Shown here piece after piece: positions 1 to 64,000 of a DNA stretch of 64,000 nucleotides (its first letter is position 1; each line of letters begins with the position of its first letter). Under the pieces are notes generated by a model. It worked only from the letters and a program-made list of their open reading frames with translations, ran no database searches and was not told the DNA's origin. Source of the stretch: Salinigranum rubrum (GTDB lineage Archaea; Halobacteriota; Halobacteria; Halobacteriales; Haloferacaceae); the NCBI RefSeq assembly GCF_002906575.1, contig NZ_CP026311.1:124001-188000 (forward strand). Reading direction: 5' to 3'. The position numbers and the translations under genes are program-made.

Positions 1-701
1 CGTTCGTGGAGGACCTCCATCGCCGAATCGGTGGTTGATTCCGCGCCTCCGCGTTGCGTGAGCCAGTAGACGGCTCCGCCGGCGATGCCGAGGAAGCCGA
101 GTAGCCCGCCGAATACGCCCAACAGCGAGCCACCACCGCCTATGCCGGTGCCACCCATCCCACCATCTCTTCGTCTACCCATTCCGCCGCCCATCCCGCC
201 AGAGCCCATCATCCCGTCGTCGGAGCGGGGGCCGTCACCACTCGATGAGTCCCCGTACGGAACGGCGCCTCGTTCGACGATGGTGTCGCTCGATGGGACG
301 TCACCGTCCGGGATGGGCCGCTCCTCGGCGGGGCCACCGGGCTGGCCGACGACGACCCGACCAACCATCCCGATGGTCTTGTGGGGGATACAGTAGTAGT
401 CGTAGGTACCGGGCGTTTCGAACGTGTGTTCGAAGCTGCCGCTGGAGATCGTCCCGCTGTCGAACGGGGTTCCATCGGTTGGAATCCGATCCTCGTAGGC
501 CGTCGCCGAGTGCGCACCAGCGGCGATTTCGAACCGGACGGTCGTCCCTGGCTCTACGTGCAACCCAATGGGGTCGAAATAGTTGTTGCCCATCTCCACG
601 ACGGGCGTCTGCTGTGCGGTTGCCGTTCCTGTGAGCCCCCCGCTTGCGACGGCACCGGTGCCGAGCAGCGTGAGGAACTCTCGTCGATTGGATTCAGTCA
701 T
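1..701 (-). CDS. Halocyanin-like blue-copper protein with SHOCT tail (partial)
   Basis: The gene starts at ATG 701 and runs off the left edge, with 233 codons visible. A TAT-like N-terminus (NRREFLTLLG) leads into a cupredoxin domain. The copper ligands are the His of AGAHSATAY and the C, H and M of YYCIPHKTIGM. A Gly/Met-rich linker, one membrane segment (LLGVFGGLLGFLGIAGGAVY) and the beginning of a SHOCT motif (AMEVLHER) follow. It is probably a membrane-held, externally facing Cu electron carrier or copper-binding protein. Blue-copper domains joined to SHOCT tails are less usual than free halocyanins. The methyltransferase gene next to it ends 12 bp upstream, so the two may be co-transcribed with the DUF302 operon. 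The C-terminus is not visible. Confidence 0.85.
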   Translation of the reverse strand, partial: MTESNRREFLTLLGTGAVASGGLTGTATAQQTPVVEMGNNYFDPIGLHVEPGTTVRFEIAAGAHSATAYEDRIPTDGTPFDSGTISSGSFEHTFETPGTYDYYCIPHKTIGMVGRVVVGQPGGPAEERPIPDGDVPSSDTIVERGAVPYGDSSSGDGPRSDDGMMGSGGMGGGMGRRRDGGMGGTGIGGGGSLLGVFGGLLGFLGIAGGAVYWLTQRGGAESTTDSAMEVLHE

Positions 702-713
702 AGGTTTGCTGGG

Positions 714-1424
714 TTATCCCGGGATCGATACCAGCGGAAGGCTGTCGAACACGCGGTGCCACGGTTTCCGAGACGTTTCCTGAGAGACGAGTGTTCCACG
801 GACGAACGGGGCCACCAGCGGGATCCCGATCTCCAGTGTATCGAACTCCGTCATCTCGAAGCGGTCGTGGTTCCGGAACATCGTTACTGTATCACGATTG
901 AGGTTGCATCCCGCCGCGCCTCGACGCCAGATGGGGTTCACGATATCCTGAAGACGCGCGAGCAAGCCATCGGCGTGGACGTGTTCGAAGAACCGGAACT
1001 CGCCGCCTGGTTTGAGAACACGGGCAACCTCGTCGAGTGCGGTCTCGACATCCGGGATCGTACAGAACACGAGTGACGTGACGACGACGTCGAACGAGTC
1101 GTCGGCATACGATAACGACCCCGCGCCGTCGGAGCGAACCTCGATATCGAGACCGAGGTTCGTCGCTCGTTCGACCGCACGGCGACGCATATGTGCATCG
1201 GGCTCGATTGCGTGGAGGTCTATCGACGGGTTATGGGCGAGCGAGGCCTCGAAATATGGGAACATCGCCCCGGTTCCAGCGCCAAGGTCGAGGACGGCGC
1301 CGTGGAGATCCGCGGCGAGATACTCGCGGTGGTCTTCCAACAGCACTCGCTCGGCGTGAGCCATCACCGGATCGTAGACGGCCGCGAAAAACGGGTGCGA
1401 TGGGTTGGGTTTGGTGGTCGTCAT
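714..1424 (-). CDS. Class I SAM-dependent methyltransferase
   Basis: This 236-residue protein has the Rossmann methyltransferase motif I (VLDLGAGTGAMFPYF), an acidic motif II region (HAIEPDAHM) and the post-motif FDVVVTSLVFCTIPD typical of Methyltransf_11/UbiE-like enzymes. The substrate cannot be read from the sequence. I start at ATG 1424 (MTTTKPNPSHPFF) because relatives start a few residues before HPFF. ATG 1445 is the alternative, and longer starts would run into the SHOCT gene. It follows the SHOCT gene by 43 bp and is probably the third gene of the DUF302-SHOCT operon, which has a predicted copper-regulon operator. Confidence 0.85.
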   Translation of the reverse strand: MTTTKPNPSHPFFAAVYDPVMAHAERVLLEDHREYLAADLHGAVLDLGAGTGAMFPYFEASLAHNPSIDLHAIEPDAHMRRRAVERATNLGLDIEVRSDGAGSLSYADDSFDVVVTSLVFCTIPDVETALDEVARVLKPGGEFRFFEHVHADGLLARLQDIVNPIWRRGAAGCNLNRDTVTMFRNHDRFEMTEFDTLEIGIPLVAPFVRGTLVSQETSRKPWHRVFDSLPLVSIPG

Positions 1425-1467
1425 CGTCGGCTTGTTTGGACTCATCGAAGGTGGTCTTGGTCGTTGG

Positions 1468-1779
1468 TTATCGCTCTTCCAGTCGCTGTCTTCGCTCTTC
1501 GAACTCCTCGTCGGAGAGTTCACCCCGTGCGTAGCGCTCGCGGAGGGTTGCGAGCGCGGAGTTCGGCGACTCCGACTTCTCGCGATTTCTCGCTGCGTAG
1601 TAGAGGACGCCCACGACAGCGATCAGGAGCAACGGCCAGAGGAACATTCCTCCGCCGAACATCCCGAAGCCGCCATACCCCATCATCCCGCCACCCATCG
1701 CGAGGAGCGGGAGGACGACGAGCGCACCGATGACCAGGAGGATGATCGTCATCGTACTGGTCCCGTTGTTCGTGGTCAT
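1468..1779 (-). CDS. SHOCT-domain membrane protein
   Basis: This 103-residue protein has a first membrane helix (about residues 10-28), a Gly/Met-rich stretch (GGGMMGYGGFGMFGGGM), a second helix (about 46-63) and a C-terminal SHOCT motif (LATLRERYARGELSDEEFEE). The SHOCT motif is a short oligomerisation-type module. The Met/Gly segment lies between the helices and would face outside or sit in the membrane; such Met clusters can bind Cu(I), but that is inference. It overlaps the DUF302 gene by 4 bp (ATGA), so translation is coupled. The same DUF302-SHOCT pair recurs at 13022-13797. Confidence 0.85.
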   Translation of the reverse strand: MTTNNGTSTMTIILLVIGALVVLPLLAMGGGMMGYGGFGMFGGGMFLWPLLLIAVVGVLYYAARNREKSESPNSALATLRERYARGELSDEEFEERRQRLEER

Positions 1780-2195
1780 TCGCTCTCACCTCCGGTAGCG
1801 AACTGCTCGTTCACCGTTCCGAGCACCCGCTCGAAGCGGTCGTGGACATCCGCCCCGATGTCGTCGAGCTCCGGGTTCTCCGTGATGCCAACGAGCTGTT
1901 GTGGATCGACGGCGCTCACCACGATGTCTCCGTCGTCCGCCTCGTAGACGACGACGTTACACGGAAGCAGCGCGCCGAGGTCGGGTTCTGCAGTGAGGCC
2001 CTCGTGGGCGAGTGGTGGGTTGCAGGCACCGAGAATCCGATACCGGTCGGTTTCGACATCGAGCTTCTCTTTCAGCGTCGTCTGTACGTCGATGTCACAG
2101 AGGAGGCCGAACCCTTCGTCCTGTAGCGCAGTCGTGACTGCGGCGACGACGTCGTCGAACGGTGCATCGATTCTGGTGGTGATAGTGTACGTCAT
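1776..2195 (-). CDS. DUF302 domain protein
   Basis: This 139-residue cytoplasmic protein belongs to the DUF302 family. Features seen are the N-terminal strand/helix (IDAPFDDVVAAVTTAL), EGFGLLCDIDVQTTLKEKL, the ACNPPLAHEGL motif and LLPCNVVVYE. The conserved cysteines (C of LLCDID, GACNP and LLPCN) suggest metal or redox sensitivity, but the family function is unknown. It is the first gene of an operon (DUF302, SHOCT, methyltransferase) with a palindromic operator about 120 bp upstream of its ATG. A paralogue with the same motifs is at 13396-13797. Confidence 0.9.
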   Translation of the reverse strand: MTYTITTRIDAPFDDVVAAVTTALQDEGFGLLCDIDVQTTLKEKLDVETDRYRILGACNPPLAHEGLTAEPDLGALLPCNVVVYEADDGDIVVSAVDPQQLVGITENPELDDIGADVHDRFERVLGTVNEQFATGGESE

Positions 2196-2300
2196 GCTGT
2201 TGTGTGGTGTGTTGGTGTTCGTTTTCAGGTCAGACTGTGAGGCCGCGTGCTCTTGAGTTGCCGTGTATTTTCTTCACAATACTCTCTACTCCTCCGAGTG

Positions 2301-2338
2301 TCATAACCGGCCGAGTCGATTTGCTGAGTCAGCAAATC
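2301..2338 (-). promoter_or_regulatory. Promoter with copper-regulon palindrome, copy 1
   Basis: A perfect inverted repeat GATTTGCTG-N3-CAGCAAATC lies at 2318-2338. On the minus strand a TATA-like GGTTATGA (2308-2301) follows 9 bp later, pointing at the DUF302 operon (ATG 2195). The same repeat, with the same spacing to TATA, occurs at 14824 and 20315. That the site controls transcription is inferred from recurrence and geometry. Confidence 0.75.
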
Positions 2339-2407
2339 TCCCGCAGTTACATTGGATACCACGGACCGAGTCCAGTACCGTAGAATAGGGGAAAACTGGG
2401 CTGGCAC

Positions 2408-2767
2408 TCACTGAGACAGTGACGCTCGCCGGGACTCGAACTCCTCGTCGGAGAGTTCCCCTCGGGCATAGCGCTCGCGGAGCTCCGCGAGGGCCGTGTC
2501 TCCTCGGTCGGTCCCGTTTCCGCGTCCGACGCCGTAGACGAGCGCCAGGACGAGGCCGATCAGGAGCAGCGACCAGAGGAGCATCCCTCCGCCGAGCATC
2601 CCGAAGCCGCCGAGGCCGCCTATACCGCTCCAACCGCTGCCCATCATCCCGCCGCCGTAGCCGCCACCGTGTGCAGCGGCCGTCCCGCTCGCACCGACGA
2701 GTAGCGGGACAGCGACGACTGCAATCTTCAGTCCGTTCCGCCGCAGGGTTCCGAGTTGTGAAGTCAT
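2408..2767 (-). CDS. SHOCT-domain membrane protein with signal sequence
   Basis: This 119-residue protein has an N-terminal signal/anchor (LKIAVVAVPLLVGASGTAAA), a His/Gly/Met-rich segment (HGGGYGGGMMGSG and GMLGGGMLL), a second helix (LWSLLLIGLVLALVYGVG) and a SHOCT tail (LAELRERYARGELSDEEFE) nearly identical to that of the SHOCT gene at 1468. It is a single gene, not in the DUF302 operon: the intervening 212 bp hold that operon's promoter. The role is unknown; the context suggests envelope metal handling. Confidence 0.85.
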   Translation of the reverse strand: MTSQLGTLRRNGLKIAVVAVPLLVGASGTAAAHGGGYGGGMMGSGWSGIGGLGGFGMLGGGMLLWSLLLIGLVLALVYGVGRGNGTDRGDTALAELRERYARGELSDEEFESRRASLSQ

Positions 2768-2807
2768 GATTTCGTGGTTCGCTGATACCGTGTGTGTTCG
2801 TCCGATA

Positions 2808-3140
2808 CTATACCCGACACGAGAGGAGGGTCGGGTCAGCAGTGACCGTAGCTGCCCATTCCCCGTAGCCGTTCATGTCGCTGTTATCGGCCATGTCCTG
2901 GCCCATCTCCTCGACGGTCACGCCCATGTGCGACTCCATCCACTCGGTCGCACCGGGACCCATGTGTTCGGTCATCTGCGCGTCCATCCAGGTGGCCCAC
3001 TCCGCTGCGGTGCCGTTGTACGGGGGCGCGTCGTCGGCAGTCGATCCCTCGCCGTGTGCGCTGACCACGGGCGCGGCGAACGCGAGTCCGATGATCGCAA
3101 GCGCCACGAGCAGCCAGCGTCCGAGTTTGAAGGTAGTCAT
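2808..3140 (-). CDS. Small secreted Met/His-containing protein, probably frameshifted at its end
   Basis: The frame as read gives 110 residues: a signal peptide (WLLVALAIIGLAFAAPVVSA, cleavage likely near SAHG) and a mature part rich in Met, Trp and His (WATWMDAQMTEHMGPGATEW, MESHMG). The tail reads into EWAATVTADPTLLSCRV, which looks like non-native sequence. Adding one base in the CCCC run at 2861-2864 gives the ending GYGGMGSYGHC and a stop at 2836-2838, which matches the Gly/Tyr/His style of the protein and leaves 101 residues. I therefore suspect a missing base. It is probably an exported small metal-binding protein, function unknown. A TATA-like CCTATACA sits near 3217-3224 on the minus strand. 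Confidence 0.65.
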   Translation of the reverse strand: MTTFKLGRWLLVALAIIGLAFAAPVVSAHGEGSTADDAPPYNGTAAEWATWMDAQMTEHMGPGATEWMESHMGVTVEEMGQDMADNSDMNGYGEWAATVTADPTLLSCRV

Positions 3141-3469
3141 TGTCGTTCTCCTCGGTTACTCGTAGGACTGCCCGGGAGTTATCGACGTGGGTGTGAACCC
3201 GCACGGGAGAACGTTCGAGAACGTGTATAGGGCGTTCTAATCGTTTATCGCGGACAAACTCGTTCATCAGCGGCGAATTCAGGCATCTCAGTCGGTGGGT
3301 TCGGACAGCCGGCCGAGGTTCGGATACCAAACACGCAACCGTGGCTGAATTGTGCTCGCTAGCCACAACTCCATTAAACGAATCCCGCATAGTATTACAC
3401 ACCGAGACGCCAGCACCAGTACCGGCCTCGTGCGCCGCGCATCATACTTCGTATTCTCGAGATACACCG

Positions 3470-4210
3470 ATGCCACTGGATCAACTCGTCACGCAGATCG
3501 AACGGGCGTTCGACCCGGCACGTGAGCTCTTGGTACCGATCCTGTCGGACCCGATGGTCGTCGCCGTGTGGGTGCTCCTCGTCGGCGCGTCCGTCGGAAC
3601 CCTCCTGTGGGATATTCGGAACCGTAACCAGGCGCTGCCGTCGATGATGAAGGGCGTCTGGACGCTCGTCGCCCTCTACTCGGGACCGCTCGGCCTCGGC
3701 CTCTACTGGTACGCGGGGCGAACCCAGATCAGCACCGACTCACTCTGGCGGCGCGGCGTCCGCTCCACCGCCCACTGCTACTCGGGCTGTGGGGCCGGCG
3801 AAGTCGTCGGCATCACGCTCGCGCAGGGGATTCTCGCGCTGACGGTCGGCTGGGTTGCTGCCATCACCTTCGGGTTCGCGTACCTATTCGGCTACGCGCT
3901 GACGGTCGGCCCGCTGATGCAGGAGGGCGTCGCGTTCTGGGAGTCAATGAAAGACGCTCTCTACAGCGAGACGCCCTCGATTACGATCATGGAGGTCATC
4001 GCCATCGGTGCTGATCTCCTGCTCGCCTCGGAGGCCCACATGGGTGATCTCCTGTTCTGGATGGCACTGGCGTTCTCGCTGTCGTTGGGCTTCCTCGCCG
4101 CCTTCCCCGTGAACGTCGCGCTCGTCAACTTCGGGGTCAAGGAGGGGATGAAGAACCCGGCCGAGATGAGGAGCGATCAAACCGAGGGACAGGCACAAGC
4201 GGCCGACTGA
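3470..4210 (+). CDS. DUF4396 membrane protein
   Basis: This 246-residue polytopic protein has about six membrane helices and the family signature STAHCYSGCGAGEVVGI. A KGVW motif follows the first helix (WVLLVGASVGTLLW). DUF4396 proteins are often found with metal and copper resistance genes and the Cys/His signature may bind metal, but no reaction is known. I start at ATG 3470 (MPLDQLVTQ) rather than at 3341, because the upstream 43 codons do not look like protein. A TATA-like stretch near 3441-3450 would give a nearly leaderless mRNA. Confidence 0.8.
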   Translation: MPLDQLVTQIERAFDPARELLVPILSDPMVVAVWVLLVGASVGTLLWDIRNRNQALPSMMKGVWTLVALYSGPLGLGLYWYAGRTQISTDSLWRRGVRSTAHCYSGCGAGEVVGITLAQGILALTVGWVAAITFGFAYLFGYALTVGPLMQEGVAFWESMKDALYSETPSITIMEVIAIGADLLLASEAHMGDLLFWMALAFSLSLGFLAAFPVNVALVNFGVKEGMKNPAEMRSDQTEGQAQAAD

Positions 4211-4340
4211 CGCCGCTCCGATTGCCGGTCGTCGCGGTGAGGAACGAACATCCGCCGGAACACAATAGAGGGCGCGGACCTCTCTCGTAATCGTTAGAGG
4301 AAAGCCTCGGTAGCCACGTCTGTTAAATAAGTACTCCTCG

Positions 4341-5345
4341 ATGACTCCTGCATATCTCGTCACTGGTCTCGTCTTGCTCGTCCTCGTTGTCGTCGATTTT
4401 CTCTGGACGACTCTCTGGGTCGAGGGGGGCGCAGGACCACTCACGAGTCGAATGATGACCGGAGTGTGGGGCGGGCTTCGCCGGCTCGGCGTCCGACGCT
4501 CGTGGACTCGGACACTCGCAGGCCCGGTAATCGTTCTAGTCGGGCTGGTGATGTGGATCTCGTTACTCTGGGTCGGCTGGACGCTCGTCTTCGCCGGTGG
4601 CGAGCACGCGCTAATAGATACCATCGACGGCGATCCGGTTTCGTGGGTCGAGCGTTTCTACTTCGTCGGGTATTCGCTCTTCACGCTAGGGAACGGCGAG
4701 TTCATCCCGAGAGATGGTGTTTGGCAGATCGCGACCGCGTTCACCACCGCGAGTGGAATGCTGTTGGTCACCCTGAGCATCAGCTACGTCCTCGCGGTCC
4801 TCGACGCAGTAACACAGAAACGGTCGTTCGCGACGGGCGTGAGCGGGCTCGGGCTCCGGGGCGAAACCGCCGTCGTGGAGAGTTGGGACGGCGACTCGTT
4901 CGAGGGCGTCGAACTCCCGCTCAACACGTTCACCGCCGAACTGAACGAACTCACGACGAACCACAAGGCGTACCCGGTGCTTCACTACTTCTACACCGAA
5001 CAACGGGAAGCCGCTGCCGTCGCCAGTATCGCGACCCTCGACGACGCGTTGACGCTCTGGCAATTCGGCGTTCCGGCGGAACATCAACCCAGTCGAGTGG
5101 TGCTCGTGAACGCTCGCGCTGCTGTCGGGAGCTATCTCGACACCCTCGGCGAATCGTTTGTGACCGAATCGGAGACGGTTCCCCCAGCCCCCGACCTCTC
5201 CGTCCTTCGTGAATCGGGTGTTCCGACGGTTTCTGACGAAGCGTACCGTGACTCGATGGACGAACTGAACCCACGGCGGCGAGCGTTACTCGGTGTCGTG
5301 GAAGCCGATGCGCGTCAGTGGCCGGGACCCCAAGAAAAGGAATGA
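4341..5345 (+). CDS. Ion-channel-like membrane protein (Ion_trans_2 fold)
   Basis: This 334-residue protein has an N-terminal helix (YLVTGLVLLVLVVVDFLW), a second (VIVLVGLVMWISLLWVGW), then a re-entrant pore and inner helix (YSLFTLGNGEFIPRDGVWQ, then FTTASGMLLVTLSISYVLAV). The layout is that of two-helix potassium channels. The filter reads TLGNGE instead of TVGYGD, so K+ selectivity is doubtful. The C-terminal 170 residues are soluble with no motif I recognise. Assignment to the channel superfamily rests on topology and filter position. Confidence 0.75.
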   Translation: MTPAYLVTGLVLLVLVVVDFLWTTLWVEGGAGPLTSRMMTGVWGGLRRLGVRRSWTRTLAGPVIVLVGLVMWISLLWVGWTLVFAGGEHALIDTIDGDPVSWVERFYFVGYSLFTLGNGEFIPRDGVWQIATAFTTASGMLLVTLSISYVLAVLDAVTQKRSFATGVSGLGLRGETAVVESWDGDSFEGVELPLNTFTAELNELTTNHKAYPVLHYFYTEQREAAAVASIATLDDALTLWQFGVPAEHQPSRVVLVNARAAVGSYLDTLGESFVTESETVPPAPDLSVLRESGVPTVSDEAYRDSMDELNPRRRALLGVVEADARQWPGPQEKE

Positions 5346-5399
5346 GAGGTCATCTGCCGCCCTCGAAGGGAATACAGTCCAGAACCGCGGATGCCACGC

Positions 5400-5987
5400 T
5401 CACCGCTCAGCCAGCTCGTCGCTCGGGTAGATGCGATAGGTTCGACCCTGCCGTTCGCGGTAGAGCAGCCCTCGCTTCTCGAGTGCGGTCACGGTCTGGC
5501 TGACCTTGCTCTTCGAGAACTCGGATCTGTCTCTCAGTTCGATCTGCGTGAGACCGGGCGAAGTGAGCACGGGTTCGAGAACGCGACGCTCGTCTTCGGG
5601 CAAGAGATCCAATACACGAGACCGTGGGTTGGCTTCGGGGTCGATGGAGTCTTCGTCGGCGGAGTCGACCGTCGGTTCCTCCTGAGGCTCCACAGTAGCA
5701 GTGTCCGACGGCTCGGATGAAGGCGCTCCAGTGGATTCTGACTCGGGGAGACTGTCACGGACAGTGAGATACAGTCCCCCAACGACAGAAGCGACGAGAA
5801 CGGTGCCGAGAACGTACCAGAGCGGGTTCGTCCCGTGGACAGACCCCATCGATGTCCCCATCATCGAGCCCATCATCTCGTCGAGTGCCCGCTGCTGTTG
5901 GTACGCCTGCCAGCTGAGTGCCCCGCCGACGAGCACGATGGCCGCAACGAGGATACCGACCACGCGGTCTGCTCGTCGACGGTTCAT
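5400..5987 (-). CDS. Membrane-anchored winged-helix protein with Met-rich outer loop
   Basis: This 195-residue protein has a basic start (MNRRRADR), a helix at about 9-27, a short loop containing EMMGSMMGTSMGSVHG (about 37-52), a second helix at about 57-76, an acidic Ser/Glu linker (80-125), and a C-terminal MarR-like winged helix (EDERRVLEPVL, LTQIELRDRSEFSKSKVSQT, LEKRGLLYRERQGR). The basic N-terminus puts the Met-rich loop outside and the DNA-binding domain inside. It could be a one-component regulator sensing external copper. The winged helix resembles the haloarchaeal DUF7343 family as I recall it. It lies 131 bp downstream of the YHS permease on the same strand. Confidence 0.8.
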   Translation of the reverse strand: MNRRRADRVVGILVAAIVLVGGALSWQAYQQQRALDEMMGSMMGTSMGSVHGTNPLWYVLGTVLVASVVGGLYLTVRDSLPESESTGAPSSEPSDTATVEPQEEPTVDSADEDSIDPEANPRSRVLDLLPEDERRVLEPVLTSPGLTQIELRDRSEFSKSKVSQTVTALEKRGLLYRERQGRTYRIYPSDELAER

Positions 5988-6118
5988 CCCACCCACCTCG
6001 GTATCAGGCGGCTCGTCATCATATCTATACCTCGGCTCGCACGGTCTGTAGCAGTTTTGATTCGACTGTGCAAACCCGGGTCGGAATAGCACGAGGACCG
6101 TCCCACGAGACAGTACAG

Positions 6119-7519
6119 CTAGTGATCGTGGCTCTGTGAGGATGCTGGGCCAGCGATTCGTGGCTGTTCCCCTGCGAACTTCTCGGGGCGGTCTTCGAAC
6201 GACCGCTTGCAGCGTTTCGAGCAGAAGTAGTACGTCTCGCCGTCGTGCGTGAGGCTGGGGCCGCTGTCGTCGGTTCGCATCCCACAGACCGGATCGCGGT
6301 ATTCCCCGGGGGCGCCCAGTCCCCGACGATAGACGTAGAGCAAGAACCCCGACAGGGCGAACGCGATGAGATTGAGGTAGAACGTGTAGTTGAGTTCGAA
6401 GTACGTCTGCTCGGATGCCGTCTGGCCACCCGCGAGGTTCGGGACGATATCGAGCGCGTCGAACAGCACCTCCATCAGGAAGCCGGAGAAGGCCATCGTG
6501 ACGAAGAAGACGCCGAGGATGTAGGCCATAACCTTCCAGCCGTAGTACTTCCGATAGACGTTCAGCACGGGAATCGTGATGAGGTCGGCATAGACGAATG
6601 CAATGACACCGGCGAAGCTGACGCCACCGCCCCAGAGCGCGACCGCGAACGGGACGTTGCCCATGCTCCCGACGAAACTGAGTACGGCGATTGCCACGCC
6701 CATGACCGCGTTCTCGGCGCTCACGAGCAGGCCGTCGCCCTGAATGAACAGCGTGTTCCAGACCCACTGCGGGACGAACACGATGACGAATCCGGAGATG
6801 AGAAAGCCCGCGACGATGTCCGTCCAGATCATCGACCACTCCTTGCGGTACTGGTTTCCGACCTTGTACCAGCCGCCCCACGAGAGGAGTTCGTCGCGCC
6901 AGCCGCCACGACTCGATATCTCCTGCTGATACGTCTCCAGACACCCTTCCGAGCAGAACTTCAGCGTCTCGCCACCGTCAGTCACGACCGAGTACTCGTC
7001 TTTCCCCTCCATCCCACAGGTCGGGTCCTCGGTGACGCCCTGGTCGTAGTCACGCTGACTGAGTTCCTCGCGAACGTTCTCGAAGAGGTTCTCCGGGAGC
7101 GTCAGATGGACGATGAGCGCCATCACGGCGATGAGAATGACACCACCGAGAAGTTCGGCAACGAGGAACTCCCAGCCCAGCAGGATGAGGATCATCAGGC
7201 CGAGTTCGACGATGAGGTTCGTCGAGGCGAACATGAACGCGAGGAAGTTCACCGCGTGCGCGCCCTTCTTGAACAGTCCCTTGCCGATGGCGACGGCGCC
7301 GAAGCTACAACCACTGCTCGCCGCTCCGAACACCGTCGCCTTCGTGAGCCCCTGCAGGTCACCATCACCGAGAACCTCCGCCATCCGTTCTTTCGAGACG
7401 TAGACTTGCACGAGACTCGTGATGACGAGTCCCATGATGATCGCCCACGCGGCAGTCCAGAGAAAGCCGATCCCGATCCGCAACGATTCGAGAATGCCGT
7501 CGACGAGCGTGGCCTGCAT
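6119..7519 (-). CDS. Permease with two YHS metal-binding domains
   Basis: This 466-residue protein belongs to the YraQ/ArsP-like permease family (DUF318), with two four-helix halves. FGAASSGCSFGAVAIGKGLF is the signature of the first half and VGSMGNVPFAVALWGGGVSF of the second. A YHS domain (DPTCGMEGKDEYS to FCSEGCLETY) sits between the halves in the cytoplasmic loop. Another (YRDPVCGMRTDDS to FCSKRCKRSFEDRPEKFAG) follows the last helix. Each has the CxxxxxxC-type Cys set of YHS metal sites. It probably exports or imports a thiophilic metal or metalloid. ATG 7519 (MQATLVDG) is preferred over 7690 because membrane topology starts directly after it. Confidence 0.88.
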   Translation of the reverse strand: MQATLVDGILESLRIGIGFLWTAAWAIIMGLVITSLVQVYVSKERMAEVLGDGDLQGLTKATVFGAASSGCSFGAVAIGKGLFKKGAHAVNFLAFMFASTNLIVELGLMILILLGWEFLVAELLGGVILIAVMALIVHLTLPENLFENVREELSQRDYDQGVTEDPTCGMEGKDEYSVVTDGGETLKFCSEGCLETYQQEISSRGGWRDELLSWGGWYKVGNQYRKEWSMIWTDIVAGFLISGFVIVFVPQWVWNTLFIQGDGLLVSAENAVMGVAIAVLSFVGSMGNVPFAVALWGGGVSFAGVIAFVYADLITIPVLNVYRKYYGWKVMAYILGVFFVTMAFSGFLMEVLFDALDIVPNLAGGQTASEQTYFELNYTFYLNLIAFALSGFLLYVYRRGLGAPGEYRDPVCGMRTDDSGPSLTHDGETYYFCSKRCKRSFEDRPEKFAGEQPRIAGPASSQSHDH

Positions 7520-7758
7520 ACGTAAACCATCACAGGCATCGACTTTTGCGGTTTCTCTTAGGAATCTGAAGTCCGAGGCGTGTTCTATTGAGGTCCCGAA
7601 ACAGGACACGCGTGGGGAACAAAGGATAGTTTGTCGAAAGACATACACGACACCGCTCCACCTTCGATTCACAGAAACCGCCCGACGCATTCCTACGATT
7701 CGAGCCAGATACTGCGATAAGACGAGACGCCCTACTCTCTAACACGGAGGCAAGCCCT

Positions 7759-8274
7759 ATGTACGTCACCGATAACGCGGAAATCGTCATCGACGCATCG
7801 CCCGAGGAGATCTGGGAGTACGTGACCGACCCCGACAACTGGACGGCGTCGAATCCCGAAGAGCACTACGGACTCGAGTACAACACGCCCGACAACCGCC
7901 CGCGTGAAGGGGCGACGTTCCAGCAACGAGAAGAAGTCGCCGGGATGTACGCCGATCTGCACGGTCGGTTCCAGTACATCGAGTATCCGACCGTGGCGGT
8001 CTGGACGGGGACGGCGTACTATCCGATGCTCCGCGGGCTGGTCACCGTTCGAATCCCCGAGGGCGGCACGATTCGTCTCGATAAGACCGACGACGGCACC
8101 CGGATGTCACATGCGGTCTGGATGGATTTCCCGAACTCCCGGCGCGGGCGTCTCCTGAAGTGGTTGTTCACGACCGCTCTCGACGGAAAGGCGAAACTCT
8201 ACGATCACACGAACAAGGAGCTCGTCTTCTTCAAAGAGCGGCTGGAATCCGCAACTCCGATCCGGACCGCGTAG
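7759..8274 (+). CDS. SRPBCC (START/Bet v1-like) protein
   Basis: This 171-residue protein has the SRPBCC polyketide-cyclase-like pattern: NAEIVIDASPEEIWEYVTDPDNW at the start, a curved-sheet middle and a C-terminal long helix (LKWLFTTALDGKAKLYDHTN). It binds an unknown hydrophobic ligand. It is preceded by one of the few clear Shine-Dalgarno sites in the window (GGAGG at 7746-7750, 8 bp before ATG). It is monocistronic between a convergent regulator and a divergent permease. Confidence 0.8.
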   Translation: MYVTDNAEIVIDASPEEIWEYVTDPDNWTASNPEEHYGLEYNTPDNRPREGATFQQREEVAGMYADLHGRFQYIEYPTVAVWTGTAYYPMLRGLVTVRIPEGGTIRLDKTDDGTRMSHAVWMDFPNSRRGRLLKWLFTTALDGKAKLYDHTNKELVFFKERLESATPIRTA

Positions 8275-8399
8275 GTTGCGGACCACAGTATCTCTCGGCT
8301 ATCGGTAGATGTGTTGATGGTCGTGCGTACGACGCCGGTCGGAACATCCTTCGGACGTGCCGTCCGGTTCCCGACACGCGTACGGAGTCGACACTGCCC

Positions 8400-8801
8400 C
8401 TATTCCTGATCGCTCACGGGCTGGAGGAACATCACGTTCACACGGCCGACGGCATCGAAATCGCGGAGGTGATAGACCAACTCTCGAATCCGCGCTGCCG
8501 AGCCAGTACAGAAAATCGTCTCCAGACACCAGTCTCCGTGGTGCATATGCTGCATCGTGTTAATCACGTCCTCGAAGTCGTGTTGGACCGTGTGGAGATT
8601 GCCGATGACGAGGGTGTGTTCGTAATCGAATGCAATCGTTGCTACGGCGTCGCCGTCGATCGCTTCGAGCTGGGTGTGGCGCTCGGTGTACTCCTGGATC
8701 GCTTCACGAACGGCACGAGACCGCGATTCCATACCTTCCGCTTTCCACGTCTCGTCGAACGCATCTAGTACCTCCTGTGGGATGTTGAGACTCGTACGCA
8801 T
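8400..8801 (-). CDS. nikR: NikR-like nickel-responsive ribbon-helix-helix repressor
   Basis: This 133-residue protein has an N-terminal RHH (MRTSLNIPQEVLDAFDETW, then SRSRAVREAIQEYTE) and a C-terminal ACT-like metal domain. The metal site is recognisable in VQHDFEDVINTMQHMHHGDW followed by CLE: a His before the helix, an HxH and a Cys, as in NikR, although the HxH to Cys distance is one residue shorter than in E. coli NikR. The gene is divergent from a nickel transporter with 99 bp between the starts, which fits repression of uptake or control of efflux by Ni. A TATA-like TTCATAAG at 8825-8832 (minus) gives a leaderless message. Confidence 0.85.
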   Translation of the reverse strand: MRTSLNIPQEVLDAFDETWKAEGMESRSRAVREAIQEYTERHTQLEAIDGDAVATIAFDYEHTLVIGNLHTVQHDFEDVINTMQHMHHGDWCLETIFCTGSAARIRELVYHLRDFDAVGRVNVMFLQPVSDQE

Positions 8802-8820
8802 AGCGGCAGTTCGGCTCCTG

Positions 8821-8879
8821 CTAACTTATGAACGGTTATTACGCCCTCCCCGAATCGACCATAACAGCCGTTAACCGCC
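8821..8879. promoter_or_regulatory. Divergent nikR/nickel-transporter promoter with inverted repeat
   Basis: The 99-bp divergent gap holds AACGGTTAT (8831-8839) and ATAACAGCCGTT (8861-8872). These are inverted copies differing by a 3-base insertion, spaced like a NikR operator (arms about 20 bp apart). The arms flank the TATA-like element of nikR and the GTTAACC stretch about 30 bp before the transporter ATG. Confidence 0.5.
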
Positions 8880-8900
8880 AGACTGCCCTTCTTTCAGACG

Positions 8901-9722
8901 ATGTTACACGGCGAGGCGTTTGGGCTTCTACTCGGGGCAGTGCTGCTCGGAGCGATCCACGGTATCGAGCCGGGACACGGATGGCCGGTCGCCGCCACCT
9001 ATGCGCTCGACCAGACGAACAAGTGGTTCTACGGACTCGCTTCGAGTTTCATCCTCGGCATCGGACACCTGATCAGCAGTCTCGCGATGGTCGCCGTCTT
9101 CTTCTATGCGAAATCGTATTTCAATCTCACGCAGATCAACGAACCGCTCACGATCCTCGGTGGGGTCCAAATCGGCGGTCCGGTGAGTCTCGTCGCCGGT
9201 GTGTTGCTCATCCTCCTGGGTATCCGTGAGTACACAGGTCATTCACATGGCGACGGTCATTCCCACGACGCGGCGTCGCACGACGATGGACACGAGGACC
9301 ACGACCACGAAGGCGAATCCCACGATCACGGCAGTCACTCGGAGACCGATTCTGGGCTGTACGGTCGGCTCAAGGGTCTGATCACGAGCGGGGGGCATTC
9401 CCACGGCCATTCGCACGATGAGCGTGACGAAGCGGCCGACCGGGGACTTCTCGGAATCGCCTGGTTCGCGTTCGTCCTCGGATTTGCCCACGAGGAGGAG
9501 TTCGAAATCATCGCTCTGTGTGCGGGCTCGGACTACTGTCTCGAGCTGATGAGTGCGTACGCGATAACGGTGATTTTCGGTATCGTTAGCTTGACGATGC
9601 TGTTGGTTGCCGGCTACGAGAACTACGAGGAGAAAGTCGAACAGTATACCCCGTATCTCCCACTATTCTCGGCAATCGTGTTGATCGTGATGGGGCTCGG
9701 ATTCATCACAGGATTATTCTGA
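8901..9722 (+). CDS. NicO/RcnA-type nickel (cobalt) transporter
   Basis: This 273-residue polytopic protein has family motifs LGAIHGIEPGHGWPVAATYA in helix 1-2 and FVLGFAHEEEFEIIALCAG in the second half. The central cytoplasmic loop (residues about 115-180) is very His/Asp-rich (HSHGDGHSHD, HEDHDHEGESHDHG, HSHGHSHD), as in nickel/cobalt permeases of the NiCoT and RcnA groups. Import and export cannot be told apart by sequence; divergence from nikR supports Ni control. Confidence 0.85.
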   Translation: MLHGEAFGLLLGAVLLGAIHGIEPGHGWPVAATYALDQTNKWFYGLASSFILGIGHLISSLAMVAVFFYAKSYFNLTQINEPLTILGGVQIGGPVSLVAGVLLILLGIREYTGHSHGDGHSHDAASHDDGHEDHDHEGESHDHGSHSETDSGLYGRLKGLITSGGHSHGHSHDERDEAADRGLLGIAWFAFVLGFAHEEEFEIIALCAGSDYCLELMSAYAITVIFGIVSLTMLLVAGYENYEEKVEQYTPYLPLFSAIVLIVMGLGFITGLF

Positions 9723-9843
9723 GCCAGTTCAACCGTCTCTGGCTATCCGTTCACTTTCGATTCGAAGAATATCACACCCGAAAAGTCGTATTGGCATAAG
9801 AGCAATCGAAATAAATCATGGGCGTGTCATGTCTAACTGAACT

Positions 9844-10416
9844 ATGTCTACGACAGAAACGCTCGAAACGGAACTCTTCGGTCGCTCGGTCACGTTCGAC
9901 TACTCGGAACACTGGGTTGGCTACTCGCTGTTCCTCCTCCGGATCGTCATGGGCTGGACGCTCTTCCAGGGCGGCGTCACGAAACTCGTCACGTACCTCG
10001 ATTCGGACCCGTCGAACAACTGGACCGCCGCCGGCTTCTTGATGAACGCTGTCCCCGAGGGCAACCCGTTGATGGGTTTCTGGGCGAGTATGGCCGGCAA
10101 TCCGCTGATCGACCAGCTGAACATGTGGGGACTCACGCTGACCGGGTTGGCGCTCATTCTCGGCGCGTTCGTTCGGTGGAGCGCCTTCTGGGGTGCCGTG
10201 ATGATGCTGTTCTACTGGCTGGCGGCCCTCACCGGCGGACTGCTGGCTGGCTTGCCGGTCGCTCACGGCTGGGTCGTCGACGACCACATCGTGTACGCCG
10301 TTCTCCTGTTCGGCCTGGGCGCGTTCGGTGCAGGTCGAATCCTCGGCCTCGACGCCTACCTCGAACGACTCGATGTAGTCCAGTCCAATCCGTGGCTGCG
10401 CTATTTCCTCGGGTGA
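9844..10416 (+). CDS. DoxX family membrane protein
   Basis: This 190-residue four-helix protein has the DoxX pattern LFLLRIVMGWTLFQGGVTKL near the N-terminus and LTLTGLALILGAFVRWSAFW in the middle. DoxX-type proteins are linked to quinone or thiosulfate metabolism and redox stress. A TATA-like AAATAAATC at 9809-9817 is about 30 bp before ATG 9844. It is followed by another small membrane protein gene, 120 bp away. Confidence 0.85.
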   Translation: MSTTETLETELFGRSVTFDYSEHWVGYSLFLLRIVMGWTLFQGGVTKLVTYLDSDPSNNWTAAGFLMNAVPEGNPLMGFWASMAGNPLIDQLNMWGLTLTGLALILGAFVRWSAFWGAVMMLFYWLAALTGGLLAGLPVAHGWVVDDHIVYAVLLFGLGAFGAGRILGLDAYLERLDVVQSNPWLRYFLG

Positions 10417-10536
10417 GTACGCGAACTGGATCCCTCTTTTCGTCTCTTCTACAGAGACGTGCCCATCCACCTCTCGAACGGTCGCTTTCGAATCGTAACA
10501 ACAATCGCATTGAACGATGCCCCCGTATCTCTAGTC

Positions 10537-10836
10537 ATGAGCACGACGACCAACGCCACCAACCGTGCCGAATCGTCTCCGGGACCGATCCGTGAACTGA
10601 ACCCGATTGCACTCGCCTCGGCCGGAGCCATCGTTGCAGCAGCCGTGATGGTGCTGCTCGGCGTCTTCGGCGCCGTCGGCGTCTACGAGGGTGCCGTCCG
10701 CATGATGGAGCAGTGGCACCTGTTTTTCGAGCCCACGGTCGTCGGCACGGTCGCGGGCGTGATCGAGGCGGTCATCATCACGTTCGTGTTCACCTACAGC
10801 GTCGCGTGGCTCTACAACGTGTTCGCCCAACGGTAG
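10537..10836 (+). CDS. Small two-helix membrane protein
   Basis: This 99-residue protein has two membrane helices (ASAGAIVAAAVMVLLGVFGA and the C-terminal TVAGVIEAVIITFVFTYSVA) joined by a short amphipathic region (RMMEQWHLFFEP). No family is assigned. ATG 10537 (MSTTTNATN) fits a hydrophilic haloarchaeal N-terminus better than ATG 10459. Its position between DoxX and the universal stress protein on the same strand suggests a stress cluster. Confidence 0.7.
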   Translation: MSTTTNATNRAESSPGPIRELNPIALASAGAIVAAAVMVLLGVFGAVGVYEGAVRMMEQWHLFFEPTVVGTVAGVIEAVIITFVFTYSVAWLYNVFAQR

Positions 10837-10907
10837 CGGCTGCATCGAGTCGGAGCCGACCCTCGTAGTATCGCCAAAAACGGCCACCAAAATCGGCAAC
10901 ACAACGC

Positions 10908-11810
10908 ATGTACGACCACATCCTCGTTCCGACGGACGGAAGCGACCACGTCGAACCGGCTGTCGAGTACGCGCTCGACCTCGCACAGCACTACGACTGC
11001 ACCGTTCACGCGCTCCACGTCGTCGATAGCTCGCCGGTCGAGCGAAAACTCGAGCTGACCGCTCTGGACGACGAGTCACTTCCCGAATCGTGGCACGCCG
11101 CCGGCGACGACGCCACACAGCGGATCGCTGATCGGGCGATTAACAGAGGGGTTCAGGCCAAGACGGAAGTTCGTCGCGGCATCCCCGCCCGTGAGATCGC
11201 ATCGTACGTCGACGACAACGACATTGACCTCGTGAGTATGGGAACGCGCGGGCACACCGGCCTCGACCGCCTCCTCCTCGGCAGCGTCACGACGCGGATC
11301 GTCCGAACCCTCGACGTTCCCGTGCTCTGTGTGAACGCGCGAAAAACCGATCCAGCTACTGAACCGCAACAACCCGTACAGTTCGACGACGTTCTCGTGC
11401 CGACTGACGGGAGCAAACCGGCACAGGCCGCCGTCGCCCGAGCCGTCGATATCGCACGAACCTACGGTGCGACGCTGCACGGCCTCTACGTCGTCGACCG
11501 GCGTGCCTACGCGTCACGGCCGGGGAGTACGTGGACCGACCTCCAGCAGGTGCTGGAAGATCACGGCACGAACGTCCTCGAAGAGTTGGAGTCGAAGGCC
11601 GAAGAAGCGAACGTCCCTGCAGTAACCGAGGTCCGTCACGGGGTCCCCCATCGGGCGATACAGGAGTATGCAGCCGATACTGACGTTGACCTCATCGTGA
11701 TGGGAACACACGGCCGATCTGGCCTGTCCAGACAGCTCATCGGAAGCGTCACCGAGCGGGTGCTCCGTAGCTCTGATGTGCCGGTGTTGACGACCCGACG
11801 CTCGGGATAG
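10908..11810 (+). CDS. Tandem universal stress protein (two UspA domains)
   Basis: This 300-residue protein has two UspA domains (about 1-140 and 155-298). Each starts with the strand DHILVPTDGSDH or DDVLVPTDGSKP. Each ends with a nucleotide-binding G-2x-G-9x-G(S/T) motif, GTRGHTGLDRLLLGS and GTHGRSGLSRQLIGS, so both domains probably bind ATP. It is a cytoplasmic stress protein, monocistronic. Confidence 0.92.
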   Translation: MYDHILVPTDGSDHVEPAVEYALDLAQHYDCTVHALHVVDSSPVERKLELTALDDESLPESWHAAGDDATQRIADRAINRGVQAKTEVRRGIPAREIASYVDDNDIDLVSMGTRGHTGLDRLLLGSVTTRIVRTLDVPVLCVNARKTDPATEPQQPVQFDDVLVPTDGSKPAQAAVARAVDIARTYGATLHGLYVVDRRAYASRPGSTWTDLQQVLEDHGTNVLEELESKAEEANVPAVTEVRHGVPHRAIQEYAADTDVDLIVMGTHGRSGLSRQLIGSVTERVLRSSDVPVLTTRRSG

Positions 11811-11844
11811 CCACTCACTGCCGTGCTGGCGCTACGCGACGAAG

Positions 11845-12249
11845 CTACTGTTCGACGGCAGCTGATTCCGGAACCGACCCCTCGTACTGGTCGCGGAACT
11901 CTCCGATCAACTGTCCCATCTTGGCGTACCAGTCGTTGAGCAGGCGCTGCATCTCGTTGGCGATCTCGTCCGGGTCTGTCGGTCGGTAGACGTGGTAGTA
12001 GCCGCCCTGCTCGTAGTTTATCTGCGTCTTCTGCACGAATCCCGTCTGCATGAGCCGTTGCACTGACCGATACGCCGTCGACCGTTCCCGGTCGATTCGC
12101 TCGGCAACGTCGTCGACGGTCAGCGGTTCGTCACTCTCCGTCAGCAGTCGGAACACGTCCTTGTCGAGTTCCTTCAGCCCGTGAAAGCACTCCAACAGGC
12201 CGTCGCAGGTCATATCCTGCCGAAGAAGTTCGCTCATCGAGTTCGCCAT
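11845..12249 (-). CDS. Winged-helix regulator (TrmB-like HTH)
   Basis: This 134-residue protein contains a winged helix (LTVDDVAERIDRERSTAYRS, LMQTGFVQKTQINYEQGGYY) preceded by CDGLLECFHGLKELDKDVFRLL. Two Cys near the N-terminus (TCDGLLEC) may sense metal or redox. The C-terminal helix (MQRLLNDWYAKMGQLIGEF) probably dimerises. I start at ATG 12249 (MANSMSELLRQ), with 12237 as the alternative. The upstream reading to 12396 overlaps the likely promoter and does not look like protein. Confidence 0.8.
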   Translation of the reverse strand: MANSMSELLRQDMTCDGLLECFHGLKELDKDVFRLLTESDEPLTVDDVAERIDRERSTAYRSVQRLMQTGFVQKTQINYEQGGYYHVYRPTDPDEIANEMQRLLNDWYAKMGQLIGEFRDQYEGSVPESAAVEQ

Positions 12250-12415
12250 ACGGCCCGATAGGTCGTTCGGGCGAAAAAGCGTTTGTATGAACGAGGCAAT
12301 ACTATGCTCGTCTGGTTCGGTCGCGAACGGGGACCCTTGGTCGAGTTTCTGAACGTCTACATCTCGGGAGCGGGGACGATCCGCCGTCCGCGTCAAGCGG
12401 CCCCTCAGATCCCGC

Positions 12416-13012
12416 TCACCGAACGACGAATGCGCCGTCGCGTTCCATGTACGGGTGACCGTATCCGCAGTCGGTGAGACAGCTAAGCGTGTAATCCCCG
12501 CGCTCGGAAGCTCTCAGCCGGGCGGTCGTCGGGGTGGTCGCATCCGCCGGGAGCGGAATCGGATGCAGCATCATCCCACCCATCCCGCCGCCCATGTTTC
12601 GACCGGACGGCATCACGGCGAGGCTGTGGTCGGGATAGCGCTCGTTCGCGTCTTCGAGCGCGTCGTGGAAATCGCCGGTCGTGGGAGCCGGAATCCGGTC
12701 TTCGTTCCGTTCCTCGAGCGTCTCGTGGTCAGGAACACCCTCGCGGACGGCCGACGGCAGGGCTCCCAATGCGGTCTCCGCGCTCGTGTTGAACGCCACG
12801 ACGTCGACGACAGTGCCGCGGTCGAAGGCCCACTCTTCGCGTTCGGTGCCAGTCTCGTCGAGGAGGACGAACCCCCAGTGGTACGACCCGACGTAGACGG
12901 TGACGTCGGCGTCACCATCGCTCCCAGGGAATCCGGGAGAGACGCAACCGGACAGCGCTGCGACCGCACCACCGGCCGCTAGCAGAAATTCACGGCGGCG
13001 ACGGGGAGTCAT
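12416..13012 (-). CDS. Lipoprotein with CuA (COX2-like) copper site
   Basis: This 198-residue protein has a TAT-type signal (RRRREFLLAAGG) ending in a lipobox LSGC. The C-terminal cupredoxin has CLTDCGYGHPYM, which is exactly C-x3-C-x3-H-x2-M of binuclear CuA sites, and upstream MMLHPIPLP corresponds to the first His ligand loop (DVxHSF-type) of cytochrome oxidase subunit II. ASERGDYTLSC aligns with the PGxYxGxC strand. No membrane anchor is present apart from the lipid. It could receive or pass electrons or store Cu outside the cell. It is followed by SHOCT and DUF302 genes on the same strand further upstream (spacing 9 bp), so probably one operon DUF302-SHOCT-CuA. Confidence 0.85.
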   Translation of the reverse strand: MTPRRRREFLLAAGGAVAALSGCVSPGFPGSDGDADVTVYVGSYHWGFVLLDETGTEREEWAFDRGTVVDVVAFNTSAETALGALPSAVREGVPDHETLEERNEDRIPAPTTGDFHDALEDANERYPDHSLAVMPSGRNMGGGMGGMMLHPIPLPADATTPTTARLRASERGDYTLSCLTDCGYGHPYMERDGAFVVR

Positions 13013-13021
13013 CGTGAGAAC

Positions 13022-13393
13022 TCACTCATCGGCTCGGAGTTTCGACCGTCGCGTTTCGAACTCCTCGTCGGAAAGGTCGCCCCGGGCGTAGGCGATGCGA
13101 AGTTCCTCCAGCGCCGAATCGTGTGACTCCCGCTGATTCAGCAAACGACGAGCGAGGACGTATCCCCCGCCGAGCAGGACGAGCAGGAAGACGAGTTGCA
13201 GGCCGAAACCGACGAGCCCGAAGCCGCCACTTCCACCGTACGGACCACCTGTCATGCCACCGAAGCCACCCATCCCGCCGTAGCCCATCATACCCATCCC
13301 ACCGAACCCCATCATCAGGACGGGCCAGAGTACGAGCACGCCCAAGAGGACGAGTAGTATCGTCGTGAGATCGCGCTGATTCGCGTCTGACAT
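13022..13393 (-). CDS. SHOCT-domain membrane protein
   Basis: This 123-residue protein has a first helix (ILLVLLGVLVLWPVLMMGFG), a long Gly/Met-rich stretch (GMGMMGYGGMGGFGGMTGG), a second helix (FGLQLVFLLVLLGGGYVLA) and a SHOCT tail (LEELRIAYARGDLSDEEFE). It is homologous to the SHOCT proteins at 1468 and 2408. It sits 2 bp after a DUF302 gene and 9 bp before the CuA lipoprotein, which supports joint work in envelope copper handling. Confidence 0.85.
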   Translation of the reverse strand: MSDANQRDLTTILLVLLGVLVLWPVLMMGFGGMGMMGYGGMGGFGGMTGGPYGGSGGFGLVGFGLQLVFLLVLLGGGYVLARRLLNQRESHDSALEELRIAYARGDLSDEEFETRRSKLRADE

Positions 13394-13395
13394 CG

Positions 13396-13797
13396 TCAGT
13401 TCCCCGCTCTGTCGACGGCGGTCAGCACGCGCTCGAATCGCTCGTGAACCTCCTCAGCGACCGAGTCCAGTGCCGGGTTGTCGGCGACGCCGACCAACTG
13501 TTTGGGGTCCACGGCCCGAACGGCGATGTCACCCTCGTCGGTCTCATAGACGACCACGTTGCACGGCAGGAGCGCACCGAGACCGAGCTCCTCTTCGAGC
13601 GCGTCGTGTGCCAGCTGCGGATTACACGCGCCGAGGATGCGGTAGTTGCGGAACTCCTCGTCGAGCTTCTGCTTGAGTGTCTCCCGAACGTCGATGTCAC
13701 AGAGGACGCCGAACCCTTCGTCTTCGAGCGCCGCGACCGTTCTCTCGACCACGCTTTCGAACTCCCCATCGAGCGTTGTTTGGAGTGTATAGGACAT
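13396..13797 (-). CDS. DUF302 domain protein
   Basis: This 133-residue paralogue of the 1776-2195 gene keeps EGFGVLCDIDVRETLKQKL, the ACNPQLAHDAL motif and LLPCNVVVYETDEGDI. The start at ATG 13797 (MSYTLQTTL) matches the paralogue; the longer reading to 13857 would cover a likely promoter. It leads the operon DUF302-SHOCT-CuA. Unlike its paralogue it has no GATTTGCTG palindrome upstream. A TATA-like CGATATAACC is at 13821-13832 (minus). Confidence 0.88.
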   Translation of the reverse strand: MSYTLQTTLDGEFESVVERTVAALEDEGFGVLCDIDVRETLKQKLDEEFRNYRILGACNPQLAHDALEEELGLGALLPCNVVVYETDEGDIAVRAVDPKQLVGVADNPALDSVAEEVHERFERVLTAVDRAGN

Positions 13798-13868
13798 TCT
13801 ATGCAATATTGTACGGGCACGGTTATATCGGTTGCGTCGTGATGAGTGACAACACATTACGGAGAGAG

Positions 13869-14144
13869 CTACTGCCGGAGCGAGAACAGCAAGACGAGGA
13901 AGCCGAGCCCGATTGCGACCGACTCGATGATGTGAACGACGGCAAGATCAAACCCGGCGAACTCGAACAGCACGCCTTCGAGAAACACGCCGAGGGTGAT
14001 GATACCGAACCCGAGCGTTGCGTTCCGCATATACGGGGTTCCCGTTCGCCGGTACGCTTGGAGACTGTAGTAGGTGATAAACACACCGAGCACGAGGACG
14101 AGCACTCGCACGAACACGAGGATCGCCGTGACCGTGTCGACCAT
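13869..14144 (-). CDS. Small membrane protein, DUF7521-like
   Basis: This 91-residue protein has three hydrophobic helices and the motif ITYYSLQAYRRTGTPYMRNA in the first loop, shared with the next gene (YQAYRGYRRNHSQPLLYVA). These haloarchaeal proteins (DUF7521 as I recall) typically lie next to a winged-helix gene, as here. The order is HTH (14435), DUF7521 (14148), DUF7521 (13869), with gaps of 2 and 3 bp. Confidence 0.8.
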   Translation of the reverse strand: MVDTVTAILVFVRVLVLVLGVFITYYSLQAYRRTGTPYMRNATLGFGIITLGVFLEGVLFEFAGFDLAVVHIIESVAIGLGFLVLLFSLRQ

Positions 14145-14147
14145 CGA

Positions 14148-14432
14148 TTATCCCCCCATTTCCTTCGAGCCACCGTACAGTGCGTACAGGATCGTGAGCA
14201 TGCCGACGGCAACGATCCCCGTGGCGATGGCCGCGGCATCGGACAACGGAAGCCCAATCACATCGAACAGGATGCCTTCGATGACGGCACCGAAGCTGAC
14301 GAACACGAAGCCGATGGCGACGTAGAGCAATGGCTGGCTGTGATTGCGACGGTAGCCCCGGTAGGCCTGATACGCGATCAGGAACCCGAGGACCATCGTG
14401 ACGAACTTCGCGATGATGAGTTCAGCGTGCAT
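14148..14432 (-). CDS. Small membrane protein, DUF7521-like
   Basis: This 94-residue protein has three helices and the shared motif YQAYRGYRRNHSQPLLYVAI, with a conserved Glu in the second helix (GAVIEGILFDVIG). It starts at ATG 14432, 2 bp after the HTH stop, so it is co-translated with the regulator. The role is unknown. The pairing with a regulator under an autogenous-looking copper-regulon operator suggests a membrane sensing or export role (inference). Confidence 0.8.
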   Translation of the reverse strand: MHAELIIAKFVTMVLGFLIAYQAYRGYRRNHSQPLLYVAIGFVFVSFGAVIEGILFDVIGLPLSDAAAIATGIVAVGMLTILYALYGGSKEMGG

Positions 14433-14434
14433 GG

Positions 14435-14785
14435 TTACTCGTTTCTCATTTCGTCCCAGATGCGCGTGAAGCGGTCGGCGGCGTCCTCTCGCAGTTCGAC
14501 GCGAACGTCGAACCCCGACTCGAGGAGCTGGACATCGACGCGGTTGAGCTGGGCTTCGTACTCGCTGTAGTGGTGGCCGTCGGGGTCGACGTGCGTGTGC
14601 TCGGTAAGCAGGTCGTGCTCCAGTAGTGTGTTGACCCGGCGGGACACGGTCGAGACGGACATATCGCACTCTCGGCTAAGCGCCTTCGCTGATAGTCGCT
14701 CTCGACGCGTCGCCTCGAGGATCGCGCGTGCATAGTCGTCGTCGAGGATGGCGAAGATCGCCGAGGTGTCCCGCTCCTCGCTCAC
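14435..14785 (-). CDS. ArsR-like winged-helix regulator, candidate copper-regulon factor
   Basis: This 116-residue protein starts at GTG 14785 (MSEERDTSAIFAIL). It has a winged helix (LDDDYARAILEATRRERLSA, ALSRECDMSVSTVSRRVNTL) and a wing with several His (HTHVDPDGHHYSEYE). It is the first gene of the operon with two DUF7521 proteins. Its promoter shares the palindrome GATTTGCTG-N3-CAGCAAATC with the divergent blue-copper gene, and the same palindrome occurs before the copper ATPase and a DUF302 operon. This makes it the best candidate for the protein that binds it, though direct binding is inferred. Confidence 0.8.
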   Translation of the reverse strand: MSEERDTSAIFAILDDDYARAILEATRRERLSAKALSRECDMSVSTVSRRVNTLLEHDLLTEHTHVDPDGHHYSEYEAQLNRVDVQLLESGFDVRVELREDAADRFTRIWDEMRNE

Positions 14786-14807
14786 AACATACCTTCCTTC
14801 GGAGGAG

Positions 14808-14863
14808 TATATAAAGAAACGCCGATTTGCTGACCCAGCAAATCTGCGTGCCGGTCTATATGA
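14808..14863. promoter_or_regulatory. Divergent promoters around copper-regulon palindrome, copy 2
   Basis: The perfect repeat GATTTGCTG-N3-CAGCAAATC lies at 14824-14844. To the left, on the minus strand, TTTATATA (14815-14808) begins 8 bp away and serves the HTH operon. To the right, on the plus strand, TCTATATGA (14855-14863) begins 10 bp away and serves the halocyanin gene. One operator is thus placed symmetrically next to the BRE of two promoters, which suggests joint activation or repression. Confidence 0.8.
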
Positions 14864-14901
14864 CCAGCCTGTGTAGGCTCACGTGCAAGGTGACCGATGC
14901 T

Positions 14902-15537
14902 ATGACCGACTCACTCACGCGGCGACGGATGCTTCAGGCGACAGCTGGCGTGGCGGCCGTCGGACTCGCAGGCTGTACCGGGGCGCAAAACGACGGTGGC
15001 GGGTCGACGACCGAGACGCCGACCGACGAATCGGAGTCGGGACACAGCGACGAGGAGAGCGGACACGACGACGGAGAAGACGGACACGACGAGGCGGTCG
15101 GTGCGCCGAGTGACACCGCCGAGGTCGCGATGATCACCGAAGACGGTGGCTACCACTTCGAGCCGCACGTCGTGCGGGTCAACGTCGGTGGAACCGTCAC
15201 CTGGACCAACGAGAGCGGGAGCCACTCGACGACGGCCTACCACCCCGACAACGACCAGCCCCAGCTCGCCCCCGACGGCGCTACTGCGTGGGACAGTGGT
15301 ATCGTCTCCGAGCAGGGGGCGACGTTCGAGCACACCTTCGAGACCGAGGGCGTCTACCACTACTATTGTACGCCCCACGAGACGCTCGGAATGATCGGCA
15401 GCGTCATCGTCGGCGAGCCCGACCCCCACGAACAGGTCGCCCTCGAAGAGCCGCCCGCCGACAAGCCCGAGAAAGTCCGTGAGAAGCTCGCCGAACTCAA
15501 CGAGATGGTCAGCACGGCACTCGGTGACGACCACTGA
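14902..15537 (+). CDS. Halocyanin/plastocyanin-like blue-copper lipoprotein
   Basis: This 211-residue protein has a TAT signal (LTRRRMLQATAG) with lipobox GLAGC, then a Ser/Asp/His-rich linker (ESGHSDEESGHDDGEDGHDE) and a cupredoxin domain. The copper ligands are the His of SGSHSTTAYH and the C, H and M of YYCTPHETLGM. The C-terminal tail is acidic. It starts at ATG 14902, about 45 bp after a TATA box and operator. It is probably an outside-facing electron carrier or copper buffer induced with the copper regulon. Confidence 0.9.
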   Translation: MTDSLTRRRMLQATAGVAAVGLAGCTGAQNDGGGSTTETPTDESESGHSDEESGHDDGEDGHDEAVGAPSDTAEVAMITEDGGYHFEPHVVRVNVGGTVTWTNESGSHSTTAYHPDNDQPQLAPDGATAWDSGIVSEQGATFEHTFETEGVYHYYCTPHETLGMIGSVIVGEPDPHEQVALEEPPADKPEKVREKLAELNEMVSTALGDDH

Positions 15538-15610
15538 GACTGCGCATTTCTTGAGTTCTCGGCTGTAGGGTCACAACTGGCTATTGTCGTCGAGAGGGAA
15601 TGAGAACCGT

Positions 15611-16045
15611 ATGGACTGGAGACAGGCAACCGAGTCGTGCGCTCCACCCGTTGCCGTCTGGGTGTTGATGGCTCTCGTTGGCGTGCTCGGAATCTCTGGC
15701 GTCGCTGGTGGTGGCCAGTTCGTACTCGCCCCGTCGGGTGACATCATCGGGCTCTCGACGACACTCCTCCGTGGATCGCCGTTCGAGAGCTTTCTACTGC
15801 CCGGCATCATCCTGTTCACGGTGCTAGGTGTCTATCCGCTGGTAGTCTTGTATGGGCTCTATCGTGGCTCTCGGTGGGCGTGGCCGGCGGCCCTCTCCGT
15901 CGGCGCAGCCCTCATCGTCTGGGTGCTCGTCGAAGGCGCCATCATCGGCTTCGGGAAACGATTCCAGTATCCGCATCTGGTACAGGGGATAGCCATCGTC
16001 GTGCTCGCTCTGCTCCCCTCGGTTCGAGCGTCTCTCAGCGGATGA
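15611..16045 (+). CDS. Four-helix membrane protein
   Basis: This 144-residue hydrophobic protein has about four helices (VAVWVLMALVGVLGISGVAG, FLLPGIILFTVLGVYPLVVL, WAWPAALSVGAALIVWVLVE, GIAIVVLALLPSV). ATG 15611 (MDWRQATE) is chosen over 15584 because the charged Met-Asp-Trp start directly precedes the first helix. The family is unknown; small haloarchaeal integral proteins with YGLYRGSRWAWPAAL are common. It ends 11 bp inside the convergent gene. Confidence 0.7.
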   Translation: MDWRQATESCAPPVAVWVLMALVGVLGISGVAGGGQFVLAPSGDIIGLSTTLLRGSPFESFLLPGIILFTVLGVYPLVVLYGLYRGSRWAWPAALSVGAALIVWVLVEGAIIGFGKRFQYPHLVQGIAIVVLALLPSVRASLSG

Positions 16046-16571
16046 GGAGATTGTACCCGATGTGCGCCAGCGCGAGTCCGAGATAGCCGAGCGCGAGGAG
16101 TACCACAGTTCGCCGGGAGAGCGACGGGACACCGATTTCACCGGTCCCGTGTATCCGTTCACCAAGAGCGTACGCGAACCGTCCGGCGACCAGCGCGAAC
16201 GGCAAGTGAACGAACACCAGCGGGAGGACGAGCGAATCGAACTGGGCAGCCGTCTCGAAGCGCGTCAAGTACTCGAGTTTGAGCACGAGTTCGAGGACGG
16301 CGACGGTGAGCCCGGAGCTTACGGCGGCGAGGAACCCCTCGGTCTTCGAGAGGAGCCGGCCTCGCCAGTAGCTCCACGCGTAGAACGTGAGGATCAGCGG
16401 GACGAGTCGAACGACTCCCTCCTCGACGAGCCCGACCAGTAGGGCCCACGTCGTGACTGGCGTCACCCGAAGGAGAGCAAGCTCGAACAGGTAGGCCAGC
16501 CAGACGCCGATCCCGGTTACGACGGCGCTCACGGCCATGATGCCGACGAGTGACCGATATCGATACATCAT
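16035..16571 (-). CDS. Membrane protein resembling CPBP/PrsW intramembrane proteases
   Basis: This 178-residue polytopic protein has the motif EEGVVR (E50, E51, R55; the EExxxR signature of CPBP glutamic proteases) and HIGYN near the end (H170, N174; HxxxN motif). A middle motif is less clear (VFVHLPF). The active-site pattern supports a protease-like fold, but family membership is tentative. It is convergent with the neighbour on its 3' side. Confidence 0.6.
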   Translation of the reverse strand: MMYRYRSLVGIMAVSAVVTGIGVWLAYLFELALLRVTPVTTWALLVGLVEEGVVRLVPLILTFYAWSYWRGRLLSKTEGFLAAVSSGLTVAVLELVLKLEYLTRFETAAQFDSLVLPLVFVHLPFALVAGRFAYALGERIHGTGEIGVPSLSRRTVVLLALGYLGLALAHIGYNLLIR

Positions 16572-16723
16572 AGTTCACAACGGCGCGTGTTCAGATACTC
16601 GGAGAGCAACTGGGATATGCCTACCCGTCCCGGAGCGGCTCATCCCAGCGAAGAGAATTTATTATTGCATGGCTGTTATTGACTAGCGTAGCTTTCGATC
16701 AAACTCCGGGTGATACACCGTCC

Positions 16724-17457
16724 ATGCCTCCCGACGACTCCACCGGCACCGGAATCCCGTCCGAATCTGAGAGCGATGTCGTCGGTCGGATCGAAGAGAC
16801 GGTTCTGTCGCGGCGGGGATTCCTCGCCGGCCTCGGTATCGGGGGCATCGGCGGGGCCGGTGTGGCGTTCGGACTCACGCGGTCGGGAGAAGGATTCCAG
16901 TCGTTGGCGACGCTCGCAGGCAGGGCAGCGCTTCCCGCTGGCGTCCGGTACTATCTCCCGGCAGTCGACGCCTCCGACGGCGGGCTCGTCGTCCCGATCG
17001 AGTTCGAGTTCTCGGCGGGCAACGGCGAATTGTTCGTCGACTTGGCGGGCGTCGAGGTTCGTCACGACCTCCAGCTCGCACTTCGAGAAGCGAGGGAGAC
17101 GGCGACCCGGCTTACCGGCGGTTCGCTCGCCGAGACGGCGACCCGTGTCACGTTCGAACCGCCGAACGCCGACGTACTCGCACTCCGCGGCAAGAGCTGG
17201 GAGGCCGGGCTCACGGTCGCCCTCGTTGCCAGCCTCCGCCAGCAGCCACTCCCCGAGAGACGCTCATCACGGGCATCGTCGACGACGAGGGGACGCTGCT
17301 ACCGGCCGGGGGAATCGAAGCGAAAGCCCGTGCAGCGCGAGCGTTCGGCGCGAGCGAACTGCTCGTTCCTGCTGGCGACACTTCGGACGTAGCGATTCAA
17401 GGGATTCGTGTGGTCGAGGTCGGGTCGATCACGGCAGCAGTCGGCCGTATTCTGTGA
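16724..17457 (+). pseudogene. Lon-like (S16) protease domain protein, frame broken at a C run
   Basis: The first frame gives a TAT-type signal (SRRGFLAGLGIGGIGGAG) and the N-terminal half of a Lon proteolytic domain (YLPAVDASDGG, then GKSWEAGLTVALVASL with the Ser region). The reading then shifts: after CCCC at 17251-17254 the second half continues in the -1 frame as ITGIVDDEGTLLPAGGIEAK and RAARAFGASELLVPAGDTSD, with the catalytic-type Lys of GGIEAK, and stops at 17455-17457. Adding one C makes one 244-residue protein. This is either a real inactivation or a missing base. The intact version would be an exported Lon-domain peptidase, with GKSWEAG in place of the usual GPSAG. A TATA-like TTTATTAT lies at 16656-16664. 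Confidence 0.75.
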
Positions 17458-17522
17458 CTATCGACGACAGTACACACCCTTTCGGGGGACGATTCAAGAG
17501 TCGGGTGACCGTAGCAGAAGGT

Positions 17523-20300
17523 ATGTCCGATCCGACCCCGTTCGACGCGGTTCGCGAGTTCGAGTTCGACGAGACCACCTACAAGATGGCGGACCTCACC
17601 GCCCTCGAAGAGGCGGGACTCTGTGAACTCGACCGCCTCCCCGTCAGCATCCGCGTCCTCCTCGAATCCGTCCTCCGCAACGTCGACGGCGAGACCATCA
17701 CCGCCGAGGACGTTCGCAACGCCGCCTCATGGGAACCAGACGTCCCAGATGTCGAACTCCCGTTCACGCCCTCGCGAGTCGTCCTGCAAGATCTCACCGG
17801 TGTCCCCGCCGTCGTCGACCTCGCAGCACTCCGATCGGCGGTCGACCGACAGGGGAAGAACCCGGGCATCGTCGAGCCGGAGGTGCCCATCGACCTCGTC
17901 ATCGACCACAGCGTCCAGGTTGACTTCTTCGGGAGCGAGGACGCCTACGAGCGCAACGTCGAACTGGAGTACGAACGCAACGGCGAGCGGTATCGCGCGC
18001 TCAAGTGGGCCCAGCAGGCGTTCGACGACTTCAGCGTCGTCCCGCCGGGCACCGGCATCGTCCACCAAGTGAACCTCGAATATCTGGGGCAGGTCGTCCA
18101 CGCCCGCGAGCAGAACGACGAAAACTGGCTCCTCCCGGATACGCTCGTTGGCACGGACAGCCACACGCCGATGATCGGTGGCATCGGCGTCGTCGGCTGG
18201 GGCGTCGGCGGCATCGAAGCCGAGGCCGCCATGCTCGGCCAGCCCATCACGATGAAGCTCCCCGAAGTCGTCGGCGTCCGACTGACGGGCGAGCTTCCTG
18301 AGGGGGCCACTGCCACGGATCTCGTCCTCCACGTCACCGAGCAGCTCCGTGAGGTGGGCGTTGTCGACCGTTTCGTCGAGTTCTTCGGACCGGGCGTCTC
18401 GAACCTCACCGTCCCCGACCGCGCGACCATCGCGAACATGGCCCCCGAACAGGGCTCGACCATCTCGATGTTCGGCGTCGACGAAGCGACGCTCGACTAC
18501 CTCGAACTCACAGGGCGCGACGAGAAGCATATCGAACTCGTCCGGGAGTACCTCGACGCTCAGGGGTTGTTCGGCGAACAGAACCCCGAGTACACGGAGA
18601 CGGTCGAACTCGACCTCTCGACGATTACGCCCAGCCTCGCCGGGCCGAAGCGTCCGCAGGACCGCGTCCCGATGGGCGACATGAAGACCCACTTCCGGGG
18701 GCTGGTTCACGGCGAATTCGAGGACGATCTCCACGAAATCGACGAGGACGCGCTCACGCGCTGGCTCGGCGAGAGCAGCGTTGCCGACGACCGCCCCGAC
18801 GCCGACCTCCCGGAACCGGACGTGGGCGAACTAAACGACACGGTCGAGGTTGACCTCGACGGTGAGACGACCGAAATCAGACACGGAAGCGTCGTCGTCA
18901 GCGCTATCACCAGCTGTACGAACACGTCGAATCCGTCCGTGATGCTCGCTGCAGGCCTACTCGCGCGCAACGCCGTCGAGCGCGGCCTCGATGTCCCCGA
19001 GTACGTCAAGACCAGCCTCGCGCCCGGCAGCCGCGTCGTCACCGAATATCTGGAAGCGTCCGGCTTGCTCCCGTATCTCGAAGACCTCGGCTACAACGTC
19101 GTCGGCTACGGCTGTACGACCTGCATCGGAAACGCAGGGCCGCTCCCCGAACCCATCGAGCGGGCCATCGACGCCGAGGACCTCTGGACGGCGAGCGTCC
19201 TCTCGGGTAATCGGAACTTCGAAGCGCGCATCCACCCGAAGGTCAGAGCAAACTACCTCGCCAGCCCACCGCTCGTCGTCGCCTACGGACTCGCCGGGCG
19301 GATGGACATCGACCTCGAACGCGATCCGCTCGGCACCGACGAGGACGGCGAGCCGGTCTACCTCTCAGACATCTGGCCCGACGCCGACGAGATCCACGCG
19401 GCGGTCCACGACAGCGTCGATGCCTCGATGTTCGAGGAGAAGTACGCCGAGGTGTTCGAAGGCGACGAACGCTGGGAGGCCCTCGACGCACCCACGGGAG
19501 ACGTCTACGAGTGGGACGAGTCCTCGACGTACATCCGCGAGCCACCGTTCTTCAAAGACTTCCCGCTGGAGGAGCCCGGCGTCAGCGACATTGAGGACGC
19601 TCGTACCCTGATGCTACTCGGTGACACCGTCACGACCGACCACATCAGCCCGGCCGGGCCGTTCTCTCGAGAGCAGCCTGCCGGCGAGTGGCTCGTCGAC
19701 CAGGGCGTCGAACCCCACGAGTTCAACACCTACGGCGCACGCCGGGGGAACCACGAAGTGATGATGCGCGGCACCTTCGCCAACGTCCGCATCGAGAACG
19801 AGATGCTCGACGGCGTCGAAGGCGGGTACACGATCCACCAGCCGACCGGCGAGGAAACGACGGTCTTCGAGGCGAGCCAGCGGTACCGCGAGGCCGACAC
19901 GCCACTCGTCGTGTTCGCCGGTGAGGAGCTCGGCACCGGATCGAGCCGCGACTGGGCCGCGAAGGGGACCGACCTCCTCGGGGTCCGGGCGACCATCGCC
20001 GAGAGCTACGAACGCATCTTCCGCGACAACCTCGTCGGGATGGGCGTCCTCCCGCTCCAGTTCGCCGACGGGGACTCCTGGGAATCGCTCGGTCTCGACG
20101 GCTCCGAACACGTCGCTATCCGTGGTCTCGACGACAGCCTCGACGTGAACGAGGAGCTCACCGCCGTCGCCGAGCGCGCCGACGGCTCGACCGTCGAGTT
20201 CCCGGTCACCGCGCAGGTCGGCACGCCTGCCGCCGTCCGGTACGTCGAGAACGGCGGCATCCTGCATCTCGTGCTCCGTCGCTTGCTCACCGACGAATAG
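17523..20300 (+). CDS. acnA: Aconitate hydratase (AcnA/IRP1 type)
   Basis: This 925-residue protein isomerises citrate to isocitrate in the TCA cycle. Seen in order: IDLVIDHSVQVDFFG, PPGTGIVHQVNLEYLG, LVGTDSHTPMIGGIGVVGWG, SAITSCTNTSNPSVML (first 4Fe-4S Cys), YGCTTCIGNAGPLPEP (second and third Cys), SGNRNFEARIHP, then in the swivel domain LLGDTVTTDHISPAGPFS and GEELGTGSSRDWAAKGTDLL (substrate Ser/Arg). Length and motifs fit AcnA. The true start is ATG 17523 (MSDPTPFDAVREFEF); the frame is open far upstream but that part overlaps the Lon-like gene and is not protein-like. Gene-local GC and codon use match the neighbours. Confidence 0.97.
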   Translation: MSDPTPFDAVREFEFDETTYKMADLTALEEAGLCELDRLPVSIRVLLESVLRNVDGETITAEDVRNAASWEPDVPDVELPFTPSRVVLQDLTGVPAVVDLAALRSAVDRQGKNPGIVEPEVPIDLVIDHSVQVDFFGSEDAYERNVELEYERNGERYRALKWAQQAFDDFSVVPPGTGIVHQVNLEYLGQVVHAREQNDENWLLPDTLVGTDSHTPMIGGIGVVGWGVGGIEAEAAMLGQPITMKLPEVVGVRLTGELPEGATATDLVLHVTEQLREVGVVDRFVEFFGPGVSNLTVPDRATIANMAPEQGSTISMFGVDEATLDYLELTGRDEKHIELVREYLDAQGLFGEQNPEYTETVELDLSTITPSLAGPKRPQDRVPMGDMKTHFRGLVHGEFEDDLHEIDEDALTRWLGESSVADDRPDADLPEPDVGELNDTVEVDLDGETTEIRHGSVVVSAITSCTNTSNPSVMLAAGLLARNAVERGLDVPEYVKTSLAPGSRVVTEYLEASGLLPYLEDLGYNVVGYGCTTCIGNAGPLPEPIERAIDAEDLWTASVLSGNRNFEARIHPKVRANYLASPPLVVAYGLAGRMDIDLERDPLGTDEDGEPVYLSDIWPDADEIHAAVHDSVDASMFEEKYAEVFEGDERWEALDAPTGDVYEWDESSTYIREPPFFKDFPLEEPGVSDIEDARTLMLLGDTVTTDHISPAGPFSREQPAGEWLVDQGVEPHEFNTYGARRGNHEVMMRGTFANVRIENEMLDGVEGGYTIHQPTGEETTVFEASQRYREADTPLVVFAGEELGTGSSRDWAAKGTDLLGVRATIAESYERIFRDNLVGMGVLPLQFADGDSWESLGLDGSEHVAIRGLDDSLDVNEELTAVAERADGSTVEFPVTAQVGTPAAVRYVENGGILHLVLRRLLTDE

Positions 20301-20314
20301 TCGCGTCCGACCAC

Positions 20315-20351
20315 GATTTGCCGACCCAGCAAATCGCCTCTCGGCTATATC
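20315..20351 (+). promoter_or_regulatory. Promoter with copper-regulon palindrome, copy 3
   Basis: GATTTGCCG-N3-CAGCAAATC (one mismatch between arms) at 20315-20335 is followed after 9 bp by TATA-like CTATATC (20345-20351) on the plus strand. It points at the copper ATPase. The spacing from palindrome to TATA is the same as at 14844/14855. Confidence 0.75.
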
Positions 20352-20632
20352 GTCCCGTCGTTCCTATCAGCAGGTGACGATGAACGGTTGATGGTAATCC
20401 CCCCCACTGTCCCCTCGTCGCAAGGGCAGTCTAACGACGCCGCCCAGCGCTGTCGAAGGCGTCGTTCTCTCGTTACGAGATTGCCGAGTATCCGGAAAAT
20501 CGGTGAGGGACAGATCCCCGCCCAGCGATCGAACCGATGGGAGGCTCCCACATTTCGGAGAGCACCCTATCCAAGTCCTACGCCGGAACAGTGGGGGACA
20601 CCATCATGATACGTGAACATCAACAACAAGCC
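20352..20632 (+). other. Long leader of the copper ATPase gene
   Basis: From the predicted start site near 20372 there are about 260 bases before ATG 20633. The stretch holds a very short reading frame (ATG at 20380, three codons) and a self-complementary GGGAGGCTCCC at 20538-20548. I see no known riboswitch and no convincing gene. Either a lost small gene (for example a metallochaperone) or a second promoter closer to the ATPase would explain the length. Confidence 0.4.
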
Positions 20633-22888
20633 ATGACGAATCACGACCACCACGACAGCGGAGAGAAGCGGCCACCCCAATCGCAGCCCCCGAAACAGTA
20701 CGAACGGGCACCGAGTTGTTGCCGACTCTGTCGGCTGGAGGCGGACGGGTCAGGGCGGAGCACTGATGCCGAGTCGCTCCCCTCCGAGCGAGAGCCGGGA
20801 GAAGTGGACGCTCACGAGGGCCACGAACACCACGCATCGGCCGACCGGGGGGCGGGCCACGAAGATGACCACGGACCGTCCGGTCACGACCACGACGACG
20901 GCCACGGCGCGCACACCGACCACTCGGGCCACGAAGGGATGTTCCGTCGGCGGTTCTGGGTGTCGCTCGTGCTCTCGGTTCCGGTCATCGTCTTCAGCGA
21001 GTTCATTCAGGACGTCTTCGGCTACACTACGCCAGCATTCCCCGGCAGTAGCCTGATCGTGCCAGTCCTCTCGGTGATCGTCTTCGCGTACGGTGGCGTC
21101 CCGTTCCTCTCGATGGCCCGGACGGAACTGAAAAACCGCGAGCCGGGGATGATGATGCTCATCTCGCTCGCGATCACCGTCGCGTTCGTCTACTCGATGG
21201 CGAGTCTGTTCCTCCCAGGGACGACGCCGTTCTTCTGGGAACTCGTCACCCTGATCGACATCATGTTGCTGGGCCACTGGATGGAGATGCGCTCGGTCCG
21301 GCAGGCCTCCGGCGCGCTCGACGAACTGGCGAAACTGATGCCCGACACCGCCGAGCGCGTCACCGAGAGTGGAGACACCGAGGAAGTCCCCGTTTCCGAG
21401 CTCGGTGAAGGAGATGTCGTGCTCGTCCGTCCGGGGGCGTCGGTTCCCGCCGACGGCGAGGTCGCCGAGGGCGAGTCTTCGGTCGACGAGTCGATGATTA
21501 CGGGCGAGTCCCGGCCCGTTGACAAAGAACCCGGCTCCGAAGTGGTCGCGGGGACGGTCAATCAGGACGGAAGTCTCCGCGTTCGAGTGACGAAGACCGG
21601 CGACGCGACGACCCTCGCGGGAATCATGCGCTTGGTTGACGAGGCCCAGAAGTCGAAGTCCCGTACGCAGTTGCTCGCCGACCGCGCGGCCGGGTGGCTG
21701 TTCTACATCGCACTCGGTGTCGCCGCAATCACGGCCGTCGCGTGGGTCGTCGCGGTCGGCTTCGAGATCGCCGTCCTCGAACGGGTCGTCACAGTCCTCG
21801 TTATTGCCTGTCCCCACGCGCTCGGCCTTGCCGTCCCCCTAGTCGTCGCCATCAACACCTCCACCGCTGCCCAGAACGGGATGCTCATCCGCGACCGGAT
21901 CGCGATGGAAGAGGCACGGAATCTCGATACGGTGATGTTCGACAAGACGGGGACGCTCACAAAGGGCGAACAGGGCGTCGTCGGCATCCAGACGGCAGCC
22001 GACTGGGACGAAGAGCGAGCACTCGAGATCGCTGCCGGCGTCGAGGGCGACTCCGAGCACATGATCGCGCGTGCCATCCGAACCGCAGCCGAGGAACGTG
22101 GTGTCCAGCGAGCCAGCGTCTCTAACTTCGAGAACCTCCGTGGGCTCGGCGTTCGGGCCGTCGTCAACGGCGACACGGTCCACCTTGGCGGGCCGAACCT
22201 GATCGAGAGACTCGATATCGATCGATCTGACGAACTCGTGTCGTTCGCCGAGGAAGCCGGTTCGAACGCCCAGACCGTCATCTACCTCATCAGAGACGAA
22301 TCCGAGGTCGTGGCGGCGTTCGCCCTCGCGGACGTGATTCGTGAGGAGAGCCACAAGGCCATCGAAGCGCTCCATGGAATGGGCATCGAGGTGGCGATGC
22401 TCACTGGAGACTCCGAGGACGTCGCACGTGCGGTCTCCGAGGAACTCGGCATCGACCAGTATTTCGCGGAGGTGCTTCCAGAGGAGAAGGACACGAAGGT
22501 CGAAGCGCTTCAGTCCGAGGGCAAACTCGTCGCGATGGTCGGCGACGGCGTCAACGACGCCCCAGCCCTGACGAGAGCCGACGTCGGTATTGCTATCGGC
22601 TCCGGGACCGACGTCGCTATCGAGTCGGGCGACATCATCCTCGTCGACAACAACCCGCTCGACGTGGTGCGCCTCATCCGACTTTCGAAGGCGAGCTACC
22701 GGAAGATGCAGGAGAACCTCGTCTGGGCGACGGGTTACAACGTCGTTGCGCTCCCGCTCGCCGCCGGGATTCTCGCGCCCATCGGTATCCTCTTGTCGCC
22801 GGCAATCGGTGCGGTGTTCATGTCGCTCTCGACGATCATCGTCGCGATCAACGCCCGACGGCTCAGACGGGTCGATCTCTCGGCATGA
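20633..22888 (+). CDS. copB: Copper-translocating P-type ATPase, CPH (CopB/P1B-3-like) type
   Basis: This 751-residue P1B ATPase has a His/Asp-rich N-terminus ([42 protein letters not shown]) instead of an HMA domain. The A-domain has [12 protein letters not shown], the membrane metal site is [13 protein letters not shown] (C393-P-H), the phosphorylation motif is DKTGTLTKG (D437), and the hinge is [23 protein letters not shown] sites and His-rich tails are typical of Cu2+/Ag+-type CopB enzymes, so it probably exports copper. ATG 20633 ([11 protein letters not shown]) follows the last weak start (20606). It is controlled by copy 3 of the shared operator. Confidence 0.92.
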
Positions 22889-22898
22889 GACGATACCG

Positions 22899-23296
22899 AT
22901 GACGACACAGCCAGTATCCGTCGGTGGACGCACGATCACACCGGGGGAGAGGAGTCGTTCCGTTTCGCGTGAAGTGAGACGTATCACGGCGACGCACTCG
23001 AAATTCCGGGTATGATCATCAACGGCACGTCGGACGGTCCGTGCGTCTTTCTGACTGCGGCTGTCCACGACGACGAACTCAACGGCGTCAAGATCATCCA
23101 GGAGGTCGCAGCTCGTTACGAGCCCTATGATCTCCACGGAGCGCTCGTCTGGCCAGGTAGACACGAGCAAACAACCACCGAATTCGACGTAATTGGTGAA
23201 AGCCCAGTTGACCAGCCGGCCCTTCGAATCGAACACGCAACAGCGAGCCTCGAGATTAAATCAGAACCCAACGGTCAATTATCTATTATTTGGTGA
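22899..23296 (+). pseudogene. Truncated and frameshifted aspartoacylase/succinylglutamate desuccinylase
   Basis: Frame 1 (ATG 22899) gives MTTQPVSVGGRTITPGERSR, the N-terminus of an AstE/AspA-type Zn amidohydrolase. The homology then moves to the -1 frame as GDALEIPGMIINGTSDGP and VFLTAAVHDDELNGVKIIQE, which has the Zn motif HxxE but a D where a G is usual (VHGDELNG). After GALVWPG the similarity ends and unrelated sequence leads to a stop at 23296, so over two thirds of the enzyme is gone. It is a dead fragment of a relic gene between the ATPase and TauE genes. Confidence 0.7.
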
Positions 23297-23343
23297 GTCA
23301 TAAGCACGTTCCCATCCAATAAGAAGGGAGCAGTTGAAGCAAG

Positions 23344-24318
23344 ATGGTACTCATAGAATCAGAAGCACTGTTCTTCGTTGGATTCGGGCTCGTAGTGGGT
23401 ATCCTCTTCGGGTTCTTCGGACTGGGCGGGAGCTTCTTTGTCACCCCGGCGCTCCTCGTGCTCGGCCACCCCGCCGAAGCCGCCGTCGGTTCCGGTCTCG
23501 TATTCGTATTCGGTACCTCTATCGCCGCTGCGGTCACACACCGGTCTGCCGGACACATCGACTACCGGCTGGGAGTTCTCCTCATCCTCGGGACGGCTGT
23601 CGGTATCGAGGCTGGCAGACGGGTACTCTTCTGGCTCGCCGAGAAGGAACTCGCGGATTTCACCATCAGTGTCGCCTACGTCGTCCTGTTGGCAGGAGTC
23701 GGATTGCTCATCCTCCAACGGGTGCGACGGGATCGTCTCGTCAACCCCGGTGACCGGCGTTCCTCACCAGTGTTCGAACGGTACACGCTCAGTCAATTGC
23801 CCCCAGTACTCAGTCTCCAATCAGATGTACGCGTCTCGGTTTGGCTCATCCTCATAGTTGGCCTCGCTATCGGAACACTCTCTGGTTTCCTCGGCGTCGG
23901 GGGCGGGTTCCTGATGATTCCGAGTCTCGTCTACGGAGTGGGTATCTCGAAATCGATCGCAGTCGGGACCGATATCTTCCAGATTGCAGGGTCCAGTGCG
24001 TTCGGGTCGGTTCGCTATCTTCAGGAAGATGCAGTCCATTTCTCGGTCGTCATTCCGTTACTCGGCGGGAGTATCCTCGGGTCGTACGTCGGTTCGCGCC
24101 TCACCGACATCGTCGACGAGAGCGCGTTGATGGGCTATTTTGCGGTAATGCTACTTCTCGATAGCATCGCAGTGGCGAGTAAGACGGTCAGCCACACCTA
24201 CGGCATTCGGATCCTCCACGACCTCAGTCTCGTCCTCCTCATCGGAACTGCACTCGGCGTCGCCGCCCTCATCCTATATCGAGGAGGACGAACTGCCTAC
24301 CACGATTCGGCTGGATAA
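23344..24318 (+). CDS. TauE/SafE family sulfite/anion exporter
   Basis: This 324-residue protein has the two-fold TauE repeat: FFGLGGSFFVTPALLVLGHP (first GxGGGxxxxP-like) and GFLGVGGGFLMIPSLVYGVG (second), with eight helices. The family exports sulfite, sulfonates or related anions; the substrate is not visible. It is monocistronic and follows the aspartoacylase remnant by 47 bp. Confidence 0.9.
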   Translation: MVLIESEALFFVGFGLVVGILFGFFGLGGSFFVTPALLVLGHPAEAAVGSGLVFVFGTSIAAAVTHRSAGHIDYRLGVLLILGTAVGIEAGRRVLFWLAEKELADFTISVAYVVLLAGVGLLILQRVRRDRLVNPGDRRSSPVFERYTLSQLPPVLSLQSDVRVSVWLILIVGLAIGTLSGFLGVGGGFLMIPSLVYGVGISKSIAVGTDIFQIAGSSAFGSVRYLQEDAVHFSVVIPLLGGSILGSYVGSRLTDIVDESALMGYFAVMLLLDSIAVASKTVSHTYGIRILHDLSLVLLIGTALGVAALILYRGGRTAYHDSAG

Positions 24319-24405
24319 ACGTACCCTCGAAAGCTCCGAGTAGATCGCGTCATGGCAGGGTTCGTCGAGAGTTCGCTGGACAATTGCTAGACGATCGCCA
24401 CCCTC

Positions 24406-26034
24406 TCATGGTGAGTCATCACGTGAGGACCGGACGAACAGATAGAGGAAGACGAGAACGACACCCAGTCCCAGAAGCGAGTAGGTAGGCTCCACCGAGA
24501 CGAGCAGTGCAGTTCCGATAAGTGACGCGGCTGCAAGAATCGCATACCCGAGCGAGCGTGACCCCTGTTGCTGAGGACGAGTGGCGGTGCGTGTTCGTTC
24601 TGTCTCTCGTGCATCTAGCTCTCGTTCGAGTTTCGTCGGGAGTCGAAGCAGCGCCCAGAGTGACGCCTCGAGCTCACCTCGCATCTCGGCGAGTTTCATC
24701 CGGGCGGCTCGTTCCATGAAGCCGTGCTCGCGGAGGAACGTCTGTGCAGCTGCGAGGAAATCGAACTCCGGATCGAGCTGTCTGAGAACCCCTTCGCTGA
24801 TCGAGCCAACCCGGAGGACGAGCATGATATCTGGAGGAATACGAAACGGGAACTCGTGGAGCATCCCGGTCACCTCGCTGATGATCCGCTGCCAATCCAC
24901 GGTCTCGCTGCCCTCCAAATCCTCGATGACCAATTCGAGGACGTGACCAACGGCCGCTCGATTAGCGTCAGGATCGAGCGCCCCGAGCGCGATGAGTTCG
25001 TCGATGATTCCGTCGACATTTCGATTGACGGCGGCGAGATAGAGATTCACGACGCTATTCTGCATAGCTGGTGTGAATCGGCCACTCATCCCAAAATCAT
25101 AGAAGACGATACGACCCTCCTCATCGACGGCGAGGTTACCGGGATGTGGATCGCCGTGATACACACCGTGTTCGAGCCCCATCGTGAAGTACGCATTCGC
25201 CACGTCCCTCGCGACACGCTCCGGGTCGTGGCCCTCGGCTTCGAGGTTGTCGACGTCGGTGACCTTCGTCCCCTCGACGTAGGCCATGGTGAGGACACGT
25301 TCCGAGGAAACATCCTGGTAGACCCGTGGGATGACGACCGACTCGTTTCCGTCACTCTCGAAATTTGCCCTGATCTCGTTCATCATCCGGGCTTCCCTCT
25401 CGAAGTCGAGTTCCTCCAGAATGATGCGCTCGAAGTCGTCGGCCATGTTTCGGAGGGAAAACTGGAGGCGCTCGGGGGCAACCAGCATCACCAGCGGGAT
25501 GAGTCGGCGAATGATGCGCAGATCGGTCTCGATGAGATCTTTGATGCCTGGTCGTCGAACCTTCACGACGACCTGGTCACCTTGATACGTCCCCCGATAC
25601 ACCTGCGCCAATGACCCGCCAGCGATCGGTTCCGGATCGAAGTCGTCGTAAGAGTGATAGCCGACATCATCGGCGAGTGCGGGAATCATCTCGCGATATG
25701 GGCCTGTCGGGACTGCATCCTGCAGCGTGACGAACTCCTCGGCGTACACCTGCGGGACGACGTCGGGGCGAGTTGAGAGAACCTGTCCGATTTTCACGAA
25801 CGTCGGGCCGAGATCCAGCATGGCGTCGCGAAGTCGGCGAGCACGCAGTTCGTGTGTCTCTCGAGAGAGCGAACGTGAGTGCCCAAAGAGCAGATACCGA
25901 CGCCGGTCGCGAAGGAATAGTATCACAAACGGGAAGAGCTTCCTCAGAATTCGGAGCAGCCGGAGAGAAAATCTGACCATCAGAGATAGTATGAACTTCT
26001 TCCGTCGTTCCCTAATAGATACGTGTTGAACCAT
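24406..26034 (-). CDS. ABC1/UbiB-family atypical kinase
   Basis: This 542-residue protein has the family's KxGQ motif as FVKIGQVLSTRPDVVP, the GGSLAQVYRGTY loop (an A-rich ATP loop in place of the Gly-rich P loop), the Lys VVVKVRRPGI, HGVYHGDPHPGNLAVDEE (catalytic loop HxDxHxxN) and FYDFGMSGRF (DFG). Two C-terminal membrane helices (LGYAILAAASLIGTALLVSV and LLGLGVVLVFLYLFV) anchor it, as in UbiB. It probably supports quinone or lipid metabolism. The first ATG (26034) is used. Confidence 0.92.
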   Translation of the reverse strand: MVQHVSIRERRKKFILSLMVRFSLRLLRILRKLFPFVILFLRDRRRYLLFGHSRSLSRETHELRARRLRDAMLDLGPTFVKIGQVLSTRPDVVPQVYAEEFVTLQDAVPTGPYREMIPALADDVGYHSYDDFDPEPIAGGSLAQVYRGTYQGDQVVVKVRRPGIKDLIETDLRIIRRLIPLVMLVAPERLQFSLRNMADDFERIILEELDFEREARMMNEIRANFESDGNESVVIPRVYQDVSSERVLTMAYVEGTKVTDVDNLEAEGHDPERVARDVANAYFTMGLEHGVYHGDPHPGNLAVDEEGRIVFYDFGMSGRFTPAMQNSVVNLYLAAVNRNVDGIIDELIALGALDPDANRAAVGHVLELVIEDLEGSETVDWQRIISEVTGMLHEFPFRIPPDIMLVLRVGSISEGVLRQLDPEFDFLAAAQTFLREHGFMERAARMKLAEMRGELEASLWALLRLPTKLERELDARETERTRTATRPQQQGSRSLGYAILAAASLIGTALLVSVEPTYSLLGLGVVLVFLYLFVRSSRDDSP

Positions 26035-26076
26035 TCCGAAATGACCATTCGACTGGAGAGCGAACCAGTTTCTTGA

Positions 26077-26220
26077 ATGCCAACCGACCCTGTCTGTGGA
26101 ATGGAACTCACATCTAGCGACTCAGTCGCTACTGTCCGACACGGTGGGGAGACATACTTTTTCTGCAGCGAAGAGTGTCGACAGCGATTCGAGGACAAGC
26201 CAACTGTATATACTGAGTGA
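26077..26220 (+). CDS. Mini YHS-domain protein
   Basis: A 47-residue frame from ATG 26077 gives MPTDPVCGMELTSSDS, RHGGETYFFCSEECRQRF and EDKPTVYTE: a complete YHS domain with CGM and CSEEC metal-site cysteines and nothing else. It is a very short gene of a kind seen beside metal transporters. It may deliver or buffer a soft metal for the YHS permease (6119) or CopB. The start follows the divergent kinase gene by 43 bp. Confidence 0.75.
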   Translation: MPTDPVCGMELTSSDSVATVRHGGETYFFCSEECRQRFEDKPTVYTE

Positions 26221-26245
26221 TTATTTGACGGCTAGTCCTCATACC

Positions 26246-26506
26246 AGAGGAATTGAGGGCGAGAGTGAGTATCTGGAGACGGTGAAGCAGGCGCACGATC
26301 GGATGAAGGAGATTTTCGAGTTCGGGCACACTTCCAGTGGGACGGGATTAGGACTGACGCTGGTCCGGAAGGTTGTCTGCATCCACGGCGGAGAGATCAA
26401 TGTGAACGAGGGTGAGTCTGGCGGTGCCCGTTTCGAGATTACCCTCCCTGCGCCCGACGTGATCGACCATGTTGACGAGGCACGAGGTTCGGAATTGTTC
26501 CACTGA
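26246..26506 (+). pseudogene. Internally deleted sensor histidine kinase remnant
   Basis: The frame reads EGESEYLETVKQAHDRMKEI (region just after the phospho-His helix of a HisKA domain) and passes directly into SSGTGLGLTLVRKVVCIHGG and EINVNEGESGGARFEITLP, the G2 box and end of a HATPase domain. The N box, G1 box and everything between are missing, as is the N-terminus. This is a deletion relic, possibly left by the recombination that joined the metal region to the plasmid-maintenance region. Confidence 0.7.
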
Positions 26507-26531
26507 ACCACTGCGAGGATGACACACGCCC

Positions 26532-28145
26532 CTACAGGTAGTCGTTGAGGGTTTCGTAGGCATCCTCGGGATACTGATTCGGTTCTGCGACCGCCCAGAG
26601 CTCGTTCTTCGTCGCGGCCTTCGGTGACGCTCCATCCTCGATGTGTTCGCAGAGGATGGTGAGATTCCGGGTCGACAGCGTCGGCCAGGACTCGTTCTGC
26701 CGCGTCTGGTGAGCGAACTGGACGATCTTCCGGAGCGTCGGGCGGTCCACCACGACGTCCGTACTGTTCACCTGGCGGTCGAGCGTCTCGACTTCCTCCT
26801 CAACGTCCTGGATGTAAGGCTGCTCAAACGCTCGGAACCGACCACGGGTGGCGGAGTTCATCGGCTCGGAGTCGCGGTACTCTCTGGTGGGCGGGTTCAT
26901 CGTGATGACGAGTCGCGCAGAGGGGTGGGGCTCAACGAGTTCCCCGTGGGATTTGACGAGGAGCGTCCCCTCGTTCAGGAGCCGGTGGAGTGCGATGGCC
27001 GCGCCAGCCTGCATGACGGGGAACTCGTTGATGACGATGGTATCGCCGTTCAGCAGTCCTTGTTTCACGGCGCCGTTGCGGGGCACGATGACGTCGCCGT
27101 CGGGAACGAGCGGCCCGAAGAGGTCCTCGGGTTCAGTCGCTCGATCGACGTCGATGGACTGGTAGCCACGGTTCGTCTTGTGGCAGAGGTACTTGAGCAG
27201 GTAGTTCTTCCCCGATCCCCGGGGGCCAACAACTCTAACGGGGACGAGTCCACGGGCGAGTTTCTTCGCGATGAGTTCGTCGAGCGGGAGCTGGAGGCGG
27301 GGGTCGATGGGAACGGCCGGTGGGATGACCTCACCGTGTTCGTCGACAGGGAGAGCATCGTAGCTCGCATCGGGATGGGTCGCGGCCTTCGGGACGCTGG
27401 GATGGTCGGGGTTGTCGAGGATGTGGAGACCCGTAGGGACGGGAGTCCCGGCGTTCCGACCGATGCTGGAGACGTACATCCCACGTTCGTCGTCGGGGTC
27501 CCAGCCTTCGGCTAAGAAGCGCGGTTCGCCGACGGATTCGGTGACGAGCGAGAGGTCGGTGACGCGGGCTTCACCGAGGCCGGTGTCTGGATTGCTCCGT
27601 TGGCTGTAGAAAGCGGCGGCTCGCTGTGCGAGGCGGTGCCCCACGGGGACGTGTCGCTGGGCTTCTTTGAGGAGATTCTCGGCGCGGCTTTCGGTGAGGG
27701 TTCCGGTGAGGCCGGCGATGTCGTCGGTGCTGGCGTTCGCGAGTGCGGTGAAATCATCGTAGCCGGCGTCGTGGAGGGCGTCGTTGATCGAGTCGGTGAC
27801 GACGCTGATGACGCGGAAGTCTGCGCCGGTGTCGTGTTGGAGTTCGCCGAAGGCGTCGGTGATGACCTGTGGTTCGGGCCCCTGTGGTGAGACACCGGCG
27901 ATAGTGGCGCTTCCGCTCTGTGACCGATTCAGCGTGTAGATGCCTGCGTCTGCGCCGTCGTCGATGAGGTCGGCGGCGTCCTGGTCGGAGAGGTCGGCGT
28001 AGTCGGAGACGCGGAGGGTGACGCGTTCGACGGGGATGTTTCCGCCTTCGCGCTGTAGGAGTCGATTCACGAGGTGTGAGAGGATGACCTGCTCCTCGGG
28101 GCTGTCTGGACTGTCGGGACTACCGGATGTCGTGGTTGAGGACAT
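26532..28145 (-). CDS. MoxR-like AAA ATPase with N-terminal DNA-binding-like region
   Basis: This 537-residue protein has an N-terminal region with a helix-hairpin-helix-like segment (YDDFTALANASTDDIAGLTG). The AAA domain (about 290-490) has Walker A VVGPRGSGKNY (307-314), Walker B DTIVINEFPV (368-377, with Asn-Glu instead of Asp-Glu), sensor VITMNP and arginine-finger-like RGRFRAFEQPY. The layout matches MoxR/CbbQ-type remodelling ATPases. Its partner is probably the 533-residue protein encoded just upstream. ATG 28145 (MSSTTTSGSPD) is chosen; the upstream frame to 28280 covers the promoter element. Confidence 0.85.
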   Translation of the reverse strand: MSSTTTSGSPDSPDSPEEQVILSHLVNRLLQREGGNIPVERVTLRVSDYADLSDQDAADLIDDGADAGIYTLNRSQSGSATIAGVSPQGPEPQVITDAFGELQHDTGADFRVISVVTDSINDALHDAGYDDFTALANASTDDIAGLTGTLTESRAENLLKEAQRHVPVGHRLAQRAAAFYSQRSNPDTGLGEARVTDLSLVTESVGEPRFLAEGWDPDDERGMYVSSIGRNAGTPVPTGLHILDNPDHPSVPKAATHPDASYDALPVDEHGEVIPPAVPIDPRLQLPLDELIAKKLARGLVPVRVVGPRGSGKNYLLKYLCHKTNRGYQSIDVDRATEPEDLFGPLVPDGDVIVPRNGAVKQGLLNGDTIVINEFPVMQAGAAIALHRLLNEGTLLVKSHGELVEPHPSARLVITMNPPTREYRDSEPMNSATRGRFRAFEQPYIQDVEEEVETLDRQVNSTDVVVDRPTLRKIVQFAHQTRQNESWPTLSTRNLTILCEHIEDGASPKAATKNELWAVAEPNQYPEDAYETLNDYL

Positions 28146-28177
28146 GGGGTTAAGTTTGCGAGGCCGAGTCTGTTCGG

Positions 28178-28209
28178 CTCCTCCACGCTTCCGGGAGCGA
28201 CAAACGATA
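28178..28209 (-). promoter_or_regulatory. GGGAGACAAA-type promoter element, copy at moxR
   Basis: CTCCTCCACGCTTCCGGGAG followed by CGACAAACG lies 33-64 bp upstream of the MoxR ATG (28145). Relatives at 30281, 35155 and 40695 share the CTCC-N11-GGGAG-ACAAA plan: on the minus strand a TTTGTC TATA-like core followed by an inverted repeat. Confidence 0.6.
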
Positions 28210-28322
28210 CTCAATTCGCCTCCGGCCACGTGCAACGGTCGGTGGCTGGAGGCGGCCTCCGGTGACTCGAGAGAGGCCATCTGCGGTGCGTTCGAGACGC
28301 TTTCGGGCCCGCTGTGAGTGGG

Positions 28323-29924
28323 CTAGGCGTCGCCAAGCCGCTGCTGGAGTCGGTCTTGGACGCGCTGGGCCTGCTGGTCGGTGAGGTCGGCTTCGGTATC
28401 GACGCTGATGCCGGGAATATCGACGATGTCCTCGAGAGCGTCTGAAAGCGTCTGTTGACTCTCAGGGAGAACTCGTTCGGCATCCGTATCGGCTCGCCGG
28501 TCGTGTTCCTGCATCGCCAACTGAATCATCATCGCGGGCTTCCTGAACAGTTCTCCGGCGACTTCGAGATACTCCTGATAGGAGTCCGAGGCCTTCGAGC
28601 CGTCGTATTCCTCAAGGAGTGCGATGAGCAACGAGAGCTGGATGTTGAAGACGGTGGGGCGGTGTGCGGGCTTGGCGATTGAGGTTACACGCACGGCGGC
28701 GCGCTCGGCGTATTTGAACGCGACCCCCCAGTAGGTGTAGCAGTCTTCGAGCGAGAAGGGGAGGTCGTCGAAGTCGTAGGCGATGGCGCGGGTCCGTCGG
28801 ATGGCGGTATCGACTTCGATCATCCGCGTGTCGATGTCGTCGTAGATGTTCCGCCACCACTCGCTGATCGGAACGCGGCCCTGTTTGCGCTCGTGGGCGG
28901 CGTTCGTCGCCTGCCCGTAGTGGCGTCGCGTGTAGCGCTCACCCATATCGGGGAGGACTGTCCCCGAGTCGGGGAAGAACAGGATGGGCCTCGCCCAGAG
29001 TGTTTGCGTGCCTCGGAAGTCGTACCCGGTTTGAAACCCGCCGTAAACAACTGTCTCCGGGGCATCGGAGTCGGAGTGGGAGTCGGTCTCTGTATCACTC
29101 GTGTCACTGTCGGCCTGAGCGGTGCTGACGACGCTCGTGATACCGCCTTCGTCGACGGCGTCCTCGAGGTCTGCTTCCCCACCGGAGACGACGTGGCGGA
29201 GGCTGGGACAGATGACGACCATTTTGAGCAGGCCGCCCCAGTCGCGGTAGGATACCCATCCGAAGGCGTCGGTTTCGCCCCGTTGCTGGAGTGCACTGAT
29301 GATGGGGAGATACGCGTCCTGTGGGTTGATGATGCTGTAGGAGTCGCTGGCGATCTGCCAGCGGAATTTGACATCGTAGCCCAGGGCGTTCAATGCTTTC
29401 CGGCGGTCGTCGACGATGTCCTTGTGGTCACGGACGCGAACGACGGCGTCGGCGCTACTCCCAGCGGCGAGGTCCTCGAGTGAGCGATCAGTGGCGGCTT
29501 CGAGGGCGTCGATATCGAGGCCATGCACATCGCGGATGGCGGTGGTATCGACGCGGCCGCTCGATTCGACGAAGTCGTTGGTCGCCCAGAGTTCACCTGG
29601 ACTGGCCTTCGGCAGGACGCGAATCGCCTCTTTGAATGAGCGAGGTGAATCGGCGAGACACCGGGTTTCCGGTGGGATTTCATCGGGATACGACCCGCTG
29701 TCGGTCTCGGTGAGGCCGGCAAATTTGATGTCGGTCTCTCGGGTGAGGAGGTCGGCCAGGGCGACGGCTGGGCGGTCGGTCACCCCGGACGCGTCCCCGC
29801 TGTTCGCGTGCTGGGTTTCGTTAGTTTTCGTATTCTTGCCCTCGGCCGTGGCTTCGGTTTCAGTCTCGGTCTCGGTCGAGGTGGGCGATTCGGTATCGGA
29901 CGTGGTGGTGGGTTCTGTGGACAT
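28323..29924 (-). CDS. Uncharacterised plasmid protein, possibly DUF932-related
   Basis: This 533-residue acidic protein has no clear family. An N-terminal Ser/Thr/Glu-rich tail (1-50) precedes a region whose YDVKFRWQIASDSYSIINPQ, DAYLPIISALQQRG and FGWVSYRDWGGLLKMVVICP resemble the core of the phage/plasmid DUF932 proteins, which are often found beside MoxR-like ATPases. That link is my inference. The rest is mostly helical, with a conserved Tyr/Trp-rich part (ISEWWRNIYDDIDTR, DCYTYWGVAFKYAERA). It is encoded directly before moxR (177 bp gap holding another promoter), so the two probably act together. Confidence 0.5.
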   Translation of the reverse strand: MSTEPTTTSDTESPTSTETETETEATAEGKNTKTNETQHANSGDASGVTDRPAVALADLLTRETDIKFAGLTETDSGSYPDEIPPETRCLADSPRSFKEAIRVLPKASPGELWATNDFVESSGRVDTTAIRDVHGLDIDALEAATDRSLEDLAAGSSADAVVRVRDHKDIVDDRRKALNALGYDVKFRWQIASDSYSIINPQDAYLPIISALQQRGETDAFGWVSYRDWGGLLKMVVICPSLRHVVSGGEADLEDAVDEGGITSVVSTAQADSDTSDTETDSHSDSDAPETVVYGGFQTGYDFRGTQTLWARPILFFPDSGTVLPDMGERYTRRHYGQATNAAHERKQGRVPISEWWRNIYDDIDTRMIEVDTAIRRTRAIAYDFDDLPFSLEDCYTYWGVAFKYAERAAVRVTSIAKPAHRPTVFNIQLSLLIALLEEYDGSKASDSYQEYLEVAGELFRKPAMMIQLAMQEHDRRADTDAERVLPESQQTLSDALEDIVDIPGISVDTEADLTDQQAQRVQDRLQQRLGDA

Positions 29925-30280
29925 TGGAGTGGAGTGTTTCCTCGTACGAAAAGTGGCAACCGCCAATGGGTGGCTCAGCGGTTGTTGAGAGAGACCGGAG
30001 AACGGAGGTGGAAGTACGGTCGGGGGCAGTGCATCGGTTCGAGAAGAAACGGACGAAGAGAGGTCAGGACAGGAGCCTCAGCGGAGAGGGGAGAGGAGAT
30101 CGGGGTGAACGGGAAAGTGGTGCCTCTGACGAATGGCGTGTCGGTGCGCCCTCTGTAGGGGAGAAAGAACGGAGGGTGTTCCGTTCTGAGGACGGAGGGC
30201 GAGTTGTGGTACGCCCACGCAGAACCGCGCTGAGCCGTTGGTGTCGACACAACGCGCTAGGAGCGCTCCGTGTGGACGTC

Positions 30281-30313
30281 CGCCCTCCACAGCTTCCGGG
30301 GGAGACAAAACGA
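30281..30313 (-). promoter_or_regulatory. GGGAGACAAA-type element before the DUF932-like gene
   Basis: CGCCCTCCACAGCTTCCGGG followed by GGAGACAAAACG. The copy sits 357 bp upstream of ATG 29924, further than the other copies (9-64 bp), directly next to the TCCTACGCAAC inverted repeat. Confidence 0.55.
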
Positions 30314-30314
30314 G

Positions 30315-30362
30315 TCCTACGCAACGGCTGGACCGGCCGGCGAGTGGGTCTGTTGCGTAGGA
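30315..30362. repeat. Inverted repeat TCCTACGCAAC/GTTGCGTAGGA, copy 1
   Basis: Perfect 11-bp arms, TCCTACGCAAC (30315-30325) and GTTGCGTAGGA (30352-30362), are separated by 26 bp. An almost identical structure with 27-bp spacing is at 35198-35246. In both places a GGGAGACAAA element lies just to the left, 10-30 bp away. The spacer sequences differ, so the arms are what is kept, as for a protein-binding pair or RNA hairpin. Confidence 0.75.
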
Positions 30363-30484
30363 ACAAGCAGACTGCAGGCCGCGACTCCCAGCTCGACGGA
30401 CGGGGAGGAGAGGAAGAATCCAAGAGAACGTGTAGAACCCGTATCATACGGGTACTGCTCAGGGGTTGAGAGCGAGCTGTGGCG

Positions 30485-31360
30485 TCAGGCATCATCACCG
30501 TCTGCGAGGGCGCTCCGGAACGTCTGTTGGGCGCTTTCCCCGCCCGTGGCTTCCGAAAGCGTCATTTCCCGGCCACCGTGTTCGGGGATGTACTCTTCAC
30601 CGCCGAAGTACTGGACGAGGCCGGGGCGAGCGGCGGTGAGTTTCTTCGCGGTCGCTTTGCTAATGCCGTTTAATCGCTCGTGGTGACGACCGAAGCAGAT
30701 CCAGCCGGCGAGGTCGCCCATCGTGTCGAACTCGCGGACGAGCGTACTGCGGGCGTTCGAGGGAATGGAGAGGCCCGGAACCCGATACAGGGTACTCGAG
30801 GAGATGGAGTCGGTACTCGGGTCTTCCTCACCGTTCCAGATGGCGAGGAGACGACGGAGGTTGTCGCGCCGGTTGCCGCTGGGCCAGAGGACATCGTCGA
30901 ATTTCTCTGTGAGTGCGATCTCCTCAGCGTACGTGATGGCGTCGAGGTCGACGTTCTCGAGAGCGGGCATAGCCTCTGGACTGGGGGCGGTATTCGCTGG
31001 ATAGTCGCGACCGTCGATGGCACGGACGTAGTCTGGACTCCGGAAGTCGCTCCGCTTGATTTCCCAGGTGTCATCAGTGAGTTCGCGCCGGACGAAGTTC
31101 TCGGCGAACAGGTGGTGGTGTTCGACGGCGTAGTCCACGCCTTTGTACGGGGCGAGGAGCGCGATGGCGAGTTGGCAGGCTTTCTCGTCGGAGGCGTCGG
31201 GCCCCCAATCGAAGCCGCCAGGGGCGACACGATGGACGAACAGATGCTTATCCAGAAGGTTCTCCCCGGAGTAGACGAAGTTGCCTCCGATGGAGCGTTC
31301 GCCTCGGTACGGTTCGGTCTTCCACTTGGTCTTTCTGGAGTAGTCGGTTTTGGCTGGCAT
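30485..31360 (-). CDS. DUF6166-like protein with C-terminal HhH-like end
   Basis: This 291-residue protein has LFVHRVAPGGFDWGPDASDE, KACQLAIALLAPYKGVDYAV and HHHLFAENFVRRELTDDTWE, which fit the pattern of DUF6166 phage/plasmid proteins (W-G, A-L-A-ILL, F-V-L-W). The tail GISKATAKKLTAARPGLVQY looks like a helix-hairpin-helix. It is the last gene of the operon that begins with PCNA. The role may be in replication accessory functions (context inference). ATG 31360 (MPAKTDYSRKT) is chosen. Confidence 0.7.
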   Translation of the reverse strand: MPAKTDYSRKTKWKTEPYRGERSIGGNFVYSGENLLDKHLFVHRVAPGGFDWGPDASDEKACQLAIALLAPYKGVDYAVEHHHLFAENFVRRELTDDTWEIKRSDFRSPDYVRAIDGRDYPANTAPSPEAMPALENVDLDAITYAEEIALTEKFDDVLWPSGNRRDNLRRLLAIWNGEEDPSTDSISSSTLYRVPGLSIPSNARSTLVREFDTMGDLAGWICFGRHHERLNGISKATAKKLTAARPGLVQYFGGEEYIPEHGGREMTLSEATGGESAQQTFRSALADGDDA

Positions 31361-31377
31361 GGTGTGAGGTGAGCTGG

Positions 31378-31632
31378 TTAGCCGGTGGCGTGCTCGGATG
31401 TAGGCGGGCCGGTCGGTGCTGCGCTGTGGTCGCGGTCGTGATAGATGAGGTACTCGTCGCTGCTGAGGAACTCGAGGACGCAGTAGGCACATCCGGCGTG
31501 GTCGGCGGGCCAGCTGTCGAGTCGGTACAGCGTGTGCGAGTTCCACCGACAATACGGACATTTGCGTTGGTCGCCGGACTCGGCTTCGGATTCAACGATA
31601 GCGAGAGGCGCTGCGTAGCGGTCGAGAGCCAT
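31378..31632 (-). CDS. Small zinc-finger protein
   Basis: This 84-residue protein has two CxxC pairs, RKCPYCRWNSHTLYR and HAGCAYCVLEFLS, which form a probable Zn site. No family is recognised. It sits 1 bp downstream of the 31634 gene and 17 bp upstream of the DUF6166-like gene, in the PCNA operon. Confidence 0.75.
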   Translation of the reverse strand: MALDRYAAPLAIVESEAESGDQRKCPYCRWNSHTLYRLDSWPADHAGCAYCVLEFLSSDEYLIYHDRDHSAAPTGPPTSEHATG

Positions 31633-31633
31633 C

Positions 31634-31882
31634 TCAGCCGAGCGCCCCGGTGGGATCGGTGTTGTTCTGGGTGGATTCGCCCGGCGTCCCGGAGATGGAA
31701 TCGTCGTTGAGAGTGAGGTTGAGGTGGTGTTCGCCGACGGGAGTCTCTGGCGTATCGGGATGGAAGACGCGGATGGTGATGGCGTCCTTGCGGGCGGTGC
31801 GGTCGATGGTGACGATGAAGTCGTCGCCGAGGCGAACGTCGGCGTAGGTTTCGCCGTCGCTGAGGGTGGTGAGGGAGTTCAT
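31634..31882 (-). CDS. Small acidic protein of the PCNA operon
   Basis: This 82-residue protein (MNSLTTLSDGETYADVRLGD) is beta-rich, with DDFIVTIDRTARKDAITIRV and GEHHLNLTLNDDSISG. No family is recognised. The start at ATG 31882 avoids a long Arg-rich upstream frame. It is 65 bp downstream of PCNA. Confidence 0.6.
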   Translation of the reverse strand: MNSLTTLSDGETYADVRLGDDFIVTIDRTARKDAITIRVFHPDTPETPVGEHHLNLTLNDDSISGTPGESTQNNTDPTGALG

Positions 31883-31947
31883 GAGGATCTGAGGTAGTGC
31901 ACAGAGTGTGGTGCGTGGCGTGCGATACGACGGGGTGGGCGCGTCGA

Positions 31948-32982
31948 CTAGTCGCTCTGAATACGCGGGGCGAGCATCGCGAGGACGTCGCATTCGCCGT
32001 CGCTGAACTGGTACTCGAACATCATCGGGAAGTCGCCGCCGAAGGTGAGCGTGATCTCCGTGCCCGTGGGGAACTGTTTGGAGATATCGTTGACGTAGTC
32101 GAGGCTGTATAGTGCGTTGCCGTCAGCGGCCGTGAGCGCGACGAGGTCGTCATCCGCGAGTTCGAGACTGACGTTGTCGGTGTCGCCTTCGGCTTCGATG
32201 TAGACGGTGGTCTCGGCCTCGTCACAGCGGAAGCGAATGTGGTCGGAGACCATATCGGCGGCCTTGACGCCACGCGAGATTTGTGCTTCCTCGAGCGTGA
32301 GGGAGATGGGCAGGTCCATCTCGGGGATTTCGGGCTCTTTGCGGATGCTGTCGGGGTCGATGAGCGCCATCGTGAACTCGACGCCGTCGATGTGAATGAC
32401 GAGCTTGAACGACGTGGTGTTGAACGAGAGTTGGACGAGGTCGTTTTTCTTGGCGAGTTTGAGGACTTCCTCGAAGCGTTCGAGGTTGACACCGAGGACG
32501 CCCTCGGTAGCGTCGTAGGACTCGAAAGCGCCGGCTGCGAGAGAGACGTCGTACATCGCGACGTTGGCGGGGTCGACGGCTCGGGTGTGGATACCGTCTG
32601 GGCCGACGCGAATTTTCGCTTCGTCGACGACGGCGCGAAGCGTGCTGACGAATTCCTTGATCGCTCCGCCCTTGATGGCGGCGGTGAACTGCTGGGGCGG
32701 GCTCGTGACGACCTCTGCGTCGTCGTCGCCACCTTCGCTTTCTGGTTCGGCCTCCGTCTCCCCCTCGGTGTCGCTCTCGGCGGCTTCGTCTCCGTCTCCG
32801 TCAGTGTTAGTGTCAGTGTCGACGCTGGGGTCGGATTCCGGTTCGGCTTCTGTTTCGACCCCGGGTTCCGGGTGGGTGTCGATCTCGGATTCTGATTCGG
32901 CTTCAGGTTCGGTTTCAGATTCGACGTCGGGAGTAGTCGCGGGCTGTGCATCGGCGGTGTCGGATTCGATGTTGGTACTCAT
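31948..32982 (-). CDS. pcn: DNA polymerase sliding clamp (PCNA) with acidic N-terminal extension
   Basis: This is a 344-residue protein. Residues 97-344 are a complete PCNA (TAAIKGGAIKEFVSTLRAVV, EAKIRVGPDGIHTRAVDPAN, IDGVEFTMALIDPDSIRKEP, FPMMFEYQFSDGECDVLAML, ending APRIQSD). It is 248 aa long like chromosomal haloarchaeal PCNA. Residues 1-96 are an Asp/Glu/Ser/Thr tail (for example ETEPEAESESEIDTHPEP) absent from ordinary PCNA. The extra tail may repel DNA, mimic DNA or bind partners (inference). A shared palindromic promoter element is 153-181 bp upstream. It is the first gene of a four-gene operon. Confidence 0.93.
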   Translation of the reverse strand: MSTNIESDTADAQPATTPDVESETEPEAESESEIDTHPEPGVETEAEPESDPSVDTDTNTDGDGDEAAESDTEGETEAEPESEGGDDDAEVVTSPPQQFTAAIKGGAIKEFVSTLRAVVDEAKIRVGPDGIHTRAVDPANVAMYDVSLAAGAFESYDATEGVLGVNLERFEEVLKLAKKNDLVQLSFNTTSFKLVIHIDGVEFTMALIDPDSIRKEPEIPEMDLPISLTLEEAQISRGVKAADMVSDHIRFRCDEAETTVYIEAEGDTDNVSLELADDDLVALTAADGNALYSLDYVNDISKQFPTGTEITLTFGGDFPMMFEYQFSDGECDVLAMLAPRIQSD

Positions 32983-33134
32983 CGGTTTCGAGCGTGTTCG
33001 GGTGGTTGGTCTGCGTCGGTGCGGTTCTGGGTGTTCGACCGTGCGTCGGTGGTCGAACTCGGCAGCTCGTCGTGTCGGTTGAGGAGTTGGCGAGCGAGCA
33101 ACGCAGTCACGGTGGGGATGATGCTCATCTCTGT

Positions 33135-33163
33135 CCCCTCACCGCCCTTGGGGGGCCAAAACT
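33135..33163 (-). promoter_or_regulatory. CCCTCACCCCC/GGGGGCCAATACT element, copy a (before PCNA)
   Basis: CCCCTCACCGCCCTTGGGGG followed by GCCAAAACT (33135-33163). Copies b to g are at 42923, 45095, 52718, 54605, 54755 and 56617, always in this orientation relative to minus-strand genes. Read on the minus strand it is a TATA-like AGTATTGG followed by a GC palindrome. Confidence 0.75.
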
Positions 33164-33233
33164 GAGCGTCGGTATCGCACAGGGACGAACCAGCGTTGGT
33201 GAGAGTAATCGCGCAGGACGATACTGAGGCGGT

Positions 33234-33300
33234 GACATCCTCCCCGTCGTAAACGACAGGGCGTCCCACACGGTGGGAATGCCAGTTAGTCGTCGCTGGC
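33234..33300 (-). ncRNA. Candidate guide RNA (omega RNA) 3' end of TnpB element
   Basis: Known TnpB systems use an RNA that begins within the 3' part of tnpB and ends at the right end of the element with a guide taken from flanking DNA. Here the two hairpins follow the tnpB stop (33286) and end near 33234. The RNA is predicted from position and hairpins; the guide would be the bases left of about 33234. Confidence 0.55.
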
Positions 33301-34560
33301 AGTGGGTTTCGACTCTTGGAACGTTGTGAGTGTCATTTGCGAGGGTGTCTCGCTCTGCTCACACTGAGTCGTGGCGGTGTCACAACCGCTCCCGTCCTGT
33401 GGCGAGTCATCGCCTGCGGATTTCCACGGCAGGCTCTCTCCCCACGGGTCTACGCGACGTGCGATGTTCGCACTCGCGTTAATATCTGCTTGGAACGTCG
33501 ATACGTGGCACTCTGGGTTCTTGCATTTGAACTCGGCTTGTCGAGGCCGATACCCGATGTGCTTGCACGAGTGGCACGTCTTCGAGGTGTACTGAGGGTG
33601 GACATATCGTACCGGAATACCGGCGTCCTTCGCCTTGTCTTCGATTCGACCCTGCAACCGAGCGAAGGCCCATGAGTGCAGGCGTCGATTCATGTACTTC
33701 CCGTAGTCCAGCGACTCGCGGATGTACGCTAAGTCCTCCATCACGATGACGGGATTCTCGAACTGGCGAGCGTACTCCACGGACTCACGAGACGCTTTCT
33801 CGATTAGGTCTGTGAGTCGGTTCTGGTAGTACGAGAATCGCTCCTCGACGCGCCACTCAGAAGCGTCTCGCTCTTGCAGGCGTTTCAGGGTCGTGAACAT
33901 CTCTTTGCGGATGCGTTTGGCTTCTTTCCCGTTGATTAACAGAGGCTTCGTGGGGGTGTCGTGTTGGAGGGCACAGCCCGTGACCAACATTGACTCGCCA
34001 ATATCGAATCCAACCCGGGTCGGGGTCTCGGATAGTTCTGAGGTGTCCTTGATTTCGTATTCGACGGTGACGTGGAGCGTCCACGTCTTTCGGTGTCTCT
34101 GCAAGCGAAGTTCGCCTACCTTCGTATTCGACTCCTCATCAAGTAGTTCGATCCACAACTTCTCTTGTTCAGGATTCAGTCTAAGTGGTATCCAGAAGTT
34201 GGTTCCGCGACCGGGTTGTGGAACGTTCCAGCAAATTTCGTATTCACGCGAGGGGTCGCGGTCGAACTTCCCCGCTCGATTCACGAAACGGAGCGGGTGT
34301 TCGTCGTCTAACTCGTTGGCGTTGTACGTGTTGTGGAGTTTGGGGACGTAGGATTTGAGGGCGTCTTTCGCTTGGTACGGTAGGTTGTACGGCGTCACCA
34401 CGTCGTTCGTGGCGCTCATCGTCGTACAGTGTTGCTCGAAGGCGTCGTTGAGCGCGTCTCGGTATTCAGACAGCGTTTGCTGGAGACGTTGCTCTTTACA
34501 CCGTGTGGGTGGTGCGAGCGTGGCTTCCAGTGTTTTATTCGCTGTCTGAGGCGTTGACAT
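33286..34560 (-). CDS. tnpB: TnpB RNA-guided nuclease
   Basis: This 424-residue protein has the RuvC triad D186 (GFDIGES), E275 (VIVMEDLAY) and D359 (FQADINASANIA), and a Zn site between (C329, C332, C346, C351 in CHSCKHIGYRPRQ and CKNPEC). All are intact, so it may be active. The N-terminal wedge region is normal. It is not accompanied by TnpA. A 53-residue gene overlaps its start by 26 bp. Confidence 0.93.
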   Translation of the reverse strand: MSTPQTANKTLEATLAPPTRCKEQRLQQTLSEYRDALNDAFEQHCTTMSATNDVVTPYNLPYQAKDALKSYVPKLHNTYNANELDDEHPLRFVNRAGKFDRDPSREYEICWNVPQPGRGTNFWIPLRLNPEQEKLWIELLDEESNTKVGELRLQRHRKTWTLHVTVEYEIKDTSELSETPTRVGFDIGESMLVTGCALQHDTPTKPLLINGKEAKRIRKEMFTTLKRLQERDASEWRVEERFSYYQNRLTDLIEKASRESVEYARQFENPVIVMEDLAYIRESLDYGKYMNRRLHSWAFARLQGRIEDKAKDAGIPVRYVHPQYTSKTCHSCKHIGYRPRQAEFKCKNPECHVSTFQADINASANIARRVDPWGESLPWKSAGDDSPQDGSGCDTATTQCEQSETPSQMTLTTFQESKPTASDD

Positions 34561-34696
34561 CGTAGCCTTCGGATTCGAGTGCTTTGCGGAGGAGTTCGGG
34601 GTACGCCCGTGAGTGGCGTATTCCGTGGTCGCGGGCGTAGTCCTTCACGGCTTCGTGAAGTGGCCCGCCACGTTCCATATCAAAGTCAGCCCTCAT
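34535..34696 (-). CDS. Small helical protein overlapping tnpB start
   Basis: A 53-residue frame from ATG 34696: MRADFDMERGGPLHEAVKDY, then ARDHGIRHSRAYPELLRKAL and ESEGYDVNASDSE. The Arg/His-rich helical pattern is like a small DNA-binding or RHH/HTH-like protein. It overlaps the tnpB start by 26 bp in another frame, suggesting translational coupling. It may regulate TnpB (inference). Confidence 0.55.
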   Translation of the reverse strand: MRADFDMERGGPLHEAVKDYARDHGIRHSRAYPELLRKALESEGYDVNASDSE

Positions 34697-34891
34697 CCGG
34701 CAAAACGTAAGAAATAGCGTAAGTTAAAGATAACGGTCGGCGTGTGGGCTGAGTGTCAGAACGTGGTTAGTTTGGGAGTTGTCGGATTCCTTCCCGGCCT
34801 GAAGACCGGGATTCCCGCCTTGTTGGAAGATGGTCTGGGGTGCTGGCTGCGAGCTGTCGGCTCTCGGAGACGGGGGCTGTCGACGTACTCG

Positions 34892-35146
34892 TCATGGTTG
34901 AGACTCGGAGGTGGAGTTCGAGTGTGACTGTGCGTTCGTCTCGGGGAAGTCGATGGCGTCAGGGTCGGTAGCGATGGAGCGGGCGGCCCGGTCGAGTTCG
35001 ACTTCGTCGATGGCGATGCTGATGAGCGCCTCGAGTGCGTCGTCGTAGGCTTGCTGGGCCGCGTTCGGATCGGACGCGGCATCGAGACGCTGTCGGAGTG
35101 CGGTCTGGAAGCGATTCGCTGCACGGTGGTGGCTGAGTGTGCCCAT
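34892..35146 (-). CDS. Small helical protein, function unknown
   Basis: This 84-residue acidic protein is mostly helical (NRFQTALRQRLDAASDPNAA and YDDALEALISIAIDEVELD). No family is recognised. It has its own GGGAGACAAA element 9-40 bp upstream, which supports a real transcript. The IS1341-type element lies just downstream and may have cut off following genes. Confidence 0.6.
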   Translation of the reverse strand: MGTLSHHRAANRFQTALRQRLDAASDPNAAQQAYDDALEALISIAIDEVELDRAARSIATDPDAIDFPETNAQSHSNSTSESQP

Positions 35147-35154
35147 TCTGGGTG

Positions 35155-35186
35155 TCCTCCACCGAGTCCGAGGGAGACAAACGAGG
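35155..35186 (-). promoter_or_regulatory. GGGAGACAAA-type promoter element, copy at 34892 gene
   Basis: TCCTCCACCGAGTCCGAGGG followed by AGACAAACGAGG. It lies 9-40 bp upstream of ATG 35146, so the TATA-like TTTGTC is about 30-35 bp before the ATG. This fits a leaderless or short-leader message. Confidence 0.65.
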
Positions 35187-35197
35187 CGGTGGATTAC

Positions 35198-35246
35198 TCC
35201 TACGCAACAGAGTGGAGTGGGTGGTCGGTCTAGGTGTTGCGTAGGA
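35198..35246. repeat. Inverted repeat TCCTACGCAAC/GTTGCGTAGGA, copy 2
   Basis: Arms 35198-35208 and 35236-35246 are perfect and separated by 27 bp. See copy 1 (30315-30362). The spacer sequence is unrelated in the two copies. Confidence 0.75.
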
Positions 35247-35287
35247 CGATGAACCTGTGCGGAGCGATGCCGCGCCGACCGACCGGG

Positions 35288-36385
35288 CTACCCGAGGTAG
35301 TCGTCGAGATAGCCGTCTGGATCGTGGAGATCACCGGCCTCCTCAAGCGAGAGAAGTTCGCGTCGGATGTTCCGGATAGTCGTTGGAGTGGAGAAGCCTT
35401 CGTCGGCGAGTCGCTGCTGTGTGAGCCGGAGGTTGGTGAGCTCGCTTTCATCGTGAGCGTGATAGAGGCACGCGGCGGCGACGCCGGCGGGCTGTCGGCC
35501 GTTGGCGAGGACACCGACAGCGGGGGCGGTGACGAGTTGATGGGCTCGTCGCTCGACCCGGGGGTTGGCGTCGACGGCGTTGGCGAGTCGAGGGAGGAAG
35601 TCCTGCGGGAGCGGCGGTGGCGTTGCGAGTTCGAGCTCGCGATTCAGCAGTCGATAGGCGCTTTTGATATCGGATTCGTCGACGCGGGCAACGGCGGCGA
35701 GTTCTTCGAGGAACCGTGGCAGGCGTTCGAGGCGACAGGCGGCGAAGATGCTGGCGGTCGCGATGGCTTCGATGGAGCGCCCACGGAGGAGATTGCGCTC
35801 CCAGGCGTCGCGAAAGAGTCTCGCAGCGCGGTCGTGGATCGATGCGGGGAGTTCGACCGCACTCACGAGACGGGCGATTTCGCCAAGACCGGTACGGAGC
35901 GACTGGTCGTGAGTGGTACTCGCCTTCGCGCGGTCGTCCCATTTGCGAAGGCGTTTGAACTGGCGCTGTGTCTTCGATGAGAGTTCGTTTCCGTATCCGT
36001 CGCGGTAGGAGCCAATCTCGGTCGGGAGTCCCTTGTCGTGGCGTCTGATGGTCGTGGGAGCCCCGCCCCGGGCGGGTTGCCGTTCGCCATCGGCGGTTGT
36101 CTCCCACTGGAGTTCTCGATCAAGGATGTCTCGGGCGACCACGAGGCCGCACGCCTGACAGAAGGTTTCAGTCTCGTCGACGACGAGGTGTTCATCGGTC
36201 GCACACTCGGGGCAAATTGGGTCACCGACCGGTTGGGTGCGTTCGGGCGCCAATTTCTGGGCTGACGACGGCTCGGAGTCGATAGCTGGGGCGAGTCCCC
36301 GCTGGTGGGTACCGAGGGGGCTGCCGGACGGATGGGGCCCGGGACGGGCGTTGCTGTTCGCGGCCTCAAGATAGCGTTGGGACAT
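35288..36385 (-). CDS. tfb: Transcription initiation factor IIB (TFB)
   Basis: This 365-residue protein has an N-terminal Zn ribbon (CPEC at 58-61, FCQACGLVV with C76 and C79). A B-reader-like RRHDKGLPTEIG is followed by two cyclin folds (LRTGLGEIARLVSAVELPAS to LLNRELELA, and QDFLPRLANAVDANPRVERR to the end). Plasmid-borne extra TFBs are common in haloarchaea and can direct special promoters. The first 50 residues before the ribbon are longer than in many TFBs. It could serve the recurring elements on this replicon (inference). Confidence 0.92.
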   Translation of the reverse strand: MSQRYLEAANSNARPGPHPSGSPLGTHQRGLAPAIDSEPSSAQKLAPERTQPVGDPICPECATDEHLVVDETETFCQACGLVVARDILDRELQWETTADGERQPARGGAPTTIRRHDKGLPTEIGSYRDGYGNELSSKTQRQFKRLRKWDDRAKASTTHDQSLRTGLGEIARLVSAVELPASIHDRAARLFRDAWERNLLRGRSIEAIATASIFAACRLERLPRFLEELAAVARVDESDIKSAYRLLNRELELATPPPLPQDFLPRLANAVDANPRVERRAHQLVTAPAVGVLANGRQPAGVAAACLYHAHDESELTNLRLTQQRLADEGFSTPTTIRNIRRELLSLEEAGDLHDPDGYLDDYLG

Positions 36386-36434
36386 GGAGAGTGGTGAGGA
36401 AGGGGACGGAAGAGACCAGGAAAGGGCAGTTCGA

Positions 36435-36464
36435 CCCCTCTAGCGAAGCGGGGAGAATAAACTG
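36435..36464 (-). promoter_or_regulatory. TFB gene promoter with inverted repeat
   Basis: On the minus strand AGTTTATT (36464-36457) is a TATA box, followed by CCCC-N11-GGGG (36453-36435). The order TATA then G/C inverted repeat is like the PCNA/RPA element, but the sequence differs. It lies 50-80 bp upstream of the TFB ATG. Confidence 0.5.
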
Positions 36465-36840
36465 AGAGCGATCAATAGTCAGCGCAAACCCAATATCACG
36501 TTGTTTTGATGCCTCGATCAGTGATCGGTGTCAGCAGTCCTGCTGAAATGAGGGTGCGTGTGCCATGTCTTGATATATAGGGTTGCCAATTACATTATAT
36601 TTATTACATTTCATCATCTTCATAGAGATGCTGGTCAGAGGTGCTCCCCTTCCCACCCCCCGTTGACGCCTCTATTCCCGCCGAAATAGAGACCAGCAAC
36701 GTGTTAAACACACCCTCTGTCTCGGTCACGCCGGAACTGACAGCCGTTGAGAAGGTTTGCAGACATGTGCTGCATACACAGCGCGTGTCTCGCAACTGCT
36801 TGTGGAGAAGTACTTATTCTTTGAATGGTGAGTGAGGGTA
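36465..36840. other. AT-rich non-coding region
   Basis: It is much more AT-rich than the rest (for example ATTACATTATATTTATTACA near 36591). No gene is supported. The end of it holds TACTTATTCT (36811-36820), a TATA box about 25-30 bp before the ATG of the next gene. An A/T-rich block between a TFB gene and IS DNA could be an unwinding region, but no repeats support an origin here. Confidence 0.5.
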
Positions 36841-37134
36841 ATGACCCTCCATTCCCGCTCGCTATGGAAACACGTCGGCGCAGCTCTACTGGTGGGGGTA
36901 GCGGTACTCCTGCTCAATATGATGGGGAGTGAGATTCTCGGGGTATATGCCAACGGGGCCGTGGCCGGACGAGAGCCGTTCTCGTGGCTCCCTCGTGCCC
37001 GCACCGTCGGGACGACGGTCGTGGCCTACCAGCTGGCTCTTTCAGCGATAACTTACCTCGTCGCGCCCGCAGTCATTTTCGGCCTCGGTTATCGGCTTGG
37101 CACGAGAGAGGCTGGTAGCGCCTCTGAGACATAG
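36841..37134 (+). CDS. Small two-helix membrane protein
   Basis: This 97-residue protein has helices VGAALLVGVAVLLLNMMGSE and QLALSAITYLVAPAVIFGLG. The TATA box TACTTATTCT at 36811-36820 fits a leaderless start at ATG 36841; GTG 36832 is less likely. No family is recognised. Confidence 0.65.
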   Translation: MTLHSRSLWKHVGAALLVGVAVLLLNMMGSEILGVYANGAVAGREPFSWLPRARTVGTTVVAYQLALSAITYLVAPAVIFGLGYRLGTREAGSASET

Positions 37135-37330
37135 ACCCTCTATATTCACCTATGGAAATTCTGCTGGCCGAACAAACAACGGCTGGCGCAATAATGATTT
37201 GCACCGCGTCGACGACTCCTGTGATGGGATCGTAAAACTGGCAGACAGCGAGGCGATGGTTCGCTGTTCAACCGGCAGGCGGGGAACGTGAATAAAGAGA
37301 GCTGTCGCTCCCGCTGACTCCGACCGGCCA

Positions 37331-38600
37331 CTGAGGGCCGCCGGGCGGGCGGCCCTCAGTTCTCAGGTGCTCACGCCGGGTGGATCGTATACCTCCCCTC
37401 GGTTGAGCATGTAGTACATCGACACGAGCAGTTTCCGTGCCGTCGCCACGATCGCCTTCTTCGAATTCATACGACTGTTCAGCCGGTGGAAGAACCGGCT
37501 CAAATACTCGTCTCCACTGTTGTACACTGCCGTGTACGCACTCTGAACCAGGATCCACCGAACCCGTCCAGATCCGCGTTTCGAGATGCCACCCTCGATC
37601 CGCGAGTCGCCCGACTCGCGGATCGTCGGGTTCAGACCCATGTAACTCACGACCTCCTTGTGGCCGTCGAACCGATCGACCTCACCCAGTTCCGCGTAAA
37701 TCAACAACGCGGAGTAGTAGCTGACACCTGGAATCGTCATGAGCAGCTGGGTCTCGGTCAGAGACCCAGCGCGCTCTTCGATCGCCGCTTCGAGCTGTGT
37801 GATTTTCTCGGTCAGCGTCTTGATCACGTCGAGATACGACTCCAACAACGCATCCCACGGGGACGGGAGCGAGAGTTCCCAGAGGAACTCTCGTCCCTTC
37901 ACACTCAGTGGCTTCACTTTCCGCGTGATGCCGTTATCGGCGAGCAAGCCGTGGATCTTGTTGGCGAACTTGGTCCGATCTTCGATTAGGGTCTGTCGCC
38001 CGCGCACGAGTGCGCGGGCTTCCCTGATCTCGTCGGTGGGAACGTAACTTTCCGGAACGGAGTTGAGCCGAAGCAGTCTCGCGAGTTCTTTGGCATCGAC
38101 GCGATCAGTCTTCTTGTCCGACTGAGCGATGAGCGTCAATTTGCCGGGATGAGCGACAGTCACGTCCAAATACTCGGCGAGAGTATCGTAGACGTGGTAG
38201 TAATTGCTGGTCGCCTCGATCACCGCACGAGACCCAGCGTACCGCTGGGCGAGGTCGTCGAGGTTCGCGTTCTCGACGCGAACCTCTTCGACGACTTCTC
38301 CAGCGTCGTTGATTACTGCCACCTGTGCGTACCGCTTGTGTAAGTCGATTCCGAGGTACATGGTCTGTTCCTCCGGGACACCGGTGCGTGAATCAGAAAT
38401 TCACCTATGCGGGCTTTCCCGGATGCCGCGCGGCGCGGCATCCGGGCTGGTACGCCCATAACTCGGCTTCTTTCGCACTCGGACCAGTCAGCACCACGTG
38501 CTCTGCGGCACGGAATACAGCTCGGTCTCTTGCGTCCCATAGTTGATTCACGCTCCGCTGGGATAGCAGAATTTCCATCGAGTCAGCACGCCGGTTCTGT
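37331..38600 (-). mobile_element. IS110-family insertion sequence
   Basis: One transposase gene with non-coding flanks. The 3' flank starts with a perfect 12-bp hairpin CTGAGGGCCGCC-loop-GGCGGCCCTCAG (37331-37359), 3 bp from the stop codon. The 5' flank (38362-38630) has a perfect 13-bp hairpin at 38418-38446. The outer borders are not determined. Confidence 0.7.
37363..38361 (-). CDS. IS110-family transposase (DEDD recombinase)
   Basis: This 332-residue protein has an N-terminal RuvC-like domain with D6 (LGIDLHKRYAQVAV), E49 (AVIEATSNYYHVYD) and D86/D89 (TDRVDAKELARLLRL). The C-terminal Transposase_20 domain (TIPGVSYYSALLIYAELGEV, YMGLNPTIRESGDSR, SKRGSGRVRWILVQSAY) contains the Ser region. 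Intact and full length. IS110 recombinases pair with an RNA from the element's flank. Confidence 0.93.
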   Translation of the reverse strand: MYLGIDLHKRYAQVAVINDAGEVVEEVRVENANLDDLAQRYAGSRAVIEATSNYYHVYDTLAEYLDVTVAHPGKLTLIAQSDKKTDRVDAKELARLLRLNSVPESYVPTDEIREARALVRGRQTLIEDRTKFANKIHGLLADNGITRKVKPLSVKGREFLWELSLPSPWDALLESYLDVIKTLTEKITQLEAAIEERAGSLTETQLLMTIPGVSYYSALLIYAELGEVDRFDGHKEVVSYMGLNPTIRESGDSRIEGGISKRGSGRVRWILVQSAYTAVYNSGDEYLSRFFHRLNSRMNSKKAIVATARKLLVSMYYMLNRGEVYDPPGVST

Positions 38601-38630
38601 CTGTTCCTGGGCAAATTAGTATATCCGACA
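38362..38630 (-). ncRNA. IS110 left flank, candidate bridge RNA region
   Basis: This 269-bp non-coding stretch upstream of the transposase contains CCCGGATGCCGCG-CGG-CGCGGCATCCGGG (13-bp stem, 38418-38446). IS110 elements are known to encode a structured bridge RNA in this position. Prediction rests on position and stem only; loop-target complementarity has not been tested. Confidence 0.45.
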
Positions 38631-39461
38631 TCACCGGCTCGTCCACGGGAGTTCGTTGAGGTTAGTGAACAGGCGGATGGCCTCATCGAGGGCTTCATCC
38701 CCTCCGTCTTGTGCAGCGGCGTGGGCTTTCGCCGCGTCCAAGAGTTTCTCGAACGCCGGGCGGCGTTCATCGTCGATGACGAAGTCGTCGTAGTCGAGGA
38801 AGGCGCGCTTGCGGAACTGGAGGTCGTCGTAACGCCAGTCCGACCAGAGGTCGGCGAGTTCGACGTCGTATTCCTGGCCGTTGTATTCGTCGCGGAGACG
38901 GACGCCTCCCCGGTCGGTATCGCAGGAGACGATACGCCGGACGTGACCCGTGCCGTCTGTAATGAATACTTTGGAGTGCGGAGCGACCTCGGCGATTCCG
39001 AGGTCCTCGGCCATCGTCTGGAAATCGAGTTCGCCATCTTCGGTGTGTGGGTAGCTGGCGCGACAATCCAATCGGTAATCGCTCGTTCCTTCCACGTCAA
39101 CATCGGTAGTTGCCTGGATGCCGTCGGTGGGCGTCGGTTCATCGAAATCGTTAGACGCGAGGTCGGATTCGAGAAGCACGCGGTGGGTATCCGAGTCGTG
39201 GACGCGGAGTTGTCGTTCGTAGCCGTCGTCGATGTTGTGGCCGCCGAGGGCGAGGACGAACCACCCGGAGTCGGGTGAGCCACGCGTGGCTTCGAGGACG
39301 CGATAGACGCGGCCGGTCTCTTCATCGAGGAAGAAGACTGTCGGGGGGGTTTCGGAGTCGGTTTCGCGGGCTTTCGAGAGGGCGTGGAGAACGCATTCCT
39401 CGTCGAGTCGCTCACGAAGGTCGGCGAACGTGTCTGGCGTATCGGTTGGATTTGAGTTCAT
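38631..39461 (-). CDS. Uncharacterised plasmid protein
   Basis: This 276-residue acidic protein has no recognised family. It contains two beta-rich blocks, TVFFLDEETGRVYRVLEATR and SKVFITDGTGHVRRIVSCDT, that look like repeats of one small domain, then YNGQEYDVELADLWSDWRYD and a helical C-terminus. It was possibly in one transcription unit with genes at 39520-40676 before the IS110 insertion. Confidence 0.6.
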   Translation of the reverse strand: MNSNPTDTPDTFADLRERLDEECVLHALSKARETDSETPPTVFFLDEETGRVYRVLEATRGSPDSGWFVLALGGHNIDDGYERQLRVHDSDTHRVLLESDLASNDFDEPTPTDGIQATTDVDVEGTSDYRLDCRASYPHTEDGELDFQTMAEDLGIAEVAPHSKVFITDGTGHVRRIVSCDTDRGGVRLRDEYNGQEYDVELADLWSDWRYDDLQFRKRAFLDYDDFVIDDERRPAFEKLLDAAKAHAAAQDGGDEALDEAIRLFTNLNELPWTSR

Positions 39462-39519
39462 GAGTGGCTGGATGACGGGCTGGCTGGTCGTGGAGATGTA
39501 CAGTTACCGGCTTGGGGTG

Positions 39520-40047
39520 TCACTCGGGTGGTGCGGAGGGGGATTCGAGGATTTCGTGGACGTCGGGGTCGTACTGAGCGTGGAAGGCGTCGAGTACGTC
39601 GCGCTGCCACCGTTCGTGCCCGGGATCGCCGAGCCGTTTGATGCCGAGGCCGTTCGAGCGCGCAACCTGATCGAGGTCGATACACTGAATCGAGGAGACG
39701 TCGCCGCCGTCGCCGGCGGAGATGTCAGCAGCGTCCAGGAGTGGGGTCTCGACCCAGGCGTCGAAGCAGTTGTCGCTCGAGGACGTGACGACGAGGCCGT
39801 CGGTGGCCCCGGCGAACAGTTCGGTGGTGATTCGACCGAGGTTCTGGTAGACGCTGGGCGGAATAACGAGGAGGTTGCGTTCGTGGTCGATGGTGGATTC
39901 GGCGCGGACCTGCCGGGGGTGGCCTTTGAGGAGCCACTGTTCGTCGGTGTTGAGCCAGGCACCACGGATGAGGCGCTGGATCGCAGCGTCGAGGTGGTCG
40001 TGCGTGCGGTACGTGAGGTAGCCGGAGAGACGGGCGTAGAACGTCAT
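39520..40047 (-). CDS. Uncharacterised plasmid protein
   Basis: This 175-residue protein (MTFYARLSGYLTYRTHDHLD) has AAIQRLIRGAWLNTDEQWLL and IPPSVYQNLGRITTELFAGA. No family is assigned. The pattern could be a small alpha/beta domain. The start at ATG 40047 is chosen because upstream residues are an Arg/Pro-rich shadow. Confidence 0.6.
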   Translation of the reverse strand: MTFYARLSGYLTYRTHDHLDAAIQRLIRGAWLNTDEQWLLKGHPRQVRAESTIDHERNLLVIPPSVYQNLGRITTELFAGATDGLVVTSSSDNCFDAWVETPLLDAADISAGDGGDVSSIQCIDLDQVARSNGLGIKRLGDPGHERWQRDVLDAFHAQYDPDVHEILESPSAPPE

Positions 40048-40136
40048 GAGAGAGTCTGGTAGTGGAGTCAGCCGAGTGTGAGTGGGACTCGAGAGCGTCC
40101 TCGAGGTCCGAGTTGCGGGCCGGGGGCGACGAGCAC

Positions 40137-40676
40137 TCAGGCGAGTGAGACGTGGGTGATTTCGCCGTCGGGGTCGACCGTGTACTGGTAGCCGACGAGC
40201 GGGAAGCGGCATTTCTCGTAGCCGGCGGTCTGGACGATGAACGGTTCGGTGAGGTATGCTGCGAGTTCGCGCAGGAAGTCCTCGGTGTGTTCGTGCTGGT
40301 AGTCGTACACGAGGTCCTCGGTTTCGGCGTCGATGAGGGCGTCGCGGTCGTCGTCGCTGAGGCCCTCGAGCTCGCCGTCGGCGTCGAGGTGGTCGCGGGC
40401 AGCGTCACGGACGGTCGGGCGGTGTGCTGGCCCGAAGGAGGCGTAGCCGTACAGGACGAGATACGGCGACGGCGTGTCGCCGGTCTCGGTATCGCTACCC
40501 GTCTCCATGTCGGTGTCGGCGTCTTGCCCGGGTTCGGGTTCGATGACGTCGGCGGTGAGGTCATCGAATGGGCCGGTTCCGAGGAGCCACTCGGTGAGGA
40601 AGGAGCGGAGTTCGTCGACGCGTTCGTGGTCGACGGCCGGTGCGTTCGAGGCGGTGCTGACTTGGAGTGTTGCCAT
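40137..40676 (-). CDS. Uncharacterised acidic protein
   Basis: This 179-residue protein has an acidic helical middle (DADTDMETGSDTETGDTPSP), DYQHEHTEDFLRELAAYLTE and a C-terminal strand part (KCRFPLVGYQYTVDPDGEIT). No family is recognised. The ATG 40676 start lies 19 bp downstream of a GGGAGACAAA element. Confidence 0.6.
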   Translation of the reverse strand: MATLQVSTASNAPAVDHERVDELRSFLTEWLLGTGPFDDLTADVIEPEPGQDADTDMETGSDTETGDTPSPYLVLYGYASFGPAHRPTVRDAARDHLDADGELEGLSDDDRDALIDAETEDLVYDYQHEHTEDFLRELAAYLTEPFIVQTAGYEKCRFPLVGYQYTVDPDGEITHVSLA

Positions 40677-40694
40677 TGGTGATTCGGACGAGTG

Positions 40695-40721
40695 CCCTCC
40701 ACCGATACGAGGGAGACAAAG
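40695..40721 (-). promoter_or_regulatory. GGGAGACAAA-type promoter element, copy at 40137 gene
   Basis: CCCTCCACCGATACGAGGGA followed by GACAAAG at 40695-40721, 19-45 bp upstream of ATG 40676. It is nearly identical to the copy at 35155-35186. Confidence 0.65.
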
Positions 40722-40917
40722 TGGGCGTGCTGGTGGAGCTGGGCGACTCAGGTTAAGGAGCATCGCTGTACGGAAAATCGGGCGTCGCGTGTGGAGGGTC
40801 ACTCGCGTTCAAGTAATCGAATCGAACGCGGATGAGACGTGGGTGGGATACTTGCGTATCCCCCTGAGAGAGAACGACCGTGTTGGAGTGCTGTTGTGGA
40901 AGGCCTCTTTCGGCGAA

Positions 40918-41787
40918 TCACTCCTCAAGTCCGGCGTTGGCGACGGCCGAGGCGAGGGCCGCTTCGTCGATGGCACCCTCTTCCGTCTCCCCCTCAGGGT
41001 CGGACTCGCCGTTGCTGTCGGTGTCGTGGTCGCCGTCATCGCTCTGGTCGGCGTCGTCGGCGTCGTACACGCGGGTGGAGCCGCCCTTGGTGTCGGCCTC
41101 GGCCTCGGCTTCGACCTCAACCTCGCCATCGGCGTCGTCGTCGCGGACGGCGTCCATTCCAACGTCTTCGCGAGCGTCGTTGAGGGCGTCGCGGTAGACT
41201 TCGAGCGAGAGGTTGTCCCCGTACTGTTCGCGGCACATCGCGACGTAGGGGGTCGAGTCGATACCGTCCTTGTCTCCGTTATCGAAGGCATCGAGGCGAG
41301 CGGCCGTCCGGTCGATGGTTTCGCGCACCCACTGGTTTCGGGTGGCTTCATCGACGCGGGTGATGGTCTCGGGCCGAAGGGAGACGTTCACGTTGCCGTC
41401 GTCGGTTTCGTACGTGCTGGGCTTGGCGGTGATAGCGACGTACGCGGGGGGTTCGAGGCCGGAGAGGAACGCGGCGGCGTCGGGCTGGTACTGACCGGCG
41501 TAGGCGAACACCGTCCCCGTGGGATCGACGATTCGGGCCTGCCAATATTCGCTGTCCTTGCCAACGTCGTTGACTTCGGTGACGGTCCCGACGAGGAAGT
41601 AGCGGTTCGCGGTCTCGCCGCTGGGGAGCAGCGCGAAGTTCGGGGCGCGCTCCTCGTCACTCTCTTTGAAGACGTGGGTTGCGTCGTTGAGTTCGGCGGC
41701 GAAGGCGCGCTTTGCGACCTGTCGGCCCTGTCGCTGGGTGCTGTTGCTATCGGTACTGCTGTCGGCTGTGGATGCTGAGTTACTCAT
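40918..41787 (-). CDS. RPA-associated protein (RPAP family)
   Basis: This 289-residue protein has KRAFAAELNDATHVFKESDE, LLPSGETANRYFLVGTVTEV and YAGQYQPDAAAFLSGLEPPA, the signature of haloarchaeal replication-protein-A-associated proteins (COG3390). An acidic C-terminal tail follows (VEVEAEAEADTKGG and further). It is encoded 38 bp after RPA on the same strand, the classical rpa-rpap operon. Confidence 0.9.
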   Translation of the reverse strand: MSNSASTADSSTDSNSTQRQGRQVAKRAFAAELNDATHVFKESDEERAPNFALLPSGETANRYFLVGTVTEVNDVGKDSEYWQARIVDPTGTVFAYAGQYQPDAAAFLSGLEPPAYVAITAKPSTYETDDGNVNVSLRPETITRVDEATRNQWVRETIDRTAARLDAFDNGDKDGIDSTPYVAMCREQYGDNLSLEVYRDALNDAREDVGMDAVRDDDADGEVEVEAEAEADTKGGSTRVYDADDADQSDDGDHDTDSNGESDPEGETEEGAIDEAALASAVANAGLEE

Positions 41788-41825
41788 TAGAGTGAATTGG
41801 AGAGAGTAGTGGGCGGGGCGTGGGC

Positions 41826-42779
41826 CTACGCGAGTGGGTCGGCCTCATCGACGAGGAGATATTTCCCGATGACGCGGCCGCTGACTCGGTAGTAGCGACC
41901 GACGAGGGCGTCGGTGAGGTCGTTCGCGACGACGCTCGTATCGAGAGCGTCCATCGCTTGCTGTTTGGCCTCCTCGATGGTGATGTCGGCGAGGGCTTTG
42001 GTCGCCTCCTTGTCGAAGATGGCGTGCTGGACGCGAACGCCGTCGTCGAAGACGGCCTTGATGCGGAGGTCGAATTCGCCTTCGACCGTTCCGTGTTCGG
42101 CACACCGGCCGTCCTGGAGAACGCGCGTACAGCCGTCGTGGGGACAGCGCTTGATGAGCCCGCTTCCGGACTGGATCGCGACCATCGGGGCCTCGATGGT
42201 CAACTCCTCGGCGTTGTCGCCGACTTCGATATCGTCATCGACGGGGTCGATGACCGACCGGGAGTTGAGGTTGATGGAGTAGCGGCCTTCGTACTCGCTG
42301 GTGATGACGTTGTCGAGTCGGTACACGCCGTCCGCGTCGAGTTCGGGAAGGTCGGCTTTGGCCCACTTGGTGAACTTGAGTCGGCCGCTCTCGTCGCCGA
42401 TGAGCCCGACCTGGGAGATGCTGTCGCTGGTCGGCTCCCATAGGTCGACGACTTTGACGGTGACGCTGACCCACTGGCCGTCGGTGTTGATTTCGTCGAG
42501 CGTCGTGTCGCCGGCACTCTGCGAGGGGAGTGCGAGGTCGTCGTATTCGATGCCGAGCACGTCGAGGTAGTGGTTGCGCGTGGCGCGAGTAGCCTCCTCG
42601 AGCGGCACGTTGTAGCCGTTGACCATCTGGTCGAGCCGGGTGACGATATCGTCGACACTCGGGAGGGCTTCATCGCCGGCGTCGTCGGGGAACTGTTCGA
42701 TGAGGGTGGTCGCGGCCGTCGCGAGGTCGTCGCTGGAGGCGTTGACCGCAGAATCTGCGGGTGTTGCGTTGGTGGACAT
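41826..42779 (-). CDS. rpa: Replication protein A (RPA, ssDNA-binding)
   Basis: This 317-residue protein has an N-terminal helical part, an OB fold (SVTVKVVDLWEPTSDSISQV, DESGRLKFTKWAKADLPELD, EYEGRYSINLNSRSVI) and a Zn finger (RCPHDGCTRVLQDGRCAEHG). A C-terminal domain follows (VVANDLTDALVGRYYRVSGR). It coats single-stranded DNA and works with RPAP. ATG 42779 (MSTNATPADSA) is chosen. Its promoter carries element copy b. Confidence 0.93.
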   Translation of the reverse strand: MSTNATPADSAVNASSDDLATAATTLIEQFPDDAGDEALPSVDDIVTRLDQMVNGYNVPLEEATRATRNHYLDVLGIEYDDLALPSQSAGDTTLDEINTDGQWVSVTVKVVDLWEPTSDSISQVGLIGDESGRLKFTKWAKADLPELDADGVYRLDNVITSEYEGRYSINLNSRSVIDPVDDDIEVGDNAEELTIEAPMVAIQSGSGLIKRCPHDGCTRVLQDGRCAEHGTVEGEFDLRIKAVFDDGVRVQHAIFDKEATKALADITIEEAKQQAMDALDTSVVANDLTDALVGRYYRVSGRVIGKYLLVDEADPLA

Positions 42780-42922
42780 TGGTTCGAGTTTGGTTCTGGT
42801 TCGATGGCTGTTTGAGGTGTCTTCTGGGAGAGTTTCCCCACGAGGGAGACGGGCCGAGAAGCGTCGGAACGAGGCACACGAGAGCCGTGAGAGACACAAT
42901 ACCTCTCGTCTCTCCTCCGATT

Positions 42923-42951
42923 CCCCTCACCCCCCTTGGGGAGCAAAAACT
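42923..42951 (-). promoter_or_regulatory. CCCTCACCCCC/GGGGGCCAATACT element, copy b (before RPA)
   Basis: CCCCTCACCCCCCTTGGGGA followed by GCAAAAACT. It lies 144-172 bp upstream of the RPA ATG (42779). The palindrome is a little degenerate compared with copies e and f. Confidence 0.7.
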
Positions 42952-43000
42952 CTGGGAGGGTTTGCTGATCGCGACGGTCTGCGAGTCCTGGCCTGCTCGG

Positions 43001-43282
43001 TCAGCGAGCGTCTTCGAGGCTGATGGTTTCGTCGGCGCTGATCCATCCGCCGAGGGCGGCACGCTCGATGATGGCGAACGATCCGTCTTGGAGCGTGGCG
43101 AAGCGCGTCCCGACGGTCGGGCCTGGCCCCGGTGGGTCAGGCCGGTATCGGTCGTCGGGGTTGACCGCTCGCGAGGGATCTTCGCCGTCGACGATATCGA
43201 GGTCGAACAGCTCCTCGTCGGTGGGACTGGCGTCGGTATCGGTGTCGTTGCTATCGCTGTCGGAGTTGGTATGTGAGCACAT
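43001..43282 (-). CDS. Small acidic protein beside OB/TFS gene
   Basis: This 93-residue protein (MCSHTNSDSDSNDTDTD) has an acidic N-terminus and a C-terminal beta part RFATLQDGSFAIIERAALGG, WISADETISLEDAR. It starts 10 bp after the stop of the OB/TFS gene, so both are in one transcript. No family is recognised; the end resembles small haloarchaeal DUF proteins. Confidence 0.6.
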   Translation of the reverse strand: MCSHTNSDSDSNDTDTDASPTDEELFDLDIVDGEDPSRAVNPDDRYRPDPPGPGPTVGTRFATLQDGSFAIIERAALGGWISADETISLEDAR

Positions 43283-43292
43283 GAGTGTGAGG

Positions 43293-45029
43293 TTAGCTGT
43301 CGTCGCGCCAGCGCTGGCCGCAACTGGCACACGAGAGGAGTCTGGTCGGTGGCTCGTCGATGGAGCGGAGTTGGACGAGTCGGTAGTGCGCCCGGTCGTG
43401 GGAGCACTTGGGACACCGGCAGGTGGTCGTGGGAAGGCCGAGGCTGGGCTCTGTCGTCGCCGTCGTCTCGGAGGTGTCGGGAGTCGCGACGCCGGTGAGC
43501 GCGTTCATGCTGGCGTCTTCGGTGGCTGCTATGGGTTCGTCGGGAGCGCCCGAGTCCTCGTCCTCGAGTGCGGTTCCGAAGTGGTCGAGGTTGCGCACGA
43601 GCGCCCAGAGACGGCGCTTGCCCTGTGGGACGGGATGGTCTGGGCCGGGCGTCGAGTCGGGCCGTGAGGTGGCGATGACGTCGTGGACGGCGGCGTGAAT
43701 CGCGTCTCGGTCGGCGTCGGCGTCGACGAGGACGGAGACGACGGTGGCTTGTTCGCGCCACCAGGTTGGGAGTGGGATGTCGCCGTTTTCGTCGAATATC
43801 TCGGTGGCTTTGAGCCATTCGTGGGCGTCCATCTGCCCGCTCTCTTCGGCGTCAAGGCGGTCGACCGGCGTGTGGACGGGACGAGAGACTTCCTGCACAC
43901 CGGGTGTGCCGAGCGCGGGTATCGAGCGGACCCCGTGCCGCTGGAAGGGCTGTTCGATGCCGCGCTCACGATTTCGTTTGGCGTATTTCGCCCAGTCGAC
44001 GTTGGGGAGGTCGCCGCGTGGCGCTGGCCCGTCGCGGGCCTCGATGACCGTGATGCGAGTCTCGGAGTCGGCGGCGAGCGTCGCCTGGCCCTGGTATTTC
44101 CCGACTTTCCCGGCGACAACGCGCACGAGGTCGCCTTCATGGAGGATGGTTCCCTGATTTGATTTCGTCCAGACGGTGAATTTGATGGTCCCGGTGTCGT
44201 CTTCGATGAGGCCGACCTGCTGTTGGGTGCGGGATTTGGGTTGCCAGAGTCGCGTGACGGTCCCCTGGATGTCGGCTTCGACGTTGTACTTCGAGGGGAT
44301 GATCGGCACCGAAGAGATGGGCTGGATGACGCCCGCTTCCTGGTAGAGTTCGTCGAGGACGTTCGATTGGGCGGTGAAGAGGTCCTGTCCTCGGGCGACC
44401 TTGCTGGCGAGGCGGTGTTCGAGGATGGCCTTGTTCGGGGGCGTGACGAGGCGGTCGGTGATTCGGTCGGCAGCGTCGTGCACGCGCTGGGTGGTTTCCT
44501 CGTCGAGCTGCTCGAACGGGTCGTAGGAGTGGATGTTGTCGCCGATGACGCGGTCGTTGTAGTCAGCCCGGCGCTCGCGGTACTCACTGAGGAGTTCCTC
44601 CCGGCGCCGTGTTTCGCGGTCAATACCCGCGACGTGGGCGGCGAGGGCTTTCTCTCGCTGGCGTTTCCGCTCTTCGTGAAGTCCGTGGAGGCGCTCTTGA
44701 GCTTCGAGTGGGAGTCCAGTGAGGTCCTCGTCGGTGAGGTCCATCGGGTCGATATCCCGGGATTGCGTGGTGCGGAGGCTTGCACCCACCCAGTAGGCGT
44801 CGAGTTCCTGTCCGCCGGTGCCTTCGATTTCGAGGCCGAACTCGTCGTATTCGGGCTGGGTCCGGGCGGCCATCATGAGTTCGCCTGCGTTCTCGAGGCG
44901 GACGCCGAGACAGTCGCTCTCGAGGTGGGGACTCTCGTAAAGCCCGCGCAGCCGGAGTTCGTCGAAGCGATCGTCTTGTTCAACGTCGCTGTTCGAGAGG
45001 CGGTGCTGTCCGTCGTGGTAGTATGTCAT
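43293..45029 (-). CDS. OB-fold protein with C-terminal TFIIS/TFS-like zinc ribbon
   Basis: This is a 578-residue protein. It has a helical charged middle (EERKRQREKALAAHVAGIDR and following), then an RPA-type OB fold (ADIQGTVTRLWQPKSRTQQQ, VGLIEDDTGTIKFTVWTKSN, VRVVAGKVGKYQGQATL). At the very end is a zinc ribbon: CPKCSHDRAHYRLVQLRSID, EPPTRLLSCASCGQRW (C539, C542, C567, C570). The RSIDEP with D558/E559 is the TFIIS/TFS hairpin motif that reaches into the RNA polymerase channel. This fusion is unusual. It may link ssDNA/RNA binding to RNA polymerase, or use the ribbon only for DNA binding. ATG 45029. Confidence 0.85.
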   Translation of the reverse strand: MTYYHDGQHRLSNSDVEQDDRFDELRLRGLYESPHLESDCLGVRLENAGELMMAARTQPEYDEFGLEIEGTGGQELDAYWVGASLRTTQSRDIDPMDLTDEDLTGLPLEAQERLHGLHEERKRQREKALAAHVAGIDRETRRREELLSEYRERRADYNDRVIGDNIHSYDPFEQLDEETTQRVHDAADRITDRLVTPPNKAILEHRLASKVARGQDLFTAQSNVLDELYQEAGVIQPISSVPIIPSKYNVEADIQGTVTRLWQPKSRTQQQVGLIEDDTGTIKFTVWTKSNQGTILHEGDLVRVVAGKVGKYQGQATLAADSETRITVIEARDGPAPRGDLPNVDWAKYAKRNRERGIEQPFQRHGVRSIPALGTPGVQEVSRPVHTPVDRLDAEESGQMDAHEWLKATEIFDENGDIPLPTWWREQATVVSVLVDADADRDAIHAAVHDVIATSRPDSTPGPDHPVPQGKRRLWALVRNLDHFGTALEDEDSGAPDEPIAATEDASMNALTGVATPDTSETTATTEPSLGLPTTTCRCPKCSHDRAHYRLVQLRSIDEPPTRLLSCASCGQRWRDDS

Positions 45030-45094
45030 CGGTAGGTCACTCCGTGGTGGATGATTCGGAAGGCGGGCGGCTGTCGGCCATCCTCCTCTCGAAC

Positions 45095-45123
45095 CCCCTC
45101 GACCCCCTTGGGGGGCCAATACT
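45095..45123 (-). promoter_or_regulatory. CCCTCACCCCC/GGGGGCCAATACT element, copy c (before OB/TFS gene)
   Basis: CCCCTCGACCCCCTTGGGGG followed by GCCAATACT, then TGAGCG as in copy a. It lies 66-94 bp upstream of ATG 45029. Confidence 0.75.
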
Positions 45124-45377
45124 GAGCGAGAACTAGCCGAGTCCGTTCTGTGGCGGCAGAGGTCGATGGGTCGCTCACAACCCGGTGTGGTCCCCCCGCG
45201 GCGGTTCACCTCCAGGTTAAGCTCGCGTTCGCAAATGACGACCTCTCGATCTCGAATGCCCTACGATTCGTCGATGGTGATCCCCGACGGACGGATGACA
45301 GTCTTGTCGCTTCGTCTATTTGCGCGGTTTCTGGCTGAAGTATAGCGGTGAGAATATTTGGACAATCGCTGACTGAG

Positions 45378-45917
45378 TCAGGATTCTATGTACTCTATTG
45401 CATCCCAGATGTTGAGAACACGAATTCGTCCCTCGTAGTACGTATTGTCGATCACACCTGAAATCGATCGTTCAGCGTTCCGGTCATCGATCAATATCCC
45501 GACGGAATCATGCCCTGTCGAACCAAGAAGCATTACCGCAGCCGCTGGAAGCTCTGAATCAGTCTTCCGCAACTTGTCAGGGTCCGTCTGCTCAGACTTC
45601 GCCAGCCGCTCATGGACACGGTCCATGATTTCGCCAGCGCGCGGGCCGTCATGTACCCGGACCCCAGACTGGACAGTGTCGATGAGTGTGATCCACGTCG
45701 TTGTGTCCGCTCGGTCAACCCAGTCGATACTGATGTATCCTCGTTGCTCTGCGAGTTCCTCAACGACACCTGGGGTGAGGTAGAGATCAATTCCCTCCGC
45801 TTTGACGTACTGGATGAAGGTTTGATACGGCGAAGAGTCTGTTCCCCCGATGGTTCGAAGAAAGCTCGTGTCGAGAATGAGGGCCGTCGGGAACGGGGAC
45901 GGATGGTCCTCACTCAT
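45378..45917 (-). CDS. PIN-domain toxin-like ribonuclease
   Basis: This 179-residue protein has a PIN-fold layout: first acidic site ALILDTSFLRTIGG (D), VVEELAEQRGYISIDW (E), KTDSELPAAAVMLLGSTGHD (D/E), GILIDDRNAERSISGVIDNT (DD). This suits a PIN nuclease that cuts RNA. It overlaps the upstream HTH gene by 8 bp, as toxin-antitoxin pairs do. Confidence 0.8.
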   Translation of the reverse strand: MSEDHPSPFPTALILDTSFLRTIGGTDSSPYQTFIQYVKAEGIDLYLTPGVVEELAEQRGYISIDWVDRADTTTWITLIDTVQSGVRVHDGPRAGEIMDRVHERLAKSEQTDPDKLRKTDSELPAAAVMLLGSTGHDSVGILIDDRNAERSISGVIDNTYYEGRIRVLNIWDAIEYIES

Positions 45918-46539
45918 CTGCGCGCTGATACGGCCCCTGCTCGATTGCGCGTTCGTGAACGTCCACCTCAAACGCGATGTCGTTGAGCGTCGGGTCGTGG
46001 TCTTTCACCACGGCGATGATTCGTTCGATGGCCTGCGTGACCGCGATGGCTTCTACAGCAGGCACACCGAGCTTATCGGCGACGCCACGACGCGTCGTCT
46101 CACCCTGCAAGTAGGTGAGTGTGGCCATGACCGCAGGGGCGAGTGCGGCTTTCCCATGCCGATCAGCGAAGAGTTCGAGATCGTCGTCGACGCTAATCGC
46201 CCCGTAGACTGCGATGATGGCGGGACCGAGTTCGAGAGTCATCTCGTCTGTCCAGTCCCCACTCACGGGGTCTGCACGCCAGAGTGCGGAACCACCTTCG
46301 TACTCGTCTAATTCTTTGGCGACACCCAACTCGGCGAGCGTATTCGCATATTTGTAGGCAGTGCTCTTAGAGAAGCCCTGACGCTCACGAACTGCCGTGA
46401 CCGTTGTTGGGGAGTTGATCAACAAATCCGTGTAGAACCGTGCGAGATCAGGCGTCCCCAGCAGCTCCTGAATGACGAAAAACCGGTGGGCCGTGTGTCC
46501 CGCATCCGGTGGTTGGATGGAAGATGGCACGTTCGACAT
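45910..46539 (-). CDS. HTH antitoxin-like partner of the PIN protein
   Basis: This 209-residue protein has a winged helix near the N-terminus (LARFYTDLLINSPTTVTAVR, ERQGFSKSTAYKYANTLAEL) and an acidic/helical C-terminus (FADRHGKAALAPAVMATLTY, LQGETTRRGVADKLGVPAVE). It is of the haloarchaeal DUF7437 type as I recall. It is followed with overlap by the PIN gene. The start codon lies inside a perfect inverted repeat, so it probably represses itself. A second, mutated gene of the same family is at 47466-48055. Confidence 0.8.
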   Translation of the reverse strand: MSNVPSSIQPPDAGHTAHRFFVIQELLGTPDLARFYTDLLINSPTTVTAVRERQGFSKSTAYKYANTLAELGVAKELDEYEGGSALWRADPVSGDWTDEMTLELGPAIIAVYGAISVDDDLELFADRHGKAALAPAVMATLTYLQGETTRRGVADKLGVPAVEAIAVTQAIERIIAVVKDHDPTLNDIAFEVDVHERAIEQGPYQRADE

Positions 46540-46571
46540 AGTCCATAGTACGCGGACTATGTTCTAAAGCC
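46536..46571 (-). promoter_or_regulatory. Autoregulatory-looking operator of the HTH-PIN pair
   Basis: A perfect 9-bp inverted repeat ACATAGTCC/GGACTATGT (46536-46544, 46554-46562) with a 9-bp spacer spans the start codon (46539-46537). On the minus strand TTTAGAA at 46571-46565 is a TATA box about 26-32 bp before the ATG, so the mRNA is leaderless. The repeat lies between TATA and start, where a repressor would block transcription. Confidence 0.7.
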
Positions 46572-46722
46572 TTTGGGGGATTCGTGAACCAGGCAACTAC
46601 GTATCTCCGTGCGGCTTCACTTTTGCACGTCCAGACGACCTCGCTTGCAACAGCTCGTGATTATGCGAGATAGTACAAACATATGAGAGTACAGCGCAAA
46701 CGCTGTTGCCAGAGGTACCGAA

Positions 46723-47274
46723 ATGTCCGACTCCTCGCGAGATGGCGTCCAGTCGTGGACCGAGTCGATGAGCGCCCGCGACCGTATTCGGGCGGTCGCC
46801 AAGACGCTTCGCGAACCACGGTCGGTCAACTGGATAAGCGAACAGGCCGACGCCGCCTGGAGCACGACCAACGAGGAACTCCAAGCGCTTGTCGAACAGG
46901 GGCAGCTGCGCCGCGTTGAGGCCGGTGAGAGCACGCGCTATCAGCCGGACTACACGCGACTGCTCTTCGAGGAAATCCGCACGCTCATCGAGGAGAACAC
47001 ACGCGAGGAGTTACGGAGCGAACTGGCCGCGATCACCGAGGAGATCGAGGAGTGGCAGGAAACCTACGACGTCGAGACGTGGCAAGACCTCGAACAGTCG
47101 CTCGCCGACGGCGACCTCGCAAGTACCGAGCTCCGAGAACGCCGTGACGTCATCGCGTTCTGGCGCGAAAACGGGGAGGATCGCCGCCTCATCAAGCACG
47201 CACTGGAACTCTACTCCGACGTGGAGGCTGCTCGCGAACAGATGACCGACGTGGCTGGCCGCGCCACGAGCTAA
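46723..47274 (+). CDS. HTH protein of DUF7342 type
   Basis: This 183-residue protein has an N-terminal winged helix (MSARDRIRAVAKTLREPRSV, NWISEQADAAWSTTNEELQA) and long C-terminal helices (EEIRTLIEENTREELRSELA, AFWRENGEDRRLIKHALELY). DUF7342 proteins are haloarchaeal-only. The upstream region has a TATA-like stretch (46673-46686) and an inverted repeat ACAGCG-N4-CGCTGT (46691-46706) right after it. It may be an orphan antitoxin or regulator. Confidence 0.75.
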   Translation: MSDSSRDGVQSWTESMSARDRIRAVAKTLREPRSVNWISEQADAAWSTTNEELQALVEQGQLRRVEAGESTRYQPDYTRLLFEEIRTLIEENTREELRSELAAITEEIEEWQETYDVETWQDLEQSLADGDLASTELRERRDVIAFWRENGEDRRLIKHALELYSDVEAAREQMTDVAGRATS

Positions 47275-47465
47275 TGCTCTTTTCTCACAGATTGACCAGA
47301 CAGGCTGGGTGTGAGGACGTGCGCTATCGCCCGTCTCGATGACGATCCCTGTACGTCATCGTGGATGTTGACCGACGACGTTCCTGAATGACTCGTACGA
47401 CGCGGAGACCTCACGACTGCTGCGAGCTCTTCTGGCGTGCTGTACAGCTTGCTCAGGACAGCCCT

Positions 47466-48055
47466 CACACGTCCTCGGGCGGGGCCTTGCGGGCGTTCCG
47501 TATCTCCTCGAAATACGGATCGTGCTCTTCCATCTCGAGGACAACTTCGCGGAGTCCATGGAGAATGGCGATAGCGAACGCGGGCTAAAGGTCGAGTTCC
47601 CGAGCAGCCAGCCGCTCCGACATCTTCCCCTCGGTGTAGGGTATCGCGTATGTGAGCGCGGCAGCGAGCTTCCCGAGGCCATATCGTTTGAGGAGTAAGT
47701 CCAAGTCTCGGTCGCGAGGGGCGCGGCCGAACGCTTCGATGAACGTCGGCGTAATCGTGTACCCGTTACCATCGAGATTCACCGCGAGCGCAATCGGAAC
47801 CGCAGTGTACGTGTGAATGGTCTGCTCCCCGTCGCGCGTGAGTACACCAAGGTCAATCAAGGGACTCGTATCGGAGGAGGCGGTCGAGCGAGGCCGCTCC
47901 AGCTGGTCGGCGATGTCGTCATTCGTGATCTCGCCCTCCCGAAAAATGAACGTATAGAGTCGCGCCAGTCGGGGCTCCTCAAGCAACCGGGCCACCGACA
48001 TGAACCCATTAATCGCGCGCTCAGGGTCGCCCGCACCCTTCGACATACAATTCAT
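47466..48055 (-). pseudogene. HTH antitoxin-like gene with premature amber stop
   Basis: From 48055 the frame MNCMSKGAGDPERAINGFMS shows a winged helix (FREGEITNDDIADQLERPRS) and a family C-terminus (LLLKRYGLGKLAAALTYAIP). It reaches TAG in ARELDL-stop-PAFAIAI and then, in the same frame, continues with family-like sequence LHGLREVVLEMEEHDPYFEE to a stop at 47466-47468. The full version aligns with the end of the 45910-46539 protein (PAVEAIAVTQAIERIIAVVK). One TAG codon thus cut about 45 residues. No PIN partner follows it. Confidence 0.75.
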
Positions 48056-48603
48056 AATTTGCGTATTGAGTATTAACGCTCGGGGGCGTCTGGATCAAGT
48101 CTGGTGCTCGCATCGAAGACGGAAGGCAGAGGGGTGGGGAGCGACCCCGAGGTCCACAGCGTGCTCGTACGCTCCACCGCCTCAGGATCCAAGAGGGCGC
48201 ACTCTACGTTCAACGAGCGACAGTGCTATTCTGTGAGCGAGTATTCTGCTGACTCCCTCCTTCTGAGCCCCCACGCTACGGTTAAGTACTCCTCCGACGT
48301 AGCGATTAGCGAGCCTTGAACGGCTCATCATATCAAAGCCGGAAAGGCGGCATTCGCCTTTCCACTCTACTTTCGATAAGCGGGAGCGCCGTTTCGTGAG
48401 CGAGTTTCTGTACTGATTGGTTCTGTTCGACGTGGTCGTTCGCAGGAGGTCGTCCGTCGCGAGCCAGAGGCCCGTTGAATGTACGCGGGATTGTGGGGAG
48501 TTACAACGGAAAAATCGACAGACAGTGCCGGGATGGCACGATATAGTTATGACTGCTGTTCGCGTCTCTGAGAGCAGAAAGCACGGCGCTTTCTGGCTTT
48601 GAT
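48056..48603. other. Non-coding gap before the 743-residue protein gene
   Basis: No protein-coding frame is convincing. The gap contains the hairpin series at 48274-48363. No recognised promoter element of the seven-copy set is present before the plus-strand gene at 48604, unlike the minus-strand replication genes. Confidence 0.5.
48274..48363. ncRNA. Three consecutive hairpins, candidate structured RNA
   Basis: CGCTACG-N17-CGTAGCG (48274-48304), GAGCC-N6-GGCTC (48311-48326) and GGAAAGGCG-N5-CGCCTTTCC (48341-48363) follow each other within 90 bp in an otherwise gene-free 540-bp gap before the 48604 gene. Such order looks like an RNA or a leader. Orientation and function are unknown; the last hairpin alone could be a terminator. 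Confidence 0.45.
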
Positions 48604-50835
48604 ATGAGTGGATACACCGACAGGTCCGACCTCATTGAGGACGGACAACAGAACGGCAGTACCGAAATCGAACACAACACCGAACATGAGCACCCCACCC
48701 ACACTGTTCGCCTGTTCTCGCAGGCGGCAGACCACGGATTCCCGGCGACGGTTCGCCTCTCCACCCAGGAGATCCGCCGTCTCGACGACGGAGTGGAATC
48801 CCCGATGATTCGTCGGTGGCTCAACCTCGATGCAGACACGAACGCAGACACGAGTTCTCACTCACCGTCCGTAGTCTCGACTGAGCGTGAGTTCCGTGGC
48901 ACCGTGGATGGACAACACTCGACCACCGAGTCCGACTCCGAATTCGACTCCGATGTCGACGTCTTCGTCGATGTCGATGCCGGTGTCGACTTCGAGCGTG
49001 AGTCCGAGCGTACTGGTGCGCACGAGTCCGGTTCTGAACTCGAACTCGAACGTGAATCCGAGGGCGTCTACGGCTGGTACGATGACCAACCGATGGTCGC
49101 GTCTCGGAGTGATGAGCGGAGGACTGAGATGAACGCTTGCGGACGACCCGCTGATGCGCTCTCTGAATCTGATGTCATCGCACGTGGGCAGTACATCTAC
49201 ATGGGCCACGACCGCCTGACCGACCCGACTGGCGACCAGTTGACGGGCACGGCATCTGGCTTCGATGAGTACGACCCCATCAGTTCGACGGAGGTTCCGG
49301 TGCGCCTTGGACGAACACTCGTCCCTGAAGACCAGCTGGATGCACACACTCGCCGACTGCGTGCGCTGAAGGACATCCCCGAGGATGAACAGACGCCACG
49401 CGAGACAGAGGGTGTCGGAACGGACGATCTGGAAGTGACGCTTCCCTCTGGGGAGTTAGTCGCACTCCGGACTCTCGTTGCGAATCCAGCGGAGTACTCT
49501 CGATCGTCGATTCCTGGTATCGAGCGCCGACTGGCGTTGGATGCAGAGCTAAAGAGAGTCTCTGCGGGAATTGACGCTGCTGGACACCTGACTGGCCTGG
49601 CTGCGACGTTGGATGCACACACCGACTTGCTCGCTCGCTACCGGAGCGCGCGTGCTGGTGTTGCTCCTGCGCGTCGTGAACAGACCGTCGCCCAGCAACT
49701 CTACGACCTCGCCGAGCCCCTTCGGGAGCTCGACGCTGAGGATTCTGAACTTCGTGAGGAGGTCTTGACTGAAGCACGCAGATTGCTCCAGGCTGAGACC
49801 GTCCACGAGATTCGTCGCCGACCCGTCGAAGTCGCGTCCGACCTTGCACAGCGTGTGCTGGATGGACAAGATGTGACGTCGGCATTCCTCAGACTCCTCG
49901 AAGACGAAGCAACGAATCCGAGAAACGTCCTGCGAATCAACGCGATTCTACAGGCGAACCTCTGGTCCTCGAAAGGCTATCTCACCACGCAAGGCGTCGT
50001 GAAGAAGATCTACCATGCTGACGTCCCTGGATTAAAATTCGGGATGATCGTCACGGATGGAGATCGCCGCGAGGATGAAGTTCGTGTCTCTGTCTGGGAG
50101 TCTAGCGAAGAGGAGATTACTGCATCAACGGCCGACCCGGATGATGCCGATGGAGAAGTAATCATCTCGAAGAAGATTCTCGCCGAGCCGAACGAAGGTG
50201 ACGTGGTCCGCCTTGTTGACTTCAAGTTACCGTACAAGAAGTCCAACCAGACGTACCAGGGTCAACCGAAGCTCGACTCGCGTTGGGAATCCGAGATTCA
50301 GATTCTCGAGCGTGCACCGATCACCGCATCGACTCGCTCGACGCCTGCGACACCTCAGCGTGTTAGTCAGTCGTCGCGCTCGTCTGATGCTGGTGAGGCT
50401 GTTCCCCGGAGTTCCGCTGCGAAGTTCTCAGGTGACGTTTCGACAACCTGGCCGTCGCCAGTGCTGCTCGAGACGCTCATCGAAGACGAACTCGCTCGTG
50501 TCCCCGACCGCGTTCAAGCAATAGCCGAACGCAAACAGCTCGCACAGCAAGAGCGTCAGATGAAGCGAAACCGCCGATTCCTCACGGACCACCCTGAGGC
50601 ACTCGGTCTCTTCAAGGCAAACGCGTTGATGAGATTCGTGAACGGCGACTCGCCTCGTGACCCCTCGTCGTGTTGGGTTTGTGGTGTCCGGAACGATGAC
50701 ATGAACTACGATCCGGTCGTAGCGTCTCGATTCCACCCACTCTGCCTGGCACGCGCTGGTGTTGAGAGTTGTAAGGAATACACCGAACAGCGTCTCACCG
50801 AGTACACCGAGTCACTCGATGGAGGAGCTGTCTGA
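48604..50835 (+). CDS. Large acidic protein with RPA-like segment, function unknown
   Basis: This is a 743-residue protein. The acidic N-terminal third (EFDSDVDVFVDVDAGVDFER) is low complexity. The middle has helical repeats (AELKRVSAGIDAAGHLTGLA) and then a beta-rich region (YLTTQGVVKKIYHADVPGLK, FGMIVTDGDRREDEVRVSVW, NEGDVVRLVDFKLPYKKSNQ) that looks like an OB fold similar in order to that of the OB/TFS protein. The end has SCWVCGVRNDDMNYDPVVAS and FHPLCLARAG, with a CxxC/H..C zinc-like motif. It may bind DNA or RNA. No close family is recognised. It is on the plus strand, unlike its possible relatives. Confidence 0.6.
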   Translation: MSGYTDRSDLIEDGQQNGSTEIEHNTEHEHPTHTVRLFSQAADHGFPATVRLSTQEIRRLDDGVESPMIRRWLNLDADTNADTSSHSPSVVSTEREFRGTVDGQHSTTESDSEFDSDVDVFVDVDAGVDFERESERTGAHESGSELELERESEGVYGWYDDQPMVASRSDERRTEMNACGRPADALSESDVIARGQYIYMGHDRLTDPTGDQLTGTASGFDEYDPISSTEVPVRLGRTLVPEDQLDAHTRRLRALKDIPEDEQTPRETEGVGTDDLEVTLPSGELVALRTLVANPAEYSRSSIPGIERRLALDAELKRVSAGIDAAGHLTGLAATLDAHTDLLARYRSARAGVAPARREQTVAQQLYDLAEPLRELDAEDSELREEVLTEARRLLQAETVHEIRRRPVEVASDLAQRVLDGQDVTSAFLRLLEDEATNPRNVLRINAILQANLWSSKGYLTTQGVVKKIYHADVPGLKFGMIVTDGDRREDEVRVSVWESSEEEITASTADPDDADGEVIISKKILAEPNEGDVVRLVDFKLPYKKSNQTYQGQPKLDSRWESEIQILERAPITASTRSTPATPQRVSQSSRSSDAGEAVPRSSAAKFSGDVSTTWPSPVLLETLIEDELARVPDRVQAIAERKQLAQQERQMKRNRRFLTDHPEALGLFKANALMRFVNGDSPRDPSSCWVCGVRNDDMNYDPVVASRFHPLCLARAGVESCKEYTEQRLTEYTESLDGGAV

Positions 50836-51195
50836 GTATGCGTACGTGTATGAGCACAGCTGATACCCGCACTCAGATTCGGATACAGGCTCAGATTCGA
50901 CGGCCCTCGATAACGGTACTTCCCGTTCCCTGGTTGTGTCCTGAACTGTAACGAACCCTAGCACCCCCGAGTTCCCTACCGATCGAACTCAGAATTCCAA
51001 CTAAACTCTCTTTCGAAAACCGGACCTGTAGCCACCGAGCAGCGCCTCAGCCTCCCGAACCGCGGATCACGAACTCCCCCAGAAGCAGCCTGTGCTTCGG
51101 TAGATATCGTGCGGACCAGAATGTGGTGGGTGTAGTTCCACATTCAATGTAGCCAACGAGTCCTCATACGGGTGAGACGCATATGGAACAACAGT
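50836..51195. other. Non-coding region before the DUF555 gene
   Basis: I see no gene, repeat or known element in these 360 bases. An in-frame ATG at 51172 upstream of the chosen start at 51196 is not preferred. Confidence 0.5.
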
Positions 51196-51678
51196 ATGAC
51201 GACGTCTGGGCACGGTGGGGAGGAGATATGGTTTGAGGTACAGCTGTCGGTTCCATGGGTGGTGGCGGGAACGACGGGCGTCCAGGACGTGATCAACATC
51301 GCGGTGTCGGAGGTGGGCAAGAGGGTGAATCAGACGTCGGCGCGGTACTCGGAGATTGTCGTTCAGGACGTCGCATGTCCGTCCTGCGGGTATGAGTATG
51401 AGGCGGCGCTTTCGACGACGGATTTCGCGTTGGTAGTCGTGACGGTGTTGGCGCAGTTCAAAGCGGCCTCAGCGGAGGAGAGTTCGCGCATCGCGAAGCG
51501 GGAGTTGGGTGTGCGAATGAAGGATATTCCGTTGACTGTCCTTGGGGTTCGGCGGGCGTCGTTAGCAGTGGAGGAGCCAGCGGTGGAAACGGCGTCGGAG
51601 CCGGACGCGGTGACAGATGCGCCCTCTGGGGACAGGCCGGAGAGTGACGCCTCGAGGTCAAGCTCCTCGGCGAGGTAG
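51196..51678 (+). CDS. UPF0212/DUF555 archaeal protein
   Basis: This 160-residue protein matches the archaeal DUF555 family: FEVQLSVPWVVAGTTGVQDV, SEVGKRVNQTSARYSEIVVQ, ACPSCGYEYEAALSTTDFAL and RIAKRELGVRMKDIPLTVLG. The CPSCG may bind Zn. It is normally chromosomal in Euryarchaeota, with unknown role. The C-terminal tail (about 115-160) is acidic and not conserved. ATG 51196 (MTTSGHGGE) is chosen. Confidence 0.85.
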   Translation: MTTSGHGGEEIWFEVQLSVPWVVAGTTGVQDVINIAVSEVGKRVNQTSARYSEIVVQDVACPSCGYEYEAALSTTDFALVVVTVLAQFKAASAEESSRIAKRELGVRMKDIPLTVLGVRRASLAVEEPAVETASEPDAVTDAPSGDRPESDASRSSSSAR

Positions 51679-52319
51679 TCTTCCGTCTCTTCAAACTTCA
51701 TAGTGAAACGAAGCCCTACAGGTGGTATAGCGCTAATACTGGCCCTTAGTACTCTACCTCAATCCAACTTCCTGGGTATTCGAACCCAGTATTCTGATTG
51801 TGACCCCGAAAGTCATAATATTTATTATGTTAAGGAACCAACTGATGTCGTGCCCAAAACACCCTCCTACGACGGACGACACCCCTCCATGGATGGGCAC
51901 ACATCCACCGGGGATTAGGACAGTTTCCCACGTCTCCTGCCACAAGCGAGCGAAGTTGCTCGACCAGTGCCGAGCGTAGGATCAGCGGAGCAGTCTCTAG
52001 CGGTGGATTAGCCGCGGATGACTGTAACGCCGAAGCCGATAGCAAAGCCAGTTCCAATCCCACTGCCCGTACAAGCACGGGAACTCGGCCTCTCACGTAA
52101 GGATGGCCGGGGACACCCTCCTTTCGAGAAAGTACCAGAATGAACGGTGCGCGAGGTCGATGGCTTAGTGTCTGGTCGGGGAGTGCATTCAGCCAATTCA
52201 ATTCGTAAAGAAGATTTCGAGTGTGGGGTCACGGCTGTCGAGGGACCGAAATCCGTGGTTCTCAGCACGCCCTCAACGACATGAGCAAAACTGGATATTC
52301 GATGCACAGCGACCGCCGG
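51679..52319. other. Non-coding region with only weak frames
   Basis: A minus-strand frame at 51830-52201 starts MNWLNALPDQTLSHRPRAPF but shows no family and has Pro/Arg-heavy composition, so I do not call it. The stretch at 51780-51840 is AT-rich (AAAGTCATAATATTTATTAT). Possibly an eroded insertion. Confidence 0.4.
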
Positions 52320-52547
52320 CTACCAGGACGGTCGGGTGAACGCGTGGAGGATGCGGCGGATCGTCGAGATGACGATGTATGCGGTCGAGACTGCGAAGCC
52401 ACCGACACAGACGGTCCAGAGGCCGGTGGTAGCGAACTGCGGATCGACAGCGAGGAACATCATTCCGACGTAGGCGGTGATAAACATCGAAAAGACGGCG
52501 GTGGTCAGGAGCGGTACGTTGACCGGGAGTACATATCGGATGGACAT
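52320..52547 (-). CDS. Small two-helix membrane protein
   Basis: This 75-residue protein (MSIRYVLPVNVPLLTTAVFS) has helices at about 10-32 and 43-62 (VCVGGFAVSTAYIVISTIRR). No family is recognised. It belongs to a transcript with element copy d 171-199 bp upstream. Confidence 0.6.
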   Translation of the reverse strand: MSIRYVLPVNVPLLTTAVFSMFITAYVGMMFLAVDPQFATTGLWTVCVGGFAVSTAYIVISTIRRILHAFTRPSW

Positions 52548-52717
52548 AATTCGTGGTCGGAGTCGAAGGTGAGTCGAGACTGATTGGTTCGGTCGGGTAG
52601 GCGGCGCACGGCCGCGCCGCGGACAAAATCGAGATCGAGCTGGAGCTGGAGCTCTGGCTCGGAATCGGAACGACGCGAGTGTCGTCGACGTCGCGGCGAC
52701 ACGCCACGCTGCTCGAC

Positions 52718-52746
52718 TTCCTCACCCCCTTTAGGGGACCAATACT
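52718..52746 (-). promoter_or_regulatory. CCCTCACCCCC/GGGGGCCAATACT element, copy d
   Basis: TTCCTCACCCCCTTTAGGGG followed by ACCAATACT. It differs from copies e and f only by a few bases in the centre of the palindrome. It precedes the small membrane gene (ATG 52547). Confidence 0.7.
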
Positions 52747-52793
52747 CGGCCCGAGAGTGACCGTCCATCCGGGGGGTCGAACCGCATCGGTAA

Positions 52794-52850
52794 CCGGCCG
52801 AGCGAAGCGAGGCCGGGAGCGGAGCGGGGCGGCGGAACGGGGCGGGGCGG
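52794..52850. other. Hairpin and G-run stretch
   Basis: CCGGCC-N11-GGCCGG (52794-52816) is followed by several GGGG runs (52826-52850) that could form a G-quadruplex. It lies between the end of the RPA-RPAP fusion gene (52943) and the next operon, and may terminate transcription or fold in DNA. Confidence 0.35.
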
Positions 52851-52942
52851 AAGCGACAGGCCTCTCACAACCGGGGGAGCGCTAGCCGAACCGGATCTCG
52901 AGCGTCAAAAAACGCCTCCGAGAGGTGGGGACGGCTCGCCCC

Positions 52943-54538
52943 TTACTGGGCTTGAGCGGGACTCGCTTCCGGCGCGATGTCCTTGATGGCCGCCTCGACT
53001 GCCGCTTCGATGTCGGAGACATCCGACTGGTACACCGACTGGACGGCGTCGGTGGCGTCGGAGTCGCGACTGGCGAGCGCGCCGAGGCGCTGCTGGGTCG
53101 CGTCGATGGTCTCGGCCACCCACGAGTCACGGGCCTCGCGGTCGACGACCGTGATGGACTCAGGTTGGATGGACACCTTCACGCCGTAGTCCGTCTCGTA
53201 GTGGTGGAGTTTGCCGACCACGGCCACGTACGAGGGCGTCTCGGCCGACCGGAGCACGTCCATTGCCTCTGCCTGGTACTGCCCGGCGTAGAGGTTGGCG
53301 GCCTCACCAGCGGCCATCACGCGCCCCTTCCAGAACTCGGAGTCACTGCCGACGTCAGCCGTCTCGATGAGCGTCCCGACGACGAACACGCGGTTGGCTG
53401 CCTCGCCACTCGGCAGGAGCGTGAACTTCGGCGCTCGGTCATCACCCTCGTCTTCGGGGCGGGTGAACGAGTGGGTCGCCTGGTTGAGTTCTTCGGCGAA
53501 CAGGCGCTTGGCCGGCTGGCGCTGAGTGACGGCCGGGGCCATGCTCGCGTCGTTGAGGCCGGGGTTGTCCGCGGAGTAGCCTGTCTCGACCGCTTCGTCC
53601 ACGAGGAAGTACTCGCCGACGACCGGGCCACGCACGTCGAAGGTCTTCCCGATGAGCGAGGCGCGGAGTTCTGCGCCGACGACGCTGGCGTCGAGGGCAT
53701 CAGCGGCCATTTCCTTCGCTCGCTCGAGCGTGATGCCACTGACAGCGGTGGTCATCTCGGCGTTGAACAGCGCTCGGACAGCGCGCTCACCGTCGTCGAG
53801 GATGGCTTTCAGCCGAAGGTCGAACACACCATCAACTTCGCCGTGCTCGGAGCAGCGGCCGTTCTGGACGACGCGGGTGCAGTCCTCGTGGGGACAGCGC
53901 TTGATGAGGCCACTCCCGTCTTCGAGGGCGACGAGCGTGCCCGTTGCGCGCACTTTGCCGTCAGTGGGTTCGACGGCGTCCTCGGCGGTGGCCTCGGTGA
54001 CCTCGCTGGCCTTGTTGAGCGAGATGGAGTACTTGCCTTCGTACTCGTTGGTGATGGCCGAGGCGATGTCGTAGGTGACGCCCTCCTCGAGGGCAGGCAG
54101 GCTCTCGGTGTTCTTCTGCCAGACGACGAACTTCATCTGGGCGCTCTCATCAGCGATGAGGCCGACCTGCCGCATGGAGTCGTGCTTGGGCTCCCAGAGG
54201 TTGACGACCTGCGCTCGGATGTCCACCCATTCCTCCGGGCCGACGTCTGCGATATCGCCGAGCATGACGCGCTCGAAGGCGTGCGAGCCGCTCGCGTCGC
54301 CACCGAAGCCCGCCAGCGCCGAGATGTCCTCGGACAGGTCGCCGTCGTCGAGGTCGTACTCCGCTGCGAGATTGCGAACCGTCGTTGTGGTCGCCTCCTC
54401 GAGTGGGACGCTGAACTCCTGCATAGCCGCGATTCGCTCCAGGACGGTCGAGGCGGGCACGTCCACGCCCATCTCGCCGAACTTGCCGCTGATGTCTGCC
54501 GCACGCTGCTCCACGCTGAGGTTGGAGTTTGCACTCAT
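52943..54538 (-). CDS. RPA-RPAP fusion protein
   Basis: This 531-residue protein combines RPA (1-318) and RPAP (about 339-531) in one chain. The RPA part has the OB fold (DIRAQVVNLWEPKHDSMRQV, ADESAQMKFVVWQKNTESLP), a Zn finger (C215, C220, C229, H232 in RCPHEDCTRVVQNGRCSEHG) and a C-terminal domain (YFLVDEAVETG). The RPAP part has RLFAEELNQATHSFTRPEDE, LLPSGEAANRVFVVGTLIET and YAGQYQAEAMDVLRSAETPS. The separate genes at 41826-42779 and 40918-41787 match these parts in order. It may be a rearranged duplicate. Two palindromic elements (54605, 54755) precede it. Confidence 0.93.
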   Translation of the reverse strand: MSANSNLSVEQRAADISGKFGEMGVDVPASTVLERIAAMQEFSVPLEEATTTTVRNLAAEYDLDDGDLSEDISALAGFGGDASGSHAFERVMLGDIADVGPEEWVDIRAQVVNLWEPKHDSMRQVGLIADESAQMKFVVWQKNTESLPALEEGVTYDIASAITNEYEGKYSISLNKASEVTEATAEDAVEPTDGKVRATGTLVALEDGSGLIKRCPHEDCTRVVQNGRCSEHGEVDGVFDLRLKAILDDGERAVRALFNAEMTTAVSGITLERAKEMAADALDASVVGAELRASLIGKTFDVRGPVVGEYFLVDEAVETGYSADNPGLNDASMAPAVTQRQPAKRLFAEELNQATHSFTRPEDEGDDRAPKFTLLPSGEAANRVFVVGTLIETADVGSDSEFWKGRVMAAGEAANLYAGQYQAEAMDVLRSAETPSYVAVVGKLHHYETDYGVKVSIQPESITVVDREARDSWVAETIDATQQRLGALASRDSDATDAVQSVYQSDVSDIEAAVEAAIKDIAPEASPAQAQ

Positions 54539-54604
54539 AGTAGTCTCTCTGAGGGGGATTTCACGAGCAGGACAGAACGAGGACGCGCCTCGCCCCACCC
54601 GCAC

Positions 54605-54633
54605 TTCCCTCACCCCCTTTGGGGGCCAATACT
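54605..54633 (-). promoter_or_regulatory. CCCTCACCCCC/GGGGGCCAATACT element, copy e (before RPA-RPAP)
   Basis: TTCCCTCACCCCCTTTGGGG followed by GCCAATACT, then TTTCG. It lies 67-95 bp upstream of ATG 54538. Confidence 0.75.
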
Positions 54634-54754
54634 TTCGGGAATCGCAAGCAGGACAACCGCCAGTGGCGGAGTTTCAACAGATCGGCGTTGCTCGCATCGA
54701 GCCGCTCGTGAGGTCGAAGATCGAGAAGATGGACGTCGTCACGCCCTCTCTCAC

Positions 54755-54783
54755 TTCCCTCACCCCCTTTGGGGGCCAATACC
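54755..54783 (-). promoter_or_regulatory. CCCTCACCCCC/GGGGGCCAATACT element, copy f
   Basis: TTCCCTCACCCCCTTTGGGG followed by GCCAATACC, differing from copy e in one base (last). It lies 217-245 bp before the fusion gene and 150 bp from copy e. The pair may form a double site. Confidence 0.7.
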
Positions 54784-54900
54784 CACGTCAAAGGGGAAAG
54801 CCGAACTCGTCTTCGTTGAAAGTCTCGCTCGATTGGCTCTGTTGAAACCCTCAAAGTCTGATAAGTTCGACACGCTCGTCGTTAGATACAGTTGCAGAGA

Positions 54901-54907
54901 TTATAAA
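54901..54907 (+). promoter_or_regulatory. TATA box of the 54931 gene
   Basis: TTATAAA at 54901-54907 ends 24 bp before ATG 54931, which places the start of transcription at the first codon (leaderless mRNA). Confidence 0.7.
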
Positions 54908-54930
54908 CCAGCAACCCGTTCCGCTTATTA

Positions 54931-55812
54931 ATGGAACCGGCTGAGATGCCGTACGAACCCGGTGAGTTAGTCCATGTTCATCACGACGGGGATTCCGAGG
55001 GGCGGACGCATCGCTTCGGATGCGAGGTTCTGAGCGTTTCAGAGGCCGACGAGGTTAACGATTACACGTACACGCTTTTCTCGTTCGGCTGGGAGCGTGT
55101 CCTCGCTACGGATTACAGACACTCGCAGCTATACCCGTCACCTCGAGGCTACCCGAACATCGACGAGTTCCTTGGCGACGGCCACGTTCAGGGCGAGAGG
55201 CTTCTGGGGAAGTTCAAGCGGCGCGATCTGGAGGTGATCGATGAGTGCCTGACGATGGTGGACAATGAGGCGGACGCGACGAAGGACTGGTTCAACGAGC
55301 TGCGGAAGGAGGATGTCGACCGCATCAATTCCGTCTTTGCGGAACTCGTACTGTTGTATCACCTGCGGACAGTTTACGGACGTAAACGCGTGTCGTTGAA
55401 TGCGCGTGTTGGGGAGAAGGATTTTGATCTGCGCTTGACGACGGAAGAGGAAGACGTGTGGATCGAGGTGACGAAGCCGGACTTCGCTGATTCACTGTCC
55501 GATGGTTTCGCGTGGGGGCTTCCGAAGACCACGCAGAACTCAATCGACCGCAAGCTCAAGAGCAAGTTTGAGGAGGCCCGCGATCACGCTCCCGAGGATG
55601 CTGTCCTGATCCTTGGAATATACTGCGAGGAGCAGATCAATCAGGGCTTTGCGATGGGGCAATGGCTGGACGAGGAGTATTACGACGTTAGCGAGATTTG
55701 TGATGGCTGGCTCTCCTACACCCACCTGATCGACACGCAGATCGGGTATCAGTCCTTCACAGACGCCGGTGAGCGATGTCGGACTCTGTTTGACCGGATG
55801 GTTGAGGAGTGA
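54931..55812 (+). CDS. Uncharacterised protein, possible nuclease-like fold
   Basis: This is a 293-residue protein. The middle holds a PD-(D/E)xK-like pattern, ARVGEKDFDLRLTTEEEDVW followed by IEVTKPDF, with conserved acidic residues and a Lys. The EVTK spacing differs from the classical ExK, so catalysis is uncertain. The preceding helix KEDVDRINSVFAELVLLYHL is typical for that fold. GC content and codon use are lower than the neighbours (several ttt, aat, gat), suggesting recent acquisition. It could be a defence or DNA-processing enzyme. Confidence 0.5.
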   Translation: MEPAEMPYEPGELVHVHHDGDSEGRTHRFGCEVLSVSEADEVNDYTYTLFSFGWERVLATDYRHSQLYPSPRGYPNIDEFLGDGHVQGERLLGKFKRRDLEVIDECLTMVDNEADATKDWFNELRKEDVDRINSVFAELVLLYHLRTVYGRKRVSLNARVGEKDFDLRLTTEEEDVWIEVTKPDFADSLSDGFAWGLPKTTQNSIDRKLKSKFEEARDHAPEDAVLILGIYCEEQINQGFAMGQWLDEEYYDVSEICDGWLSYTHLIDTQIGYQSFTDAGERCRTLFDRMVEE

Positions 55813-56305
55813 GACTAGATTCCCCCTCGGTTGTTCCAGCGGCGTGGCCGTAGCACGGTAGTTCTTTCCGTCGATGTACGGCCGATGATGACCCCTTCCA
55901 GCAGGCAGTCGTGACTGGTGAATTCATTGATGCGCACGAACAATCTACCGGCTGTTTCACCGTATTAAGTATCGGACTAATAGGATTTCAACAGAGCCGC
56001 TCGATCCTGAATTCCAGTGACTGTAGCCGATGTCGGGAGCGTATTCGAGTTGTATTTCTCTCTGGTAGGCCCTAGGATTATATGTTTCTAAGGTAACCTG
56101 TTGATGCCGGGAGATGTCAGAGGCACCGGTTCCCCCACCCCCCAATCCCCTTGCATACTGGTACTACCCCGGAAGAGGGGTTGTCGAGATAGAGTCAAGG
56201 ATTGTCCATTACTCCCTTCTAGCAGCACGCATACCGAATTGGTCATCCCCTGTGGATTGCTCTGAAGCCTAAGCCTGGAATCCTGCTCTTAGCACATGAT
56301 GTGGA
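55813..56305. other. Non-coding region
   Basis: No credible frame. A CCCCCCAATCCCC stretch near 56130-56150 is reminiscent of the palindromic element but has no inverted repeat. Confidence 0.5.
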
Positions 56306-56611
56306 TTAGAACGTGTAGTCGTCGCGAACGACCGCGTTCGCACAGGATTCACAGAGGACGTCAAAGGGCGGCCACCCGGTGAGGCCGTCGGCGTCCTCGA
56401 GGAGCGCGGTCGGGACCAGGCCGCTGATCCCACAGCCACCGTCACACGAGGTGAACGAGTGGCTGACCGCGGCGAAGGTCTCGCCGTGCGGGTCGTGGTC
56501 GGGCGTGCGGAACTCGGGTTCCTCGCCCGTTTTGAAGGATACGCTGACCGGCTCGCGCTCGGCCGTGTGGTTGGTATCGGTGCGCCGCTCGTCGGACTGG
56601 ATGTTGGTCAT
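56306..56611 (-). CDS. Small zinc-binding-like protein
   Basis: This 101-residue protein (MTNIQSDERRTDTNHT) has a C-terminal cysteine set SFTSCDGGCGISGLVPTALL and VLCESCANAVVRDDYTF, a likely Zn site. No family is recognised. Element copy g lies 6-34 bp upstream, so its AGTATTGG falls about 30 bp before the ATG, as for a leaderless start. Confidence 0.7.
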   Translation of the reverse strand: MTNIQSDERRTDTNHTAEREPVSVSFKTGEEPEFRTPDHDPHGETFAAVSHSFTSCDGGCGISGLVPTALLEDADGLTGWPPFDVLCESCANAVVRDDYTF

Positions 56612-56616
56612 CTCAA

Positions 56617-56645
56617 ATCCCTCCCCCCATTTGGGGTCCAATACT
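56617..56645 (-). promoter_or_regulatory. CCCTCACCCCC/GGGGGCCAATACT element, copy g
   Basis: ATCCCTCCCCCCATTTGGGG followed by TCCAATACT, then TTTCG as in copy e. Because AGTATTGG on the minus strand ends about 27 bp before ATG 56611, this copy suggests AGTATT acts as the TATA-like core and the palindrome lies between it and the transcript start. Confidence 0.7.
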
Positions 56646-56741
56646 TTCGCAGCGACGAGGAGGGGCACACCGCTGGCCGTGCGGGAGAGACGCTGCCGAG
56701 ACGCGCGGCGACCACCCCACCAGCAAAGCCGGGGAGCGGAG

Positions 56742-58949
56742 TTAGCCGAAGAAGCGGGAGAACATCCCTCGTTGTTTCCGGCGTTCACGTTCGTCGGCCT
56801 GGATCTGCTCGTTTGCCTCCTCGTACTCGCGGAGGACGGCGTCGAGGCCGGAGAGCGTCTCCTTGGCCGTCGCAACGTCTTCGCGACGGACCATCGGGCG
56901 GAGAATCTGCTTGAGCCGCTTGACGGGGTCATCCGGAAGGTCGGCATCCGCCGGCGACAACAAGCCGGCCCGCTTGAGCTGGGTCCGGTAGCGTTCGCGT
57001 TCGCCCATCAGCTCGTCCATCGCCTTCAGGTAGGTCTCGGCGGTGAACTTGTAGCGGTCGCGTTCCTCCTCAACATCCGCCAGATCGCGGAGCCGCTCTT
57101 CGAGGCGGGTCTGATACCGCGCCAGCACGCGGTTGTCCTCGCGAGCGACCTTCATTGCCTGGGCTGTCGGCGTTCGACCCTCGATGGGACCAACGGTCCA
57201 ATCCGTCGGATGTTTCTCGGAATCGTCGAGATGGGGATTGGTCCGCGACCAGTTGCCACCGGCTTTCGTGACGGATTCGGTCATCATCCGCTGCGTACTC
57301 TCATCGAGGTCTGAGTCGATGTCCGTCCCGTCGGGAGCAGCGGGCGAGACGCCCTCGGGAGTGACGCTCCCATCAGGGGTCGACTCGCCCCGGTCGTTCG
57401 AGGCGGGGGAAGCGTCGCGCATGGCCGTCGACGTTGACTGTCCAGTGGGGGCGTTCGCAGCCGCGTCCGCAGCAGCGGCCGGGTCCACCCCCATATCCAC
57501 ACCCACACCTCCGTCGTCGGCCCCACTGTCGCTGTCGTTGTCGCCGTCGAGGCCGAGGAGTACGTCGGGGGAACTCTCGGCGGCAGTCGCGGCGTCATCC
57601 GTGTGCAGCGGACCTGGGGCGCTCGGAGCGGCCTCGGCCGATGCAGACGTGCCATCACTCACGAAAGAACTCCCGGCCGCACCAGCGGAGTCCTGTGGCT
57701 TCTGAGCGGATGCTGAGGATGCCACGTCATTCGCGGGGATATCCGAGGCCGAGGTCGAGGGAGAGGACGATGCCGTTGGCCCGTCGGCCTTCGAGAACTT
57801 CACCCCATCGTCACTCGGGAGTTCGTAGTGGTCATCCACTCGGAGGAGCGCGCGGGCGAGAGTGACGCCGCCGTAGGTCGCACCACTCGAGTAGTGTTGG
57901 CCGTCCCACTTGGGTCGCATCAACCCGGAGGTACGAAAGAGCGCGTCCATCCGATCGGGGTCTTTCCCCGTCCAGAACGCAAGCGTATGAGCGAACGCCA
58001 TATCCGCTTCAGACTGACTCGGATAGTCGGCATCGTGAGACCCCCACATCGAGGAATCGCCTTCGTAGAGGCGGCGTTTCCGGTCGCCACCTTGCGAGTC
58101 GTACATCCGCTTCAGAATCTCGCCATCTGATAGCTCGATACCGGGCCCTGCGAGGTCGGCAAACGTACTGGGGCACACCGGGGGAAGGTACTTCGTCTGG
58201 ACCCGCTCGAGGGCTTCTCGGATGGCCGGGTCACGGATGTTTCTGAAGGCGTCACCGTAGCGCTCGACGAGTGCGCTTTCACTCTGCCGACCAGGGACGT
58301 CGGTGGAGCGCCGATCGCCACGATTACCTCCACTTTCTGAGGTATCGCTCGCGGCGGTATCGGCGAGACTCAACTGCCCATCCGAGCTGGACTCACCACG
58401 AATGTACTCACCGTGAACGGCGTCTAACTCGTCCTGACATTTCCGAATCTCCGTGGGCGTGTCCTTGAGGTGCGCGCCGGTCACGGTGAAGTAGCGATCA
58501 GAGTCGTACATCTCGACGCGACCCCGGCGATTCCCGGCGGCGGTCAGTTCGCCCCCGACGAGGATATGCACACCCGTGCCGGAGGGAGACACTTCGGTGT
58601 ATGAGTCGAGGCGGTCGATGATATCTTCGGCCCAGTCTTCGAGCTTGCCTGTATCAGGGTCACGACACTTATCGAGGTCGACGCCAGTGATAGAGACGTT
58701 GTCGGTGAAGACGAAGCCAAGGCCATCGCCGGGCACGCGGGAGTCGTTGAGTGCCTCCCACGCAGTGTCGAAGTCGCGGCGCTGTTTGGGGTTGGTGACG
58801 TCGCAGTTGATATCACCGCTGGTGCGATACGGTTTGGTCGGGATTTTGGTAGCTTTCCCGTTGCGCTCTCCCTCACGCCAGAGAATCCAGTTCTCGATAG
58901 AGCGGATATTGGCCGGGATTACGTCGTTTGTTACGTCTATATTCGTCAT
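56742..58949 (-). CDS. Archaeo-eukaryotic-type primase/polymerase (phage/plasmid type)
   Basis: This 735-residue protein has an N-terminal AEP domain: LGFVFTDNVSITGVDLDKCR with D91 and D93, then SPSGTGVHILVGG with H128, and VEMYDSDRYFTVTGAHL. A helical domain follows, ADMAFAHTLAFWTGKDPDRM, DALFRTSGLMRPKWDGQHYS, as in the NrS-1 type phage primase-polymerases. Then comes a Ser/Asp/Ala-rich linker and a coiled-coil-like end (LEERLRDLADVEEERDRYKF). It probably primes and extends the plasmid's DNA at the repeats next to its gene. ATG 58949 (MTNIDVTNDV). Confidence 0.88.
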   Translation of the reverse strand: MTNIDVTNDVIPANIRSIENWILWREGERNGKATKIPTKPYRTSGDINCDVTNPKQRRDFDTAWEALNDSRVPGDGLGFVFTDNVSITGVDLDKCRDPDTGKLEDWAEDIIDRLDSYTEVSPSGTGVHILVGGELTAAGNRRGRVEMYDSDRYFTVTGAHLKDTPTEIRKCQDELDAVHGEYIRGESSSDGQLSLADTAASDTSESGGNRGDRRSTDVPGRQSESALVERYGDAFRNIRDPAIREALERVQTKYLPPVCPSTFADLAGPGIELSDGEILKRMYDSQGGDRKRRLYEGDSSMWGSHDADYPSQSEADMAFAHTLAFWTGKDPDRMDALFRTSGLMRPKWDGQHYSSGATYGGVTLARALLRVDDHYELPSDDGVKFSKADGPTASSSPSTSASDIPANDVASSASAQKPQDSAGAAGSSFVSDGTSASAEAAPSAPGPLHTDDAATAAESSPDVLLGLDGDNDSDSGADDGGVGVDMGVDPAAAADAAANAPTGQSTSTAMRDASPASNDRGESTPDGSVTPEGVSPAAPDGTDIDSDLDESTQRMMTESVTKAGGNWSRTNPHLDDSEKHPTDWTVGPIEGRTPTAQAMKVAREDNRVLARYQTRLEERLRDLADVEEERDRYKFTAETYLKAMDELMGERERYRTQLKRAGLLSPADADLPDDPVKRLKQILRPMVRREDVATAKETLSGLDAVLREYEEANEQIQADERERRKQRGMFSRFFG

Positions 58950-58977
58950 AGATTCATCGTGATGTTCGGAAGGGTCG

Positions 58978-59004
58978 TCGCCACTCGACGGCGGGCGAAA
59001 CAAA
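58978..59004 (-). promoter_or_regulatory. Primase gene promoter with inverted repeat
   Basis: On the minus strand TTTGTT (59004-58999) is followed by TCGCC-N11-GGCGA (58998-58978), 29-55 bp before ATG 58949. The order TTTGTx plus inverted repeat resembles the GGGAGACAAA elements, with a different palindrome. Confidence 0.5.
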
Positions 59005-59040
59005 CCCGGATTGTCGATCTCGACCCAATTTCAGGGAAAA

Positions 59041-59471
59041 TCGACACCCCGCGCGCGATTCGCGCAGAACTGGTGACCCCCTCTAATCCAATACTATGAT
59101 ATGTAGCATCGAAGGAGCCGAATGGGGCCACCAGATTGCTCGATAGAGTCTCTGGGCCGCTTTGCGCGCGTGCGCTAAGTCCCGACGGTTGGAGGGTCGT
59201 GGCAGACCCGAATTCTGGGGTTAGAAGGCTCTTACCTACTGTGCGCGGCGTGCGCGGATTTTGCGGGGATTTGCGCGCACTCGAATCACCTTCAATTTGG
59301 CCGATTTTGATCGGAGCAACGAGCGCGCTTTTAAGACCTTCTGGGCCGTTTTGCGCGCGTGCGCTAAGTCCCGACGGGTAGGAGGAGGTCTCAGGCCCGG
59401 ATTCTGGAGGTACAAGGTCCCTACCTGCTGTGCGCGCCGTGCGCGTACTTTGCGCGCACCGCCGGAGAGGG
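59041..59471. repeat. Origin-like repeat region beside the primase gene
   Basis: Two direct repeats of about 120-130 bp start at 59152 and 59341 (period 189). They share CTGGGCCG, TTTGCGCGCGTGCGC, TAAGTCCCGACGG, GATTCTGG or AATTCTGG, ACCTACTG or ACCTGCTG, and TTTGCGCGCAC ends. The unit TTTGCGCGC occurs at 59161, 59270, 59351 and 59450, plus an inverted AGCGCGCTTTTAAG near 59322. Four TTTGCGCGC sites and two longer units next to a primase gene suggest iterons for replication initiation. No genes are supported here on either strand. Confidence 0.65.
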
Positions 59472-62400
59472 TTATTCAAGGTCATCGAGTAGATTGGCCG
59501 CGCTGACGAACTCCCATTCTCCATCCGGCCCCCAGATCGACTCGGTCAGTTCACCGTGTGACCGCCCCCGTCGTTTGGCAGGGAGCTCGTCGATCAAGCC
59601 GGCGTTCGCGAGAGCCCGCGCGATATTCCACGCTTCTGAGAGATTTGGGACGACCCAGATTTTCTTCTCGACGTCGAAGCGGTTGAAGTCCTCGTAGTGC
59701 TTGACGATGTGCTCGTGGCGAACGTTCCAGATCGCCTCTCCAATCACAGCTGGCTTGTCGTCTTTGTACGCGACGACATCTGGCTTCACGTCGGTCCCGA
59801 AGATCGGGGTGTATCGCTTGACGAAATAGTGAGAGGTTTCATCGTTCGCGAGTGTGCGAGCGAGTGCCTCGACCATCACCTTGTGGTAGGTCTTCTCGTT
59901 GACGTCACCCTGGTCTTCACCGAAGGCGACGCGAGCGCCACACGCACGCTGACCGTCCTCGGTGACGGTGTAGTAGACACGGAGATTCTCGGTCACCTTC
60001 TCGAGGTAGCCGAGGTCGATGAGCCGGTCGGGGTCTACCTCAGAGAAGTGACTATTTATCGGCTTCATCGTATCGAGCATATCGAACTTGGGATGTCGAC
60101 CGTTCACAGTCGTCACGACGGCTGCGAGAAATTGGCGTTCCTGAACTGTCAGATTCTCGTCTATGCCTGAGCCAACGCCACCGACCCAGGTATCGTGCCG
60201 GTCGGCGTGGTCAGCGTCCGAAGGATTCTCCGTGGCCGCCCCCGCTCCATCGGCGCGGGTCGTATCTCCCTCCACGCCACCCTGTGCAACGGCGGTAGCA
60301 GTCTCGCCCGTGGTGGTTGGGTCGGCCCCGTTGTAGAGGAAGTCGTTGATACGATCTTCCAGATTGCTTACCGAATCTTCACCGCCACGTTCAGCGGGAG
60401 ATTCGGCCTGAGCGCCACCGATTCCTTCGCTGGCTGCTCGGCGCGAACCAAAGTCGTCCGTGAGGTCGTCGGCGGGCCGGGTGACAGGCCTCGACGGGCC
60501 ATTCTGATCGCCACCATTTGCGGGTTGCGTCCCGACCTGAGTTGCTACGTTCCGCCGACTCTCCCAGACGTCTTCTTCGGGCTCCGAGTCGGAGTCGGGG
60601 CCGGAGCCAGATACATCGTTGTGGTGTACGTTCGAATCGGTGGCATCGACCCCAGAGCCGGTGTGGGATGCCGAGAGTTGCTCGGCGGAGGGGTCCGTGT
60701 TGCTTCCGGGGATGAGACAGTAGTCGTCCCGCGTTTGGCGTGTCTTCTTCGCGTCGATCCCCCCGAAGGAGTCACCGTAGGGCGAGACTGAATCCTCGTT
60801 CACGGGGTCGTCCGAGTCCCGGTGGCCGGCGGGGATGCCGACCGGCAGGAGCGTGACAAGTTCGGGAACGTCGGTCATGAAGCCCGTGTCGGGGAGTTGG
60901 GCGACCCATTCCCCACGAGGGAGTGACGTAATCCGGTCAACGAGTTCCTCGTCTTCGATGCCCTCGTGGAAGAGTGTCATCACCAGCTCTTCGTCGACGG
61001 CGAGTTTGCCGATGAGTTTGGTGTTGATGTTCCGCAGAATCTCCTTGTAGGAGGAGACGTCGAGGGCGTCGGATTTTACCTGCTCGGCGAAGTGAACGAT
61101 AACCTCGAGGGCGAGGCCGAACTCACGGCCGTCGGGGATCATGTCGTCGCGAACCAGTTCGGACTGGAGGAGCGGTGCAGCCTCGTCGATAATCAGGTTG
61201 ATGACGTAGCCATCGCTGACAGGCGGTGTCTTGCCGAGGCGATGGCGGAGGCGAGCGCCGGACCAGATGTAATCGAGCAACATGAACGTGAAGAGGTTGC
61301 TCGAGGCGGGCCGGAGGTCGCCGGTGTCGATGAGAACGACGCGCTTGCTGGCGAGGATGTCCTGAATGTCGAACATTGGCGATTGGTGGGCGTAGTGCCC
61401 GTTCTCCTCGTCCCATTCTGGGACGAAGTTGAGAATCCGCCAGATGAACGACCGCTCTGCTAGTTTCGTTATCCGATTCATCACCGCGTCGATGGAGGTC
61501 ATGAACCGCTGGCGGTCAGCATCGACGTGGCGCTGAAGGGTCCGGTGGAGCGTGGCATCGCTCACGGGTGGGAGCTTCCCCTGGGCCTTCGTTTCCTCGT
61601 TCATGCTCCCAAGTTTCTGCATGTCCATCGCCGCAGTCAGGAGGTCGCTGATGGGCCATGCATCCTGCCCGTGAACGGGGTCGAACATCGCCTTGATGAG
61701 GCTGTTGAGAATTTCCTGAGCGACGAACGCCTGGTCAGCCATTTCTCGACCGAGGACGTACACGAGCAGTTCGTTGTAGCGGTCGATTTTCTCTTGGACA
61801 GCGACGGTTCGACTGACGCCGGCAGCGAGTTGCGGGCGAATATCGAAGTAGGGGAACGCGAGGACCTCATCGTTCGGCCCCGGGACGGTGATATGGACGA
61901 CGTCGTCGAGGTTCCCGAACTTCTTGAAGTGGGCGCGCTTGTACTGGTCGGCCATCGACCCGCCCTTCTTGTCGAAGACGAAGATGGGGCCGTCGAACGA
62001 CTCGTAGGCGCTGAGGGTGTCGTTAATCATCGCGGTGGTCTTCCCGCCACCCGTCGTGGCTGCGCGCATCACGTGGTGGGTGAGTTGTTCGGCGCTCAGG
62101 CTGATCGGGATGTCCGGCCGGTTGTCGACGGCAGTCTCGGCGTACCCGATACACATCCCGTGGTTATACTGCGAGAGGAGGTCCTCGTCAGTCGCAGTGA
62201 GTGGCGAGCGAGCGTCGGGTGAGCCGCCGGAGGATCCGCGACTCGCGCGGGGGAGTGCGTCCGTGTGGGGGACGACGACGAAGTTCGCGAGTTCGTCGGG
62301 CGAGGCACACAGGATGGGGTCGCCTTTGCTGAAGCGCCCGGAGAGCCCGCTCGAGGTCGCAAGCCGGGCGTGACAGAGCGCGGCGAACTCTTTGTCGCTG

Positions 62401-63822
62401 ATGCCGAGGAGGTCGCCTTCGATGCCGTAGTAGGGGCCTGACAGCGAGGTGAAGGCGTTCGAGATGCTCTGGATGGTCTGTTCGTTACAGGCGGCCCGGA
62501 GCGTGAGGTCGAACGTCGTCGTGGGCTGTTTGTGGTCGATCTGGGCCATCCGCGAGCCGGTGATTTTGTTGCTGTCACCGGCGGTGACGGTCCCCCGACC
62601 TGCTCTGAGATATCGCCTCGGTGGATGTTGCGGCGTTCCTGTTCTGAGGTACCGAACATCTGGCGGGCGAACTCGTTTTTGAACGCGCTGAACGTCCCGT
62701 GGTTGCCCATCTTGAGGTTGCGCTTGTGGACTTCGGCTTCACTCGTCCAGTCGGGTCGTGGTTTGAACACGGCCTGGAACATGAACGGGTCGTTGGCGTG
62801 CACAGCCTGCTCAAGGAGGACGCTCAGGGGCGACCGATACTGGTCGTCGTTGTCCATCGCGATGTCGCTGAACGGCCGTAGGAGCGTCATCCAGTCGTTC
62901 TTTTTCGTCGAGATGCCTTTCCAGCGAACCAGCGAGGGGCGTTTCTCCTCGGGGACTTCCTCGGGACGGAGGGGGACGCCTTTCTTGATGAGTTGCTGCT
63001 CGGCTTCCTCTGGTGAGGGCCCGTCGCCACGGCCGATATCGTGGTCCTCGAACACGGCGGGGTCCTCGAACCCGCTGAGGCGCTCGAGGTCACCAATATC
63101 TTCGAGGGTCGCAATCCGTCGACCGCCCACCTGTGCGTTGCCGTTGTCGCTGGCGAACGCGGCCACGGGGTTGAACGGGACGATCTCGAACTCAAAAGAC
63201 TCGGGATACATCGCGGCGATGTTGGCAGCGAGTGTCTTGAACGCGGTTGCGTCGTAGGGCGTTACCGAGACGTAGAAGTCGAAGCGTTTGGTGTCTCGCG
63301 GCTTGTGAATGACGAACTCGAAAGATTTCTTCGTGTCTTTGAGTCCGAGGCGGCCCGCGAGGTTGAACCGCCCAGTGTCGGTGACGCCGGCTCGATAGAG
63401 GCCGAAGAGTCCGGCGATGATGTTACCGGGCGTGACCTGCTCGCGAGCGGGGGAGATGTGGATGTACGGGCGGGCTTCGATAGGGTCGCCGAGTTTCTTT
63501 CCGGGCCCGGACCCGACTTCGACGTCCTCGTAGGCGGCGAGACGGTCCTCACGTGACGCATCCTGGTTGCCTGCGGTTGCTGGCGTCTTGAGGTCGGAGG
63601 GCTCTGTGCCAGTCTCTGCGGGGAGTTCCTCCTCTGTACGGTCGTTCTGTTGCTCGCTCGCGTCCGTCGTGGAGTTCGGAGCGTCGGTCCGGAGATGCGA
63701 GAGGTCGAGGCCTTTCCGCTCAAAGACGCTCTTGGGGGCTGTGAGCTCTCTGGAGCGTCGGCGTCCGTGTCGACGTCGGGGTCCCGGTCGAGTGATTCGC
63801 GGTCTGAGGGCGTTGCGGTCAT
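59472..63822 (-). CDS. Large HerA/VirD4-like ATPase, frame interrupted twice at G/C runs
   Basis: Starting at ATG 63822 (MTATPSDRESLDRDPDVDTD), the frame moves by one at a run of five G (63734-63738) and again at five C (62592-62596). Adding one base at each gives one protein of 1450 residues. The N-terminal part reads VFERKGLDLSHLRTDAPNST, then EVGSGPGKKLGDPIEARPYI and FYVSVTPYDATAFKTLAANI. The ATPase part has Walker A TTGGGKTTAMIND (near 62040) and Walker B NLIIDEAAPLL. The C-terminal half has a winged-helix-like end. It resembles conjugation or DNA-packaging ATPases of haloarchaeal plasmids. The precise family is not settled. Confidence 0.8.
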
Positions 63823-63929
63823 CGCATCACCTCTACGCGGCCGGGGAGAGGTCGCCCGGTGTGGCGTGCGATGGTCGCGAGAATCCCGGTGGACGGGACG
63901 ATTCGATTGCTGTTGGTGTGCTCGGTCAT
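63819..63929 (-). CDS. Tiny gene coupled to the large ATPase gene
   Basis: A 36-residue frame from ATG 63929: MTEHTNSNRIVPSTGILATI, then ARHTGRPLPGRVEVMR. Its stop overlaps the next ATG (ATGA) and its start overlaps the previous stop (TAATG), so it is closely packed. No family is recognised. It may be only a coupling reading frame. Confidence 0.45.
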   Translation of the reverse strand: MTEHTNSNRIVPSTGILATIARHTGRPLPGRVEVMR

Positions 63930-64000
63930 TATCGTGATTGGCGGGTGAGCGTCTCGTCCGGGGACGCCGGTGTTCCACGGGTAATGCCTCGGAAGCTGTC
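63929..64000 (-). CDS. C-terminal end of an upstream gene (partial)
   Basis: At the right edge a minus-strand frame DSFRGITRGTPASPDETLTR QSR ends in TAA at 63931-63929, overlapping the tiny gene start. The rest lies outside the window. Coding status rests on the tight overlap only. Confidence 0.4.
   Translation of the reverse strand, partial: DSFRGITRGTPASPDETLTRQSR

Follow-up and report, generated by a model that had tools for sequence, protein, structure and literature searches.

Archaeal TFS is a protein of ~100 amino acids with an N-terminal and a C-terminal zinc ribbon, and the N-terminal ribbon has been modelled to dock on the funnel of RNA polymerase. The C-terminal ribbon, shared with TFIIS (PF01096), has four cysteines, a hairpin with the pattern Q-x-R-x-x-D-E and an LPTT lead-in, and in TFIIS it is preceded by domains I and II. 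Haloarchaeal RPAs of the PRK07217 family (RpaB1/Rfa3 type) pair an RPA-type OB fold with a zinc finger that, to our knowledge, is not of the TFIIS type, and we know of no ribbon or catalytic acids in the tail of the single-OB SSB of Sulfolobus. This SSB binds RNA polymerase via its C-terminal tail (PMC5346138), and for RPA41 of P. abyssi an interaction with the A1 and A2 subunits of the polymerase is known, RPA also stimulating transcription (PMC3820547). In the crenarchaeal inhibitor TFS4, a TFS paralogue, lysines replace the acidic pair of the hairpin (PMC5715097, PMC7289017). In vitro, a stalled elongation complex is reported to stop DNA unwinding by archaeal MCM, and the enzymes that clear such complexes are described as not known (PMC3820547).

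The window analysed here, 64,000 nt of Salinigranum rubrum DNA and part of a 198-kb contig, encodes a protein, designated OB-TFIIS, in which an RPA/SSB-like OB fold is fused to a single TFIIS/TFS-type ribbon (Table 1). The limits given for the gene in a first-pass annotation were correct; the coding strand is the minus strand, with the ATG at 45029 and the stop codon ending at 43293. An in-frame GTG at 45209 could add 60 N-terminal amino acids, and was rejected as the start because the orthologues align from the ATG.

Table 1. Features of the OB-TFIIS gene and its surroundings, in window coordinates
Feature	Position	Strand	Basis
OB-TFIIS fusion gene, 578 aa	43293..45029	minus	translation, orthologues, alignment
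Three-helix region, residues 177-232	44334..44501	minus	inside core common to Rfa5/Rfa6-type family
RPA/SSB-like OB fold, residues 249-330	44040..44285	minus	profiles, strands in model, Foldseek
Small strand-helix-strand domain, residues 410-478	43596..43802	minus	conserved in orthologues, seen in model
TFIIS/TFS-type Cys4 zinc ribbon, residues 538-575	43305..43418	minus	PF01096, PDB sequence matches, Foldseek
Acidic hairpin tip, D558-E559	43353..43358	minus	invariant in 17 complete orthologues; dN/dS of hairpin 0.041
Small conserved gene directly downstream of OB-TFIIS, 93 aa	43001..43282	minus	in 12 of 18 orthologous loci, several with flanks of just 8 kb
Plasmid RPA (replication factor A, PRK07217)	41826..42779	minus	377 bits, cut-off 353
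Gene after RPA, 'DNA-binding protein' or 'hypothetical' in relatives	40918..41787	minus	relatives' annotation
Plasmid TFB (TFIIB family)	35288..36385	minus	Pfam, 2.6e-28
Plasmid PCNA	31948..32982	minus	Pfam
Second RPA-like protein, 531 aa	52943..54538	minus	PRK07217, 3e-91, 306 bits, under cut-off of 353
NrS-1-like primase/polymerase	56742..58949	minus	PF22763, 6e-26; PHROG DNA primase/helicase
Upstream element of OB-TFIIS, TATTGGCCCCCCAAGGGGGTCGAGG	45097..45121	minus	conserved in orthologues
Same element, upstream of RPA gene	42924..42948	minus	sequence match
Variant TTTTGGCCCCCCAAGGGCGGTGAGGGG, upstream of PCNA	33143..33153	minus	sequence match
Exact element, upstream of second RPA; identical copy 150 bp apart	54607..54631; 54757-54781	minus	sequence match
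Further copies, including before small genes	56619-56643; about 52720-52744	minus	

The C-terminal ribbon

In Pfam (hmmscan), residues 538-575 score 51.3 bits (E=1e-13) as PF01096, for which the curated threshold is 21 bits. At 11.4 bits, IS1595 transposase is the second-best ribbon family for the C-terminus, and the Pfam matches listed for the ribbon include no rubredoxin-like family; a rubredoxin-like or transposase zinc ribbon was ruled out by these profile scores. The top match in a phmmer search of the PDB is the RPB9/TFS ribbon of Thermococcus celer (1qyp, E=2e-8), followed by RPC10/RPC11, RPA12 and TFIIS, with the alignment spanning LPTT, CPKC, QLRSIDEPPT, C..CG and WR. Ribbons of RPA12, RPB9, TFIIS and RPC11 similarly account for almost all of the top 50 Foldseek hits to a model of the C-terminal region, with a best E of 7e-3 for what is a short domain in a low-confidence model. 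The first-pass annotation had placed a TFIIS/TFS-type ribbon in the last 40 residues, based on CPKC...CASCG and RSIDEP (D558 and E559). The motifs are there as stated, the latter as QLRSIDEP, the four cysteines, the Q-x-R-x-x-D-E hairpin and the LPTT lead-in are all present, and PF01096 scores far above the next ribbon family. Judged by its sequence, the C-terminus of OB-TFIIS is a true TFIIS/TFS ribbon whose acidic hairpin is intact.

OB-TFIIS differs from archaeal TFS in having one ribbon rather than two and in its length, and from both TFS and TFIIS in the OB fusion. It scores 33.1 bits against the TFS_arch equivalog (cut-off 64.75) and 27 bits against TFSII (cut-off 237), below both thresholds (NCBIfam), and there is no Pfam match to domain I or II of TFIIS.

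The OB core and its plasmid relatives

The OB fold matches PF01336 at 2e-5, under the Pfam cut-off, and residues 252-330 match the NCBIfam RPA family PRK07217 at 9.5e-13, also under the family cut-off. In a low-confidence model, Foldseek finds it to resemble the archaeal RPA/SSB folds 2ken, 8aaj and 1o7i, so that the RPA-like OB fold proposed in the first-pass annotation is backed by PRK07217 and by structure comparison, the Pfam match being weak. The OB core would be expected to bind ssDNA. The AlphaFold models, with a mean pLDDT of 54 for the whole protein and 62 for the separate C-terminal region (low confidence), were used for domain boundaries and secondary structure only. For the strand-helix-strand domain (residues 410-478), there is no informative match among the Foldseek hits listed for the C-terminal model.

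Residues ~93-340 form a core common to many plasmid proteins of haloarchaea, a large family annotated as 'SOSS complex subunit B family' or 'DNA-binding' whose members share the helical part and the single OB fold with ~30-36% identity. Based on replicon and length, we infer that the family members on pNRC100 and pNRC200 are Rfa5 and Rfa6 of Halobacterium salinarum. Deletion of rfa5 or rfa6 confers ~15-fold mitomycin C sensitivity, with normal growth and normal survival of UV and radiation (PMC5924565). Like OB-TFIIS, these proteins are plasmid-borne, but they either terminate after the OB fold or carry different tails, whereas OB-TFIIS has ~240 additional C-terminal residues that include the ribbon; a TFIIS ribbon is absent from all other family members examined. 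One ribbonless relative, encoded on pNG500 (positions 5755-6906 of locus L058), has instead an apparent C2H2-type finger at its C-terminus, which suggests that members of the family exchange their tails.

Distribution and origin of the fusion

Orthologues of OB-TFIIS, with 54-95% identity, are found on haloarchaeal replicons, where they are annotated as hypothetical proteins. Full-length fusions are present in 8 of the 391 genomes of the class that were searched, mostly on large replicons, and further genomes, one of them in the same genus, have a TFIIS ribbon in an open frame of 584-623 amino acids. In the plasmid collection, the TFIIS ribbon occurs only in OB fusions and in stand-alone TFS/RPB9-type genes, and among the relatives examined the fusion is confined to the OB-TFIIS clade. 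No viral relatives were found in phage records or in IMG/VR, and a virus origin was therefore dropped.

In the most divergent orthologue, the ribbon has 72% identity to a common haloarchaeal TFS ribbon, and that of the S. rubrum protein is 45-52% identical to haloarchaeal TFS sequences and 42% to T. celer. Given this resemblance to the haloarchaeal TFS C-ribbon, the ribbon was probably captured from a host TFS. The host genome still has TFS, in two copies, and the fusion is therefore unnecessary for ordinary cleavage. The first-pass annotation knew of no protein with this arrangement, and likewise no description of an OB or SSB protein with a TFIIS ribbon was found in the literature searched, a body of work largely outside the subscription journals. 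Single-OB plasmid proteins and TFS ribbons are each known, and their fusion appears to be new.

Selection on the acidic hairpin

All 17 of the orthologues read that have a complete ribbon agree at the four cysteines and at Q553, R555, D558 and E559. With D558 and E559 invariant, the conservation that the first-pass annotation had made the test of its proposal is borne out, and a degenerate ribbon, as in RPB9 or TFS4, is ruled out. By pooled Nei-Gojobori estimates, dN/dS is lowest in the hairpin (0.041), is 0.10 over the ribbon and 0.11 over the OB fold, reaches 0.25-0.27 in the helical and middle parts, and is highest, at 0.42, in the linker that precedes the ribbon. The hairpin is, by this comparison, the most constrained part of OB-TFIIS, and the ribbon is therefore kept by function-preserving selection and is no passive appendage. 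Two copies are damaged. In the Haloglomus halophilum orthologue, a frameshift directly after RSIDEPPT removes the second half of the ribbon, which is therefore not strictly essential on that plasmid, and the copy on a Haloquadratum walsbyi contig is broken and contains N-runs.

These values bear on two alternatives. The ribbon might serve merely as a nucleic acid- or protein-binding zinc finger in an SSB, with the acidic hairpin a relic, as the apparent finger of the pNG500 relative, which suggests that fingers are swappable, and the missing N-ribbon of TFS would allow. An acidic tip is, however, not expected to aid nucleic acid binding, and with the full Q-x-R-x-x-D-E kept in the most conserved part of the protein, we consider such a role improbable. 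It is still less probable, indeed very much so, that the ribbon is an inhibitor or decoy which, by filling the pore of the polymerase, shuts out the host TFS or halts host transcription, to the benefit of the plasmid. TFS4-type inhibitors do act at this site (PMC5715097), but their inhibition needs lysines at the tip, where OB-TFIIS has kept the catalytic acids under selection. As the acidic pair is retained, unlike in TFS4, cleavage rather than inhibition is expected. Two differences from TFS could alter the fit in the pore: the residue before D-E is alanine in TFS and isoleucine in most members of the fusion family, and RFF before the third cysteine in TFS is RLL in the fusions.

Linkage to replication genes and a shared upstream element

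The genes surrounding OB-TFIIS encode a plasmid RPA, TFB, PCNA, a second RPA-like protein and a primase/polymerase. The PRK07217-type RPA is a separate, neighbouring gene, located downstream of OB-TFIIS on its strand together with the 93-aa gene and other small genes. Over 18 orthologous loci, several of which had only 8 kb of flank, RPA is a neighbour in 13, TFB in 14 and PCNA in 11. The second RPA-like protein extends C-terminally past the RPA region.

One upstream element is common to OB-TFIIS and the plasmid's RPA and PCNA genes. The 25-bp element, on the coding strand TATTGG-CCCCCAAAGGGGG-TGAGGG and also written TATTGG-CCCCAAAGGGG, is located upstream of OB-TFIIS, RPA, the second RPA and others, and is plasmid-specific and palindromic (TATTGGnCCCCAAAnGGGGGTGAGGG). 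With a relaxed pattern, six sites are found in the 198-kb contig, all within the replication module, and 20 random sequences of the same length, drawn from a first-order Markov model, contain none; a strict pattern, with ≤3 mismatches, is absent elsewhere in the genome. In some cases, the ATG lies ~31-33 nt past TATTGG, a spacing that would fit TATTGG being a TATA-like box accompanied by an operator-like palindrome. Scans for sigma-70 promoters and terminators do not apply to Archaea. The element may serve as promoter/operator for a regulon of replication genes, with the plasmid TFB perhaps recognising it.

Such an element could also belong to a system in which OB-TFIIS is a plasmid-specific transcription factor, the ribbon serving transcription of plasmid genes, for example together with the plasmid TFB at the shared element. 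The OB fold would bind the non-template strand or nascent RNA, the ribbon would rescue an early paused polymerase and the link to replication would be regulatory only. The presence of the replicon's own TFB at most of the orthologous loci, the promoter-like spacing of a plasmid-specific palindrome upstream of several genes, and the stimulation of transcription by archaeal SSB/RPA in vitro (PMC3820547) all accord with this. The nearest genes are, however, RPA and replication genes, and the reading of the element by TFB is conjectural, and we regard a role as a dedicated transcription factor as unlikely.

Proposed function

The reading that we favour, with somewhat more confidence than doubt, is that OB-TFIIS is a plasmid protein of the ssDNA-binding type, with an Rfa5/Rfa6 core, in which a captured host TFS C-ribbon acts on stalled RNA polymerase. 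The OB core would bind ssDNA or nascent RNA, by itself or together with the RPA encoded by the adjoining plasmid gene, and the ribbon, on a long flexible linker, would insert into the pore of a host polymerase that has stalled or backtracked. There D558 and E559 would complete the RNA cleavage site of the polymerase, which would then restart or leave the path of the plasmid replisome, the stalled complexes being tethered to ssDNA, RPA or the replisome. The polymerases concerned may be at forks or on the plasmid's own genes. The narrower proposal of a replisome-linked transcript cleavage factor, an SSB-tethered ribbon dedicated to restart or removal of RNA polymerase at forks, is offered tentatively and with more reservation than conviction.

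The domain identities, the selected hairpin and the replication gene setting support in part the first-pass interpretation, in which the fusion could bring ssDNA or RNA binding to the polymerase, for example at collisions of replication with transcription. With a primase encoded on the replicon itself, its further suggestion, of a role in making primer RNA, is less likely. The missing N-terminal ribbon is a point against docking on the polymerase as TFS does; the conserved N-terminal part (residues 1-104) or the strand-helix-strand domain could substitute, and the latter could contact either RNA polymerase or the replisome. A polymerase contact such as that documented for the Sulfolobus SSB (PMC5346138) is here presumed for OB-TFIIS, as are cleavage and a role in collisions. 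If the replisome-linked proposal is correct, ssDNA binding and the rescue of backtracked RNA polymerase would be directly and physically coupled. OB-TFIIS also represents the probable appropriation, by a mobile element, of the catalytic portion of a host elongation factor. How archaeal forks pass stalled RNA polymerase has been described as unknown (PMC3820547), and OB-TFIIS is a testable candidate.

Other genes of the module

At 59472-62549, a 1025-amino acid protein, weakly like the archaeal DNA-import ATPase CedB and F-type conjugation TrbC, is also kept in sister plasmids. A TnpB-like (Cas12f1-like) protein is encoded at 33286-34560, and the ORF at 37363-38361 resembles, at 61% identity, the stretch of locus L026 in which an IS110 transposase is annotated; both are likely insertions in the replication module. 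Upstream of OB-TFIIS, positions 45378-46539 constitute a variable slot, also present in loci L020-L026, that has a HTH regulator (DUF7437/TrmB-like here; BlaI/MecI, Rrf2 and others elsewhere) beside small proteins. The protein encoded at 45378-45915 is PIN-like by eye, and the slot possibly holds exchangeable toxin-antitoxin-like pairs.
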